Of a DNA stretch of 64,000 nt, positions 1 through 64,000 are shown one piece after another. The stretch is from NCBI GenBank assembly GCA_946811695.1, contig OX328123.1, positions 45,220,017-45,284,016 on the forward strand, written 5' to 3'. The translations under genes and the position numbers were made by a program. The notes beneath the pieces are model-generated. The model made no database searches and was not told the origin of the DNA. It worked only from the letters and a program-made list of their open reading frames with translations. Positions within the stretch are counted from its first letter, which is position 1. Every line of letters begins with the position of its first letter. This DNA comes from Gonocerus acuteangulatus (lineage: Eukaryota; Arthropoda; Insecta; Hemiptera; Coreidae).

Positions 1-227
1 CTAAAAAGAACAGAAAAATGAAGTGATGTATAGAAAGCGGGTCAAGAAAACGGGCGGTATATTATTGGACGAGAGGAGGTGTCTTGTTGAAGCCTGGACT
101 TTATGGAGAACGCCTTGACATAGCTCCTTTGAAATCAATACTTTCTTCAGCCCTATCCACGTTCTTTGTTTCTCAAATATTTCTTCAATATTTACATCAT
201 ACAAACGAACTCATTATCACTTTATAT

Positions 228-291
<64 letters not shown>

Positions 292-816
292 ATATCAATA
301 AACGTGCCTCAGCTGATTGTAAGATAATATCTTTTTACTCAGCTAATTGTCTTGGTTATAATATAATATATGGGCAACTCCATGCCAAATGAGCCAAAGT
401 AGCATTTTTTAAAGATTAATTTACAATATTTTAACTCTTAGAATCAGAAAAAAAATGTATGAGGATTTTAGTTCTAATTTTTTAAAATTATTTTTAAGAT
501 GGTTTTTTATTATACTTTTCGCCCCATTAAATTTGGGATCTTTTAAATGTATTTAATCGTCTGAATGATTAAACTCCATTTTTTGAACCCCTGTTTTACA
601 AATGTAATCAGCTTCACACGTATGCGTTTTTTTTTGTTTTTTTTTTTTTGTACAAATATTTGTTGAAGCGTTACTCCAGAAAATTGAATTGATTATGGTG
701 GAAGTGCATGTTGCACTCTTTACAGAAAAGGTAAAGTTTGTTGATCAAACCAGATAAACGCCCATAAGGAATCAAAGGTAAGTTTTGATTTTCTTTCATT
801 TACCAAAAAAGAAAAG

Positions 817-856
<40 letters not shown>

Positions 857-2295
857 TACAATTTTCGACTGCAACGGGTAGTGACACCCGTTACACTGCT
901 GTTCAAGAAAGACATAAATCATTGGATTACATTTGATGCATCGTCTATACTCTGTCTAATCTGTTTTTTTAAGGAGGATTTTCAGCTGACATTACAAAAG
1001 GACTTCTCTGCATGTTCCCACGGAAAATCTAAGAGGGAATTTAGGGAGCGACCTCTCTTTCCCGAACAGAATATTTTCAATAATATCCAAATATATTAAA
1101 ATTGATTTCATTATATCCGTTTTTTTTTATTTCCTGTTGTTGATTAGTTATCCAAGAAGAGTTAGACTCGTCAATGTCATAACGAGGGAGGGATACTTTG
1201 ACCTTTTCCACGCGAGATAAAAATCCGACAGCAAACAGGTGGGTGGTGGTGAGAGGTACCACAGATAGGAACTTCAGATGGGCCCGTCAAACCTCTTCAT
1301 AAAACACAAATTCACGATCTTTGACCTTTAGTCGTTTTGACGGGTGACGTTAACCGACTTATTGCGATGATTTTTTTTTTCTGTTCATTTCGTGTGTTTT
1401 ATTTCTTATAAGGGCCGAATTTAATTCGCTCTTTTATTGGGAAGTGGAACGACTTTCAATCACCACATAAATACAGATATTTATATATGTCGAATGGAAT
1501 TGAAGGATCCTGAGTCTATTATAGTGATCAAAATGGTCAGTTTAATTCCCCTATCATTATTTTAGGCAGAATCATATGTCATATTGGTGACAGCCTACAT
1601 TATTGCCGAGAGCTGGATGATTAAAAAAAGTAAAAAAAATATTTGACCTAGTACGGAATAATAAAGTGACTATGATGTAATGGATACTGGTACATCCTAG
1701 GCATGAGAAACTGACGAATTGGTGAGAATAAGGTCACCAACACGTAAGGACTATTTGTCGGGAGCACCATAAAGTGATGATCGTGTCCTCTTCAAAGAAG
1801 AATTAAGAGAAACAACTTATGTGATGGACATCCCAGGATATCTTTATGTGCACCCGGAAGTGATTTAAGAGATATGGTAGAAATCACAAGTACACCCTGA
1901 ACATTTTTACATATTTCGGCAGTTGACGGAGAAGAGTGGGAGATATGGAAAGCGTTATAATTATATGTGAAGCATTAGAAGCAAGATTTAGTTTGGCAGA
2001 TTTGCATAAACCGTTTTAGAGAGAAAAAAAATAAAATGAAATAATAAAAACTTTTCGATTTGCTCACTCCGAAATGACCGATTGATTTGTACATTATTCA
2101 GGACGTCTGACATTCACCCAAAGAAGATGTACAGATCAGCAGTTTTTTCCCCCTCAAATATCTTGAAAACGGTTGGGAAATCGTGGTAAGTAAAAGGTAG
2201 CCATTTAAAAGCATACTGAATTTCCTAAAAAAGACGTGTCTGGTACAATTTTCACAAGGACGATCTCAGTCGGAGAAATTAGTGTTACAATTAGA
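1..2295. other. Intergenic, no gene seen
   Basis: AT-rich sequence. It holds a (TA)n tract at 222-288 and an A-rich run at about 805-854. Open frames here are short and mostly encoded by those simple repeats. I see no splice-bounded coding segment or recognisable domain. Confidence 0.6.
222..288. repeat. (TA)n microsatellite
   Basis: Nearly uninterrupted TA dinucleotides with a CATACA interruption near the start. Confidence 0.95.
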
Positions 2296-2392
2296 ATGTG
2301 TTTGGTTCTTCGCATCTTTCTTTCTCCGGTTTTATTGGTTATAGTTTTATTAATTGCGGATGTCAGTAAAATGAATTATTCTGTTACACAAG
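2296..2392 (+). CDS. Candidate first coding exon with signal peptide
   Basis: An ATG opens 32 codons and ends at a consensus 5' splice donor (G|GTAAGTG at 2393). The peptide begins MCLVLRIFLSPVLLVIVLLI, a short basic-containing start followed by a strongly hydrophobic core typical of a signal peptide or signal anchor, then ADVSKMNYSVTQ. The exon ends in phase 1. Possible phase-1 acceptors downstream are the T-rich tract ending at 4368 and the TGCAG ending near 4633, but neither continuation gives a protein I recognise. It could be the start of a small secreted protein gene or a chance open frame beside a GTAAGT. Function unknown. Confidence 0.35.
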
Positions 2393-2869
2393 GTAAGTGA
2401 GAAACATGCTTGTTGCTTATAATAGAGCTTTCCTTTTAGGTATTGAATTTTTTTTTTAAACGTTTAAGGAAAATAATACATTTCTATTCCAAGCCTTTTA
2501 AATGACACTACAGTTAAGAACGTTACGGAATCTGGCTGAGATGACGCAGTATCCGTGGTTCGGGATTTCTAATTAATTAAGCTATCCAAAATGTATTAGA
2601 TAAATCTATTAAGCAAATATTTATCGGGTCAGCGGCCATTATTGATTTAGCTGCCTAAGAAGGGTCGGCCTAATGAAGTATCTGTTTTGTTGGGCTTGTT
2701 GATGGGGACAAATGAAGTTATTTTGTTGGGAGGCCATCAGCGTTGGCCAGGCCCCTCATTAAGAAAGGCCAAACCAAACTAATCGCCCAAACCACATGGT
2801 CGTTTCCATTGCATCTCACTCCTTCGGAAATAGTTTAAACGTCAAACAGTTTGCCAATATCAGGAAAAA

Positions 2870-2952
2870 TATTTTGTCAATTTCCAATGATTATAATCAT
2901 TGGAAATTGACAAAATAAAAGTTATTAATATATAATTATATATTAATAACTT
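2870..2952. repeat. Two adjoining perfect palindromes (48 bp and 34 bp)
   Basis: 2870-2917 reads identically on both strands, centred on ATTATAAT. One base later, 2919-2952 is a second perfect palindrome centred on ATAATTAT. Neither has a spacer, so each could extrude as a hairpin or cruciform. Confidence 0.9.
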
Positions 2953-3240
2953 GTATAATCTGGGGAATGTATTCTTTCCATATGATTTTGTAAATTCGAT
3001 AGAACATATTTCTATTACGAAGTGGGAAATTGGGGAATATAAGAAGTTTTACAATACATGACGCAACGCATTTATCCGAAAAATATTTAAGAAAAATATT
3101 TTATCATATATTTACATTGGCAGCACGTATAATGTATTTGACACCTTCAGATCGCATGTATGATAAGAAGAAATATTCTCGAATGGAAAATTTTGTCTGA
3201 TTGATAGAGATGCGAAGTTGCCTGGAACCTGTCTTATTAT

Positions 3241-3306
3241 CTCCAGGTAGCTCGGTTGGTAGCGTTGTACTCTCATAACTCAAAGATCGCTGGATCGATT
3301 ATCTTC
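3241..3306 (+). pseudogene. tRNA-like relic (Met-type) or SINE head
   Basis: An A-box-like TAGCTCGGTTGGTAGCG is followed by an anticodon-loop-like CTCATAAC and a decayed B box (TGGATCGATTA). The order resembles elongator tRNA-Met. The acceptor stem does not close and the B box is degenerate, so this is a relic and not a functional tRNA. Confidence 0.4.
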
Positions 3307-3339
3307 TTATAATAGGCTTGCCATCATATTTACACGCGA

Positions 3340-3448
3340 CATTGACATCCTTTCTTTCAAGTACGTGTTAACTCAGCCCTCAGCACAAGAAGAGATTGCC
3401 AAGCCGGCGTTCCTCAAGGTTCAGTGCTCAGCCCAACTCTATTTAATA
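3340..3448 (+). pseudogene. Jockey-type LINE reverse transcriptase fragment
   Basis: The frame at 3352-3450 encodes FFQVRVNSALSTRRD, then CQAGVPQGSVLSPTLFNI. This is the conserved RT block before the catalytic (Y/F)xDD motif in Jockey-clade LINEs (AGVPQGSVLGPTL type). It is broken at its right end by a mariner-like terminal repeat starting at 3451. Only about 30 codons survive. Confidence 0.75.
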
Positions 3449-3450
3449 TA

Positions 3451-3562
3451 CACGGTGTCCCGCATTGAGATGTCATAACTTTAGGGGTTTATTTTGCACC
3501 TGATTCGTAGTTCAGGAGCGTGGAGATGAGCGTTCTAGCGTTCTATCTGAAAATGCCAGTGG
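3451..3562. mobile_element. Mariner-like element, left terminal segment
   Basis: Begins right after a TA, inside the LINE fragment. About 100 bp match the left end of the mariner-like element at 53231 (GGTGTCCC, TTGAGATGTCATAACTTT, then a GTAGTTCA block). I find no matching right end, so the copy is truncated or rearranged. Sequence to about 4200 may belong to it. Confidence 0.6.
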
Positions 3563-4199
3563 AAGTCATTTTGTTCAGAGCAAAATGGGGGGGGGGGGGG
3601 TAGTGGTCATTGAGTTGGAGTTTTTGCTAGTAAGTAGTACTCAGTGAAATCCCTTCATGCCCAGGTAATCAAAACATAGTAATTTTAAGCAGTTAACCAA
3701 AACATAGTGTGTTTGTTCTTTGTTGTCACTATTTACATAAGACTAGAAAAGAAGAGCCACACTAAGATAGCAATATGGTGCGGATCGTGATGCCCGAATT
3801 CTTCAAGTTGCCGACAACTAGAAGATGACTTGACTACGTACAACTGGCGAAACTTACAACTGATTCGTGAGGACAGACTTGGAGATGAGTTCTTACACCA
3901 CTGTATTATTATTAAAAAGTCTAGAAGAAGAAATGAAAGGAAAGCTTCTATAACAAACCTGAAATACGAAGCATTGTGATATAGTGATGAGTTCGGACTC
4001 GATGCACAGTGGTGATACTGCGAGATAACGAGCTGTTCTAGTGAGATATCGACTCGAGAAGTTAAAGGGTTTGACTGGAACTATAGGCCACCAGGGAAAT
4101 CAGGACTAGGAATTCTCGCTGTTGCAGACGAATACAACACAATCCCTCAGGAGTATCTGAATCGTTGCTTCAATCATAACCTGTGCCTTTATTACTCCT

Positions 4200-4948
4200 C
4201 CTGACTAATTATTAATATTTATATAACCATAATTAGTTTGTAGAAATAATTTCTATTAGCCGATTTAGATGAGTGAGAGATCTCTAATTTGTTGAAGCTT
4301 TGAAACTAATTAAAAAGCTACTTAGCAAATTACTAATTATTGCAAAAGTAATTTTTATTTTTTTTAGGCGCATTGATAGTAGTTGTAATAGGACCATCCT
4401 ATATTTTTGGTTTTTTAAAAATGAAGGAAAAATTATTAATTAAAAGTGCTTTTATATACAAATACTTATTTCTAAATATAATCCTATATTTTGGGCTATT
4501 TACATATGTACTGAAACTCATTTACTGTAAGAACATTCGCACGATATATACTTGCAGACACACCAAACGAGAAAATAAACAAATTATTTACACACATATC
4601 TCAAGGTAATCACTTGTAAATATCACTAATGCAGACGTTTTCAACTGTATGTGTAATGCAATTTTATGTCTATCATATCGTCCCTGCCATGTCAAACTAT
4701 CGAATATGCTTATCGAACGAACAATTTCGATACATGGACGAACTTATACATGAATATGGTCGTATTCGATATGTTATTCTAAAGGCTCAGAGTTGCCACA
4801 AGCCGTATCGTTCACAATCCAAGAGCAAAGTCTCTGAAAACCTTGGGAAAATGCAAACTATTATGCAAAAACATTTCACAGATTGAAAATCGGTCAATTA
4901 CCACGTGAATCGAGGAACCTGTTCATTTGACTAGGCTGACCTGTTGTT

Positions 4949-5024
<76 letters not shown>

Positions 5025-6107
5025 TATGTATTTAAAAAAACCCTAATATTGCCAATATATTCAATAAAATATCAAGGCTATAAAGGTTTTTTTTCAGTTG
5101 TAAAATAAAATTAAAACCAATCAAATTTACTTTCTTGTCTAAAGCCTCATTTATTTTGAATGAATGTTCATATTTATATTTCTAATTACCAAAGGTCATA
5201 TTTCTAATGAGAGTTTATTTTTCTTGGATGCTCAGAAGAAAAAGTGCAATAAAACGAAGGGCCAGCAGTATAAAGAACTTGGCCATATTTCAAAGCAAAT
5301 CATTCGCTTGATCAAACGACAAAGCGCTTTTGTTGAGCGAATAGAGAAACTCAATCTAAAAGCAGATGTGACTCATACGTAGCCTTGTAGGCCAATTATA
5401 CAGCCTTCCAATTACCAAGCCTTTCTACTAACTTTACAGTCCACTGTTCCTATCTTCGAACATTAACAGTATGGCCACGTTAATAATATTTACATATTTC
5501 ACCCTTTGACGGAGCTTTATCGCCTTCAGGGTAGACATTATTAGTATAATCGAAGAGATTTTTATCAGAAAGATAAACTTATGTTCTTTTAACCACTCCA
5601 TAATACATAGGCATTTCATTTATTTCTTGGAGCACCACAACGAAGGTGATATGCTCTTACATCTCTAAAGAAAAGTCATTAACAGTTAAAAATAAAGTGT
5701 ACAGTAAAACTAAAGGGTGCATTTACACCCGGCACTTCTCGCAGGAAATATATCTCAGGTTACGGATATAATAATTATGATAATTATTATATCCGAAACC
5801 TGAGATATTTCCTGCGAGAAGTGTCAATTGTAAACGCAGAACTGCCTTCCACAGATACAAGCAAGATTTCGCTACCTCAGCGGTCTCCTGCTCACGCTGC
5901 CCTCCTTAGGTATTGCTCCTCAAAAAAGCACAACACTCTCCTTAACTAATTCCTATCCGTTACAATGTAAATGCAACTTCCTATCATGAAGAATATTTAT
6001 TTATTATTAACTTCAACTCCACAGCAATGGTAACAATAAGAACATGTATACTTGCGGACTGCAGAATATGGGCGACTAAAGAAGTGACCAAATTTAAAAT
6101 TTGTTCT
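4200..6107. other. Intergenic; short orphan ORFs only
   Basis: Open frames at 4369-4609, 4629-4886 and 5164-5382 each have plausible acceptor-like AG sites upstream (4368, 4633, 5236). None matches a family I know and they do not join into a convincing protein. A (TA)n tract with GTA interruptions lies at about 4952-5028. Confidence 0.5.
5722..5834. repeat. Imperfect inverted repeat, arms about 55 bp
   Basis: The left arm starts TTTACACCCGGCACTTCTCG and the right arm ends CGAGAAGTGTCAATTGTAAA. The arms meet near 5778 with almost no spacer and a few mismatches. Possibly a small foldback element; no TSD is clear. Confidence 0.8.
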
Positions 6108-6112
6108 TGCGC

Positions 6113-6157
<45 letters not shown>

Positions 6158-6187
6158 TGTGTGTCTGTGTGTGAGAGAGAGAGAGCG
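6108..6187. repeat. Compound microsatellite (GC)n(GT)n(GA)n
   Basis: Three dinucleotide tracts run directly into one another: alternating GC, then GT with two interruptions, then GA. The open frames across it on both strands are repeat artefacts. Confidence 0.95.
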
Positions 6188-6609
6188 TGGTTTGTTCAGG
6201 AGAGGCTTCAAAATTGAAAATACAGTCTTTATATTAAATACCTCACAATTCACACACAATAATGATTTTCATCTTGCAATAAACAAAATTATTATTTATT
6301 ACTGTCGCAATTTGTCATTCTTTATTTTGTTATATTCTATACATTACATTATAAAATCAATTATTTGGTTTGATTTAATTATTTATTTTATTTTATATTA
6401 ATGTTATTATTATTTTTTTTTATTTATATTTTTTTTCTAATTTATTTTTTTTTTCTCATTTATTTTTTTTTAAATTTTTATTTCTTTTTCTTTTATTTGA
6501 AATTGAATATAATGAATTTATATTCTTTACCCTTTATATAGTTTTATGTGAGCAAATCACCTTGCCGTTGTGAAGCTCCATGAATAAATAAATAAATAAA
6601 TTTAAAATA

Positions 6610-8293
6610 AACGAAATCAATTACTTCAAAGTTTAGGCACTTATTTCTCCGATTGACATCGCTTATTCAAAACTTTATTCAGATTTTTTTCTTGTAGACC
6701 ATTTAGTAAGCTTTCGAATGGTAACCTTTCGCTTCCCTAATTTTCAACCGTTTTCGAGATATTATTGAAAGTATACGAAGTGCCCAAAACTTTTCATTAT
6801 TTTTAGCAACAGAAAATGGGTCTCATTTTACCTATCCTGTTTTACACACAAATACATTTTCGTAACATAAAAAATTACAAAAATAAATAGCAATAAAAAA
6901 CTAAGGGAAAGAGACAATAATTACAAAAAGAACGACAAAAAACCGTTCATAAGAGCTAAACAGACGTATTTGAAGTTTTAAGCACTTATTTCTTCGATCG
7001 AGATCACCTAATCAAAAATTGTTTCAGAATCTTTTTTGTAGAGAATTTAGAAAGCTTTCAAATAGTTTCTATCCACTGACCATAATTTCCCAACCGCGTT
7101 CGAGATATTGATGAAAGTAAACGAAGTTCCCAAAACTTTTCATGTCTGTTCACAACATATTTTATTCTAACCCTTCCTCAACTCCAAACGTAACCAAAAG
7201 TTTAACATGTTAGTTTTGATGAAATTCAAACATGCAAAAAATGTTTTAACTGAATCCCATGATTGTAAGTACCAAAACCAAGCAAGGCTTTGTATTTGTG
7301 TCGGCAGATACCTGGGGTATATTTACAACTCTTGAGGATTAACTCGTAGCAGGTACATTTTTTGTGGACCCACAGGCAGTGAACGGACTCTCTATTCCCT
7401 CAAAGTATCTAACCTGTGTGAAGTTGAATATTGTTTCTAATTATACGTATCCTGTTTTATTGACAAATACATTTGACTACTATAAGCAATTACAAACACT
7501 AGGGAACATGCCAAAGAACTCGGAGTAGGAGCCTTGACAGTTTCAAGTCATTTGAAGGAAATCGGCAAATCCAAAACTGACATTTCATACGGTACAGCCT
7601 GATATATTTCTATCAATGAATTGTTTTTCTTATTTTTATTAATCTGTTTTATTGTCAAATACATTATCCTACTATAAGAAATGACAAAATAACAAGGAAT
7701 AAAAACAAAAAAGAAGAATCGTTCAAATAAACGAAATCAAAAATTGTTTCAGAATCTTTTTTGTAGAACATTTAATAACCTTTCTAATGGTATTCTTCCG
7801 TTTACCAAGATTCTCAACCTTTTTCGAGATATTAGGGAAGGTATACGAAGTTCCCAAAACTTTTCATGTCTGTTAATAAAATATTTTATTTTAATCCTTC
7901 CTTAACTCCAAACGTAACCAAAATTTCAACATATTAGTTTTAATGAAAGTAGAAAATGTTTCAACTGAATCCTATGATTCTAAGTACCCAAACCAAAAAC
8001 AGTATTCGAAAACTATTTTTCTAATTTTCTCGAAAATGGTTAAAGCTATCGCCTTGGAAATGGTTTCATTCGTTTTCCTAGCCCAAGAAGCCTATAAAAC
8101 GAGTACTTACAAGCTTATGAAGTCAAAAACGTAAGCGTTACGATGTTTTTTGCGCGAATTTCGCCCCAAACGCCATCTTCCAGTGGGCGGATTCTGCTGG
8201 TTAACGAACTTGACCTTTCAAATTGGACCACGGATTTTTGTACCAAATTTCATCACAATCGGACCATCAGGGAAGCCAGAAATGAGCGAACAG

Positions 8294-8338
<45 letters not shown>

Positions 8339-8475
8339 CAAATTTGAACCACCGTTATTTTCGGTTTCTAGGGGTTCTGAAACGCGAAATTTTCTAGTCG
8401 GCACTTCCGGATTGTTTCATTGTATCAACCTTATAAGCGGGGTTCCTCCCTATGGGGGAGGGAGGAACCGCGCTA
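6610..8475 (+). mobile_element. Repeat family A, forward copy
   Basis: Non-coding repeat with a fixed order. First come several diverged repeats of a block containing TTTCTCCGATTGACATCG, a TTTCGAGATATT motif and AACTTTTCATGTCTG. Next is a segment with TTCGCCCCAAACGCCATC and GGTTAACGAACTTGACC, then (TA)n at about 8298-8335. The tail runs from AATTTGAACCACCG to CCGCGCTAAAA and contains an 11 bp stem hairpin (GGTTCCTCCCT / AGGGAGGAACC). Other copies lie at 9157-27065, 53093-55880 and 63443-63770. A central microsatellite with a terminal hairpin recalls DINE-1/HINE-type non-autonomous Helentrons; that classification is an inference. Confidence 0.75.
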
Positions 8476-9156
8476 AAAACAAAATGGGCTCATTTTTTTT
8501 TCATTTCGTAATACCAAATAAAGTTCAAACGAGTTTGAAGAGCCATTGTAGTAGATGTAAGAAATGAAGTTTGAAAATGCTCCATATCTAGGAGATATTT
8601 CCTTGCTGCTCTAGAAGCTGCTTCATCTGCCTTATCCACTCGGAGCACTGCTTCAGCTCCAGTAAGTTCTAATCACTCCTTAGCTCTACTAGAAATCTAA
8701 TTATAATCCGCCCTCGAAAACCCTCAAAGTTACTAAGCCAATCTACTGTTCTAGAGAGATTCATTAATTGGTTTTATAAAGCATCCATAACTTAGTTCTA
8801 TACGGAGCATTCTTAATAAGATAAGTGATTTAGTTTGTGCTAACTAAATAATTAGCTGGTGTTTCTATGCGCAAAAATCACTAAAATTACTTCACTCTTT
8901 AGCGTTTAGCGTGACATGTATCTGAGAGGTCATAAGACGTTTGAGTAAACAAAAGTAACTGGTATGTTCGTGGAAGTGTTTTTTTTTTTGTCAGTCTCAA
9001 CCGTGCCTTCCTAACGTGCGCTCGTTTATATCTTTCTTTTGATTTTTTCTTAAGTAGGCCTTTGAAAATGGAGTTTTTTGCGCACATGTTTACTACGTTT
9101 TCTGATTTGGGCATGTGGGTGGATCGATAATACTTAGAAAAGATGGGTTATTAGGT
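8476..9156. other. Spacer between two inverted family A tails, no gene
   Basis: The tails at 8342-8475 and 9157-9296 face each other in inverted orientation around this 0.68 kb. Sequence inside is AT-rich, without a credible coding frame. Confidence 0.6.
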
Positions 9157-9321
9157 TTTAGCGCGGTTCCTCCCTCCCCCATAGGGAGGAACCCCGCTTA
9201 TAAGGTTGATACAATGAAACAATCCGGAAGTGCCGACAAGAAAATTTCGCGTTTCAGAACCCCTAGAGACCGAAAATAACGGTGGTTCAAATTTGTATAT
9301 ATATATATATATATATGTATA

Positions 9322-9370
<49 letters not shown>
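9157..9370 (-). mobile_element. Repeat family A, tail of split reverse copy
   Basis: The hairpin tail (AGCGCGGTTCC onward) and (TA)n tract of a minus-strand family A copy. Its other half resumes at 25141. The TA tract runs to 9370, where Penelope sequence begins. Confidence 0.85.
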
Positions 9371-9376
<6 letters not shown>

Positions 9377-9522
9377 TTTCAAGTTACTTCGCTGGGAATT
9401 AAATGTGTTGTTCATTCGGCATCTGTCTCCAGCGGTCTTGCTCCTCCTAACATCGCAATATTTCGCCGGATTCCTCTCCGGCTTCTTCGGGCCTTCACTC
9501 ATCCTTGCTGGTCGGTAAGGGA
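9371..9522 (-). mobile_element. Penelope unit start, truncated at the TA tract
   Basis: The reverse complement matches the first about 150 bp of Penelope copies 2 and 3 (TCCCTTACCGACCAGC, the MSEGP start codon region, ending ACTTGAAAAACAAC). It stops where the copies read ACATATCAAACC and the flank reads ATATAT, an ATAT microhomology. It is the next tandem unit downstream of copy 1 on the minus strand, displaced from it by the LINE insertion. Confidence 0.85.
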
Positions 9523-9558
9523 ATGAGTCCGTCTTTTTTTTTTTTTTTTTTTTTTTTT

Positions 9559-9958
9559 CCTAAACCCCACTTTAGATAAAAGAGAAATAAAAAGCATGCA
9601 AGGAAGGGCATGATGAAAACGAAAGTGAAAGAAAAACGTGCAGAAACGCAAAGAAAAACTAAGGACCTCGAACGACACAGGCGGGCGTAAGGGCCACAGG
9701 TAGAGGGAGGATGAGGGAGGAGGTGTCCTTATTCTGCATTAATGCACTTGAAGGCGGTAAGTAAAGGAGAAAAAGGTGTAGGATTCCCAAAGGGAGGTAT
9801 GTGTAATGTGCTGCGTGGGGCACAGCGATAGAGGAGGAGGTAAAACGAAAGATAGTCGGAGAGTAGAAGAAAGAAGAAAGGGGAAGAAGGTCAGTTATAC
9901 TGTCTTACGTGTCAAGTGTCAGTGTAACTTGTGTTTGTTGGATTGTTCCTAGCGTGTT
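9559..9958 (-). other. LINE 3'UTR
   Basis: Sequence between the ORF2 stop and the poly(A). Its reverse complement recurs as 5'-truncated stubs at 16888-17169 and 19855-20147, which defines the 3' end of this LINE family. Confidence 0.85.
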
Positions 9959-12623
9959 CTAAAATGTGTTGTGTTCTAGTACGTCTACTAGTCGTCGTGT
10001 GAACTCTGTTGGTCCTTGCCAGCGTCCTGGTCGTCCAGGTGGTGTGATGTCGTTAAAGAGTGGATTGTCATGGTACTTAAGTCCGTCAAAGAATTTGATG
10101 TGACGTCGTTTTATGAATTCTGAAACTGTAGGGAGTTCTAAAAGTTTGTGTAAGTCGGGGGCTTTGAGTTTATTGTGTGAGGTGCTCCGTGTGACTGTTT
10201 TGAGTATTCGGTTCTGAAAAGATTGTAGTGTTCTGAGTATGGTGGGGTTCAGAAACCGAAAGAGTGGTGTGCCGTATAGTAGTGCCGGTCGTAGGACTCC
10301 TTTGTATATGAGTAGCTTCAGTCTGAGTGAGAGGTTTGGTGAATTGAGTAAATATCCAAGAGAGCGGGCTTTCGTCCTGACAAGCTTTAGCTTCTTGGTA
10401 AAGTGTGTGTGAAAACTGAGGTGTGTACCTAAGTGTATCCCCAAGTAATTGATATGTCTTTTTAACTTGTTTCTTTTGTTTCTAACCGTGAAATACTTGG
10501 GGCGTGCTCGTGTTGAATTGCCATGAAAGGCGAAGAGTAGTGCGTCTGTCTTAGTCGGGTTAACTGTGATGTGTATTCGTCGCAGTTCGTCTACTACGTC
10601 TGCGCAAACCTCTTCAGCTTGTTTTAATGCCTTTGAATGTGACATGGATGTGCTGTATATCGCGATATCGTCGGCATATGCGGCTATTTTTGTGTCTGGG
10701 TACTGTTCACCGACGATTTCTGATGTGTAAATGGAAAAGAGTGTTGCTGCGAGTACTGACCCCTGTGGTACACCGCAGGGGATTGGGTGTGTGCTGGAGA
10801 GGCTTGCCCCTACCCTAACCGTCATAGTACGTCCGTATAGGAAAGAGTGTATTATGTTATAGAGTTGTTCTGGACATCCGTAAGTTCTGAGTTGCTGCAT
10901 GAGTATATTATGTGAAACAGAGTCAAAAGCTTTCGTACAGTCAATCGATATGAGTGCTGTAGTCCGGTTCATGAGCATGTTGTTTGTGATATGTGATTGG
11001 AGCCTTACTAGCTGGTGTTCTGAACTGTGTGCAGGGCGGAAGCCGAACTGCTCAGCAGGGATAATATCCTCCTCTGCGCAAAAGTCTTTAAGATATCTCA
11101 GTATTATCTTTTCATAAACTTTTGATAAATGAGGCAGTAGGCTAATTGGTCTGTAGTGTTCAGGTGTGTCGCCCTTTTTGTTGGGTTTGAGTAGTGGTGT
11201 GATTATAGCGTGTCTCCAGTGTTCGGGGAAGTGTCTGAGGCGGAGGCATGTGTTATATATGTGTACGAGATAGTGTAGTCCTTTTCTCGGTAACTGTTTG
11301 AGTAGTATGTACTGAAGTCTGTCATGTCCTGGGGATTTATTCCCTCGTGTCTGTCTGAGTATGGCTGTCAGTTGTTTTGGTGAGACGTACATGTAATTGT
11401 CTTGTAGTGTGAGTCTGTATTCAGGTGTACGGTCTTTGTTGCGAGTCTGAGCGTCATGTGAGTAGTAGGTAGCGAGTATGTCCGCCTGGTCTTTTTCGTC
11501 TAGTAGAGTATCTTGTCTGTGTATTTTTACTGTGTTAGTCTTATGCGTGCGTGTTCGTATGAGCCTCCAGAATTGCCTATAGTCACCATGTGTCTGCCTG
11601 AGTTTCTCATGCCACATGGACGTCTTCCATTGTGACATGAGAGTGCGTATTTGTGTAGTGAGTGAGTTTAGTGCAGTTTTATAATGCCTGTCTCGTGTTC
11701 TGTACCAAATGTTTTTGATGTTGTTTCGTTGTTTGATGAGTGTGAGAATGTGTTGTGGTGGTTTCCTAAGATTTGGAGGTGCTGGCGCGAACTTAGGAAT
11801 GCTCGAGTCGGCCGCGAAGGTGATTGTGTCTGTGAACTGTTTAATGGCCTCATCGAGAATTTGTGTGTCGTGTATGGGTGTGATAGGGGGGGGGGTGTTC
11901 GTGTATGAGGTGTTTGTATTTGTGCCAGTCTGCCTTACTGTAGTGGTAGTTTGTGGCTGTGGGTATGGGGATGTGCCCGTGTAGTTCGTATAAGACCGGC
12001 CTGTGGTCTGATGTGATAAAATCGAGTGCAGTGCACGCGGTTATTACGTGTGGTTGTCGCGTAACTAGCAAGTCAATCGTTGAAGTCATGCTGGGATCTG
12101 CGAAATGTCTGAATGTGTGTGTGCCTGGGTGTATGACTGTCAGGGGGTATTTAGTCAGCTTAGTCCCTGCGGGGTTATTTCTCGTATTATGCCAGGCAGT
12201 GTGTCTAGCGTTCAGGTCACCTATGAGTATGTGTCGTCTGTCTGTCGAAGTTTCCGAAAGGAGAAGTCCCAGTCGTGAAAGTCGTCCTCTCGGTCTCCGA
12301 TAGTATGCGGTCAGTTTGTACGTCTTGTTCAGTTTTACTATAATTGTCAGAACAAAATTGTATTCGTCTGGGTGTATGATAGGGTCTATCCGTTGAAAAC
12401 GTGTGCCGTGTCGAAGGCCGATGGCGACTCCACCGGCTAGTGTGTTGTCCATGTCGTGCCGGAGAAGTGTATAGCCTTGGAAGTGTGCGTAACTACCTCT
12501 GGTCAGTCGTGTGTCGGTTAGTATGAATACAGTGGGCTATATTTGTCGTAGAAGTAAGTCCACGTCTTGTAGTTTTGGAGTTAGTCCGTTCGTGTTTAAG
12601 TTAAGTATAGTGTGTCTGGTCAT
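9959..12623 (-). pseudogene. LINE ORF2, endonuclease plus reverse transcriptase, two lesions
   Basis: Starts at ATG 12623-12621, overlapping the ORF1 stop, and would be about 888 codons. The N-terminal half is an apurinic-type endonuclease (LIGDLNARHTAWHN, then a TSDHRPVLYEL block). The RT domain follows with PGHDRLQYILLKQL, EQFGFRPAHSS, CGVPQGSVLAATLFSIY and the catalytic AYADDIAIY. The C-terminal part resembles other Jockey ORF2 tails. Two lesions: an in-frame TAG at 12539-12537 in the endonuclease, and a frame change at a run of ten G (+ strand 11886-11895) between endonuclease and RT. The RT frame is open from 11638 and in register back to the G run. Either lesion could be mutational; the homopolymer could also be an assembly error. 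Confidence 0.88.
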
Positions 12624-14191
12624 TTTGTTATCAGTTTTGTCATGAGTTCAACTAATGTACGTATCATGGACATCATGTCGGTCATGGTGTTAGTCAGTCG
12701 TTCGACCCATGCGGGTGTACTGTCACTGGTGTGTTGTTGTGGTGCAATAGGTGTTGGTAATTGGTAGGTTGGTGGTGTATGTGGGGTGGGCAACAGAGCT
12801 GGTCTGGTGTTTTGTGTGCGTTGGGGAAGTGGTTGTGTTGGTGGTGGTGGTGGAGGGGGAAGTTGTGTGATGTGGCCAGTGAAGGCATTAGAGTAGCTGA
12901 AGGCTGGGTCTACTGTTCTGTATGTTCGTGCTGGTGTGTTAGCCGGGGGGGCTACTATTGTTTGTCGGGCTTTTCGGCTCTTCTCTAATAGGTCGAGCCG
13001 GGCTGGGCATTGCCTGTATGAGGCGGGGTGCTGCTCCTGACAGATGGGGCACTGGAGTGTGTTGGTGATCCGGTCGCAGTCTTTCGACGCGTGTGCTTTG
13101 CCACAGCGAACACAACGTTCGCGTAAGTTGCAATTATTTCTGGTGTGGCCGAAGCGCTGACACCGGAAACACTGAGAGATTGAGTTGTCTCCCTTGTAGG
13201 GTTTGAAATACACTATTATTTGATCGATCGATTTGATCGATTTTAGGTGTGTTGGGTTGAATTTAGGGGTGAATGTGAGTAAGACAGGGGGGATGGGGGC
13301 TCTAGTACCGTCTGTCGTGGTTTTGCTCATACGTTTCACTGATACCAGTTGATCCGTTTGGAGCTCCTGCTTAATGTTCTCTAGCGGGTGGTCAACATCC
13401 AGCCCGAAGAGCACGAATGATTGGTTTTTGGGGGAGCCCTTGGGTGTGTAAGAGTAAAATTGCGTCTTGTTGGTCGTAAGTTTGTTTTTGATTGTTTCGA
13501 AAGTCTTGAGGTCTTGGGCAAATATCTTATTTCCGCCTTTACATCTTTGTACAGTGTAATTTTTAATGCCGGCTGTGTTGAGTGTTCTGACGAGACTGTT
13601 TACGTCAGTGTAGTGTGGGGGCAGTACAATGGGTGGTGGTTTTATGTTCCTGAGGGGTTCAAATTTGTTCTGAGTTTTAATAGGGGCGGGGGTGTTGTTG
13701 ACAGTGGGTGTGGTGTTACGGGCCACCTTCCGGTGTTTTTTGCCCTGTGGCTTGACCAGTGTAAAGATTTCACTATCAGTGATATCTTCGCTATCTGAAG
13801 AGCTGCTGGTCTCAATAGGTCTCTTGGAGGCCGGGGGAAGGTTAGGAAAGTCTTTCGTATTTTCTAAGGCGATTCCCTGTTCCATTGGAGACTCGGGGGC
13901 CAGGATGTTGAAGAGACGATCCATCTCTTCGCTTGTGAATGTGCGTGTGGCGAGGGCTTCTAGAGTGTCCTTTTGGATGTGTGTGCTTTTAGAGGGTGGT
14001 GGTGTGTCAGAGCGTGTTTGGTGGGTTGTGTGAGGGTGCTCATGTGAAAACATGGTGGGGGGTGGGCGTGGCGAGAAGAGGGGGTAAAAGAGAGAGGGGA
14101 GAGTCAGAGTGGGGGTAGTAAGAGTGGGGGTACCCTGGTGGTGGGGGCCGCCTGCGGTCGTACCTGTACCGACCGACAGACGGGTGGGCAA
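12620..14191 (-). CDS. LINE ORF1, gag-like nucleic-acid-binding protein
   Basis: Intact 523-residue frame. The N-terminal third is Pro/Thr/Ser-rich and low complexity. A central region carries a conserved-looking block (LFGLDVDHPLENIKQELQ) like the PRE_C2HC domain of Jockey gag proteins. Three zinc knuckles follow: CFRCQRFGHTRNNC, CVRCGKAHASKDC, and CPICQEQHPASYRQC. A proline-rich tail closes the protein. The family packages LINE RNA into an RNP and directs its localisation. Translation could start at 14191 or at the later Met near 14053. The stop codon overlaps the ORF2 start as ATGA, suggesting coupled termination-reinitiation as described for SART1-type LINEs. Confidence 0.88.
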   Translation of the reverse strand: MPTRLSVGTGTTAGGPHHQGTPTLTTPTLTLPSLFYPLFSPRPPPTMFSHEHPHTTHQTRSDTPPPSKSTHIQKDTLEALATRTFTSEEMDRLFNILAPESPMEQGIALENTKDFPNLPPASKRPIETSSSSDSEDITDSEIFTLVKPQGKKHRKVARNTTPTVNNTPAPIKTQNKFEPLRNIKPPPIVLPPHYTDVNSLVRTLNTAGIKNYTVQRCKGGNKIFAQDLKTFETIKNKLTTNKTQFYSYTPKGSPKNQSFVLFGLDVDHPLENIKQELQTDQLVSVKRMSKTTTDGTRAPIPPVLLTFTPKFNPTHLKSIKSIDQIIVYFKPYKGDNSISQCFRCQRFGHTRNNCNLRERCVRCGKAHASKDCDRITNTLQCPICQEQHPASYRQCPARLDLLEKSRKARQTIVAPPANTPARTYRTVDPAFSYSNAFTGHITQLPPPPPPPTQPLPQRTQNTRPALLPTPHTPPTYQLPTPIAPQQHTSDSTPAWVERLTNTMTDMMSMIRTLVELMTKLITK

Positions 14192-14504
14192 AGCCCCGGA
14201 AAGCAGAACCCCTTAGCAATTCCCTTGTGGGTCCGGACCCAACGGCTTGCTTAGAGATCCTGGATGTGCCCCTTACTCTCTTCGTCTGCAACTGCTGCTG
14301 GTCCTGGCTGCTACACCAGGCGCTTCTGCTCTTACGAGCTTACTGACCGAGCGGGTGCTCGGGGCCTAGCTTCTTGAGTAGCTGGTCCTGCTGGAGATCA
14401 CTGGAGAGCTGCCGGCGAATGCACAAGAGCTGCGACGAGGTAGAAGAGTTCCAAGTAAGCAGACGATGTGTTCTGAACAGGAGCTCATGAAGAATGAGTC
14501 CGTC

Positions 14505-16602
14505 CTTGGTCTGGGCTCCCTTTATACGCCTTGGTCGGAGATTGTGCGAGCCAATAAGCTTGGGGGGCTGTGGGCCAATGGGGAGTCGGCTGTCTCCGTC
14601 CGTTTCTTCAGTTGTCCGTTCGGGGCGCTGATGGTCTTGCGTGGGTGGCTTGACTTCTATCCTCTTCATGATGGGCCGCCATGTGTTAGAAAGGATGAGT
14701 CCATCTTCTCTATTGAAATTGGCCGGATACTTCTGGATTTCAATCGCCTCCCTGATTTGTCTTCTGGTCAGAGCGTTTTCTTTGGCTAGGGTCTTGGCTT
14801 GGTCAAAGAGGATTTGTTTGGGGCACTCTTCTCCGTGTGTTGCCACTGCAGAGTATTTCGTGCGTCCCAGCCTGTAGTCAGCAGCGTGCTGTCCAATCCG
14901 GGTGGCTACCTTCTTCCCTGTCTGTCCTATATACACCTTCCCACAGTCGCACGGTAGAAGGTATACACCCTGGTCTTGTAGCCGCTGCTTATCCTTGCTT
15001 TTGCTTAGCCAATCCCCAATTTTGTTCAGCGGTTTGTAGGCGACCTCTATCTCATGATTCCTAAAGACTCTGCCTAACTTCTCGCTGACACCACTGACGT
15101 ATGGCAGAGTAATTCTGCGTCGTTGTTCTGTATCTCTCGTGTTGTTAGCATCTCGGTGTCGATCCTTCGCTATCCTTATAGTCCGGGCCAATTTCTTCCT
15201 GTCATAACCATTGTTGGCTAAGTCCTCCGTTAACTGTTCCAGCTCTGCTCTTAGGAGTGTATCGTTGCTGCACAGGGATATAGCTCTGAGTGTTAGTGTT
15301 TTCGTTACTCCTGTTTTTTGCGCCATGTGATGGTGAGATTCGGCGTGGAGATATCTTCCTGTGTCCGTGGGTTTCCGGTAGACCGTGTGTTCTAATCTCC
15401 CGTTGGGCCCCTTAATGATCAGGAGGTCTAGGAAAGGCAATCTGCCGTTCTTCTCTTCTTCAACGGTAAATCTGATGGCTGGGTGCGAGTAGTTCATCAG
15501 ATGAAGGAATTTTTTGAGTTCCTCTGCACCGTGCTGCCAGATTGCGAAGACATCGTCCACATATCGTAGCCAAAGCTTCGGTTTGTGTTCGGTGCCCTCG
15601 ATCAGTCGTCTTTCGAAGTCCTCCATGAAAATATCAGCCACAACTGGTGATAGGGGACTGCCCATGGCCACTCCATCCTTCTGCTTATAGATGATTCCCT
15701 TGTACTGGAAGTAGCAGGAAGTTAGAACTAGTTCAGCTAGTTCCATCATCCCTCCCTCCAGGAATTCATTGTTCTTGATGATCTGGGTAGCATCTTCAGC
15801 TGGAAGGCTGGTGAAGAGGGACTCCACGTCAAAGCTCACCATCAGGTCTCCTTCTTCGAGCCTTGTGTTTTTTAGGATTTCCACCAAATGAATTGAATTT
15901 CGTACTGCTGAAAAGGACTGGCCTGTGTAAGGTTTCAGAGCTTTTGCCAGCACCTTGCTGGCTCTGTACGTGGGCGCTCCAATCATGGAGACTATAGGCC
16001 TGAGGGGTGCTCCTTCTTTGTGGATTTTTGGTAAACCATAGATCCGGGGTATTCTGGAGTCACCGGGGGCCATCTCTGCGATTCGTGCCTTATCTTTTAT
16101 CTTCTCTTTTAAGATTTTATTAATTTGATTTTCAATTCGTTTGGTGGGGTCCTTTATGTTCTTCTCATATGTGTCTATGGACAGTAAGCCTTCCATTTTG
16201 TCTTCATAAGATGTCTTGTCGAGTGTAACCGTTACATTTCCTTTGTCAGCCTTTGTGATTAAGACATCTTCCCTCTTCCTCAGATCACATAAGGCTTTTC
16301 TTTGGGCTGGTGTTAAGTTGTCCTTCGGGGGCCTGGCTCTTCCGACGAGGTGGGCAGCTTCTAACCTGATCGTTTCAGCCTTGTCCTTATCCATATGGAA
16401 AAGAGCGGCCTCGATGCTGGTTACCAGTTCCTCCGTCGGGTTGCGTTTCGGTGCCACAGCGAAATTCATGCCTTTTTCAAGGACTTCAGTGGCTTCCTGA
16501 GACAACTCAATACCAGCCAAGTTTACAATGACTTTTCTGTCCACTGGTGGGCGTGGTTGTTGTTGCAAAAAATCATTTTCAACGACCCTTTTGAGGGTCA
16601 CC
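14505..16602 (-). mobile_element. Penelope-like element copy 1, 5'-truncated
   Basis: Open reading frame for Penelope RT plus GIY-YIG endonuclease, beginning in the block TLKRVVENDFLQQQPRPP near 16602 and reading to KDGLI at the LINE junction. Motifs as in copies 2 and 3: LPKIHKEGAPLRPIVS, MGSPLSPVVADIFMEDF, LRYVDDVFAIW, GVYLLPCDCGKVYIGQTGKK. The long frame continues on both sides into foreign sequence. Its first about 120 codons (16976-16603) are antisense Penelope 3' sequence and its end (to 14340) is LINE 5'UTR, so those extensions are artefacts. The N-terminal domain is missing. Confidence 0.9.
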
Positions 16603-16887
16603 AAAACGCTCTGACCAGAAGACAAATCAGGGAGGCGATTGAAATCCAGAAGTATCCGGCCAATTTCAATAGAGAAGATGGACTCATCCTTTCTAACACA
16701 TGGCGGCCCATCATAAAGAGGATAGAAGTCAAGCCACCCACGCAAGACCATCAGCGCCCCGAATGGACAACTGAAGAAACGGACGGAGACAGCCGACTCC
16801 CCATTGGCCCACAGCCCCCCAAGCTTATTGGCTCGCACAATCTCCGACCAAGGCGTATAAAGGGAGCCCAGACCAAGGACGGACTCA
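16603..16887 (+). mobile_element. Penelope 3' fragment (1b) at inversion point
   Basis: Encodes the C-terminal end of the Penelope protein (ALTRRQIREAIEIQKYPANF to AQTKDGL) on the + strand, directly abutting the truncated 5' end of minus-strand copy 1. The join shares CCAAA microhomology between the two source sequences. Inverted 5' junctions of this kind are known in Penelope-like elements. The fragment ends at GACGGACTCA, followed by a LINE 3'UTR stub. Confidence 0.88.
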
Positions 16888-17169
16888 CATCGCTGTGCCC
16901 CACACAGCACATTACACATACCTCCCTTTGGGAATCCTACACCTTTTTCTCCTTTACTTACCGCCTTCAAGTGCATTAATGCAGAATAAGGACACCTCCT
17001 CCCTCATCCTCCTTACCTGTGGCCCTTACGCCCGCCTGTGTCGTTCGAGGTCCTTAGTTTTTCTTTGCGTTTCTGCACGTTCTTCTTTCACTTTCGTTTT
17101 CATCATGCCCTTCCTTGCATGCTTTTTATTTCTCTTTTATCTAAAGTGGGGTTTAGGAAAAAAAAAAAA
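16888..17169 (+). mobile_element. LINE 3'UTR stub (a) at the Penelope junction
   Basis: A 5'-truncated copy of the Jockey LINE 3'UTR with 12 A, flanked by GACGGACTCA (16878-16887) and GACGGACTCAT (17170-17180). It begins with one extra C and then the ATCGCTGTGCCCC point of the 3'UTR. Its truncation point and poly(A) length differ from stub (b), which indicates a separate insertion. Confidence 0.88.
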
Positions 17170-19854
17170 GACGGACTCATTCCCTTACCGACCAGCAAGG
17201 ATGAGTGAAGGCCCGATGAAGCCGGAGAGAAATCCGGCGAAATATTGCGATGTTAGGAGGAGCAAGACCGCTGGAGACAGGTGCCGAATGAACAACACAT
17301 TTAATTCCCAGCGAAGTAACTTGAAAAACAACATATCAAACCTCTACGGCGAGGAAACGTACACCCTGACCAGGAGACTGAGCAAAACGAGGTGCCGCAT
17401 AGCGACAACGCGTAATGACCTGGACTTCCTACGGAGATGCAGGGACGAGAAGGTGACACCCCCCTTCCTGAGGATGAAGAGGCCCCTTCAGACTCCCAAA
17501 GCAGCCCGGATCTATGATAACATGGAGAAGGCGCTGCTTAGGGAAAGAATTGGAGCTTACCGCCACAGGTTGTGGAGCCAAGTAACAGAGGAAACTTCCC
17601 TAAAGGACAAAATACGGTCAATAGTTGACCCAGACATTTGGGATACTGTTGACCGCATAACAGATGACAAGGCAAAAAAGGAAGGGACAAGAAACGCCGA
17701 ATAGAAAACGAAGAAATGGGACAAATTGACGCGAAAATCAAATTTGGTGGCCCTCAAAAGGGTCGTTGAAAATGATTTTTTGCAACAACAACCACGCCCA
17801 CCAGTGGACAGAAAAGTCATTGTAAACTTGGCTGGTATTGAGTTGTCTCAGGAAGCCACTGAAGTCCTTGAAAAAGGCATGAATTTCGCTGTGGCACCGA
17901 AACGCAACCCGACGGAGGAACTGGTAACCAGCATCGAGGCCGCTCTTTTCCATATAGATAAGGACAAGGCTGAAACGATCAGGTTAGCAGCTGCCTACCT
18001 CGTCGGAAGAGCCAGGCCCCCGAAGGACAACTTAACACCAGCCCAAAGAAAAGCCTTATGTGATCTGAGGAAGAGGGAAGATGTCTTAATCACAAAGGCT
18101 GACAAAGGAAATGTAACGGTTATACTCGACAAGACATCTTATGAAGACAAAATGGAAGGCTTACTGTCCATAGACACATATGAGAAGAACATAAAGGACC
18201 CCACCAAACGAATTGAAAATCAAATTAATAAAATCTTAAAAGAGAAGATAAAAGATAAGGCACGAATCGCAGAGATTGCCCCCGGTGACTCCAGAATACC
18301 CCGGATCTATGGTTTACCAAAAATCCACAAAGAAGGAGAACCCCTCAGGCCTATAGTCTCCATGATTGGAGCGCCCACGTACAGAGCCAGCAAGGTGCTG
18401 GCAAAAGCTCTGAAACCTTACACAGGCCAGTCCTTTTCAGCAGTACGAAATTCAATTCATTTGGTGGAAATCCTAAAAAACACAAGGCTCGAAGAAGGAG
18501 ACCTGATGGTGAGCTTTGACGTGGAGTCCCTCTTCACCAGCCTTCCAGCTGAAGATGCTACCCAGATCATCAAGAACAATGAATTCCTGGAGGGAGGGAT
18601 GATGGAACTAGCTGAACTAGTTCTAACTTCCTGCTACTTCCAGTACAAGGGAATCATCTATAAGCAGAAGGATGGAGTGGCCATGGGCAGTCCCCTATCA
18701 CCAGTTGTGGCTGATATTTTCATGGAGGACTTCGAAAGACGACTGATCGAGGGCACCGAACACAAACCGAAGCTTTGGCTACGATATGTGGACGATGTCT
18801 TCGCAATCTGGCAGCACGGTGCAGAGGAACTCAAAAAATTCCTTCATCTGATGAACTACTCGCACCCAGCCATCAGATTTACCGTTGAAGAAGAGAAGAA
18901 CGGCAGATTGCCTTTCCTAGACCTCCTGATTATTAAGGGGCCCAACGGGAGATTAGAACACACGGTCTACCGGAAACCCACGGCCACAGGAAGATATCTC
19001 CACGCCGAATCTCACCATCACATGGCGCAAAAAACAGGAGTAACGAAAACACTAACACACAGAGCTATATCCCTGTGCAGCAACGATACACTCCTAAGAG
19101 CAGAGCTGGAACAGTTAACGGACGACTTAGCCAGCAATGGTTATGACAGGAAGAAATTGGCCCGGACTATAAGGATAGCGAAGGATCGACACCGAGATGC
19201 TAACAACACGAGAGATACAGAACAACGACGCAGAATTACTCTGCCATACGTCAGTGGTGTCAGCGATAAGTTAGGCAGAGTCTTTAGGAATCATGAGATA
19301 GAGGTCGCCTACAAACCGCTGAACAAAATTGGGGATTGGCTAAGCAAAAGCAAGGATAAGCAGCGGCTACAAGACCAGGGTGTATACCTTCTACCGTGCG
19401 ACTGTGGGAAGGTGTATATAGGACAGACAGGGAAGAAGGTAGCCACCCGGATTGGACAGCACGCTGCTGACTACAGGCTGGGACGCACGAAATACTCTGC
19501 AGTGGCAACACACGGAGAAGAGTGCCCCAAACAAATCCTCTTTGACCAAGCCAAGACCCTAGCCAAAGAAAACGCTCTGACCAGAAGACAAATCAGGGAG
19601 GCGATCGAAATCCAGAAGTATCCGGCCAATTTCAATAGAGAAGATGGACTCATCCTTTCTAACACATGGCGGCCCATCATGAAGAGGATAGAAGTCAAGC
19701 CACCCACGCAAGACCATCAGCGCCCCGAACGGACAACTGAAGAAACGGACGGAGACAGCCGACTCCCCATTGGCCCACAGCCCCCCAAGCTTATTGGCTC
19801 GCACAATCTCCGACCAAGGCGTATAAAGGGAGCCCAGACCAAGGACGGACTCAT
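17170..19854 (+). mobile_element. Penelope-like element copy 2, complete unit
   Basis: A 2.68 kb unit from GACGGACTCAT to the next GACGGACTCAT, holding the N-terminal frame and the RT/GIY-YIG frame. It is nearly identical to copy 3, so amplification is recent. No long terminal repeat is seen. The unit is nearly all coding, and its ends are defined by the tandem joins. Confidence 0.88.
17201..17704 (+). CDS. Penelope N-terminal domain frame (copy 2)
   Basis: 167 residues beginning MSEGPMKPERNPAKY. It is basic and Arg-rich, with a helical-looking C-terminal half, and has no domain I recognise beyond the N-terminal region expected upstream of Penelope RT. It ends at TAG (17702-17704). The same frame stays open past this stop through KTKKWDKLTRKSNL into the RT frame, so the amber codon is the only separation. 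ATG 17201 is the first Met after the tandem join; further upstream the frame runs into the LINE stub. Confidence 0.75.
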   Translation: MSEGPMKPERNPAKYCDVRRSKTAGDRCRMNNTFNSQRSNLKNNISNLYGEETYTLTRRLSKTRCRIATTRNDLDFLRRCRDEKVTPPFLRMKRPLQTPKAARIYDNMEKALLRERIGAYRHRLWSQVTEETSLKDKIRSIVDPDIWDTVDRITDDKAKKEGTRNAE

Positions 19855-19942
19855 ACACAGCACATTACACATACCTCCCTTTGGGAATCCTACACCTTTT
19901 TCTCCTTTACTTACCGCCTTCAAGTGCATTAATGCAGAATAA
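17726..19942 (+). CDS. Penelope-like reverse transcriptase / GIY-YIG endonuclease (copy 2)
   Basis: 738 residues. The RT domain spans roughly residues 130-480: LPKIHKEGEPLRPIVS, DLMVSFDVESLFTSLP, MGSPLSPVVADIFMEDF and catalytic LRYVDDVFAIW. The GIY-YIG nuclease follows at about 550-640: GVYLLPCDCGKVYIGQTGKK, an Arg in VATRIGQH, a Glu in REAIEIQKY and an Asn in PANFNRED. This architecture defines endonuclease-bearing Penelope-like retroelements, which prime reverse transcription at a nicked target. The natural C-terminus is altered: after KDGLI it reads about 26 residues of LINE 3'UTR. It lies in frame with the N-terminal frame across one amber codon. Confidence 0.92.
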   Translation: MTRKSNLVALKRVVENDFLQQQPRPPVDRKVIVNLAGIELSQEATEVLEKGMNFAVAPKRNPTEELVTSIEAALFHIDKDKAETIRLAAAYLVGRARPPKDNLTPAQRKALCDLRKREDVLITKADKGNVTVILDKTSYEDKMEGLLSIDTYEKNIKDPTKRIENQINKILKEKIKDKARIAEIAPGDSRIPRIYGLPKIHKEGEPLRPIVSMIGAPTYRASKVLAKALKPYTGQSFSAVRNSIHLVEILKNTRLEEGDLMVSFDVESLFTSLPAEDATQIIKNNEFLEGGMMELAELVLTSCYFQYKGIIYKQKDGVAMGSPLSPVVADIFMEDFERRLIEGTEHKPKLWLRYVDDVFAIWQHGAEELKKFLHLMNYSHPAIRFTVEEEKNGRLPFLDLLIIKGPNGRLEHTVYRKPTATGRYLHAESHHHMAQKTGVTKTLTHRAISLCSNDTLLRAELEQLTDDLASNGYDRKKLARTIRIAKDRHRDANNTRDTEQRRRITLPYVSGVSDKLGRVFRNHEIEVAYKPLNKIGDWLSKSKDKQRLQDQGVYLLPCDCGKVYIGQTGKKVATRIGQHAADYRLGRTKYSAVATHGEECPKQILFDQAKTLAKENALTRRQIREAIEIQKYPANFNREDGLILSNTWRPIMKRIEVKPPTQDHQRPERTTEETDGDSRLPIGPQPPKLIGSHNLRPRRIKGAQTKDGLIHSTLHIPPFGNPTPFSPLLTAFKCINAE

Positions 19943-20104
19943 GGACACATCCTCCCTCTACCTGTGGCCCTTACGCCCGCCTGTGTCGTTCGAGGTCCTT
20001 AGTTTTTCTTTGCATTCCTGCACGTTTTTCTTCACCTTCGTTTTCATCATGCCCTTCCTTGCATGCTTTTTTTATTTATCTTTCTCTCTAAAGTGGGGTT
20101 TAGG

Positions 20105-20147
<43 letters not shown>
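19855..20147 (+). mobile_element. LINE 3'UTR stub (b) at the Penelope junction
   Basis: A second 5'-truncated LINE 3'UTR, starting ACACAGCACATTACAC and ending in 43 A. Flanked by GACGGACTCAT on both sides (19844-19854 and 20148-20158). It lacks some bases present in stub (a) and has its own truncation point. Confidence 0.9.
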
Positions 20148-20149
<2 letters not shown>

Positions 20150-22832
20150 CGGACTCATTCCCTTACCGACCAGCAAGGATGAGTGAAGGCCCGATGAAGC
20201 CGGAGAGAAATCCGGCGAAATATTGCGATGTTAGGAGGAGCAAGACCGCTGGAGACAGATGCCGAATGAACAACACATTTAATTCCCAGCGAAGTAACTT
20301 GAAAAACAACATATCAAACCTCTACGGCGAGGAAACGTACACCCTGACCAGGAGACTGAGCAAAACGAGGTGCCGCATAGCGACAACGCGTAATGACCTG
20401 GACTTCCTACGGAGATGCAGGGACGAGAAGGTGACACCCCCCTTCCTGAGGATGAAGAGGCCCCTTCAGACTCCCAAAGCAGCCCGGATCTATGATAACA
20501 TGGAGAAGGCGCTGCTTAGGGAAAGAATTGGAGCTTACCGCCACAGGTTGTGGAGCCAAGTAACAGAGGAAACTTCCCTAAAGGACAAAATACGGTCAAT
20601 AGTTGACCCAGACATTTGGGATACTGTTGACCGCATAACAGATGACAAGGCAAAAAAGGAAGGGACAAGAAACGCCGAATAGAAAACGAAGAAATGGGAC
20701 AAATTGACGCGAAAATCAAATTTGGTGGCCCTCAAAAGGGTCGTTGAAAATGATTTTTTGCAACAACAACCACGCCCACCAGTGGACAGAAAAGTCATTG
20801 TAAACTTGGCTGGTATTGAGTTGTCTCAGGAAGCCACTGAAGTCCTTGAAAAAGGCATGAATTTCGCTGTGGCACCGAAACGCAACCCGACGGAGGAACT
20901 GGTAACCAGCATCGAGGCCGCTCTTTTCCATATAGATAAGGACAAGGCTGAAACGATCAGGTTAGAAGCTGCCCACCTCGTCGGAAGAGCCAGGCCCCCG
21001 AAGGACAACTTAACACCAGCCCAAAGAAAAGCCTTATGTGATCTGAGGAAGAGGGAAGATGTCTTAATCACAAAGGCTGACAAAGGAAATGTAACGGTTA
21101 TACTCGACAAGACATCTTATGAAGACAAAATGGAAGGCTTACTGTCCATAGACACATATGAGAAGAACATAAAGGACCCCACCAAACGAATTGAAAATCA
21201 AATTAATAAAATCTTAAAAGAGAAGATAAAAGATAAGGCACGAATCGCAGAGATTGCCCCCGGTGACTCCAGAATACCCCGGATCTATGGTTTACCAAAA
21301 ATCCACAAAGAAGGAGAACCCCTCAGGCCTATAGTCTCCATGATTGGAGCGCCCACGTACAGAGCCAGCAAGGTGCTGGCAAAAGCTCTGAAACCTTACA
21401 CAGGCCAGTCCTTTTCAGCAGTACGAAATTCAATTCATTTGGTGGAAATCCTAAAAAACACAAGGCTCGAAGAAGGAGACCTGATGGTGAGCTTTGACGT
21501 GGAGTCCCTCTTCACCAGCCTTCCAGCTGAAGATGCTACCCAGATCATCAAGAACAATGAATTCCTGGAGGGAGGGATGATGGAACTAGCTGAACTAGTT
21601 CTAACTTCCTGCTACTTCCAGTACAAGGGAATCATCTATAAGCAGAAGGATGGAGTGGCCATGGGCAGTCCCCTATCACCAGTTGTGGCTGATATTTTCA
21701 TGGAGGACTTCGAAAGGCGACTGATCGAGGGCACCGAACACAAACCGAAGCTTTGGCTACGATATGTGGACGATGTCTTCGCAATCTGGCAGCACGGTGC
21801 AGAGGAACTCAAAAAATTCCTTCATCTGATGAACAACTCGCACCCAGCCATCAGATTTACCGTTGAAGAAGAGAAGAACGGCAGATTGCCTTTCCTAGAC
21901 CTCCTGATTATTAAGGGGCCCAACGGGAGATTAGAACACACGGTCTACCGGAAACCCACGGCCACAGGAAGATATCTCCACGCCGAATCTCACCATCACA
22001 TGGCGCAAAAAACAGGAGTAACGAAAACACTAACACACAGAGCTATATCCCTGTGCAGCAACGATACACTCCTAAGAGCAGAGCTGGAACAGTTAACGGA
22101 CGACTTAGCCAGCAATGGTTATGACAGGAAGAAATTGGCCCGGACTATAAGGATAGCGAAGGATCGACACCGAGATGCTAACAACACGAGAGATACAGAA
22201 CAACGACGCAGAATTACTCTGCCATACGTCAGTGGTGTCAGCGAGAAGTTAGGCAGAGTCTTTAGGAATCATGAGATAGAGGTCGCCTACAAACCGCTGA
22301 ACAAAATTGGGGATTGGCTAAGCAAAAGCAAGGATAAGCAGCGGCTACAAGACCAGGGTGTATACCTTCTACCGTGCGACTGTGGGAAGGTGTATATAGG
22401 ACAGACAGGGAAGAAGGTAGCCACCCGGATTGGACAGCACGCTGCTGACTACAGGCTGGGACGCACGAAATACTCTGCAGTGGCAACACACGGAGAAGAG
22501 TGCCCCAAACAAATCCTCTTTGACCAAGCCAAGACCCTAGCCAAAGAAAACGCTCTGACCAGAAGACAAATCAGGGAGGCGATTGAAATCCAGAAGTATC
22601 CGGCCAATTTCAATAGAGAAGATGGACTCATCCTTTCTAACACATGGCGGCCCATCATGAAGAGGATAGAAGTCAAGCCACCAACGCAAGACCATCAGCG
22701 CCCCGAACGGACAACTGAAGAAACGGACGGAGACAGCCGACTCCCCATTGGCCCACAGCCCCCCAAGCTTATTGGCTCGCACAATCTCCGACCAAGGCGT
22801 ATAAAGGGAGCCCAGACCAAGGACGGACTCAT
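20148..22832 (+). mobile_element. Penelope-like element copy 3, complete unit
   Basis: 2.68 kb unit bounded by GACGGACTCAT at both ends. Same layout as copy 2, with only scattered substitutions. It is followed directly by the 5' end of another Jockey LINE at 22833. Confidence 0.9.
20179..20682 (+). CDS. Penelope N-terminal domain frame (copy 3)
   Basis: 167 residues, same predicted protein as in copy 2, ending at the same TAG (20680-20682). The next in-frame codons again lead into the RT frame without another stop. Sharing the stop with copy 2 may simply reflect recent duplication of an already mutated unit. Confidence 0.75.
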   Translation: MSEGPMKPERNPAKYCDVRRSKTAGDRCRMNNTFNSQRSNLKNNISNLYGEETYTLTRRLSKTRCRIATTRNDLDFLRRCRDEKVTPPFLRMKRPLQTPKAARIYDNMEKALLRERIGAYRHRLWSQVTEETSLKDKIRSIVDPDIWDTVDRITDDKAKKEGTRNAE

Positions 22833-22929
22833 GGCATTCATCATTATTCATTGTCCTGCCAGCAGCCGAAGAGGAAGGACCACTCCAGGAACTAGCTCAA
22901 GCTCTGCCAGCACACGTTGTGAAGAATAG
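20704..22929 (+). CDS. Penelope-like reverse transcriptase / GIY-YIG endonuclease (copy 3)
   Basis: 741 residues with the copy 2 motifs: RT catalytic YVDD near 21763 and GIY-YIG motif near 22357-22400. The start codon used here is formal; if the amber at 20680 is read through, the protein would begin at 20179 and be about 910 residues, close to a usual Penelope length. The last about 30 residues after KDGL come from the LINE 5'UTR (MAFIIIHCPASS onward). Differences from copy 2 include N for Y in HLMNNSHPA and EKLGRV for DKLGRV. Confidence 0.92.
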   Translation: MTRKSNLVALKRVVENDFLQQQPRPPVDRKVIVNLAGIELSQEATEVLEKGMNFAVAPKRNPTEELVTSIEAALFHIDKDKAETIRLEAAHLVGRARPPKDNLTPAQRKALCDLRKREDVLITKADKGNVTVILDKTSYEDKMEGLLSIDTYEKNIKDPTKRIENQINKILKEKIKDKARIAEIAPGDSRIPRIYGLPKIHKEGEPLRPIVSMIGAPTYRASKVLAKALKPYTGQSFSAVRNSIHLVEILKNTRLEEGDLMVSFDVESLFTSLPAEDATQIIKNNEFLEGGMMELAELVLTSCYFQYKGIIYKQKDGVAMGSPLSPVVADIFMEDFERRLIEGTEHKPKLWLRYVDDVFAIWQHGAEELKKFLHLMNNSHPAIRFTVEEEKNGRLPFLDLLIIKGPNGRLEHTVYRKPTATGRYLHAESHHHMAQKTGVTKTLTHRAISLCSNDTLLRAELEQLTDDLASNGYDRKKLARTIRIAKDRHRDANNTRDTEQRRRITLPYVSGVSEKLGRVFRNHEIEVAYKPLNKIGDWLSKSKDKQRLQDQGVYLLPCDCGKVYIGQTGKKVATRIGQHAADYRLGRTKYSAVATHGEECPKQILFDQAKTLAKENALTRRQIREAIEIQKYPANFNREDGLILSNTWRPIMKRIEVKPPTQDHQRPERTTEETDGDSRLPIGPQPPKLIGSHNLRPRRIKGAQTKDGLMAFIIIHCPASSRRGRTTPGTSSSSASTRCEE

Positions 22930-24036
22930 AAGAACCCCGAAGAGAGTAGCTGCCTATTCCTCCCGGATCCCTAAACAAGCCGTAACCCACGGGGGTTACA
23001 AGGGAATTGTTAAGGGGTTCGGCCGGGTCTTAGACCAACTCGCAGCTTCGGAGAAGCCCGGACTGCGAGCCCCTGTCCTGATTTGCCCTCTCTTCGAAAA
23101 TTCAGGACCTACCAGGATGAACAGCAGAGAGTTCAACGGCCCTTCCACGGGCCAACGAAAAATAGAAGTCAACGGCCCTGCTACGGGCCACCAAATCCAC
23201 GACGCTAACGGCCCTTCTACGGGTCATCAACGTGAAATGGACACTGAAGACGGAACCCCCTGCCTGAAGCGTGGCCACAGCGACGACGAAGGATTTCAGC
23301 TGCCCAAAAAGTTTACAGCTCGGCCCAAAATACCTAGGACGTCAGTTACCGAAACGAGGAACTCCTTTGCCCTACTTCCTCAAGAAAAAGAGACGACCGA
23401 AAAAGAAAAGACCAAGGCTGCCCGCCAACCACCTTTCATCATAAGCCCGCCTATTTCCGCAGCGGACCTGAAAACTCACCTACGGGCCCGTGGGGTAATT
23501 GGCTACCGTATCAACAACAGCGAAAAGGAGACAAGGCTCTTCGTTACCACGGACGCCGAACACCAGACCGTGTGGGAAATGCTGCAGGAGGACAGAAACA
23601 TAACGTTTCACACCTTCGCCCGCAGGACGAAGAAGCGTGACAAGCGGTTTTTACTTCACGGGTTCGACCGGGACCACCCCTTGAATGAAATAACCGAGGA
23701 ATTGAAGGAGCGGCTCGGCGGTTTCAAAAAGTCAACTAGGCTGACCAAGGGCCTAGAAGACGGCAGTAAGGTGGAATTGAATACCGTCCTTCTTGTCACA
23801 GATCACCAGACGACACTCAAGGCGGTACAAGATCTGCGGCACATTGACCACGTGGGGTTCAAGGCCACCAACTTTAAGACGGGAGGCGGACCGGTACAGT
23901 GCTACCACTGCCTCGACTTCGGGCACACTGCGCTATACTGCGGTCGCCCCGGCAAGTGTGGATGGTGTGGCGAGAACCACTGGACCCACCAGTGCCTAAG
24001 AACAACGAAGCCCAAGTGCCAGCAATGCGGAGAGGG
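22833..24036 (+). mobile_element. Second Jockey-type LINE, 5'UTR plus most of ORF1
   Basis: Begins exactly after GACGGACTCAT. The 5'UTR shares a block with the full LINE at 14.2 kb (CCCTAAACAAGCCGT and GGGAATTGTTAAGGGGTTC against CTCTAAGCAAGCCGT and GGGAATTGCTAAGGGGTTC), but the ORF1 protein is quite diverged, so this is a related but distinct lineage. It stops inside the third zinc knuckle where Penelope copy 4 starts; ORF2 and the 3' end are missing. Confidence 0.85.
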
Positions 24037-25051
24037 AGCCATCAGATTTACCGTTGAAGAAGAGAAGAACGGCAGATTGCCTTTCCTAGACCTCCTGATC
24101 ATTAAGGGGCCCAACGGGAGATTAGAACACACGGTCTACCGGAAACCCACGGCCACAGGAAGATATCTCCACGCCGAATCTCACCATCACATGGCGCAAA
24201 AAACAGGAGTAACGAAAACACTAACACACAGAGCTATATCCCTGTGCAGCAACGATACACTCCTAAGAGCAGAGCTGGAACAGTTAACGGAGGACTTAGC
24301 CAGCAATGGTTATGAAAGGAAGAAATTGGCCCGGACTATAAGGATAGCGAAGGATCGACACCGAGATGCTAACAACACGAGAGATACAGAACAACGACGC
24401 AGAATTACTCTGCCATACGTCAGTGGTGTCAGCGAGAAGTTAGGCAGAGTCTTTAGGAATCATGAGATAGAGGTCGCCTACAAACCGCTGAACAAAATTG
24501 GGGATTGGCTAAGCAAAAGCAAGGATAAGCAGCGGCTACAAGACCAGGGTGTATACCTTCTACCGTGCGACTGTGGGAAGGTGTATATAGGACAGACAGG
24601 GAAGAAGGTAGCCACCCGGATTGGACAGCACGCTGCTGACTACAGGCTGGGACGCACGAAATACTCTGCAGTGGCAACACACGGAGAAGAGTGCCCCAAA
24701 CAAATCCTCTTTGACCAAGCCAAGACCCTAGCCAAAGAAAACGCTCTGACCAGAAGACAAATCATGGAGGCGATTGAAATCCAGAAGTATCCGGCCAATT
24801 TCAATAGAGGAGATGGACTCATCCTTTCTAACACATGGCGGCCCATCATGAAGAGGATAGAAGTCAAGCCACCCACGCAAGACCATCAGCGCCCCGAACG
24901 GACAACTGAAGAAACGGACGGAGACAGCCGACTCCCCATTGGCCCACAGCCCCCCAAGCTTATTGGCTCGCACAATCTCCGACCAAGGCGTATAAAGGGA
25001 GCCCAGACCAAGGACGGACTCATTCCCTTACCGACCAGCAAGGATGAGTGA
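23117..25051 (+). CDS. Chimeric frame: LINE gag fused to Penelope GIY-YIG endonuclease
   Basis: One uninterrupted frame; ATG 23117 is the likely ORF1 start, though the frame is open from 22919. The first part is a Jockey-type gag. It has three near-repeats (NGPSTGQ, NGPATGHQ, NGPSTGHQ), a PRE_C2HC-like block (LLHGFDRDHPLNEITEELKE), knuckles CYHCLDFGHTALYC and CGWCGENHWTHQC, and the first half of a third (CQQCGEG). At about 24037 it switches to Penelope AIRFTVEEEKNGRLPFLDLL, then continues through GVYLLPCDCGKVYIGQTGKK to the native Penelope end, PLPTSKDE. The RT catalytic core is absent. The join shares an AGCC microhomology. Most likely a product of truncated insertion; expression is unknown. 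Confidence 0.85.
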   Translation: MNSREFNGPSTGQRKIEVNGPATGHQIHDANGPSTGHQREMDTEDGTPCLKRGHSDDEGFQLPKKFTARPKIPRTSVTETRNSFALLPQEKETTEKEKTKAARQPPFIISPPISAADLKTHLRARGVIGYRINNSEKETRLFVTTDAEHQTVWEMLQEDRNITFHTFARRTKKRDKRFLLHGFDRDHPLNEITEELKERLGGFKKSTRLTKGLEDGSKVELNTVLLVTDHQTTLKAVQDLRHIDHVGFKATNFKTGGGPVQCYHCLDFGHTALYCGRPGKCGWCGENHWTHQCLRTTKPKCQQCGEGAIRFTVEEEKNGRLPFLDLLIIKGPNGRLEHTVYRKPTATGRYLHAESHHHMAQKTGVTKTLTHRAISLCSNDTLLRAELEQLTEDLASNGYERKKLARTIRIAKDRHRDANNTRDTEQRRRITLPYVSGVSEKLGRVFRNHEIEVAYKPLNKIGDWLSKSKDKQRLQDQGVYLLPCDCGKVYIGQTGKKVATRIGQHAADYRLGRTKYSAVATHGEECPKQILFDQAKTLAKENALTRRQIMEAIEIQKYPANFNRGDGLILSNTWRPIMKRIEVKPPTQDHQRPERTTEETDGDSRLPIGPQPPKLIGSHNLRPRRIKGAQTKDGLIPLPTSKDE

Positions 25052-25140
25052 AGGCCCGAAGAAGCCGGAGAGGAATCCGGCGAAATATTGCGATGTTAGG
25101 AGGAGCAAGACCGCTGGAGACAGATGCCGAATGAACAACA
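24037..25140 (+). mobile_element. Penelope copy 4, 5'-truncated, plus start of next unit
   Basis: Covers the RT thumb, GIY-YIG and native C-terminus, then passes GACGGACTCAT (25013-25023) straight into the first 117 bp of another unit (to GAATGAACAACA, 25140). This is the only junction in the array not occupied by a LINE. The upstream ORF ends GAT GAG TGA, while the downstream unit's ATG AGT GAA starts inside it, so successive units overlap by 8 bases and have no intervening UTR. Confidence 0.88.
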
Positions 25141-27065
25141 TATATATATATATATTTGTCTGTTCGCTCATTTCTGGCTTCCCTGATGGTCCGATTTTGA
25201 TGAAATTTGGTACAAAAATCTGTCGTCCAATTTGAAAGGTCAAGTTCGTTAACCAGCAAAATCCGCCCACTGGAAGATGGCGTTTGGGGCGAAATTCGCG
25301 CAAAAAAAATCGTAACGCTTACGTTTTTGAGTTCATAAGCTTGTAAGTACTCGTTTTATAGGCTTCTTGGGCTATGAAAACGAATGAAACCATTTTCAAG
25401 GCGATAGCTTTAACCGTTTTCGAGAAAACTGAAAAAATAATGTTTGAATGCCGTTTTTGGTTTGGGTACTTAGAATCATGGGATTCAGTTGAAACATTTA
25501 CTGCATCTTCTACTTTCATTAAAACTAATATGTTGAAATTTTGGTTGCGTTTGGAGTTAAGGAAGGGTTAGAATAAAATATTTTATTAACAGACATAAAA
25601 AAGTTTTGGTAACTTTGTATACTTTCCTTAATATCTCGAAAAAGGTTAAGAATCTTGGGAAACGGAAGAATACCATTGGAAAGCTTACTAAATCCTCTAC
25701 AAACAAGGTTCTAATGAAAGTTTTGATTAGGCGATGTCAATCGGAGAAATAAGTGCTTAAACTTTAAAGTAATTGATTTCGCTTATTCGAACTGTTCTTT
25801 TTGTCTTTGATTTTGATACTTAAAATTATGGGATTCAGTTGAAACATTTTCTGCATGTTTGAATTTCATCAACACTAATATGTTAAAATTTCGGTTACGT
25901 TTGGAGCTAAGGAAGGATTAGAATAAAATATTTTATTAACAGACATGAAATGTTTTGGGAGCTTCGTATACATTCCCTGATATCTCGAAGACGGTTAGGA
26001 ATATTGGTAAACGGAGGGTTACCATGCGAAAGCTTACTAAATGTTCTAGAAAAAAGATTCTGAAACAATTTTTGATTAGGCTATGTCAATCGGAGAAATA
26101 AGTGCTTAAACTTTGAAGTAATTGATTTCGTTTATTCCAACGGTTCTTCTTGTTTGTTTTCATTCCTTGTTGTTTTTTCATTGGTTATAGTAGGATAATG
26201 TATTTGACAATAAAACAGATTAATTAAAATAAGAAAAGCAATTCATTGTTAAAAATATATCAGGCTGTACCGTATGAAATGTCAGTTTTGGATTTGTCGA
26301 TTTCCTTCAAATTTCTTGAAACTGTCGAGGCTCCTATTCCGAGTTCTTTGGCATATTCCCTAGTGTTTTTAATTGCTTATAGTAGTCAAATGTATTTGTC
26401 AATAAAACAGGATACGTATTATTAGAATCAATATTTTGTTTGTTAGAATTCGAAGATGCCGTATGAATATCTAGATTACAGTACTGGTGTTGATTTCGTT
26501 CTTTAGAATTATTCTTGGTATTCCCTATTTTCATCTGTTACCCATAGTTTTTTATTGTTAGCAGGTTTTTCTTATTGATTATTGAATATAAATCTATTTG
26601 GCTATAAAACAGGATACGTAAAATTAGGGACAATATTTCGGAGATTTCTGAGCGAAATACTTTTAATATTTTCTACCACCACGAAAGGCTTTTTTCCTCT
26701 ATTTTTATCCACTAGATAGGCTTTATTTTGCATATTATTCTATGTAAGTTTTATTCAGCAGGGGATTCTGATGAAATGTCGTGTTTTTGCTGTGGATTTT
26801 AAATACGATGTATCGAAGATTGGATAACATTAGCGAGTCTACATAGTTAAGAACCGACGACGGAGGATTACTTCTTGCTATGATTTAGTCTACATATGTA
26901 TATTAAGTCCTAAATCCAAAAAATAAACTTAACAACGGTTAGATACTATGAGCGAATATGGCGGTTCAATGCCCGTAAGGTTCGCAGGAAATTTACCTGC
27001 TAAGAGTTAATCCTCAAGAGCTGTAAATATACCCCAGGTATCTGCCGACACAAATACAAAGCCTA
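25141..27065 (-). mobile_element. Repeat family A, main body of split reverse copy
   Basis: Starts with the remaining (TA)n, then TTTGTCTGTTCGCTCATTTC, the GGTCAAGTTCGTTAACCAGC block, and several reverse-oriented copies of the TTTCTCCGATTGACAT-type block through about 26540. More diverged matches to 7280-7560 continue to about 27065. With 9157-9370 it makes one element interrupted by the array. The intact copy at 63443 shows the uninterrupted order. Confidence 0.8.
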
Positions 27066-27488
27066 GGCGGAGAGCACCCCAAAAAGTCAGATCCAAACAT
27101 AAGGTTATATACTAAATATTCTTAAAGACTACTTAGTTGTAAACCGATTCATCAATTAGCAATCAATAGTTTTCAACAAAGGTTATATACTAAATATTGA
27201 TAAAAAGTATTTAATTAGAAAAAAAAAACAATATTCCACAAGACTTGTTTTTGGTCCATTTGTATCTACTCCATAGACTTAATTAAGTATATTATTCTAT
27301 TGTAGTTGAGCAACTAAACTTTTTATTTTGTTAAATAAAGTTTTTTTTCTTGACTTGTTATTCGTCAAGACTATTATTTGTCCTTGTGTATTTACTAGAT
27401 AGGTTTTATTCGGCATATTATTCTATATAGGCTATATTAGGCAGGGTATTCTACTCAATCTTGTGTACTTCTTCTTGATCCTTCTGTA

Positions 27489-27737
27489 CATGGGCGTATA
27501 TAAAAACAATTTCGGGGGGGGCTGAGACCATTTCCAGGGTATGGAATACTAAATATTTAGAGCTTGGAATAGTTTTAGGCAACTAAAACGCTATTACACG
27601 TAAAATAAAATATGTTTTATGAACTAAGTGATCTTATTTAATTTATTTTTAAGGGTTTTACGAGAAGTTTTTATCATCAATTCAAAATTTCGGGAGGGGC
27701 TGCAGCCCCCTCAGCCCCCCCCTCATATACGCCCATG
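27489..27737. mobile_element. hAT-type MITE with 8 bp TSD
   Basis: 249 bp. Ends are CATGGGCGTATATA and TATACGCCCATG, with CTTCTGTA directly repeated at 27481-27488 and 27738-27745. The 8 bp duplication points to the hAT superfamily. G-runs and C-runs lie just inside each end. No coding capacity. Diverged relatives lie at 42528-42762 and 52510-52665. Confidence 0.85.
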
Positions 27738-28164
27738 CTTCTGTATCCACTAGAAAGGCTTTGTTAGGCATATTTTGAATTGATTTATAGAGCTTTGCTT
27801 TAGAATGAGAGCCAGATTCTGTAATTTCCGCTTCTGTGTAAAAGTTAGCTACTGTCGGTGTCCCTGACGCCTTAATATCACTTTTATTCGAGATGTTCGA
27901 GAGGATTTTGACAATTTTCACGAGATATATAAAAAAAATAAGTTTATTTCTTTTCTAAGCTTATCAAATGGCACTAGGGACATGAACGGAACCGCGCTAA
28001 GATGCTGCAGTTCCTGCGAGTCGGACTTTTTTTTTATTTATGATTATAGTGTAGGTCTAAAATAAGGTGTAACATATATATCCGCTAAGCACTAGTTTAA
28101 TGAAAGTCAGCAAATTTCGTTTGACTATAAAATAAGATTGAACACATCTATAATAGATGGGGTC

Positions 28165-28937
28165 TTTAAAAAAAAAAGTCCGTCGCACAGGAGCTGCATA
28201 ACTAAGCACTTTCCTCAGAATTGGGTAGTATCGAATGCATTCCTGAAGAATTTGCTTAAAATAACCTATATAGATAAATAAAATAAAAACATAAATTGTT
28301 CTACTCTTTTGCATTTTTTATGAGCAGCTGTTTCAATTATTAATTTTGTAATTAATTTCCTTCCAGAGTTTTGTGTATGCGGGGTACTACACTAAGTACT
28401 AAATACACAAAGCTTTACATTTTGATCTATTGATCTTGATGAGTTTCGCGCACCTACGTTTGGCGGAAGAATTCAATTCAAACACAGTACAAAGTAACAC
28501 CCCCCTCCCGTCCAATAGACCGATTTAGTTCATTTTTACAACACTTCTTCCTTATTAGATAGCCAGGACGTATACACAGTTTCGTAAAAATACAACGGAT
28601 ATTACGACCAGTATAAGGAAATTAGTCATTTCTGTCCGGAGTAAACCCCCCCACCCCCCTTCTAGTCAACCGATTTAGTTTATTTTTATAACAAAATTTT
28701 CTCTTCATTTGACCACAACACGAACGAATACCGAGTTTCGTTGGAATATAACAAAAATTATGGTTGGTATTGGCAAATAACTACTTTGGTTCCGGAGTAA
28801 ACCTCCCCTCCGGATGGACCGATTTTGTTGGTTAACGAACTCGTTCAATCGTTTGATGGGAGAATACTACATTCCAACTTTCGTGGTGTACAAAACCAAA
28901 ACTCTGGCCGGTATCGTGTTAACGGACACATATTTAA

Positions 28938-29005
<68 letters not shown>

Positions 29006-29013
29006 AAATTCAA

Positions 29014-29064
<51 letters not shown>

Positions 29065-29210
29065 TATATATAAATTTGAACGGGGGTAATTTTTGGTGTC
29101 GAAAGATTCGAAGAAATTTTTCAAAACTTCTGTCATGAGTGCAACCTCAATATCTACTTTCCTTCGGAGGAAATTGCTAAAAGCAACATCCTCCACTTCG
29201 TTTGACATAA
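28165..29210 (+). mobile_element. Repeat family B, copy 1
   Basis: Starts with AAAAAGTCCGTCGCACAGGA. Continues with two to three units of about 120-150 bp each containing CCGATTTAG(T/C)TTATTTTTA and GGAGTAAACCCCC, then GGTTAACGAACTCGTTC and a (TA)n/(GA)n region at 28951-29061. The tail contains GAAGAAATTTTTCAAAA and TACTTTCCTTCGGAGGAAA. Same order and orientation as 47999-49060. It shares the GGTTAACGAACT block and general plan with family A. Confidence 0.75.
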
Positions 29211-29517
29211 ATATTCCCTATGTCTAAATAGAGTACTATTTCAACTATAAAACTTTCGTGTTAAGGGAAATAATTTTAGCTAATAAACGGCGGTTTTCCT
29301 TAGTAGGGTAGACAGCGTTTCCATTTGTACATAAGGGGATAAGGGTTTCAGTCTCGCTTGCAGCAGATTCCGCAGGTTTTTAATCATGAAAAAATTTGCT
29401 GCCCAATCATGAATGTTCAGGGTGGGTGGAAATCTGTAATAGCCCGATGATAATGATCTAGATGCGAATTCAAAGACATATGTACCGCCTGTGGAAAATT
29501 TTCCGTAAAAAATACTT

Positions 29518-29780
29518 TATATTCGTCTGTGGCAGAAGGTCAATTTTATAAAAACACACTTTCTCTTTTTCCGTACTCTTTTATTTGGCTCTACATGTTT
29601 CACGTCGCTGTGACGCCTCTTCAGGAGCACTTAATCTAAATAAAATAAAACATTTTATTTAGATTAAGTGCTCCTGAAGAGGCGTCACAGCGACGTGAAA
29701 CATGTAGAGCCAAATAAAAGAGTACGGAAAAAGAGAAAGTGTGTTTTTATAAAATTGACCTTCTGCCACAGACGAATATA
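29518..29780. repeat. Near-perfect 263 bp foldback with hammerhead-like core
   Basis: Two arms of about 129 bp around a 5 bp loop (29647-29651), nearly without mismatch. Each arm carries the sequence at 29670-29710, and its complement at 29588-29628, that fits a type I hammerhead layout: GCTC, CTGAAGA, a GCGTC/GACGT stem, GAAAC, GTA, GAGC. Decayed relatives of the arm lie near 38620-38680 and 60690-60745, so it is probably the tail of a retroelement family. Cleavage activity is not established. Confidence 0.8.
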
Positions 29781-31103
29781 TTGAAAAATAGGGTCACTAT
29801 CTTATAATATGTAAAAAATACTATTTTTCTGATACGTCATTAAATAAGAAATGGAATTATACGAAATAAGCTTACATATTGCAGTGTTTGCCATTGCGGG
29901 AAATGAGCTCCATTTGTGCTACATGAACGGCAAGGGCTTTTTTATTTTTATTTTCACGGTGCGTATTCCATTTTTGACACGGCCATTCGATGTCAAAAAA
30001 ATGTTGATAGTGGCGAGGTAATGAGTCGAGGACAAAGAATATTTAATTGAAATTTCCTGGGGCTGGAAAATGAGATGCTCAGTGCATAGACACGAATAAT
30101 ATTTAAATGTAATTTTTAATTACATGAATTATTTATCACACTCTTCGAATACAGTTTCGAATGAAGTAAACTAAGCCTTTTCCTTAGCAAAAGAGCCATG
30201 ATAACAATTAATATGTAAATAACAAAAATTGTTATAGTTATTCTATCTTTATTAAAAAAATTAAATTAAATAATTTATGAATGTAATTTTACAAAAATCC
30301 AATGTTTTTCAGAATACATTTTTTTATTATTAGTTTGATCGTTATATATAGAGTGTGTTTGCAAGAAGTCAACAAATTTTGCTATCTGCGAAATTGTGAT
30401 TCCTTTTTTTCTCCTTCTTTTGAGGGCAAATTTGAATAAGGCCTCAACTCGATGATGTAATCCGAAGAAATGTAAAATCCTCAGGTGAGATCACTGTTTT
30501 CTGGGAAATTGTTTTTTGCATAAATAGGTTTCCGGGTGTATTGTTTATACATTCACATTTTCTATATGCATCTAGCGGACGTTTATCAATACAAGCATTT
30601 AAAATAAATATATACTTTTACATTAGGGTTTGGAATTTTCATATAATTCGTTAAATATCTCGAAAATGGTTGAAAAATCAGGGTAAGTACAAGGTAATTA
30701 TTTCAAGCTACCAATCCTCTAGAACAAGAAATAATTCAGGCTACTGGGCCCATATGTCTATTTTGCATGGGGAGTTGAGACACTTGAACTGTAATCCGGA
30801 TGTTGCAGTCAAAGCTGACTCTGGCTGCAACATTGTGATAATCTGTTACATGTGTCTTATTAAGCTATTACAACGCAAGTAAACGATAATTCTAAAGGGA
30901 ACCAAATTACCGAATATTAAGTAATTGTGTGAATATGAAGTATCCACTCCTCGTATTCTAAATAAAAATTTTAGGAAAAATAAAAAAACAATCAAAATTT
31001 GGCGTTAATTTAAACTTTTAAAATTCGAAGCAGATCTTGTCTCTTTATGTAATTAGTCAGTATAACGGAGAAATTGTCTAGCTCTTCTTAATATTTACAA
31101 TTT
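29781..31103. other. Intergenic, no gene seen
   Basis: AT-rich. An open frame at 30670-30882 has no family resemblance I can name and lies beside a TCTCGAAAATGGTTGAAAAATC motif similar to that in family A, so it is probably repeat-derived. Confidence 0.5.
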
Positions 31104-31493
31104 TGCCAGCAGCCTCATTGGGACCTTCATCAAAACTCACAATACAGAACAAACTCACTGTATACAAAACCATCATCAGACCTATTTGGACGTACGGACT
31201 GGAACTGTGGGGAACAACCAAAAGATCAAATATACAGAGAATACAGGCATTCCAATCCAAAGTCCTACGCAAAATAGTTAATGCCCCTTTTTACGTTTCC
31301 AATAAAACCCTTCATCATGACCTCAAAATCCCTTTCATCCATGAACTAGCTAAATCTCGATTCCTAACCTTTCACTCCAAACTATCTGCTCATCCCAATC
31401 CCAGAGCTCAATCCCTCTCCTCTCAATCCCACCCCGAAAACCCTCCTAGGAGGCTAAAGAGATCTTGGCCTCGTGATCAACTTCGCACTTAAA
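31104..31493 (+). pseudogene. Jockey-type LINE ORF2 C-terminal fragment
   Basis: About 128 codons, open to a stop. Blocks include LTVYKTIIRPIWTYGLELWG (RT thumb and after), IQRIQAFQSKVLRKIVNAP and RRLKRSWPRDQL. This is the standard C-terminal end of Jockey-clade ORF2. A T-rich 3'UTR-like stretch follows to about 31770. The 5' end is truncated. The protein differs from the 9.5-14.5 kb LINE but matches the fragments at 40.8 and 62.6 kb. Confidence 0.85.
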
Positions 31494-32095
31494 GGACAAA
31501 TAAAAGCGTTTAACTAGGGAGTGTCAATTATGATTGGCTCCTTCCAAATTTCTATTTAAATTATATTTTATCATTTCATTTATTGTTTTTTCTTTTTCCT
31601 ATTATTATTCTTATTATTAATTTTTATTATTTTTTCCCCTTTTATTTATCTTTTTTTTTCTTTTTTTTTTTTTTTTTTCTTTTTTTTTTCTTTTAATAAT
31701 TTAAGTATATACTATTTTTTTTTCTTTCTTTTCTGTAACCTCATTATGTGAAATAATAAAAATGTCTTTATTTATCACAATTAACCAATGTACTGTATTA
31801 TTTGTGCAGATGTTAATAAACGCTTTATTATAAAAAAAAAAAAAACCATACAGGATAAGTGCGGTAGGGCAGTTCACGAGTCATTCTGTCATCAAGGAGA
31901 TTTTTGTACGAATTCGGCCTTATTTGTAGACCTTTTAGCACTTTCTCAAAAAATTTACTTGCACACAGGTAAAATAGGTAGATTAGAATTTGGGGTTTAC
32001 TCCGGAGCAAAATCAAATTAAAAATCGATTACGTTTTTTAATACAAGGATAAAAGTACACAACTATTTATGTCTATATTGAATTTATATGTGTTA

Positions 32096-32400
32096 CTAGC
32101 TGAATGCCCTTGCTTCGTCACGGCAGATAAGTTTTTTATTGCGTTAACTAATGTATCATCGCTAATGATTAAATTAAAATTAGCGCTACTATATAATTTT
32201 TTGCAGTTTATTACAGCATGGTTCCTATATGTTATTCATCAATTGATAAGTAATCTGAGTATGTTTCGTCACACTGGGGTGCTCCGGATCAGTGTCAACA
32301 AACAGAGAACCAAAAGATAACCGTTATCTATAGGTTACCAGTAATAGGAGTAATAACAGTACAGGCTGAAATTCGTTGTCAATAATAAATATACGTTAAA
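32096..32400 (-). mobile_element. Helitron-type 3' terminus
   Basis: The reverse complement ends GCATTCAGCTAG followed by T, preceded by GCCGTGACGAAGC. This matches the common insect Helitron terminus ending in CTAG inserted before T. Only the end is clear; the other boundary is a guess. An AAATTCGTTGTCAA block near 32370 resembles the repeat at 35921. Confidence 0.5.
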
Positions 32401-33823
32401 ATTTAAAAATTTATGTTTCTCAGATGTCATTTGGAAACACCCATTATTTTATATATTTATATAAGCATTACCAAGAAGCGTTCTGACTGGGGATGCTGAT
32501 GGGTGAGGACGCTGTGCAAGGGTTCGGGATATTAATACTTCGGATGGACCATCATCAGGAAAACTCTATGGGGGACAAGTTGAAATGAACCGCAATTAAA
32601 ATGGTGATTTTGTCCCTCTTAGCATAATGTTTATGAAAGACAGTTTATTTCTAATAATTCAAGGACTGCCATTACAGTTGAAATCAACCGCAATTAAAAA
32701 TAATACTATGAAATAGATACATTACGGTAACAGCTGTTCTGTTATCGTCCTTGCAATGCATTCTGCCTAGGCGAGCATGCCCTAAAACCTCTAAAAATAC
32801 CTTTCTTAGCGAGTGTTTACATCCTAAAGGGAGTGTCCATGCAAGATTTCAAATTTGTCTTTCAAGTAGTTTGGGCTGGGCAATGATAGGTCATTGAAGC
32901 AGTGAGTGAGTGGTAGGTATTTGACAAATTTATAGTAGATTTTCAGCAAATTCTTCGCTATCGTGGCGTGAACCTCTGAGAAATGAGCTAAAGTACCCAG
33001 CTCCTCCGTGGCGGACTTTACAGCAGTGGGCTCGCTACAAAAAACTCACATTTTTCATCAATTTAATCAGTTTACGCCTCATTGCTGAGGCATTTGTTTA
33101 AACCAACCTATAAACAATATAAAGCATTTGGGTTATAATTTTAATGTTTTTAGCTCATTATTTTTTATTTAAAACTGATTTTACTAATTATAATTATTCT
33201 TAATACGTTTTGCAATATTAATATGCTCTTGAAATACGAAGAACGTTTTAGATTGGATTGTAAGAAAGTCCATCAAACTGAACTTTATTATGTTTTTCTA
33301 TTTAACGCATAACTATATATATGGACGATCCATTGGCTTTTGGTCCAATAACTAAGGCTGTTGATTTTTGATACATTTAGCATAAATATGCTTTAGCGAT
33401 GACTAAAGTGGAAAAAACGTTACAAAAAGCATTACAAAAAAATGTCAGCTGGCGTTCACGCATGCGCGGTGGCCATGTACGAAAAAGAAGACTGTATGGT
33501 ATACAGTACATTACATAGGTTCGTCGGGTGGAACTCAAGCATATTTATGTTCCTGAATGTGAGCAGAAGGCTCTAAAAGAAATTATTATTTTTTTGAAAA
33601 AAATAATCATCATTTTAAAAATATTCATTACTAAATAAGCTTTTTCCGTTTTTAGGCTCACCTATGTGAAGAGTTGAAAATTAACGCATATTTGAACGTA
33701 AAGGTTTGGCCCTTTTGGATAAATAAATTCTATTGCGTACGAAAACTTTATGTTTTCGTGCAAATGTCCTACTGTATACATGAATCTTAATAATAATATT
33801 TATAATTTTACACCATATTTCAG
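32401..33823. other. Region upstream of SDR gene 1 exon 3, no exon found
   Basis: Searched by eye for the missing N-terminal exons ([12 protein letters not shown] and NNAG-like). None seen here or back to the array. The sequence is AT-rich, with an unexplained GC-richer patch near 33450 (ACGCATGCGCGG). Confidence 0.5.
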
Positions 33824-33953
33824 ATGTTGACATGACAGCGGCAGAGAGCATGATGGAAACCAACGTCTTGGGAATGGTTAAATGCACCAATGAAGCAGTT
33901 GCTATAATGAAATCCAATTGTATAAGCGATGGCCATATAATCAATATTTGCAG
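33824..33953 (+). CDS. SDR gene 1, exon 3
   Basis: 130 nt, acceptor CATATTTCAG, donor CAG|GTATCT. Same length and phases (1 in, 2 out) as 57374-57503 of gene 2. Confidence 0.88.
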
Positions 33954-36900
33954 GTATCTAAGTTATTCACTCTTTTTTTTTGTTTGTTTTAAGGCAGTTC
34001 AACCACTAGGGTCACGGATGCCTTTATTCACTCTATAATCAATATTTACCCCATTAGGTAAATTCATTTCAATATTTTAGACCGAGAGCCAGCAACGCAC
34101 TTTTCATGAAGTGTTTTATGCACTCTGAAATTTTGCTATAATATACCTCTTGGGTAGACAAGAAAGTATATATGTGTTTCCTGGACATACCTTGGTGCGC
34201 CAGGTACGCATAGGGAAAAGGTGCAAAACAATATTGCCTAAAAGTAGAGTTTTATTCAGAAGCCAACTATTATTAATGAAATAAATGGCAAATTAAGGCA
34301 ATTTTCAAATTAATAATAAATAATGCAGGCACTTTTAAGGGGGTTAAAATGATAATAATAAAAAAAAAACTAAGTACCTAGTTTTTATTTGTAATAATTA
34401 ATGAAATGCTTTATTTACGCTGCGATTTAAACAGCGTCTTCTATAAACCTATTTGAAAATAATTGCAAAAGGGCAGACACTTTTGTGGGGTTTAATTATC
34501 AGGAAACATGAAAATAAATGTTGCTTGTGATAGACTTGAATACACTGCGCGTAACCGTAAGAGTGTATGACACGACTGCGCAGTGTTGGTTGTTTTCTGT
34601 GCTCTCATTGGTTCTTGCTCACATGATCTTGTACAGCTGTTCCGGTTTTAATGGCAGCGAAAATAAAACTATCATTTAATATTAGAATAAAAAAAAATAA
34701 TTTTTTTTTTTTGGGCGTGTTATACCCCTTGAAAGTGTCTGCCATATTTATTATTCATTGTAAAATTATCTTAATTTTACATTAAAGATAGTTGGCTTCT
34801 AAATAAAACTCTATTTTTGGGAAATATATTTTTGCACCTTTCCTCTATGTGCAGTACCTGGTGTGCCAAGGTATGTCCAGGAAACACATACATACCTTCT
34901 TATCTACCTAAGAGGTATATTATAGCAAAATTTCAGGGTGCGTAAAACACTTCATGAAAAATGCGTTGCTGGCTCTCGGACTATTTATTATAATCGTGTT
35001 TTATAAATATATTTTTAGAAAACAAAGTAATGCCGCACTCATTTTATTTATCTGCTATTCTTTTCTTTTTTATTCACTGAAGAATAATAATCATTTATTA
35101 TTGTGATTATTTCAATTATTAATAGCCAAACACACCTTTATTTGTTACAAGCTTGTTCACTTTATTTTGCATGATTTATTCGCCTCAATTTATTAAATTT
35201 TGTATTAGTCTAAAGGGGAAGATTGTGAAATTCCACAAGAGATGTCAAACATTATAAGAACGCACTTGATACTATACAACCAAAAATATTTTACGCTTGG
35301 GATATAAATACATATATCGTACATGCAAAATATGTCTGTAAATTCCTTGATGAGACATTTATACGCACATTAAATTGACTATACAAGATAAATGGCAAAA
35401 TATTTTGTACTCTCAAAATTGAAATAAATTAAGACGAATCAAAAGAGACACCAAGGGCACTAAATGTGCAGGGAGGCACAGTCCATATGTGTGGCACTCG
35501 AACAGCAAAGCAAATTTGAACTAAATGCCAAACGTTTAAAAGGAAAGAGATGAAGTTCAACTATTCTTGCCACTGGACGCAATCTTAGTCAATGCTTACA
35601 CAAAAATACATGAATTAATAAAATTATTAAATGCCAGTAAATTAATATCCTAACATTTAACATTGAACGTTTCGATTTATTTTATAATATTGGAAATGCT
35701 TAATGGTTATTTATAATTATGATTAATAATATATGTGCGGCCTAATGGCCAAGATTTGTCGATGCGTCATAGAAAAAAAAATAAGTGGATAAAATAATAA
35801 TTTATAATTGAAAGAAAGTTTGTACCCCGTGCATAAGGTCGTGGGTTATTTCGAAAAAAGAAAAGGCACCAGCCCTATCTTAGCTATAAAAGGGTGGTGA
35901 CCTATAGGTAACCCGTCCTAAAATTCGCTGTCAACAATAAATGGACGTTAAAATTATAATAAAACATTGATAGAAAAATGAATACTATTCCTTTGCACAA
36001 TTTAATTTCCAATTGAATAGTCAGATTGGACGAACTTGCCCCGGCATGATTCCTGCCTGGTGTAAAAGTGTCTTCTGGTGATGTGAGCTCTATTTCCCTA
36101 GGGTCCATCATAAGCCTATAGGAGGGCTTATAGTGTCGGCTAGCAAAGCGTTGGCGGTTGGCAGTATCCGGTGGCGGGGTCATAGTCAATCGCTCCATTC
36201 GAGGCATTAATTAAACCAATGGTTGACATGCCAGAAAGAAAGAAAGAAAAAAATTATCCAACTCCAAAGAGTTCTAGATAAATTAGAACTTACTTTTTAT
36301 GTAAAGTCATGCCAAGTATAGTTTTCATGAAACTTGAAACGAATTTCGATTTATTCGAGAGAACAATCATTTAAGATTTAGTTTATTTTTATTTTAACAA
36401 AAAATGTTTAGCAATAACGTTGTAATAATGAATTTAAAACGTTTCCAGTATGGCAGTATGGATGGATCCCGCAGAATTGCAGCAATTTGGGTTGTACGCA
36501 GCGTCCAAACTTGCAGTAAGTACCTACTCGAGAAGTCTCAAAGCGCAGCTGGGAAAAGATAAAATGAAAACAAGAGTTACAGTAAGTTGTTAATGTTTGA
36601 CAAATGAAAATCCATGTTTATTATTCTAAAATTAGAAAAAAATAGGGGTCAAAGGAGTTCTAATACTTGATATGAATTGAAAATCTTAGAATAGAAACTC
36701 ACACTTTCACAATCAATGGAAAACTTCCGAAACTTTATGACCTGTTTTCTCTAACTATCGAAAATCACTATTTCATTGTTCGAAAGTAATTATGATTCGA
36801 ATTATAACTTTCCACTGACCACGATTTCGCAACCGTTTCCAGGATCTTTAAGGTAATGATTAAAGTCCAAGTAATGTTTCTTCTACTCTAGAGGTAAAAC

Positions 36901-39156
36901 TAATTTACTTAGCTTAGTTTTAATTGTATGTCATACAAATTAAGTCAACTAATTCTGTTGCTTTGAATTGCAAATTATTGTTTAGAGTACCTATACCAAC
37001 ATTTTCTGGAAAACCTTTAAAAACGCATTAAGAGCAGTTTTTTCGGTTTTCCACGATAAAATAATTATAAAAATTATACTTAGAAAAGAAGTCTTTTCAA
37101 AGAGAAAAAAAAAACATTTAAAAAGTCAAGTGAACAGAGGAAAACCCCCCGTAAAGACCCGAAAATTAACACTTTCAAACTTTTAAGCACTTATTTCTCC
37201 AAATGAAATCGCCCCATCGAACATTGATTCGGAATATTTTTTCTAGATAATTTAGAGATCTTTTAATGGCCATCTTTCACATACCACGATCCCTCACCTA
37301 TTTTCGAAATATTTAGTAAAATATAGGAAGATCACAAAACTTTTCATGTCTGCCACTAAAATGTATTTTTTCTAATACTTCCTTAACTCCAAACGTAACC
37401 AAGATTTAACCATCTTAGTTTGGATTTCAAAATTGTAGAACTCAATCCCACGATTCTAAGTACGAAAACCGAAAATTAGTTTAGCCGTTTAGATTAATAC
37501 AATTAAAAAAAATAATAAATGTTAAAATTTTATTGCTTATTGAATAGGTACATTAATTCATTACTTTGAGCACAAATAACCATTAAATTTAATTTTTTTG
37601 ACATATTGCAGGCGATTTGTCCAGGTTTGGTGGATACCTCAATGGTTCGCGAGGTTCTAGGAGACATATCTGAGAAGCCACATTTGAAGCCTTTGGATAT
37701 TGCTGAAACAGTGATCTCTGTTCTTGCTGCACCCCAACATGTCAATGTTAGTGCCTCGAATTACAGTAGCTTAAACATTTCGATTTGGTTATATGTCTAG
37801 CTACCAAGGTATCGAAACTGATTAAGTTTTTCACTCACATATATACAATTTCTTCGAGGGCTAAAGAATGTCGCCATTTAAGGGGTGGGAAAACGTTGGC
37901 TTGTAATCCAACTCTGCTTACTTCCTTTCGAGAACTTCTACAGCCCAAATAACAAATCACGCTCACTGGAACAAATATAAGACTCACTACTTTTCGAAAA
38001 AAAAGTAAATATTTTAATGCTCACATTTTTGGGACGGGAGAAAAAAAGGGACTTTGAGACTAGCTTGGAACTACCACCTGAAGAACCCGGCCGTAATGCA
38101 GAAGAAAATTTGTGATTTAGAAAACAGTAGTTCTGCTAACTTAGGCGGAGGTTTAAGAGGAGACGGTATCAACTAGCGAAGAAGTTTAAAATATAGTATT
38201 AACCGTGCTATTATGTACTTGAGGGTCTATTCTGAAGGGGTTAACATATAATAATACAAGCCATAGCCATAAAACGTTTTATTAGTGGAGGGCTTGCTTT
38301 CAAAAACAGACGTTTGTCGTTAGAAAATTACCAAATTCACTAACAATGGAGCTTTGTCATCCGAACGCGCGATCTAGAAGAATAAAAAAACTAGCGGTGG
38401 AGAACTGTTTTATATTACTCTAAACTACGTTTAGATCACAACCAGGACCAACCAACAATACTAAGTCATCTGAATATCAAGATGTGAAGCAAAATATGTT
38501 AAAAATTTTGAATCTAAAGTTTGCTTTAGATTAATAGATAAATAGTTTTAAAATCCATCTTTGAAATAAATAGACTTTGGAGGAAAATCCATATCTTTAT
38601 TTATATATTCTTTGTCTTAATCCCAGCAAGAAATGCCCTTGAAAAGGCATCAAAGAATCGTGAAATATGTAGAATTTTTATTAAAATGACAAAATAATAT
38701 ATTTGATTTTTTTTTCATTTGATCTGCTAGTATTTGTAACATTTTAAGTGAAGAGTAAATATCAGAATTATGTGATTATTTATAACTTTAATGTTACTGT
38801 TCATTTAAAGTAGCACAGAAGGCAATGAGTTTTAGAGAAGAAATGTAATTTCAGCAGTAAAATACATTTGTAGATTTCTCAGAATTTGAGCTCGGTCAAA
38901 GGAATCTTAATAGTCTGAATTAAACTTAATTAGTTTATATTTAAATTTGTTTTTCGAAGGTAGATAATTGACAGCTCTAATATTATTATGAAAGTAAAAA
39001 TTATATTAAATTGCGGTAAAGATCATTCCAAGCTATCAGAAAATATGACATCATTTTTTTAAATTTGTTATACAAGTAAAAATTCTTCTTCAAAATTAAT
39101 TTTAATTATATAAATTTTTATTTCAGATTCATGAAATCTTAGTCGGCCCTACATGA
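33824..39156 (+). CDS. SDR gene 1, exons 3-6 (DHRS11/farnesol dehydrogenase-like)
   Basis: Four coding exons: 33824-33953, 36449-36581, 37612-37746 and 39127-39156, each with AG/GT borders (donors GTATCT, GTAAGT, GTTAGT). In order they encode MMETNVLGMVKCTNEAV and GHIINICS; then the catalytic YAASK with TYSRSLK; then AICPGLVDTSMV and DIAETVISVLAAP; then IHEILVGPT and stop. YxxxK and the PG motif fit classical SDRs using NAD(P)H. The usual NISS reads NICS, keeping the second Ser. Exons 1-2 (cofactor-binding TGxxxGIG and NNAG) were not found; they may lie left of the window, across the transposon array, or be lost. AATAAA at 39330 is a candidate polyadenylation signal. Confidence 0.88.
34080..34981. 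mobile_element. Non-autonomous TIR element, TA target
   Basis: About 900 bp in SDR gene 1 intron 3. Imperfect inverted repeats of more than 200 bp begin CCGAGAGCCAGCAACGCA and end with its complement, flanked by TA (34078-34079 and 34982-34983). No transposase frame. Inside are two near-mirror GC-rich patches (CACTGCGCG, CTGCGCAGTG). Probably a Tc1/mariner-related MITE by its TA target. Confidence 0.75.
35741..35790 (+). mobile_element. SINE 3'-end fragment
   Basis: GGCCTAATGGCCAAGATTTG, TCGATGCGTCAT then an A-run. It matches the 3' end of the complete SINE at 53594-53775. Confidence 0.65.
35815..36235 (+). mobile_element. tRNA-derived SINE-like repeat, second family
   Basis: Contains a GGTCGTGGGTTATTTCG B-box-like start, GGGTGGTGACCTATAGGTAA, CCGTCCTAAAATTCGCTGTC and AATAAATGGACGTTAAAAT. 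The first about 150 bp recur at 43630-43790 and a decayed part near 32310-32400. Sequence to 36235 is unique here. No gene seen. Confidence 0.5.
36449..36581 (+). CDS. SDR gene 1, exon 4 (catalytic YxxxK)
   Basis: 133 nt between TTTCCAG and GTAAGT. Encodes MAVWMDPAELQQFGLYAASK and onward, ending KTRVT. The matching gene 2 exon is 59685-59817. Confidence 0.9.
37612..37746 (+). CDS. SDR gene 1, exon 5
   Basis: 135 nt between ATTGCAG and GTTAGT, phase 0. Encodes AICPGLVDTSMVREVLGDIS through LAAPQHVN. Confidence 0.9.
37747..39126. other. SDR gene 1 intron 5
   Basis: AT-rich. Near 38620-38680 it contains a decayed relative of the 29670-29710 hammerhead-like segment (TTGAAAAGGC, ATCGTGAAATATGTAGA). 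No other structure seen. Confidence 0.5.
39127..39156 (+). CDS. SDR gene 1, last exon
   Basis: 30 nt after ATTTCAG: IHEILVGPT and TGA. Consistent with the C-terminal IHDI(L/I)-type ending of DHRS11-like proteins. Confidence 0.8.
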   Translation: MHEILVGPT

Positions 39157-40556
39157 AGAACAGCATTGTATTTTGAAAAGTAAATTGTTTATATCGACCA
39201 TTTTATTTTAGTATTGTTCATCTATTTATTATTATTCCTTTTCTTTTATATATTTTTGAAAAATGACTGGATTTACTCATTGTTATGACTGTTTTACTCG
39301 TAGATTATAAACCTTGTAATAAGCTTTGAAATAAATATTACTCAGTGTTTCTCCGATTTAATTTTTTTAAATCAACAAAAATTAGAATGAAAGTAATTTT
39401 GTAACAAAAAGAAAATTGTACTTACAATATACAACTTTACCTTATTACATCAACACAATTAATACAGGAAGGAATTCAGCGTTGGGATATTAATTGTTAT
39501 ATTTTGAATGAATGAATAAATTAAATGTGTTCTTCTTCTAAGATGTGCATAAATTAATTCAAATTTACAAAAAAGCTTGGGCAAGGCCGTTTACTTGCAA
39601 TAGTAATTTGTGTACGCAGAGTCACATTTTCATATTCTATAAAGATAAGATTTTTATTTCAAATAATAAAATTTGAAAATATGGCAGGTGGGTTCTACTT
39701 CAAAGGAACTTTAAGAATATTTGGTTTTCATTCATTGAACTTATACCATGTAATATAACAAACGATATTATAATTAAATTGGCATTGATACTAAAAATCA
39801 GGAGCCTGAGGGCTAAGGGTGCCTTGATTTTCAAATCTTTAGTTTTCCAAAAAGTCCGTCAAGGAGGATCTGCATTACCAAGGAGATTCCTCAGAAAAGT
39901 GGTAGGCATCCGTGAATAATTTGCTTGAAATTACCTATATAAATATAGAATAAAGTTGAATAGTTTTGGTCTTATACATATAGTCATAAAGAATGAAAAG
40001 GGCACTCATTTATAAATGTTTATTAAATTTTGTTCCGGGGTAATCTTCTATTGTTTATTTTGTTGTTGCTTTTTTTCCGCAAATATATAGGTTGGGCATA
40101 ATTTCTACTGAGGTCTTCTAAAAGGATGTAAAAACAACGGTCAGCACGGGCAAATTCCTAATTTCAATAAGTTCATAACTGACCGATATATACATATATA
40201 TATATTGCATGCTTCTACTTTAATCAACAAAAGAACATTATTATATTAAATTATTTAACTGTTATTTAATCAGAAACTAAATTGAAAAGTAGACCTAATG
40301 ATGGTAGGTATAAATTTTGTTAGCTCATTTTAACATATACCGGACCTAAACTTAACCTAAAATGAGTATTTACGTTATGACAGTTAAACAGACACACAAT
40401 CAGAAAATCGCATTCTCTCACAGAACACCCTTAATAAATACTGTCACACTAAACTTATACACTAACTCATACAGTAAATACGTTTATTTTTGCAGAATAT
40501 ATACACAGATAATATTAAAATATGCTATTAGTCTATTGACAGAGGGTTATTTTTTT

Positions 40557-40560
<4 letters not shown>
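39157..40560. other. Intergenic downstream of SDR gene 1
   Basis: Holds AATAAA at 39330 and a partial family B start near 39845-39990 (AAAAGTCCGTCAAGGAGGATC). No other gene seen. Confidence 0.5.
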
Positions 40561-40602
<42 letters not shown>

Positions 40603-40641
40603 CATCTAATAATAATTATATATATAACTACTTGGTAGGAT

Positions 40642-40643
<2 letters not shown>

Positions 40644-40691
<48 letters not shown>

Positions 40692-41010
40692 AACGTTTAT
40701 TTAAAATCTGTACAATTTATATAGTACAATAATTAATTGTGATCGTCTTGCGTACATTCAGTGAATAGTATATGGAAGGAACCAATCATTATTGGCACTT
40801 CCTAATATATGCTAACATTTATATTTTCACTGTTTTAAACCACTGCTAGGGTAGCTGGTCACGGGGCCAAAGTCTCTTAAGCCTCCTGGGAAGGTCTTTA
40901 GGGTGGGTCCGAGTGGATAGGGATTGACCTCTAGGATTTGGGTGGGATGACAATTTGGAATGGAACGCTAGGAATCTGGATGTTGCGAGGTCTTGGTAGG
41001 ATGGATAAAG
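40644..41010 (-). pseudogene. Jockey-type LINE 3' fragment
   Basis: Minus strand, poly(A) seen as T40647-40688. The reverse complement encodes ATSRFLAFHSKLSSHPNPRG, then PRRLKRLWPRDQL, homologous to the 31.1 kb fragment, then a 3'UTR. Heavily 5'-truncated. A (TA)n tract precedes it at 40561-40600. Confidence 0.8.
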
Positions 41011-42527
41011 TGTAATTTTTAAAACTTTGTGTATGAGTGGAACTCACGTACCTTCATTTCATGGGATATGGTACGGACATTTTACTACACAACATTTCTT
41101 TTATTTGTTGAAAATTGAAAAGAGCGTGGGCTGAAACCCTCAGGCTGAGTTAGAATATCTAAAATCGTAGCCAGAAAAACTAAATAGTTATAGAGAAACC
41201 CAATTTGTATTTATCATTTTGTGTTTATACATTTTTTATTGGCCTCCAGTATTATGACTCCATAAATTATTCATTCATCTTCTCTCAGTCTTGTTAGTAA
41301 CCTTCCGGAGAGTAGATAAGAAATTACGCCAACGTGAATAATGAATAGCGGAGGCCAGAATAACGTTTTTCTCATCATATCTTTTCATTTGTTCAAAGAC
41401 CTTAAAAAAAATAAAAAAGTTAAGAATGATATGACTCTTTGAAAACTGCGCGAACGAACATAAACAGTGGCTTAATCGTCAGTAATCGTCGACCCGAGGA
41501 CGATTTTGAATTTATAAACTGTTATTGCAACGGACAGTTGACATTGTGCTCTGGAGGAAACAATTCTCTTGTTATCACTCTTGCTAGAGTATTATCAAGA
41601 TAAGTAAAATAAATGAGTTGAATTTTTTATATTTAAATTCAATACAAATATTTTGTACTTTTATTTTTGTTTTCAAGAAATATAATTTCTGTAAGTAAAT
41701 TATTTAATGCCTTTTTTGCATAACTTTTAAAAGTTATTTAATTGCAGCTCACGAAACATTTTTAATTTTAAAAAATGCCTCGGACTATCAGGGCTTGGCC
41801 ACACCCCTGGTGTATAAGAATGAATGGTAAGTTTTACCATAATAAATAAATGAGGTATAGTTGTACAATGCTGAGAACGGTTGTGCAATTTGAGAAACTG
41901 TAGCTTAAAAGGCTGATTCTTCATTGATGGTGTCCTTCTGCCGGATCCTTGACCAAGACCGTACAATCATAAGCAATAAATAGTCAGATTTCAATGAGAT
42001 GACATTGCCATTGTACAATGTTGCTGACATTGGAAAGAGTGACACAATTACTCGTTTTAACTAGTTAAGTGTTGACTTGTGCTCCACTATTACATGTGAC
42101 AGTCATACAATGCATAATGAGAGGTTTAGAGAAAACAATGATTGTTCAATGATAACAGATTCACATAGAAAACTAAATACATTGCACACACTAAATAGGT
42201 CTTACTCCTCTGAGCATGTGTCACCAGAAGTACAGTTTTTTAAAAATTAAATGTTTTCGGAATTACCATAGACTTTCTTAGCTGGTGAGTAAATGATGAG
42301 CAAGTGGTCACTTTGCTTATAACTGATGGAAAAAATCATTTATTTAGAGCCTCCCTCACCAAGACTATTTTCTCTGTATAATTTTTCATTTACATCCAAT
42401 GATAAACACATATATGCCATTGGAATTATACATACCCACTAATATACAAAGAGTCATACACCTATACTTACATAGTTACATAGTTATATAAACATATACA
42501 TTTATATGATCTTACATCGTGGGTGTA
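41011..42527. other. Intergenic, no gene seen
   Basis: AT-rich. Only short frames without recognisable domains. Confidence 0.5.
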
Positions 42528-42762
42528 TACATGGGGGGGGGGCTGAAGCCCCCGAAATTCTGATCGAAAAAATGTATCATAAATGCTTTAAAAATAAATT
42601 AAATAAGATCACTTAGTTTAGACAAAATAATTTTTGTTGGGTGTAATAGCGTTTTAGGTGGCTAACTATTCCAAGTTCTAGATTTTTAGTATTCTATACT
42701 CCCCAAATGCTTCCAGCTCCCCCCCGCCGAAATTATTTTATATTTATACCCCTGTCTTACAT
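42528..42762. mobile_element. Degenerate hAT-type MITE relative
   Basis: Shares internal blocks with 27489-27737 (AAATAAGATCACTTAGTT, TAGCGTTTTAG, CTAACTATTCCAAGTTCTAG), with G-runs and C-runs near the ends. The terminal repeats have decayed. Confidence 0.7.
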
Positions 42763-43629
42763 ATAAATCTAATTATAAACTAGAAATAGAAGTGCCCTAA
42801 AGAAAAGTAGTATAAAAAACAAATAACCTAAGTATGACATGTATAATATTGAAAAACTTTGGAATAATGGAAAAATAACTCAATATTTATTTTGCTAGAG
42901 CACCGCCACATTCGCCGCGTGCACTATATCAGTGAATAAAAACGTCAGCCGTAAAAATGAACCGTCCCGCTCCGTCAGACCTGTTAATTTGGTCGTGGTA
43001 GGCGTAATTGTGTTCTTACGCAAAGGAATTCTAAATTCTGTTATACCGGTAAAAGTAGTCCATAAGGGGATGGGTAATAATTACCAATCTCCTTCCTGTT
43101 TACGAACCTTATAAATGTTCTCCAAGTGGTAGTTATTTTTGGCTTCATGGCCATGAAATTAGAAAAATATTAAACAAGTAGGAAAAATATATACTTGAAT
43201 CCAGCTAAATCGGAAAACAGAAATTGTCCGATGAAGTAGTTAAATCAGAAGTAATTTTTTGTTTGTACCCGTTGCCTTACTGAGGATTGGGCTCACTTTA
43301 TGCAGCTCAGATACTTAAAAAAAAATAAAGAAATATTCTACTTTAGTACATGGATTGGAACACCACGATGACGAATAATAGTCCAAATTGTCCACTGTTG
43401 TTTTGGTCCATGGCAAGCTTCGATCATTTTTGAACCAGTCTTGCTTCTGGCCATAATTAATTAAGGACCATTGCATTGTTATTGAAAATAATACTAAGAC
43501 CCAGAAAATGGTTTGAAATAAAAACAACAGTGGAAATGTTGAACAATTATTCCATACTGTGAACTCTAATTTGCCGTCATTCAGCGATTCCTACAATGCA
43601 TACGAAGAAACATATTGACTCAGATTGGT

Positions 43630-43790
43630 GGTGCTTAGGTTCGTGGTTCGATTCCCACAAGGGGTGGTGGCTTTTCATTGGAAAATTGAAAAGGCATCAT
43701 ACCTTTCCTGGCTAGAAAAGGGTGGTGACCTATACATAACCCATCCTAAAATTCTGAGTCAATTATAATGGACATGATTCATGAAACATA
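43630..43790 (+). mobile_element. tRNA-derived SINE-like repeat
   Basis: B box GTGGTTCGATTCCCAC, then GGGTGGTGACCTATACATAA and CCATCCTAAAATTCTGAGTC, matching the 35815 family. Lies about 150 bp upstream of the SDR gene 2 start codon. Confidence 0.6.
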
Positions 43791-43942
43791 TTTAATTTAC
43801 CTGAAAATCAATTAAGGAATAAGGAAGCATTGGAGCGATTCCTTATAAGTATTGCCTCCTGTGTCGGGAGAGCGCGCGCATTGATAAAATAGTGGAGTGT
43901 TGGGTTGAAGGTTAGTACTATCAGGCGAGCTGACAGTCAGAG

Positions 43943-44074
43943 ATGGAACGTTGGAGAGATAAGACAGCAGTGGTGACAGGAGCCAGCGAGGGTATTGGTG
44001 CAGCTATAGTACGAAGGTTGGCTAAGGATGGTATGAAGGTAGCTGCTTTAGCGAGGAGGCCCGAGTTGTTGGAG
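43943..44074 (+). CDS. SDR gene 2, exon 1 (start codon)
   Basis: 44 codons from [19 protein letters not shown] to RRPELLE, donor GTAAAT. The ATG has purines at -3 and +4 and is the only Met ahead of the TGxxxGIG motif in this exon. Confidence 0.9.
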
Positions 44075-44906
44075 GTAAATATCAGCAAACATATTATATG
44101 TTGGTGGTTAGTATAATAAAAATATGTTACATGATCACATGGGATGGAAGATTTTTTTAGAGCATTTCTCAATCACTGAAGAAAGCAAAAGTCTCGAAGG
44201 TTGTCGACCCAATGACACAATGCGGAAGTGCTGACTGGTAAAGTAGATATTTCATAACCCATAGGCCACAGAAGAACAATTTGTCCAAATTTATCTATAC
44301 ATATAATATAAATGTAACGGATGGTAGTCTGTACATGGAAGATATATGAGAAAAAATATTTTTGGGGGCCTATTAAAGTAATAGCACCCAAAACAATGAT
44401 TGTTAGAACTTTTGTCTATTTGCCTGTGGGACCCTGTACGATAATCTCTAAAACGGCTTATCCGATTTAGATGCAGCTTTCAATAATATATTGTGGTAAG
44501 CTTTACTTAACATTTAAAGTTTGTTTCATGTACATCGGTTCATAAATAAAAAGCTATGCCTATGTTATGAACCACGTCGACGGTTGTAGCCGAGAGCCGC
44601 GCCGCTGCGTATAGCATTCAATTATTCGCAGCGAACGCACTTATTTCCGAGGTGCAGGGCGAAACTGTTTCATTCGATAACAGTGTCTGTTTGTAGTTTT
44701 ACGATATCATTTATATGTTTCACGATGTCAATTAATAAAACCCAAGGTTAGATGCTACAAGAGGAGGGTGTGGAGCTAAGTATTAGTTGTTTTACGCACG
44801 TTCAGCTTTCTGTGGCTCACGTATTAACAATCCTAGCAGCGTGTATGCTTTGATTCCCGATGGCTCTCTAACGACAGTGCAAAGACACACATCTAGGCAC
44901 ATCTAG

Positions 44907-44955
<49 letters not shown>

Positions 44956-47900
44956 CATATATGTTTGAGTGGTGCGTTCACTCTCTACCGCCTACAAAAA
45001 TATTTCATTTTCAGCAATATTTCATGTTGGAACAAGAATACTTTATCAATAAGGAATGATAAATTTGGTTAACCAGCAGAATGCATCGCCCAGAACACTG
45101 TTTTGGCGAACTTCTCGTGAAAAGCACTTCTCGGTTTTCCTAATAGTCGTCTAGATACAGGCTTTTATGAGTATTTTGTGTTTTGCAATCGATTAATACC
45201 TCTATAAGTTGATATATTTAACCTTGGTCAAAGAAATGGTAAATGAAATATACGTTTGTTACCGTTACTTTAACATTACGGATTAATTAGACATTTTTTC
45301 ACACATTGACTGTCGTAAAATCTAGAATATATCAATTATGGTTACGTTTTCAGAAGAGGAAGTTTTACTATTTTATACTATTTTAATTATCCCACAAGTG
45401 GTTTCGATATTGTGATGTGCGTAAAGTATTCTTTTGAAAGCATAAATTTCGTTTATTTACAGAAATTCGCTGGGAAATCGTGGACCGTTCAAAAGCCTAA
45501 CATCTTTACTAGAAAATCTCTTTTGGCGTATATTCCTATAGTATCCCCTAAGTTGTAGAAAACGGTGCTTAACGCTTCGCATCTGTCCTTAAAGTTTTTT
45601 ATATATTGTGAATCACACCAAGTGTATGATCTATATGGAATCACGCTGAAATCACACAATAAAGTGTTCTAGAAATCTAGGAAATGACTTTCCACACTGG
45701 CCATCAAAAAGTATAATGGTCTAGTTAAACATCGTGATTTTTTTGAGTTATCCAATCCTAGTTTGATTATCTGTTTTTATTTTGATGATATTTCGAGAGT
45801 ATGATTCGTCAAAATTCTACAATTTATTATCATTATAATATTTAAAATTATCAATGAAATATGAGAACAAACCAATTTTTTATAGTTTTAAGAATAATTT
45901 AATTTTCACAGCAAGATTTTTCTAAATTGAAGACACTAGAATCTTTATGAATAGAATATATTTCTGTAGAAGCTCAACTTGATTTGGCGAAATCACAATG
46001 TTTTCGGAGCAGAGTTCGACCAGCAAAATCCTAACTGGTGGTGATAAACGACGGTCACTAATATCGCTAAGTCACCGCTACCTAGGCAGTTACTGTCGCT
46101 AATACCGCTAAGTCACCACTTCCTAGGCAGTTACTGTCCCTAATACCGCTAAGCCACCACTACCTAGGCAGTTACTGTCACTAATACCGCTAAGCCACCA
46201 CTACCTAGGCAGTTACTGTCACTAATACCGCTAAGTCACCACTACCTAGGCAGTTACTGTCACTAATACCGCTAAGCCACCACTACCTAGGCAGTTACTG
46301 TCACTAATACCGCTAAGCCACCACTACCTAGGCAGTTACTGTCACTAATACCGCTAAGTCACCACTACCTACGCAGTTACTGTCGCTAATACCGCTAAGT
46401 CACCACTACAGGCAGTTGAAACCTCAAAACAATGGCTACCTAAAACTAGGGTATTTATTTTTTTTGCAGTGATATAAACAAAAAAAATTAGTTTTCATTT
46501 TTTTTTTTTTTAAGCGCCTGAAGATATGACCTAAAAATTAGTTTCATTCAATTCTCCACGTCGAAAGACATAAACATTGGGTATCCCGTTAACAACTACA
46601 ATTTATCAAATAAATGAGCAAGAGGTTGAAAGCGAATAAAACGCCTGAATCCAGCACAATCTTTTTATTGCTCTACGTGTTCTTAACATAAACATTAATT
46701 CTGTAGGATAAGGTGTGTTATTCTGGTTTATATATTTTAACGACCAGGTTTTTTGTACAGATCATATACGTCAGGATCGTTGTTAGTTCCTCTAGTTGAT
46801 ATCATCCTGTCAACGCCCTGAAAGAGTTTAGTTAGGAAAAATTAATGCTGAGTTCGTTATAAAAATAATTGGACATTAAAGAGTATACTACCTCTCGATA
46901 GAAACACTGACGCAAAAATTATTTAATTAATAATAAAGAACGAATTTTCGTTATAATAGTATTCAGTAGAAAGTTGAATACAAATTAAAAGATTGAAAGT
47001 TGAACAAATATTAAAATTAGAAAGTATAAATACCTGATAATCTGAACGCAAAAACGAATATGTTGATTATTTCCTTCTTGGGGAAGTATATGACTCACCA
47101 AATCAGTCCCGTAACAGGCCACGTGGCCGGAGGTACAGATACTTTAGAGGTTTTTGCTTTTTCGCAATACGGTACACTAGGGAGATATTGTGGACAGTAG
47201 TATGCACCGGCTGCCTGATTTTAACCTTTGTAGGTACCTATTAATTAATTATAAGGCTGAGTTGGCCTAGGGACGGTCAGAGTGGCCGAATCCAAGCCAC
47301 GAACAAAGACAAAATATTTAGTGCTTGCTCGTGATTTGAACTCAGGTCTTCCAGCCAATTAGTTCAGTGCTCAACCACTGAGTTAACCTCGCTCCCCGGA
47401 GAAGTATGTAGTGTATATATAAATCCAACCTATGGTGACTTAGCTCTTTAGAAATTAATCACGGTGATTGCAAGTTAAGGGTTACAGATCACTGAATCAC
47501 GACCTAACGCTTTTTAGGAACTTCCAACAGAAATAATAAACTTAAAAGTAGAAATAATTTTGTTTTGTACCGTTTGTAGGAAATTGAACGTGAATCCAAG
47601 AATGAAGGCTATACCGGAGTCGTCAAAGGGTACGTCTGTGATGTCATGTCAGCTGAAGGTGTGAAAAATGCATTTAAGCTGATAAACGAAGATCTTGGGC
47701 CAATCAGCGTACTTGTCAACAATGCTGGCCTTCTAAAGAACACTAGTGTGACAGGTAAAACATTTGCACACATGCATAATCCTGTACAAACTCAATGCAG
47801 TTTGTGAGTTCCTTACGAAAAAAAAAACACAGTTAGATCTCTTCGATGGTACTACGGTTTCTAGAATGTTTACAGTTCCTGGTCCAAGGCGATATAACAA

Positions 47901-48878
47901 ATATTTCATTTTTTTGCCTAAAGGAATTGAACTTTTAGCCAAGAAAAAGTCCAACTAACAGGAACGTTAAAGTACGTTGACTCGTTAAAGTATAACAATT
48001 CTAAAAAAAGTCCGTCACGCAGGAGCTGCATAACTAAGCACTTTCCTCAGAATTTGGGTAGTGTAGACTGCTTTCCAGAACAATTTGCTTAAAATATCCT
48101 ACATAAATAAAATAAAAACGTGAATAGTTCTCATTTTGTAATGAGTAACTGATCAACTACGTAATAAATACAAAAATCCTCATATTATCGTATTTTGATC
48201 TAACGCAGGAACAGGATACAGTCACTCTAGTGGTAGAAAGCGCTCCTTGCGGCGGCTTTGTGAACCTACGTCTGCCGGCTTTTCTATTCAAATAAATTAC
48301 AAATTAAACCCCCGCTTTCCGATTGACCGATTCAGCTCATTTTTACAACACTTCTTTCTCATGAGTTACCCACGACGTATACCGCGTTTCGTTACAATAC
48401 AGCAGAAATTACGACCGGTATGAGTATATTAGGAATTTGGGTCCGGAGTAAACCCCCCCCCTTCTAATGAACCGATTTAGTTTATTTTTACAACACATAT
48501 TTACTTGTAGATTAGCACTACGAATACCGAGTTTCGTCGAAATATACCAAAAATCACGGCTGGTAGTGGCGAATTGGTATTGTGGGTCCGGAGTAAACCC
48601 CCCCTTCTAATGAACCGATTTAGTTCATTTTTATATCTCACTTTTCTCTCTATATTACCACCACGAATACCAAGTTTCGTTGAAATATAACAAATATTAC
48701 GGCTGACATAGTCAAATAAGTGTTTTGGGTTCGGGGTAAACCCCCCCTTCCGGTGGACCGACTTTAGTGGTTAACGAACTCGTTCAATCGTTTGCTAATT
48801 GAATGCTATATACCAAGTTTCGTGACGAAAAAACAAAAACTCTGGCCGCTATCGTGTTAACAGACACATATATATATA

Positions 48879-48922
<44 letters not shown>

Positions 48923-51900
48923 TATATATAAATTTTAACGGGGGTCATTTTCGGTGTCTACTAGGTAGGATCGATAAAGATTTGAAGAAATTTTTCAAAA
49001 ATTCCGTCATGAGTCCAACCTCAATAGCTACTTTCCTTCGGAGGAAAGTGCTAAAAGGAATGATGTTTTCTAAAAAACATTATTTTCAATATAATTCAGT
49101 ACGTTGTATATAATAAAAATAAAAATGGTTTTAATTTATTGCTGTGATTATCTTGCTCAGAAATGTTGTCAGTTTTTACAACTCCTGATTGACAGAATAT
49201 TTATAATTTGGCGCAAGAACACATTTAAAAGAAATTTAGATATGGAGGTAGCACATTTGAACACAATTTAGAGTATTTTTCCAGATCTTCACTCAGGATC
49301 TGAAAATGAAAATCGTTAAAAGTTGTATGTTCTCGCTTCGGCGATACATATTCTAAAATGTGATACCCACTTACTCAAATATACGCATGCACGCACACAT
49401 ACAGCTAGTGTAAAAAGTATTGGAACACCCATGAATATTTTACTTTCTTAACATTTACGACTAAAATAATGGTGCTTTAGGTAAATAGAAGGCATCAATA
49501 ACATCTATATTTTAAATATTCCCTGAAAATCTACATCAAACAATGGTATTTGTGTTATTTATTAAAATTTTAACAATAATTTGCAATATTCTATGCGTAA
49601 AAAGTATTGGAACACCTGATTTCTTTACTACTGCAGCTGGACTTTGGACGGGATTAATCCCATATTATCGGTGAACTTTGTCCGGCAGGATGGCCCGGTG
49701 TCATATGTGTTAGAATCAGACTGTTTTAGTTCAATTTTTTTAACATTAGCCAGAGAGGAAAATAAACCTCAGTTAAAATACAAAATCTTATTATTACGAT
49801 TCATAATGAGCGCAAATGTTTGCAAGAAATTGGAAAAATTGTAAACCTTAGCTATGTCTTTGTTATCAAATATTTAAAATCGGTATAGTACAACCAACTC
49901 TTAGGCAGCAAAACATCATATCAGAAGACGGAAGAGTCTCGATGTATGTGATGAAAGATCAATTTTAAGAAAAGCACACGCAAAACCATGGCTGAAATCA
50001 CCAAAACTTGCGACTGATATCTCGAGGATCATCTGACAAGACATAAACAGCAGTACAGTAAGAAATGATCTCGGGAAAAATGGATTACACGGGCGAACAG
50101 CCCCAAACCCTGACTCATATTTGACTGAAGACACCAAGCCCCGAGATTTGAGCTCTTCATTCGCTCCCCTCCACACGTTTTGTCAACTTCTTTGACTAAA
50201 AAGTTCTATTTTGTACTCAAGATCACTTTAAAACTCCAACTCGCTAAAATTAATAGAATTCTATTAATTTTAGCGAGTTGGATTGACTAGAGTTTTGATA
50301 TCTTCTTAAAATTTAAAAAAAAAAATTAGAGAATGGTTTATTATATAAAAAAAATATTTTTGAATAACTAACTGGAGATAAATTGATAAATAATTGATGG
50401 TAAATTTCAATTAGACATCCTTATTACGAACTTTTCCATACCCGCGCATGCGCATGTTGACAAACATAGTAGGTTACATTACCTTTCAGAACCCGCACAA
50501 CAGTGAACTTTAGTGTTTCATAACTTCTTTCCTAGTGAAAAGCGAGCTTCTTTTTTTTAACGGATTCGTGTTTAGAGCATCAAAATACGTTAAAGTGCAA
50601 CATTTCAAAAGGATCGGTGTGGAGACCACGCTCCTTCACATTTACCAATTATAATTTTTGCATTCCATCATAGATTCGTCTTCCTTTCAGGCCAATGTAA
50701 AAAAATTGAACTAAAACAAAGTGATTCAAACATATAAGATACGAAGTCATCCTAAAAGGGCAAAGTTCACCGATAATATTGAGTTAATCCCGTCCAAAGT
50801 CAGCTGTAGTAGTAAAGAAATCAGGTGTTCCAATACTTTTTACGCATAGAATATTGCATTTTATTGTTAAAATGTTAATAACTAACAGAAATGCCGTTCT
50901 TTTATGTTGATTTTCAGGGAATATTTCAAGTATTGCTGATCACCGTGTTATTGATGCCTTCTGTTTACCTAAAGCACCATTATTATAGTCACAAATGTTA
51001 AAAAAGTAAAATATTTATGGGTGTTCCAATACTTTTTACACTAGCTGTATATGTTGACAGGAAACTGCTACGGCTATTGTACTTTTAGAAGTTGTTTTAC
51101 GAAGCTCGGTATACATCATTTTCATCAGAAAAGTACGGGTAGAGTAAAGAAAATTGGTCCATTAGGAATGGTGTTAACTTATAAAACACACTCCGGACAT
51201 TTTATAGATAAACACCTAAAATTCTGTTATTGAAAGGGATTAGAGTACAAATGACAGACAAAGGGCGTTTACGCGGATGATGGAAGGTCATTGTGTAGGT
51301 GTTGTGTATTTTAAAAAAATGACAGTACTTCTCCTTGGGTGTGTCTTAAAAGTTCAAACCCCAGTAAAAAGCTTAAAACGTATTGGCGCAGAAATCGATG
51401 GGCCGAAAAGAAATCAGGAAAATAAATATCGCCATTTTAAAATAAAGATTGCTTCGAAGCTCCATTTGTTTGTAGTGCACACATGCTAAAAGAGTCGAGA
51501 ACTTACTTTTAAAATAAATAATTAAAAAGGTCACAAGATATGCCAAAAATGGTTCAAAGACAGGGTTTGGAGGTTAGTGAAACTAATATCTACGGAAGAA
51601 GATCATATTAATAAAAATTTAGGTCTTTAAGAAAAAAAAAAAAAAAAAAAAAAACATATTGAAGATAATTATCTCCCGTTTTGTCATAAATTAAGACATT
51701 CTGAGATGAATAGAAATATTAATCAGACCGTATCAATTTATGGATCAATTGCTATCGTTAAGATAAGTGTAAGATAAATAAACTAAATAAATACATGATC
51801 ATTATGGGAAGAATATCATAGTGATATCTCTCTCAATCAAATTAATCACCGGTAATCTTGAAATCCTATTAATTAGAATCTCAAATCAGTTTCAAGTAGA

Positions 51901-54900
51901 GATAATATCAACAATTCTTTTAACCCTTAGTTACTAACCTTACTTTATACCACTGACACTAACCTCGGGTCATATTGACCCGTAACTAAAAAAATAAGGA
52001 ATAATTATATGAATACAATAAAAAACACACTCCTAAAGTCTTAGGATAATCAAATTTATCATATAAATATAATATATAGACTTTAATGAAGCCTATCAAT
52101 CGTCAACTGACCCGAGGTTAGTAACCAAGGGTTAATCATATACCGCAAATTAAATACTGAGTATAATTACCCGTTTCTTATCTACTAGGTACCCCCTCCC
52201 CCTCACTTTCCAATTTTCCAATAGCATACATTTATTTTTCCTGAAAGCCAGAGTCTGATCAATAAAATAAGGAATACAGTTTAAATGGAATAGGTATTTA
52301 GACCAACGCGAAAGTTATGGAGTTAACAAGTTGACATTAAATTTCTTTGAGAATAAGTCAAGAGTACGCCAAAAACGTCACCAATGAAATTTTGATTTTA
52401 TAATAACCTTAAAAAGAATTCTTATTGTCGTGGTAGTCGGAAGGTGACCTTCCGCCTACCATGGAAATAAGAAGATTAAGAATAAGGTCAGTCGAAGAAT
52501 AATTAAAAATAATTAAATAAGATCACTTAGTTCAGAAAATATATTTTTTTTTGGGTGTGATAGCGTTTTATTTTCCTAACTATTCCAAGTTCTAGATTGT
52601 TAGTGTTCCATACCCCCCAAATTCTCCTAGCCCCCTCCCCCGAAATTGTTTCCTATATACGCCCATGCATCCAACGAACTTTTAATATTATTTCTATCTT
52701 TACATCTGCATCTTTTATTTCCGTAGTACTCGTTACCGCCCAAGAAAACAGCTTTCTTTGACCGTTCCTTCATCTCCGAGCCACCTCATTATGGAACTCT
52801 CTCCTCTTTAGCCGAAAATCCTATTTTTTCCCTGAATTTAAATACTGGATCTTCGCTTTTAAGCGCCTGTCTTCCCTCTTTCCATAGGGAGGAAAGCGGT
52901 TCTAAAGCCTAAGATCTTGCTTCTCTTAAGATTTTTATTTTACATGTGTTTTGATTTTTTACGAAAGATTAAGACGATATATTAACTGTTTCTATTCTAC
53001 GATTTCCTAATGACACTAGGAATAAGAACAGAAACGCGCTAAGATGGGTGGATTTCCCCTGTCCACCCATGTAGAGGCTTTTTAGCGCGGTTCTGCTCTC
53101 CCTCAATAGGGAGGAACCCCGCTAATAAGATTGACCTCATGACGCAATCCGGAAGGTCCGTCTAGAAAATTTCATGTTTCAGAACCCCTAGAGAATGAAA
53201 ATAACGGCGGTGCAGATTTGTATATATATACAGGCTGTCCCACGTTGAGATGTCATAACTTTAAGGGTTCATTCTGCATCCCATTTGTAGTTCAATGGGG
53301 CAAAAATGAGCTTTCTATCCGAAAATGTAGAGGAGCTACTCCATCTTTTACCCAACCCCTAGTCTATATTGAAGCTGTACATTATACACTGATAGCATGT
53401 ATAAGTTTTTAAGTTTATATATAAAATTCATATATTTTGTAATTTCAAAATTATTCCTATGGGACTTGTGTCCCGAAATAAGAATGAACTTTTCATTTCA
53501 TTTCTTTTGTCTAGTTTAAAAACTACAGGCTTTTTTAAAAGAAAAACTGTGTTTTTAGGATTTGTGATCAATGTATCGTCAATAACGATAACAGGGGTCT
53601 CCCGTGGTCTAGTGGCTAGCGCGCTAGATTCATAAGCGGGAGATGGTGGGTTCGATCCCCACCGGCGCCAGAAATTTTCTCATCTCATGGCTCGCTGAGA
53701 AAATTCCTGGCTGCACCCTGGATGTCGGCGCTAATGGCCAAGAATTATGTCGATGCGCCGCAAAAAAAAAAAAAAAATAACGATAACATTTTTAGAATCT
53801 ACATTAAATTCCCAATAAGGAACACCCATTATTGAAATATTACCATGTAAATTAAGAGCTATATTAAAAGCCATATAAATGAGAATTTTTAATATTAGTG
53901 TTTCATTAAATTATTCAATATTTTCTTAATCAACTATTTTTAAACTTAGAGGTTTGCCTCCGCCTCAAAAGTTGCATTATTTAATAAGCTTCAAAATGGT
54001 ACATAGTAGTTGAAGAAAAAAATCTATTTCGATCTGTTTTTCTCTGATTTGTATGTCAAAACCAATAAATGTGTTTTAGCGTGAAGGAGCCATTCTGAAC
54101 AAATTCTTTAATTTCACACGATGATGGCGAAGTCCCATCCTTCCCAAACTATATGGCGATTATTAAACAAGCCCATCTCTCAAATATTAAGTCACTCTGG
54201 TTTCAAATGGATGGTTGCCCTGCTCATAATGGACGAGTGGTGACGGAATGAATTATCTAACTGTTCCCACACTACGTAAACACAATTTTTGCTCTGATAA
54301 GGGTAGGGGGAGACTTCGGAATCAAGGGTGAAAAAACACAATGGATATAATAACCATTATTGTAAATACAATGAATACATGTGCTATATGGCTATGCCTT
54401 GAGGGTATTATTTTATTTAATTTGTAATATTAATTCTATTCTATTTAATAAAATGTCTGCTTATAAGTTAATTGGGTTATACATTACAATAATTTGAAAT
54501 TGTATAAAAAAACTCTCTCCTGCAGATAAAAAGCGAAAAAAATAAATTTAAATGAAAGGCACTATCAAAATTTGCTTTAAAATGTTACCTGGTTTTCCTC
54601 GGAAAAATCCATGGGCGAGAGAAAAATGGTTATTACTGTGGACTAATAACTATTTGTCCAGTAGATTTTAAAAATGTGTACAAATATAAGATTAACGTCT
54701 AACTGAATCCACGGCATTACGGAGGACGTCGTGAGCTGGCACTGCTCCTTCGTTGTCTCGGACTCTGAGTACACTATGCTCTTTAATGTTCCCAATACAT
54801 GGAAATCTAGAGGATTCAGATGAGGAGGCAAACGAAATGGATTATAGTGGCCGAAACAACGATTAGGGAATTCAGTTTTCAGCCATTCCGTTACCACTCG

Positions 54901-55549
54901 TCCATTATAAGCTGGGCAACCAACCATTTGAAACCAGAGCGAGTTGTTATTTGGTAGATTTGTAGGTTGGCTTGTGCAATAAACGTTATGTAGGAAGGAT
55001 GGGACATCACCATCATCGTGTGAAATTAAAGAATTTGTTCAGAATGGCTCCTTCACGCTAAAGCACATTTATTGGTTTTGACTAACAAATCAGAAAAAAT
55101 TGATTAAAATCGATTTCTTTCAACAACTACTATGTACCATTTTGAAGCTTATTAAATAATGCAACTTTTGAGGCGGAGGCAAACCTCTAAGTCTAAAAAT
55201 AGCTGATTAAGAAAATATTGAATAATTTAATAAAACACTATTATTAAAAATTCTCATTTATATGGCTTTTAATATAGGACTTAATTTACATGGTAATATT
55301 TCAATAATGGGTTTTCCTTATTGGGAATTTAATGTAGATTCTAAAAATTTTATCGTTATTGAAGATACATTGATCACAAATCCTAAAAACACAGTTTTTC
55401 TTTAAAAAAAAACCTGTAGTCTTTAAAATAGACAAAAGATTGAGTAGCTCCTCTACATTTTCAGATAGAACGCTCATTTTTGCGCCCCTGAACTACAAAT
55501 GGGATGCAGAATAAACCCCTAACGTTATGACATCTCAACGTGGGACACC

Positions 55550-55616
<67 letters not shown>

Positions 55617-56374
55617 TGATTGCGCTCTAGCTCAGTGAATAATGGTCATATTTTGATGACATTTGGTAAAAAAATCTTTCTTCTAATTTGAAAGGTCAAG
55701 TTCGTTAACCATCAGAATCCGTCTACTGGAACATGGTTTTTGGAGAGAAATTCGCGTGGTAAAAATCGTCACGCTTACTTCATATGCTTGCAAGTACTCG
55801 TTTTATAGGTTTCCTGCCGTAGAAAAACAAATAAAACCATTTTTATGTATCTCTCGTTATCCATCAGCCAAACTAGTGCCAAATAATAGAAACAATATCT
55901 CCTGTATACACTTAATTGGTCAAGTCTTCTAAAAGAAATTTTATGCTATAGATCTGCATAACTTCTGCGTTGGAGTTGACCCTTTCACACAAAGTGTTAT
56001 TGCTTAAAAATTAATAATCTAAAAGCTTTATAATGTTACTCTTTCTGATTAAATGTTTGTTTTTTCTTGCTTTGACATAGAGAAACCAAAATCTTGAATA
56101 TAAGTATTTTTATAAATCTTATCTAATAACGAACCGTGATGACATTATTAAAGAAAAATAAAATAGAATGGAAACAAAATTCATACATACAGAACTGTTG
56201 ACGTGGATTATTCAAAGGTCCTTCCTTACCTATAAACAAAACAAAAGAATAAATGGTTAATATACAAAGAAATGTTCAGATAGAATACATACATATATAT
56301 CCATATATGACATTCATCATTTTTGCGTTATATTTCGCCGGAATGCTTCCTTAGGCTCATATGATTTTAATAGC

Positions 56375-56411
<37 letters not shown>

Positions 56412-56739
56412 CTTTTTTCTTAAGGCGTTCTAACCTTTTAGGATATTAACGCCACAGATGTTAAATAAAGTTTGGAATTTTATTTTATAAATGTATGCTT
56501 GTAATAGTTGTTATTAAGCCTTTATGTGATCAATTATTAGCTTAAAAATGACATATTATTGAATATTAGAATTTTTAAACTTATAGCTTTATTATAATTT
56601 AATATCTTGGAGTAACGTGTTACAAAATATATAACGAGTTACCACAATAACTTATATATATTAATTTACATATTATATTGCCATTGGTTCTAATATCTTG
56701 GAGTAACGTGTTACAAAATATATAACGAGTTACCACAAT

Positions 56740-56790
<51 letters not shown>

Positions 56791-57655
56791 TTACATATTA
56801 TATTGCCATTGGTTCTAATATTTCATAAATCCTTCAACAAAACTGTTATATATTTAAATTTATACATATAACTACATTCAGGGTGCTGATTTCCTACATT
56901 CAAAAGGTTTAAATCATAGAATAATTTGATGATTTGCAAATGAATTAAATTAATAAATAAATGAGAATATTATTGATGGAGTACAAATTCGAAAGATGTT
57001 AAGAAATGATTTCTACACTCTGTTTCTTGAAAGTCCTAGGCTTATAAAATGAAGTTTAGTGAACATTCATTGAAATATTTTCAATACTTTTTTGAAAAAC
57101 TGTAAATGTTAAAAGAAAAATCATTTCCTATGTACAATTCTTATATATTAGAGAATGCAACAAATCGTGTTTAAAAATCATAAATCAATTTAAATTCTTT
57201 ATAAATCATGTAAATTATATAATCAATCTAATATGAATTAAACATAATTCATAATGAATTGGTTGAGGGAGTTAATTACTGGGATAAAAAAGAATTATCT
57301 TAAATTTTGTTTGTTGCATAGGTATTACATTTTTATAAATACCTACTTCCAGTATAATCTATATTGCTTAAAGATGTTGATCTAAATGCTGCTGAAGCTG
57401 TAATGGATACTAATTTCATGGGCCTGGTGCGCTGTACCAAAGAAGCAGTTGCTTCCATGAAGTCAAATTCAGTGAATGACGGCCATATAGTCAATATAAG
57501 CAGGTAATCTCGACATATAATATTATTTTTATGATAAAATAAAAATAATCTATAAAACAAAATAAGAGAAATTAATGTATTTATTTATTTGAATAATAAC
57601 AAAATTAAATGCCGCTTATGGCCTAGATGTCGTTGCGCCGTAAAAAAAAAAAAAG

Positions 57656-57689
<34 letters not shown>

Positions 57690-60600
57690 GCGGCAACTAA
57701 ATAAAAAAAAAAGAAAGCTCTTGTTTGAGAGGAGTATATGCATGTAATTTAACTTGTTACATAAGTAGTGATAAGAACGGTGGGCCTAATTTTTTGAATC
57801 ATTGGCTATGTTGACAATTGTCGATTTCGGTTCTTTTTTTCCTGAATTTATTGCTTTCAAAAGGTAGATGAAATCAGTTGTATATCACCCCTAGTGGGAA
57901 TCTAACCCACGACCTTAGACAAGGAGTGCACACGACTTAGCACTCACGGCCACTGGACTTCCAAAAACTAAGATTAATTACCCTATGCATCTCTAGAGGA
58001 ACCTATAATAATAGCATTTGGAAATAGTGCTATCAACAATCGTGCTTTGAACATATATGGATCTCTTGGAACTACTTACGTTGATTTTGTGGCTCATGAA
58101 GTAGAAAGGAAGGAGACAAAAATAAAAGTCTAAATAACACTCGAGTCAAGAATATGGGATTAATTAGAGCAAAAACTACAGATCAAAAAGAGTAGTTATA
58201 ATTTTTTTTTTTTAAAACGGGCAGTTTCCATTTCAAAATGCTCATAATATGCGTGAATTACCAAAAACACTCTCGAAACTTCATGGGAATTTGAATACTG
58301 ACGCCATAGTATAGAGTAAGGCAATACACGTCGCACGCGTGCCGACGACTTCTTTTATTAAAGGACCTTCAATGTAATTTAGAATTCATTGTGGTAGTTT
58401 CTGGACTGTGGAAGATCTACATCAGGATGTCTACCTAGGAATCCAAAAAATTAGAATGTTTTTACTTCCCTCAAGACTTGAGAAACCATACTACAACACA
58501 CTGAACAATATCGACTTTGTTGCAATAATACTGAGCGATTTACAAAGGGGTCATTCCATATCAAGTGATCCACAGTTTTCCCCTCATATTTTTTGATTTT
58601 TTTAAAATTTGGCTCATCGATAGTACCCCATACGACAATTCAAAATCCAAATTTTTAAATTTAAAATGTTTTAAGAATTGAACATTAATTTTTATTAAGA
58701 ATTTAAAGTTTTTTTGTGTGTGTGTTTTAGCACTTTCCTCAGAAGGATTTTAAATTATGTCGAACTTACCGTTTCACATGGTGTCAATTAATTTTTTCGA
58801 GCAAGAAATTTTGTTGTCGTTTTTTGGGGAGATAGGTGTGTGGGTAGAGGGAGTGGAAGATGAAACGTACTTTTAATGATTTTTATATAGGAATTATAAA
58901 ATAGTGCCTTTTCACAATTGTGTTTTAGTTTTTATACGTTTTTCTCGGAAAGGAAGCTAATCGAGATATATGCCAAAGGACTTTTTTTCTTTCTTTTTTC
59001 ATCCTGTATCGATTCCCAAAGTTAGGCCGTTTTTTTGGGGGGGGGGGACACCCTGTGTATGTTAGATGGATTTTATTTCTTTTGTACCAACATAAAGTTA
59101 ATAATTTAAATAAATATGATCCCATTGAGATCTCAGCTTGAAATTTACACAAAACTGAGATAAAATATCAAAGAAAAATTACAAATTTTTTGAAAATTTT
59201 TAAACATACGTTTTAAGAGAAATTTAAATTTTAAAGTTTTAAAAATTACTTTAAAATTTCAATTTTCATAAATAAGTCATGATATGTATAATTTTAATCA
59301 GCATTTAATGCACTAACGAATGCTTTTTACCTCACCTCTCTAGCTCATTTCGTTTGGGAGTTATGGTACATTTTATGATCAAGTGTCGGTCCTAAAATGT
59401 GCTTTTTTTAAAAACTTAAACTTTCATAACTCGAAAACTAATAAAGATAAATTTCTAAAAATTTGGATTTTTAATTGTCTTATGGGGTACTATTGATGAG
59501 CTAAATTTAAAAAAAAATCAAAAAATATGAGGGAAATTTTTTCCTTGTTTTTGGATCACTTGATATGGAATGACCCAAAGGCCTTACATATGAAACAAAA
59601 CCTAGAAATAATTTTCCGACCTCTCCTTGTAGGAATCACCAATTGTACCAGATCTTCCATTAATGTACACCCATTTGTTTGTAGCATGATCGTGAAGATG
59701 GACCCAGCAGAATATCCTCAATATGCCTTCTATGCCGCCTCGAAAGTAGCAGTGAATACCTACTCGAGAAGCCTCAAAACTCAAATAAAAAAAGACGGGC
59801 TGAAAACCAGAGTAACAGTAAGTACAAAATACGCTTTCTCAAACTGCAGTTAATGTTGGTATTGCTAGGTTACTATGGACAATATTATCCATTTTTATAA
59901 TATTTTGATATATTTTAAAAGGTAAGTGAGCTACAGAAACTCATCAAGAATTTTATGACGTTCACGGAGGTGGTTAGTTAACAGAATGAAAACGTCAAAA
60001 TCATTTTGAGAAATTTTGAACTGGATATTTCAACATCAATGAAGCTCCATGGATATTCCTGTCTGACTAGTGTTAGATGTCGCAGTTTGAACTTGGATAT
60101 CTCGCCAAACCTCTTTGTGTGAGACCTTTTGAATACAATAAGCACAAATTTTCCAAGTTTAATGCTTGGTTTACTCTGCATCTCACCAACAGTAAAAATA
60201 TTAGCATTTGGGAGAGAGTAAGGAAAGAAATAGAAAATAATGAATTCCTAAAAACAACTGGCACCAAGGGCAAAAAAGGGACAGTGTGCGGAAACTTTGT
60301 ATGGAGGAAGTGACAACTGAAAACTGGAATCGTCCAACACATCCTAAATGGTGGTATTGCGTCAAATGGATATTATGATTTCCAGCAATTCCAAAGATGT
60401 CATATTGTATGAAATATGTACATGAGGATAAACAATTCATGCAACACTGTACTGTTAGAAACCGTAGAGAACCTGCAAAGAACAGACTCATTACTGGGAA
60501 AATGGTTGTTTTTTTTTTCATCATGACTGTTGGAGGCCCTATACCTCTCTAGTCATCTTCAATAAACTCTCAAGCCTTGGATGTGATGTTTGATCTTAAA

Positions 60601-60886
60601 TTACGTATTCAACATACCTAGATCAAGTGATCAACACGTCACCAGGTCTCTGTAAACATTAGTGGTCTGTAAGCAAAAGAAGTTCACATTATGGAGGCAC
60701 TAAAGTTGTGAAACATGTCGAGCACGAATTAATAAATTATTTTTATTGATTCACGTATTTCTATTTGTTGACCTTCCACCTCATCAATTAACCAGCAAAT
60801 ATTTTGTAAATGAAGTACCTTGTTTTTATTGTTTCCTTTATAAAATACTAAAACATAAATCAGATCAACAAATGCATGGAATCAAA

Positions 60887-60947
<61 letters not shown>

Positions 60948-63052
60948 AAATCACGTGTCTGTCTGTTTTTCTGTTTATTTGTTTGTTCCTTATACAAATC
61001 TACACCGTTTGACCGATTTTGACCAAACTTGGTACACTGGTAGGTCTTGATCCGGAAAATCTCGTAGGCTAGGTCACAAAAATCAACCAGCTGTCGTCTG
61101 TATGTTTGTTCCTAATACAAATCCACTCCGTTCGTCTGATTTTGACTAAACTCGGTACACATGTAGATCTTAATCTGGGGAGTGTCGTAGGTTAAGTCAA
61201 AAACGTCTACCAGCTGTCTGTCTGTATGTTTGTTCCTTATAAAAATCCATGCCCTTTGACCGATGTTCATCAAACTTGGCAGAAAGGTAGGTCTTGATAA
61301 AGGGAGTGTCATGGCCTAGGTCAAAAACCTCTACCAGCTGTCTGTCTGTATGTTTGTTCCCTATAAAAATCCACACTGTTCGACCGATTTTGACCTAAGT
61401 TGGAACACAAGTTGGTCATGATCAGGGGATTGTCATAGGCCAGGTCAAAAACGTCTACCAGCTGCTGTCTGTATGTTTTTTTTTTTTTTTTTAATAAAAA
61501 TCCACACTGTTAGACCGATTTTTACAAAACTTGGCATATATGTATGTCTTGATACGGGGGGCTTTATAGGCTAGGTTAAAGTTGTCTAGGACTCACAGTT
61601 GGGAGGTCACGGGTTCGAAACAGTTACAATTACTGATTTGGTTTCTAATTTATTTAGGTTTTTCTAGATGCAGAAAGTAGGTGTAGCATGGCACGCCGGG
61701 TAACAGCTAGTGTAATATAAATTAATATTTCAAACTTCAACTTCCAAGAATCAGAGCCCACGCTACAATATTCAATATCCTATGCATTACATTGTTCATC
61801 AAATTGATAAATGACTTATTCTCTCAAATGAAATTATATAAATTAATAAGGTTGTAAATGTACTGTTCCCACGACGAAAACATTGAAGACTACCTCCTCT
61901 ACCTTGAAGAATTCTCCTCTACCTTTGTCCTTCCCTCCCAAAACTTTTCTTCCGTCCGAAGTAAAACACATCATCAAACACCTCTCTAAGAAATCTCCTG
62001 GTTATGACCTTATCACCTCCACGATACTCAAAAAACTCCCCCAAAAGGCCATCCCATTCCTCCATACCTGTTTAACTCAATCCTATGAACAACCCATTTT
62101 CCCAATCCCTGGAAACACTCAGTTGTTATTGTTTTTCCCAAACCCTATAAACCTCCCGATTGCCCATCTTCCTATCGACCTATCAGCCTCCTCCCATTAA
62201 TGTCTAAAATATTCGAAAAACTCCTTTATAAAAGAATCCTCCCTATCATAAAATCCTCGAAGAAAATTCCCAACCATCAGTTCAATTTCCGCTCCCATCA
62301 ATCCACTATACAACAGTGCTCACGAGTTGCAGACGCTATTTCCTCCTCGCTTGAACGTAAGAGTTTTTGCACGAGTGCCTTTCTCGACATTGCTCAAGCA
62401 TTCGATCGGGTTTGGCACCCGGGATTACTTTAAAAAGTAAAGCTAATACTTCCACACACCTACTTCCTTATCCTCAAATCCTTCCTGTCAAACAGATCCT
62501 TCCAAGTCAAACAAGGCACAACTCTTTCCCCGAACTGCTCCATAAATGCGGGAGTCCCCCAAGGGAGTATTGTAGGTCCTCTTCTTTTCCTTCTTTACAC
62601 TGCTGATATCCCCACACACCCAGGAGGCTTAAAAGACAGTGGCTCCAAGATAAACTTACCTTGCCGATCGTATTGTGATCGTTGAAATAATTGGTTACCC
62701 GCCTCTAGAAGTACCAACAATGGTTGCCTTCTTCCAAATACTTTATTAATTCTATTTTGTTTTTAATTTTACTGTTATAACCAACTTGTATATTATCTGT
62801 GTCAACAAACTCGACGATTGTACTTATTATTTATGTGCAGATTTCAAATATACAAATAAGACAAAAGATTAGACCCTAAGGAAGCTAGCAGAATGAACAT
62901 TTGCACTGATGTTTCAGGCTATCTGTCCAGGTTTGGTGAAGACTACTATGGTTAATGATGTCATCAGTGATTTTTCCAGAGCGCCCCATTTAATTCCAGA
63001 CGACATTGCAGAATCAGTAATCTACGTTCTAGCAGCTCCACCACATGTTAAT
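43943..63052 (+). CDS. SDR gene 2, exons 1-5 (DHRS11/farnesol dehydrogenase-like)
   Basis: Five exons: 43943-44074, 47580-47754, 57374-57503, 59685-59817 and 62918-63052; a short sixth should lie right of the window. Together they give a nearly complete classical [19 protein letters not shown] is the nucleotide-binding glycine motif, [11 protein letters not shown] has the Arg pair that usually indicates NADP(H), and LVNNAGLL stabilises the fold. Then come VNISS, YAASK (catalytic Tyr/Lys) and [12 protein letters not shown]. All junctions keep frame: phases 0, 1, 2, 0, 0. Relatives reduce or oxidise small lipophilic alcohols and ketones, farnesol being one substrate in insects; the substrate here is unknown. 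Introns are packed with transposons. Confidence 0.92.
46054..46417. repeat. 41 bp minisatellite, 9 units
   Basis: Units start at 46054, 46095, 46136, 46177, 46218, 46259, 46300, 46341 and 46382; the last is shortened. Each reads GTCACTAATACCGCTAAG then (T/C)CACCACTACCTAGGCAGTTACT, with few substitutions. The GC content exceeds the surrounding intron. Confidence 0.95.
47265..47398 (-). mobile_element. tRNA-derived SINE, minus strand
   Basis: The reverse complement has an A-box region TTAACTCAGTGGTTGAGCAC and B box GAGTTCAAATC, then an unrelated body (CTTGGATTCGGCCACTCTG). A different family from 53594-53775. Confidence 0.65.
47580..47754 (+). CDS. SDR gene 2, exon 2
   Basis: 175 nt, acceptor GTTTGTAG, donor ACAG|GTAAAA. 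Encodes [20 protein letters not shown], then [18 protein letters not shown], plus the first base of an Asp codon. Confidence 0.9.
47999..49060 (+). mobile_element. Repeat family B, copy 2
   Basis: Same start (AAAAAGTCCGTCACGCAGGA), about four CCGATTTAG-containing units, GGTTAACGAACTCGTTC, (TA)n at about 48868-48929 and the same tail as 28165-29210. The unit count differs between copies. Confidence 0.75.
49402..51047 (+). mobile_element. Tc1-like element with IR/DR ends, dead transposase
   Basis: 1646 bp flanked by TA on both sides. Inverted repeats are about 280 bp each. Within each, GTAAAAAGTATTGGAACACC occurs at the tip and again about 190 bp inside, the IR/DR arrangement of Sleeping Beauty-type Tc1 elements. 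A relic of the transposase helix-turn-helix survives near 50042-50110 ([20 protein letters not shown]). The catalytic domain is absent, and a 48 bp palindrome lies in the gap. Confidence 0.9.
50235..50282. repeat. 48 bp perfect palindrome
   Basis: Centred on GAATTC with arms reading outward to TCCAACTCGC and its complement; no spacer. Located inside the Tc1-like element where transposase sequence is missing. Confidence 0.95.
52510..52665. mobile_element. hAT-type MITE relative, partial
   Basis: AAATAAGATCACTTAGTT through CCTATATACGCCCATG matches the right part of 27489-27737. The left end is missing. Confidence 0.7.
53093..53230 (-). mobile_element. Repeat family A tail, interrupted copy
   Basis: AGCGCGGTTCTG, hairpin region, CAATCCGGAAG, TTTCAGAACCCCTAGAGA and the start of (TA)n, where a mariner-like element is inserted. 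The body resumes at 55553. Confidence 0.8.
53231..55552. mobile_element. Foldback mariner-like element
   Basis: Ends are CAGGCTGTCCCACGTTGAGA and TCTCAACGTGGGACACCCTG, with TA on each side. The inverted repeats extend 600 bp or more and include transposase coding sequence in both arms. Left arm (+): [18 protein letters not shown] near 54195-54247. Right arm (-): [20 protein letters not shown], then [18 protein letters not shown] (54643-54927). The DG(C)PAH and NPLDF blocks belong to the catalytic domain of mariner-type transposases. It looks like an internally deleted copy duplicated head to head; no functional transposase. Confidence 0.88.
53594..53775 (+). mobile_element. tRNA-derived SINE with 13 bp TSD
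   Basis: 182 bp. The tRNA-like head (TGGTCTAGTGGCTAGCGC A box, GGTTCGATCCCC B box) resembles tRNA-Glu in its GTCTAGTGGCTAG D-arm. The body includes GAAATTTTCTCATCTCATGG and the GGCGCTAATGGCCAAG 3' motif, then poly(A). AATAACGATAACA is repeated at 53581-53593 and 53776-53788. Inserted in the left arm of the mariner-like element. Confidence 0.92.
55553..55880 (-). mobile_element. Repeat family A, body of interrupted copy
   Basis: (TA)n to about 55612, then diverged TTTGAAAGGTCAAGTTCGTT and the GAAATTCGCG block, through TCGTTTTATAGG. Continues the copy whose tail is 53093-53230. Confidence 0.75.
56598..56820. repeat. Tandem duplication of a TA-rich segment
   Basis: The segment TAATATCTTGGAGTAACGTG to TATTGCCATTGGTTC occurs twice (56598-56690 and 56691-56817). 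The second copy has an expanded (TA)n tract at about 56744-56786. A poly(T) run lies upstream near 56381-56411. Confidence 0.9.
57374..57503 (+). CDS. SDR gene 2, exon 3
   Basis: 130 nt between TTAAAG and GTAATC. Encodes [20 protein letters not shown] to GHIVNIS, then AG of the next Ser codon. Confidence 0.88.
57600..57687 (+). mobile_element. SINE 3'-end fragment with long poly(A)
   Basis: GCCGCTTATGGCCTAGATGT, CGTTGCGCCG, then more than 40 mostly A. Same family as 53594-53775. In SDR gene 2 intron 3. Confidence 0.7.
57890..57965 (-). mobile_element. SINE/tRNA-like head, minus strand
   Basis: The reverse complement has AGTCCAGTGGCCGTGAGTGC and B box GTGGGTTAGATTCCCAC. Degenerate tRNA-derived head. 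Confidence 0.6.
58548..59576. mobile_element. TIR element with 4 bp TSD, superfamily unresolved
   Basis: 1029 bp in SDR gene 2 intron 3. Ends are GGGTCATTCCATATCAAG and its exact complement, followed inward by a longer imperfect inverted repeat (about 110 bp). AAAG flanks both sides. No transposase. Internally a run of G followed by GACACCCTGTGTA (59036-59055) resembles a mariner end, possibly an older insertion. Confidence 0.8.
59685..59817 (+). CDS. SDR gene 2, exon 4 (catalytic YxxxK)
   Basis: 133 nt between TTTGTAG and GTAAGT. Completes the NISS motif, then [20 protein letters not shown] and onward to KTRVT. Confidence 0.9.
60690..60745 (+). repeat. Retroelement tail resembling the 29.6 kb foldback arm
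   Basis: GGAGGCACTAAAGTTGTGAA, ACATGTCGAGC and an AATAAA-like stretch align with the arm at 29680-29720. The hammerhead core is not intact here. Confidence 0.5.
60887..61710 (+). mobile_element. Non-autonomous Helitron
   Basis: Begins TCTATATATA after an A and ends GCCGGGTAACAGCTAG before a T, the TC...CTAG termini and A|T target of Helitrons. After the (TA)n start, about five units of roughly 110-125 bp follow, each with TGTATGTTTGTTCC and GACCGATTTTGAC(C/T)AAA. No Rep/helicase coding. In SDR gene 2 intron 4. Confidence 0.8.
61883..62720 (+). pseudogene. Jockey-type LINE ORF2 relic
   Basis: Frame-shifted [72 protein letters not shown] and [20 protein letters not shown] appear in order but in different frames. 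Near 62625 it jumps to the extreme C-terminal block ([12 protein letters not shown]), so the catalytic FADD region onward is deleted internally. Related to the 31.1 and 40.8 kb fragments. Confidence 0.85.
62918..63052 (+). CDS. SDR gene 2, exon 5
   Basis: 135 nt between GTTTCAG and [26 protein letters not shown] through LAAPPHVN. No IHEI-type final exon is seen between here and 64000. Confidence 0.9.
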
Positions 63053-63442
63053 GTTAGCAACATCTTATTATTTACTTTTATTTTTTATTTTTTTAGAAAA
63101 TATATTCACAGAATTGCGCCCTAAAATTTCACATAAAACAAACTTTTAATCATCGTAAATCATTTACAGAGATAATTATCATGATTATAATTCATCAATG
63201 AGAAGTTTAGCTCATTCTTGTAAGAAATAAATACAGTTCCTCTTAAAAAGATCCAATCTTGTTCTTCTAAATCGCTAATTCTTCCTTATCTTTGTTACTT
63301 TAAATCTATCATTAAATACCTAAGCAGATATTAATCCAAATATAATTCGGTAACATTTCGAGTACACTACTTATCAGAGTCATCTGGAAAAACTCTTCAA
63401 AACAATTTCTTATTTAATAAAATTTAAGATTTTTTTTTTTTA

Positions 63443-63770
63443 GCGCGGTTCCTCCCTCCCCCATAGGGAGGAACCCCGCTTATAAGGTTGATCTCATAAA
63501 AAGATCCGGAAGTGCCGACTAGAAAATTTCGCGTTTCAGAACCCCTAGAGACCGAAAACAAACGGTGGTTCAAATTTGTATATATATATATCATTTCTGG
63601 CTTTCCTAATGGTCCGATTGTGATGAAATTTGGTACAAAAATCCGTCGTCCAATTTAAAAGGTCAAGTTCGTTAACCAGCAAAATCCGCCCACTGGAAGA
63701 TGGCGTTTGGGGCGAAATTCGCGCAAAAAAAAATCGTAACGCTTACGTTTTTGAGTTCATATGCTTGTAA
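63443..63770 (-). mobile_element. Repeat family A, uninterrupted tail and body
   Basis: The hairpin tail, (TA)n, GGTCAAGTTCGTTAACCAGC and the CGCCCACTGGAAGATGGCGT block occur in one continuous minus-strand copy. It is the undisturbed reference for the two interrupted copies. Lies downstream of SDR gene 2 exon 5. Confidence 0.85.
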
Positions 63771-64000
63771 GTACAAATATGGTATCGTTAAATAGGAAAT
63801 AACGATAACTTCAGTTGGAGGCTATGAGGAAGGTTAAATAGATAGGAGAATTCAAAACAAACTATGCATACGTCATCATGATTACCACAGCCACTCCAAC
63901 TTATTAGCAATACCTTTCACCGTTTTTTAGCTTATTTTACTACAATACTAATTTTACTGATACACGATATATAAAACAAAAAACAACCAATTAAAAAGTG

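What the first reader, a model, noticed from the sequence alone, without database searches (positions are those of the whole stretch)
9523..25023. A Jockey-clade LINE family that appears to target the Penelope unit junction
LINE sequence sits immediately after GACGGACTCAT in Penelope DNA four times: a full-length element (9534-14493), two 3'UTR stubs (16888, 19855) and a 5' piece of a diverged lineage (22833). The first three have GACGGACTCAT (10-11 bp) again on the far side, behind the poly(A). The stubs have different truncation points and poly(A) lengths, so they are separate events. The one unoccupied junction (25013-25023) gives the empty site. Four hits by two lineages at one base position argues for sequence-specific target-primed insertion. 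Site-specific LINEs are known for rDNA and telomeric repeats. A Jockey-clade LINE using a Penelope retroelement as its site would be new as far as I know.
Basis: partly seen in the sequence, partly recalled or inferred. Interest (0 to 1): 0.92.

Follow-up and report, generated by a model that had tools for sequence, protein, structure and literature searches.

The report
LINE that homes to Penelope promoters
In this genome a LINE jumping gene lands, in 43 of 48 copies read on one chromosome-sized contig, at one fixed spot of Penelope-type jumping genes, the predicted start point of their transcription, where it is likely guided by their promoter and would then be transcribed from it.

Summary
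The window lies in a held 1.1-Gb genome. Exact LINE 3' ends number 306; in 220 the poly(A) runs into TCATTCC (reversed-pattern control 0). Of all 48 on contig C1, 43 end in Penelope-type DNA at one homologous position, 5 elsewhere (L133 corrected by eye). Two points change. The site is no unit junction but the predicted core promoter of the Penelope unit: a TATA-like box about 31 bp upstream of an initiator-like (T/G)CA, overlapping the last ORF codons. And GACGGACTCAT is not the determinant: five Penelope-type families with different words are hit, and 30 of 32 such words read outside Penelope have no LINE beside them, the other two lying in LINE DNA. Constant is geometry: the duplication starts 21-22 bp after the box start; of 5 non-Penelope insertions readable, 3 fit, 1 fits weakly, 1 does not. 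I infer promoter-guided insertion and promoter theft. Truncated, dead-on-arrival copies sit there too, so targeting, not selection, explains it. Protein or DNA guidance is untested.

The parts
9534..14493 (-). Full-length LINE (5' end at 14493, poly(A) at 9534-9558); ORF1 12620-14191, endonuclease piece 11850-12452, RT 9959-11638; ORF2 is interrupted by stops and frame changes
14494..14504 (-). 5' copy of the target-site duplication GACGGACTCAT
9523..9533 (-). 3' copy of the target-site duplication, behind the poly(A)
14521..14526 (-). TATAAA of the Penelope unit, 31 bp upstream of the A of ACTCA; predicted promoter in front of the full-length LINE
   Evidence: read; function inferred
14494..16605 (-). 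Penelope-like element, 3' 2.1 kb with the RT ORF
9371..9533 (-). Penelope leader / 3' tail next to (TA)n
16603..16888 (+). Penelope end with promoter (TATAAA 16856-16861) in front of stub 1; inversion point of the array at about 16603
16889..17169 (+). LINE 3' stub 1, 12 A
17170..19854 (+). Penelope unit (N-terminal ORF, RT ORF from 17726 to the site); TATAAA 19822-19827
19855..20147 (+). LINE 3' stub 2, 43 A, diverged from stub 1
20148..22832 (+). Penelope unit, 8 substitutions from the previous one; TATAAA 22800-22805
22833..24036 (+). 5' piece of another LINE lineage (ORF1 26% identical over 207 aa), directly behind GACGGACTCAT; fused in frame to a truncated Penelope unit at 24037
24037..25140 (+). 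5'-truncated Penelope copy with its tail, ending in (TA)n
24991..24996 (+). TATAAA of the unoccupied predicted promoter; inverted CCAAT words at 24938-24942 and 24962-24966
   Evidence: read; function inferred
25013..25023 (+). Empty target site; predicted +1 at A 25022 in TCATTC

Best explanation
This LINE family inserts at one fixed position of Penelope-type elements (43 of 48 exact 3' ends on contig C1), about 22 bp downstream of the start of a TATA-like box at the predicted transcription start, and it is likely guided there by the core promoter itself. Shown by sequence: the position, short target-site duplications (10-13 bp where the poly(A) does not hide their start), poly(A) tails, 5' truncation at different points, one orientation in all 80 Penelope-type junctions read, five Penelope-type target families, and LINE-on-LINE joins at the regenerated site. 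Inferred: the bottom strand is nicked about 9 bp upstream of +1, the top strand near +2, and reverse transcription starts on the nicked strand (TPRT). Inferred: the complex recognises the promoter, either through TBP/pre-initiation proteins or through the DNA pattern. Inferred: a full-length copy then lies directly behind the host element's CCAAT/TATA promoter and is transcribed from it, while the downstream Penelope unit keeps only the duplicated initiator and loses its TATA box.
For: Genome-wide: 306 exact 3' ends, 220 running into TCATTCC. C1 census 43 of 48 (the script gave 44, L133 moved to 'other' by eye). All 90 3' junctions read: 80 in families A-E, 10 elsewhere (same correction; arrays and possible local duplicates included). 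Of 40 windows fetched at the expected 5' end, 22 hold a full-length 5' end and were paired with their 3' flank: A 1, B 6, C 10, D 3, E 1, non-Penelope 1; TATA-like box at -30/-31 of the A in 20 by script (best of 14 offsets, lenient score) and in 2 (L118, L184) by eye. Family E (GAGCCAAGCAT, box GATAAAAA) lacks TCATTCCC, has no measurable promoter similarity to A and keeps the geometry (L150, L169). Non-Penelope: TATATAAG at -22 from the duplication (L136), TATGAATA at -22 (L132), TAAATAAG at -24 (L159); random-offset control for 5 loci: 1 of 100,000 draws reached the sum. 30 of 32 GACGGACTCAT words read outside Penelope have no LINE beside them. Another LINE lineage (51% aa over 103) ends in poly(A) at the same word of a neighbouring unit of the L136 repeat (L194). 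Truncated copies, dead on arrival, are at the site too.
Against: No transcript, TBP or nicking data. Promoters of A, B, C and D are related (B 75-78% over 130-167 bp, D 69% over 127 bp, C an 18-bp identical stretch over the box), so independent promoter types are few: A-D, E, and the single loci L136, L132, L159. Most family C boxes are poor (GAGATAAG, GTGAAAAG). In one search L129 has no box at the offset (only initiator-like TCAGTC) and L130 a weak one whose best word lies elsewhere (-14); L159's flank is A/T-rich and has an equal or better word at other offsets (best -108). Fractions of offsets scoring at least as high: L129 0.28, L130 0.10, L132 0.04, L159 0.15, L136 0.04. I had looked at these flanks before scoring, and the score is my own. 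The 5' sides of L069, L088, L133, L162, L164 were not found. 220 of 306 share TCATTCC, which plain sequence recognition would also give, and TCATTCCCTT outside promoters was not tested. L167 has its 5' junction inside the Penelope ORF, so only its 3' end is at the site.
Confidence: 0.64

Rival explanations
1. Classical sequence-specific endonuclease: the LINE recognises conserved Penelope leader DNA (TCATTCCCTT and neighbours), as R1 or TRAS recognise rDNA or telomeric repeats; the promoter is coincidental.
For: 220 of 306 3' ends run into TCATTCC; families A-D share TCATTCCCTT and related promoters.
Against: Family E (GAGCCAAGCATAGCTCC) and the L136 repeat (CTAGAGTCAGAGG) lack the word but keep the box-to-duplication distance. 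Of 32 GACGGACTCAT words read outside Penelope none is an insertion into non-LINE DNA, though most of these lack TCATTCCC.
Confidence: 0.29
2. One insertion was copied by segmental or tandem duplication of Penelope arrays.
For: Some joins may be local copies (L009 x3 with the same stub start; three alike flanks at C1 81.83-81.85 Mb).
Against: Different truncation points, poly(A) lengths, target families and contigs; stub divergence exceeds flank divergence.
Confidence: 0.02
3. No targeting: insertions are random and only those behind a promoter were transcribed and amplified.
For: Full-length copies do sit behind predicted promoters.
Against: Truncated copies are dead on arrival yet also at the site; the C1 census is by 3' end, whatever the length (43 of 48).
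Confidence: 0.03
4. The Penelope elements insert next to LINE tails, not the other way round.
For: Most tails are followed by Penelope-type DNA.
Against: Penelope DNA lies on both sides with a short duplication, and uninterrupted sites exist (window 25013; 35 among 86 places; L196).
Confidence: 0.02

Closest known systems
TRE5-A of Dictyostelium (LINE beside tRNA genes; PMC5911963, passages seen)
   Same: APE-type LINE placed at a fixed distance from a promoter; reported ORF1 contact with TBP, Brf1 and Bdp1
   Different: Pol III genes, about 40-54 bp upstream and in opposite orientation; here predicted Pol II-type start sites of other retroelements, at the start itself and in sense
Ty3 (LTR element at Pol III start sites; PMC5911963, passages seen)
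   Same: insertion at the transcription start
   Different: integrase, not TPRT; Pol III
Site-specific LINEs of the R1 and Tx1 clades and RLE clades (PMC4640811, passages seen)
   Same: TPRT into a repeated target; transposons are listed among known targets there
   Different: here several different words with one geometry; Penelope targets are not mentioned in the passages seen
HeT-A of Drosophila (recalled, not read)
   Same: Jockey-type, uses a promoter of its upstream neighbour
   Different: telomeric; neighbour is another HeT-A
Poseidon of Anolis and other Penelope-like elements (PMC11167929, passages seen)
   Same: the host element: tandem units, pseudo-LTR leader, RT plus GIY-YIG
   Different: here it is the target

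Membership tests
Non-LTR retrotransposon (LINE) using TPRT | APE-type endonuclease and RT | tested here: met
   PF14529/PF03372 and PF00078; the window copy is interrupted
Non-LTR retrotransposon (LINE) using TPRT | poly(A) tail, target-site duplication, 5' truncation | tested here: met
Site-specific LINE | most copies at one target position genome-wide | tested here: met
   43 of 48 on C1; 220 of 306 by strict pattern
Site-specific LINE | endonuclease nicks that site in vitro | not testable with these tools
   none
Jockey clade | position in an RT tree with reference clades | not tested
   only a database name: 'transposon X-element' for P0169 at 32% (120 of 897 hits listed)
Jockey clade | ORF1 with CCHC knuckles, no RNase H | tested here: inconclusive
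   knuckles seen by eye; Pfam found no family in ORF1 and no RNase H in the RT ORF
Penelope-like element (target A) | RT related to Penelope-like proteins | tested here: met
   1210 related proteins, 120 listed, top hit 45%; PF00078. That the relatives are Penelope-like rests on the GIY-YIG motif and recall
Penelope-like element (target A) | GIY-YIG domain | tested here: inconclusive
   motif by eye (VYLLPCDCGKVYIGQ); Pfam gave RVT_1 only; PF01541 is listed for relative P0027
Penelope-like element (target A) | hammerhead ribozyme in the leader | tested here: inconclusive
   CTGANGA...GAAA-like words by eye in families C and E; no Rfam hammerhead match
Penelope-like element (targets B and E) | related RT-endonuclease protein | tested here: met
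   B 74-82% over 106 aa (L124, L183), E 57-62% over 297-361 aa (L192)
Penelope-like element (targets C and D) | related RT-endonuclease protein | tested here: inconclusive
   no protein match in the single stretches L196 and L197; promoter DNA resembles A, so called Penelope-type only
Promoter-targeted retroelement (TRE5/Ty3 kind) | dependence on promoter proteins | not testable with these tools
   only the fixed distance from box to duplication

The most novel reading that the evidence does not exclude
A LINE that homes to Pol II pre-initiation complexes: its TPRT machinery reads TBP/TFIID-bent promoters, nicks 22 bp past the TATA box of other retroelements, steals their promoter for its own RNA and leaves the host element without one, a retroelement preying on retroelements' promoters.
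Probability: 0.43. Interest if true: 0.93.

Novelty: new variant of a known kind. Interest (0 to 1): 0.86.

Why it matters
Site-specific LINEs are known for rDNA, telomeres and small-RNA genes, and promoter-guided insertion for Pol III genes. A LINE placed at Pol II-type start sites of other mobile elements would add a new class of target, explain how a LINE can get a promoter without carrying one, and show direct parasitism between two retroelement classes. It would also offer a natural tool: an APE-type LINE that inserts at TATA promoters with near base precision. Many near-identical copies suggest recent activity, so it may be testable.

Tried and rejected
Rejected: duplication of one insertion; Penelope inserting beside LINE tails; selection without targeting; the 11-bp word as determinant (see rivals). 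Led nowhere: viral contigs (2 stretches, no relative; 0), the 5.8-billion protein set (top hits 45% for the Penelope RT and 32% for ORF1, and no fusion of the two found among 262 listed proteins), PDB by sequence, Rfam (none; only matches below gathering, mostly on (TA)n). Paper searches (titles and abstract starts seen, lists capped) listed no paper on a LINE targeting Penelope elements or Pol II start sites; that covers only the open library and those words. A planned count of the non-Penelope start-site word did not complete.

Full report
Observation. Searches confirm every stated coordinate. A 15.8-kb Penelope array (9371-25140) lies between (TA)n tracts and is inverted at about 16603. It holds one full-length LINE, two 3' stubs and one 5' piece, each directly behind GACGGACTCA(T), and one empty site. 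Penelope units are 99.3-99.7% identical over 1-2.7 kb (8 substitutions in 2685 bp between the two full units), but the two stubs differ by 12 substitutions and 4 indels in 246 aligned bp. The stubs are therefore not copies made together with their units. The word with one mismatch 200 bp upstream, present 5 times, is never occupied.

What the site is. It encodes DGLI near the end of the Penelope RT ORF. Directly upstream are two inverted CCAAT words and TATAAA. The A of ACTCATTC lies 31 bp after the first T of TATAAA, and TCATTC fits the arthropod initiator consensus (recalled). I therefore read the site as the core promoter of the next unit; no RNA data were available.

Genome-wide word. The window lies in G000:C1:45220017-45284016 of a 1.106-Gb genome. 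GACGGACTCAT occurs 458 times against 155 for the reversed word. I read 86 of these places, in the window and in stretches of C1 and the first part of C5, after dropping two overlapping loci. 35 are empty Penelope sites, 9 have a LINE 3' end before them, 7 a LINE 5' side after them, and 3 have a Penelope right side with another left side. 32 lie outside Penelope. A BLAST check found no LINE at the word in 30 of these; in L055 the word is inside the RT ORF of another LINE lineage, and in L060 it lies between a LINE tail and a LINE piece.

LINE 3' ends. A 271-bp query gave 469 first candidates; 40 were scored and 43 matches listed, 40 of them at 100%. The exact end AGTGGGGTTTAGG plus 8 A occurs 306 times, reversed control 0. 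In 220 of these TCATTCC follows within about 60 nt. I read all 48 on C1: 9 family A, 3 B, 24 C, 6 D, 1 E, 5 elsewhere (L129, L130, L132, L133, L136). The strict pattern catches 35 of these 48, so 220 of 306 is an underestimate. Of 12 further C5 ends, 9 are in A-E and 3 elsewhere (L159, L162, L164). Over all 90 junctions read, 80 are in A-E and 10 elsewhere. Not all are independent, because arrays and possible local duplications are included, and the set holds the best-matching copies.

Families. A and B are GACGGACTCATTCCC and GACGAGCTCATTCCC; D is GAAAAATTCATTCCC. C is (GAAAAA)TGTCATTCCC in a short tandem unit of about 0.3 kb with a Penelope-like leader; no RT match in the one stretch read. 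E is GAGCCAAGCATAGC with its own RT-endonuclease ORF, 57-62% identical to A (L192). Promoter DNA of B, D and C is related to that of A; that of E is not measurably so.

Both junctions. Of 40 windows fetched at the place where a full-length LINE would begin, 22 contain the 5' end and were paired with their 3' flank. Duplications are 10-13 bp where the poly(A) does not hide their start. Fillers of 0-15 bp, often GAAC repeats, lie between the duplication and the LINE start CATTCCTTCATGA. The LINE start resembles the target (CATTCCTT against CATTCCCTT). The TATA-like box starts 30 or 31 bp before the A in all 22 (two by eye; the script takes the best of 14 offsets with a lenient score).

Outside Penelope. 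For all 10 other insertions I fetched a 321-bp window at the full-length position, and for 4 of them a longer stretch. The 5' junction was found in 5: L129, L130, L132, L136, L159. The offset tested (-22, plus or minus 2) comes from the Penelope families, but I had looked at these flanks before scoring them. L136 has TATATAAG at -22, L132 TATGAATA at -22 with CCAAT words upstream, L159 TAAATAAG at -24, L130 a weak word at -20 (its best is at -14), L129 none. The summed score was reached by 1 of 100,000 random-offset draws. The score is hand-made and n is 5. At the L136 locus another LINE lineage (51% aa over 103 residues) ends in poly(A) at the same word of a neighbouring unit (L194). Together with the window's 5' piece this shows that LINEs other than the main family sit at such sites; whether those two pieces are one lineage is not known.

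Stacking. The duplication regenerates the site, and LINE-on-LINE joins occur (L070, L078, L084 with three LINEs, L085, L091).

Mechanism and limits. TPRT is taken from knowledge of LINEs. Promoter guidance is inferred from constant geometry with changing words. The main rival, recognition of TCATTCCCTT by the endonuclease, explains most but not all cases. The closest precedents, TRE5-A and Ty3, act at Pol III genes, and the paper on Utopia names the early-branched (RLE), Tx1 and R1 groups as holding most target-specific LINEs.

Noticed in passing
L006, L008, L017, L018, L020, L026, L027 and others: Another dispersed repeat carries TTTCCTC-GACGGACTCAT-(T/C)GGGG; it accounts for part of the excess of the word and has no LINE at the word.
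   Followed up: partly
window 16889, 19855; L009, L188-L191: Many stubs begin within the same stretch of the LINE (about positions 4665-4741 of 4960) at unrelated loci: a truncation hot spot or a short subfamily.
   Followed up: partly
L196 (reverse strand, first 250 bases), L110, L115, L117: Family C is a short tandem unit with promoter-like DNA and a hammerhead-like CTGAAGA...GAAA word, resembling retrozymes; Rfam gave no hammerhead match.
   Followed up: partly
L069, L132, L133: Three LINE ends lie in what looks like one unidentified repeat (CTCTCYCTCCAG and CCATGCACTCAGGACC); L132 shows CCAAT words and a TATGAATA box.
   Followed up: partly
L174, L193, L194: Unidentified tandem repeat with TATATAAG and an AATAAA about 60 bp after the predicted start, LTR-like; hosts two LINE lineages.
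   Followed up: partly
window 22919-25051: Open frame fusing LINE ORF1 of the other lineage to the Penelope endonuclease end, 710 aa; probably chance.
   Followed up: no
L055: Another LINE lineage contains GACGGACTCAT by chance inside its RT ORF.
   Followed up: partly
window 9301-9370 and 25140-25155; L078, L085, L102: Penelope-type copies end in (TA)n, which suggests TA microsatellites as their own target.
   Followed up: no
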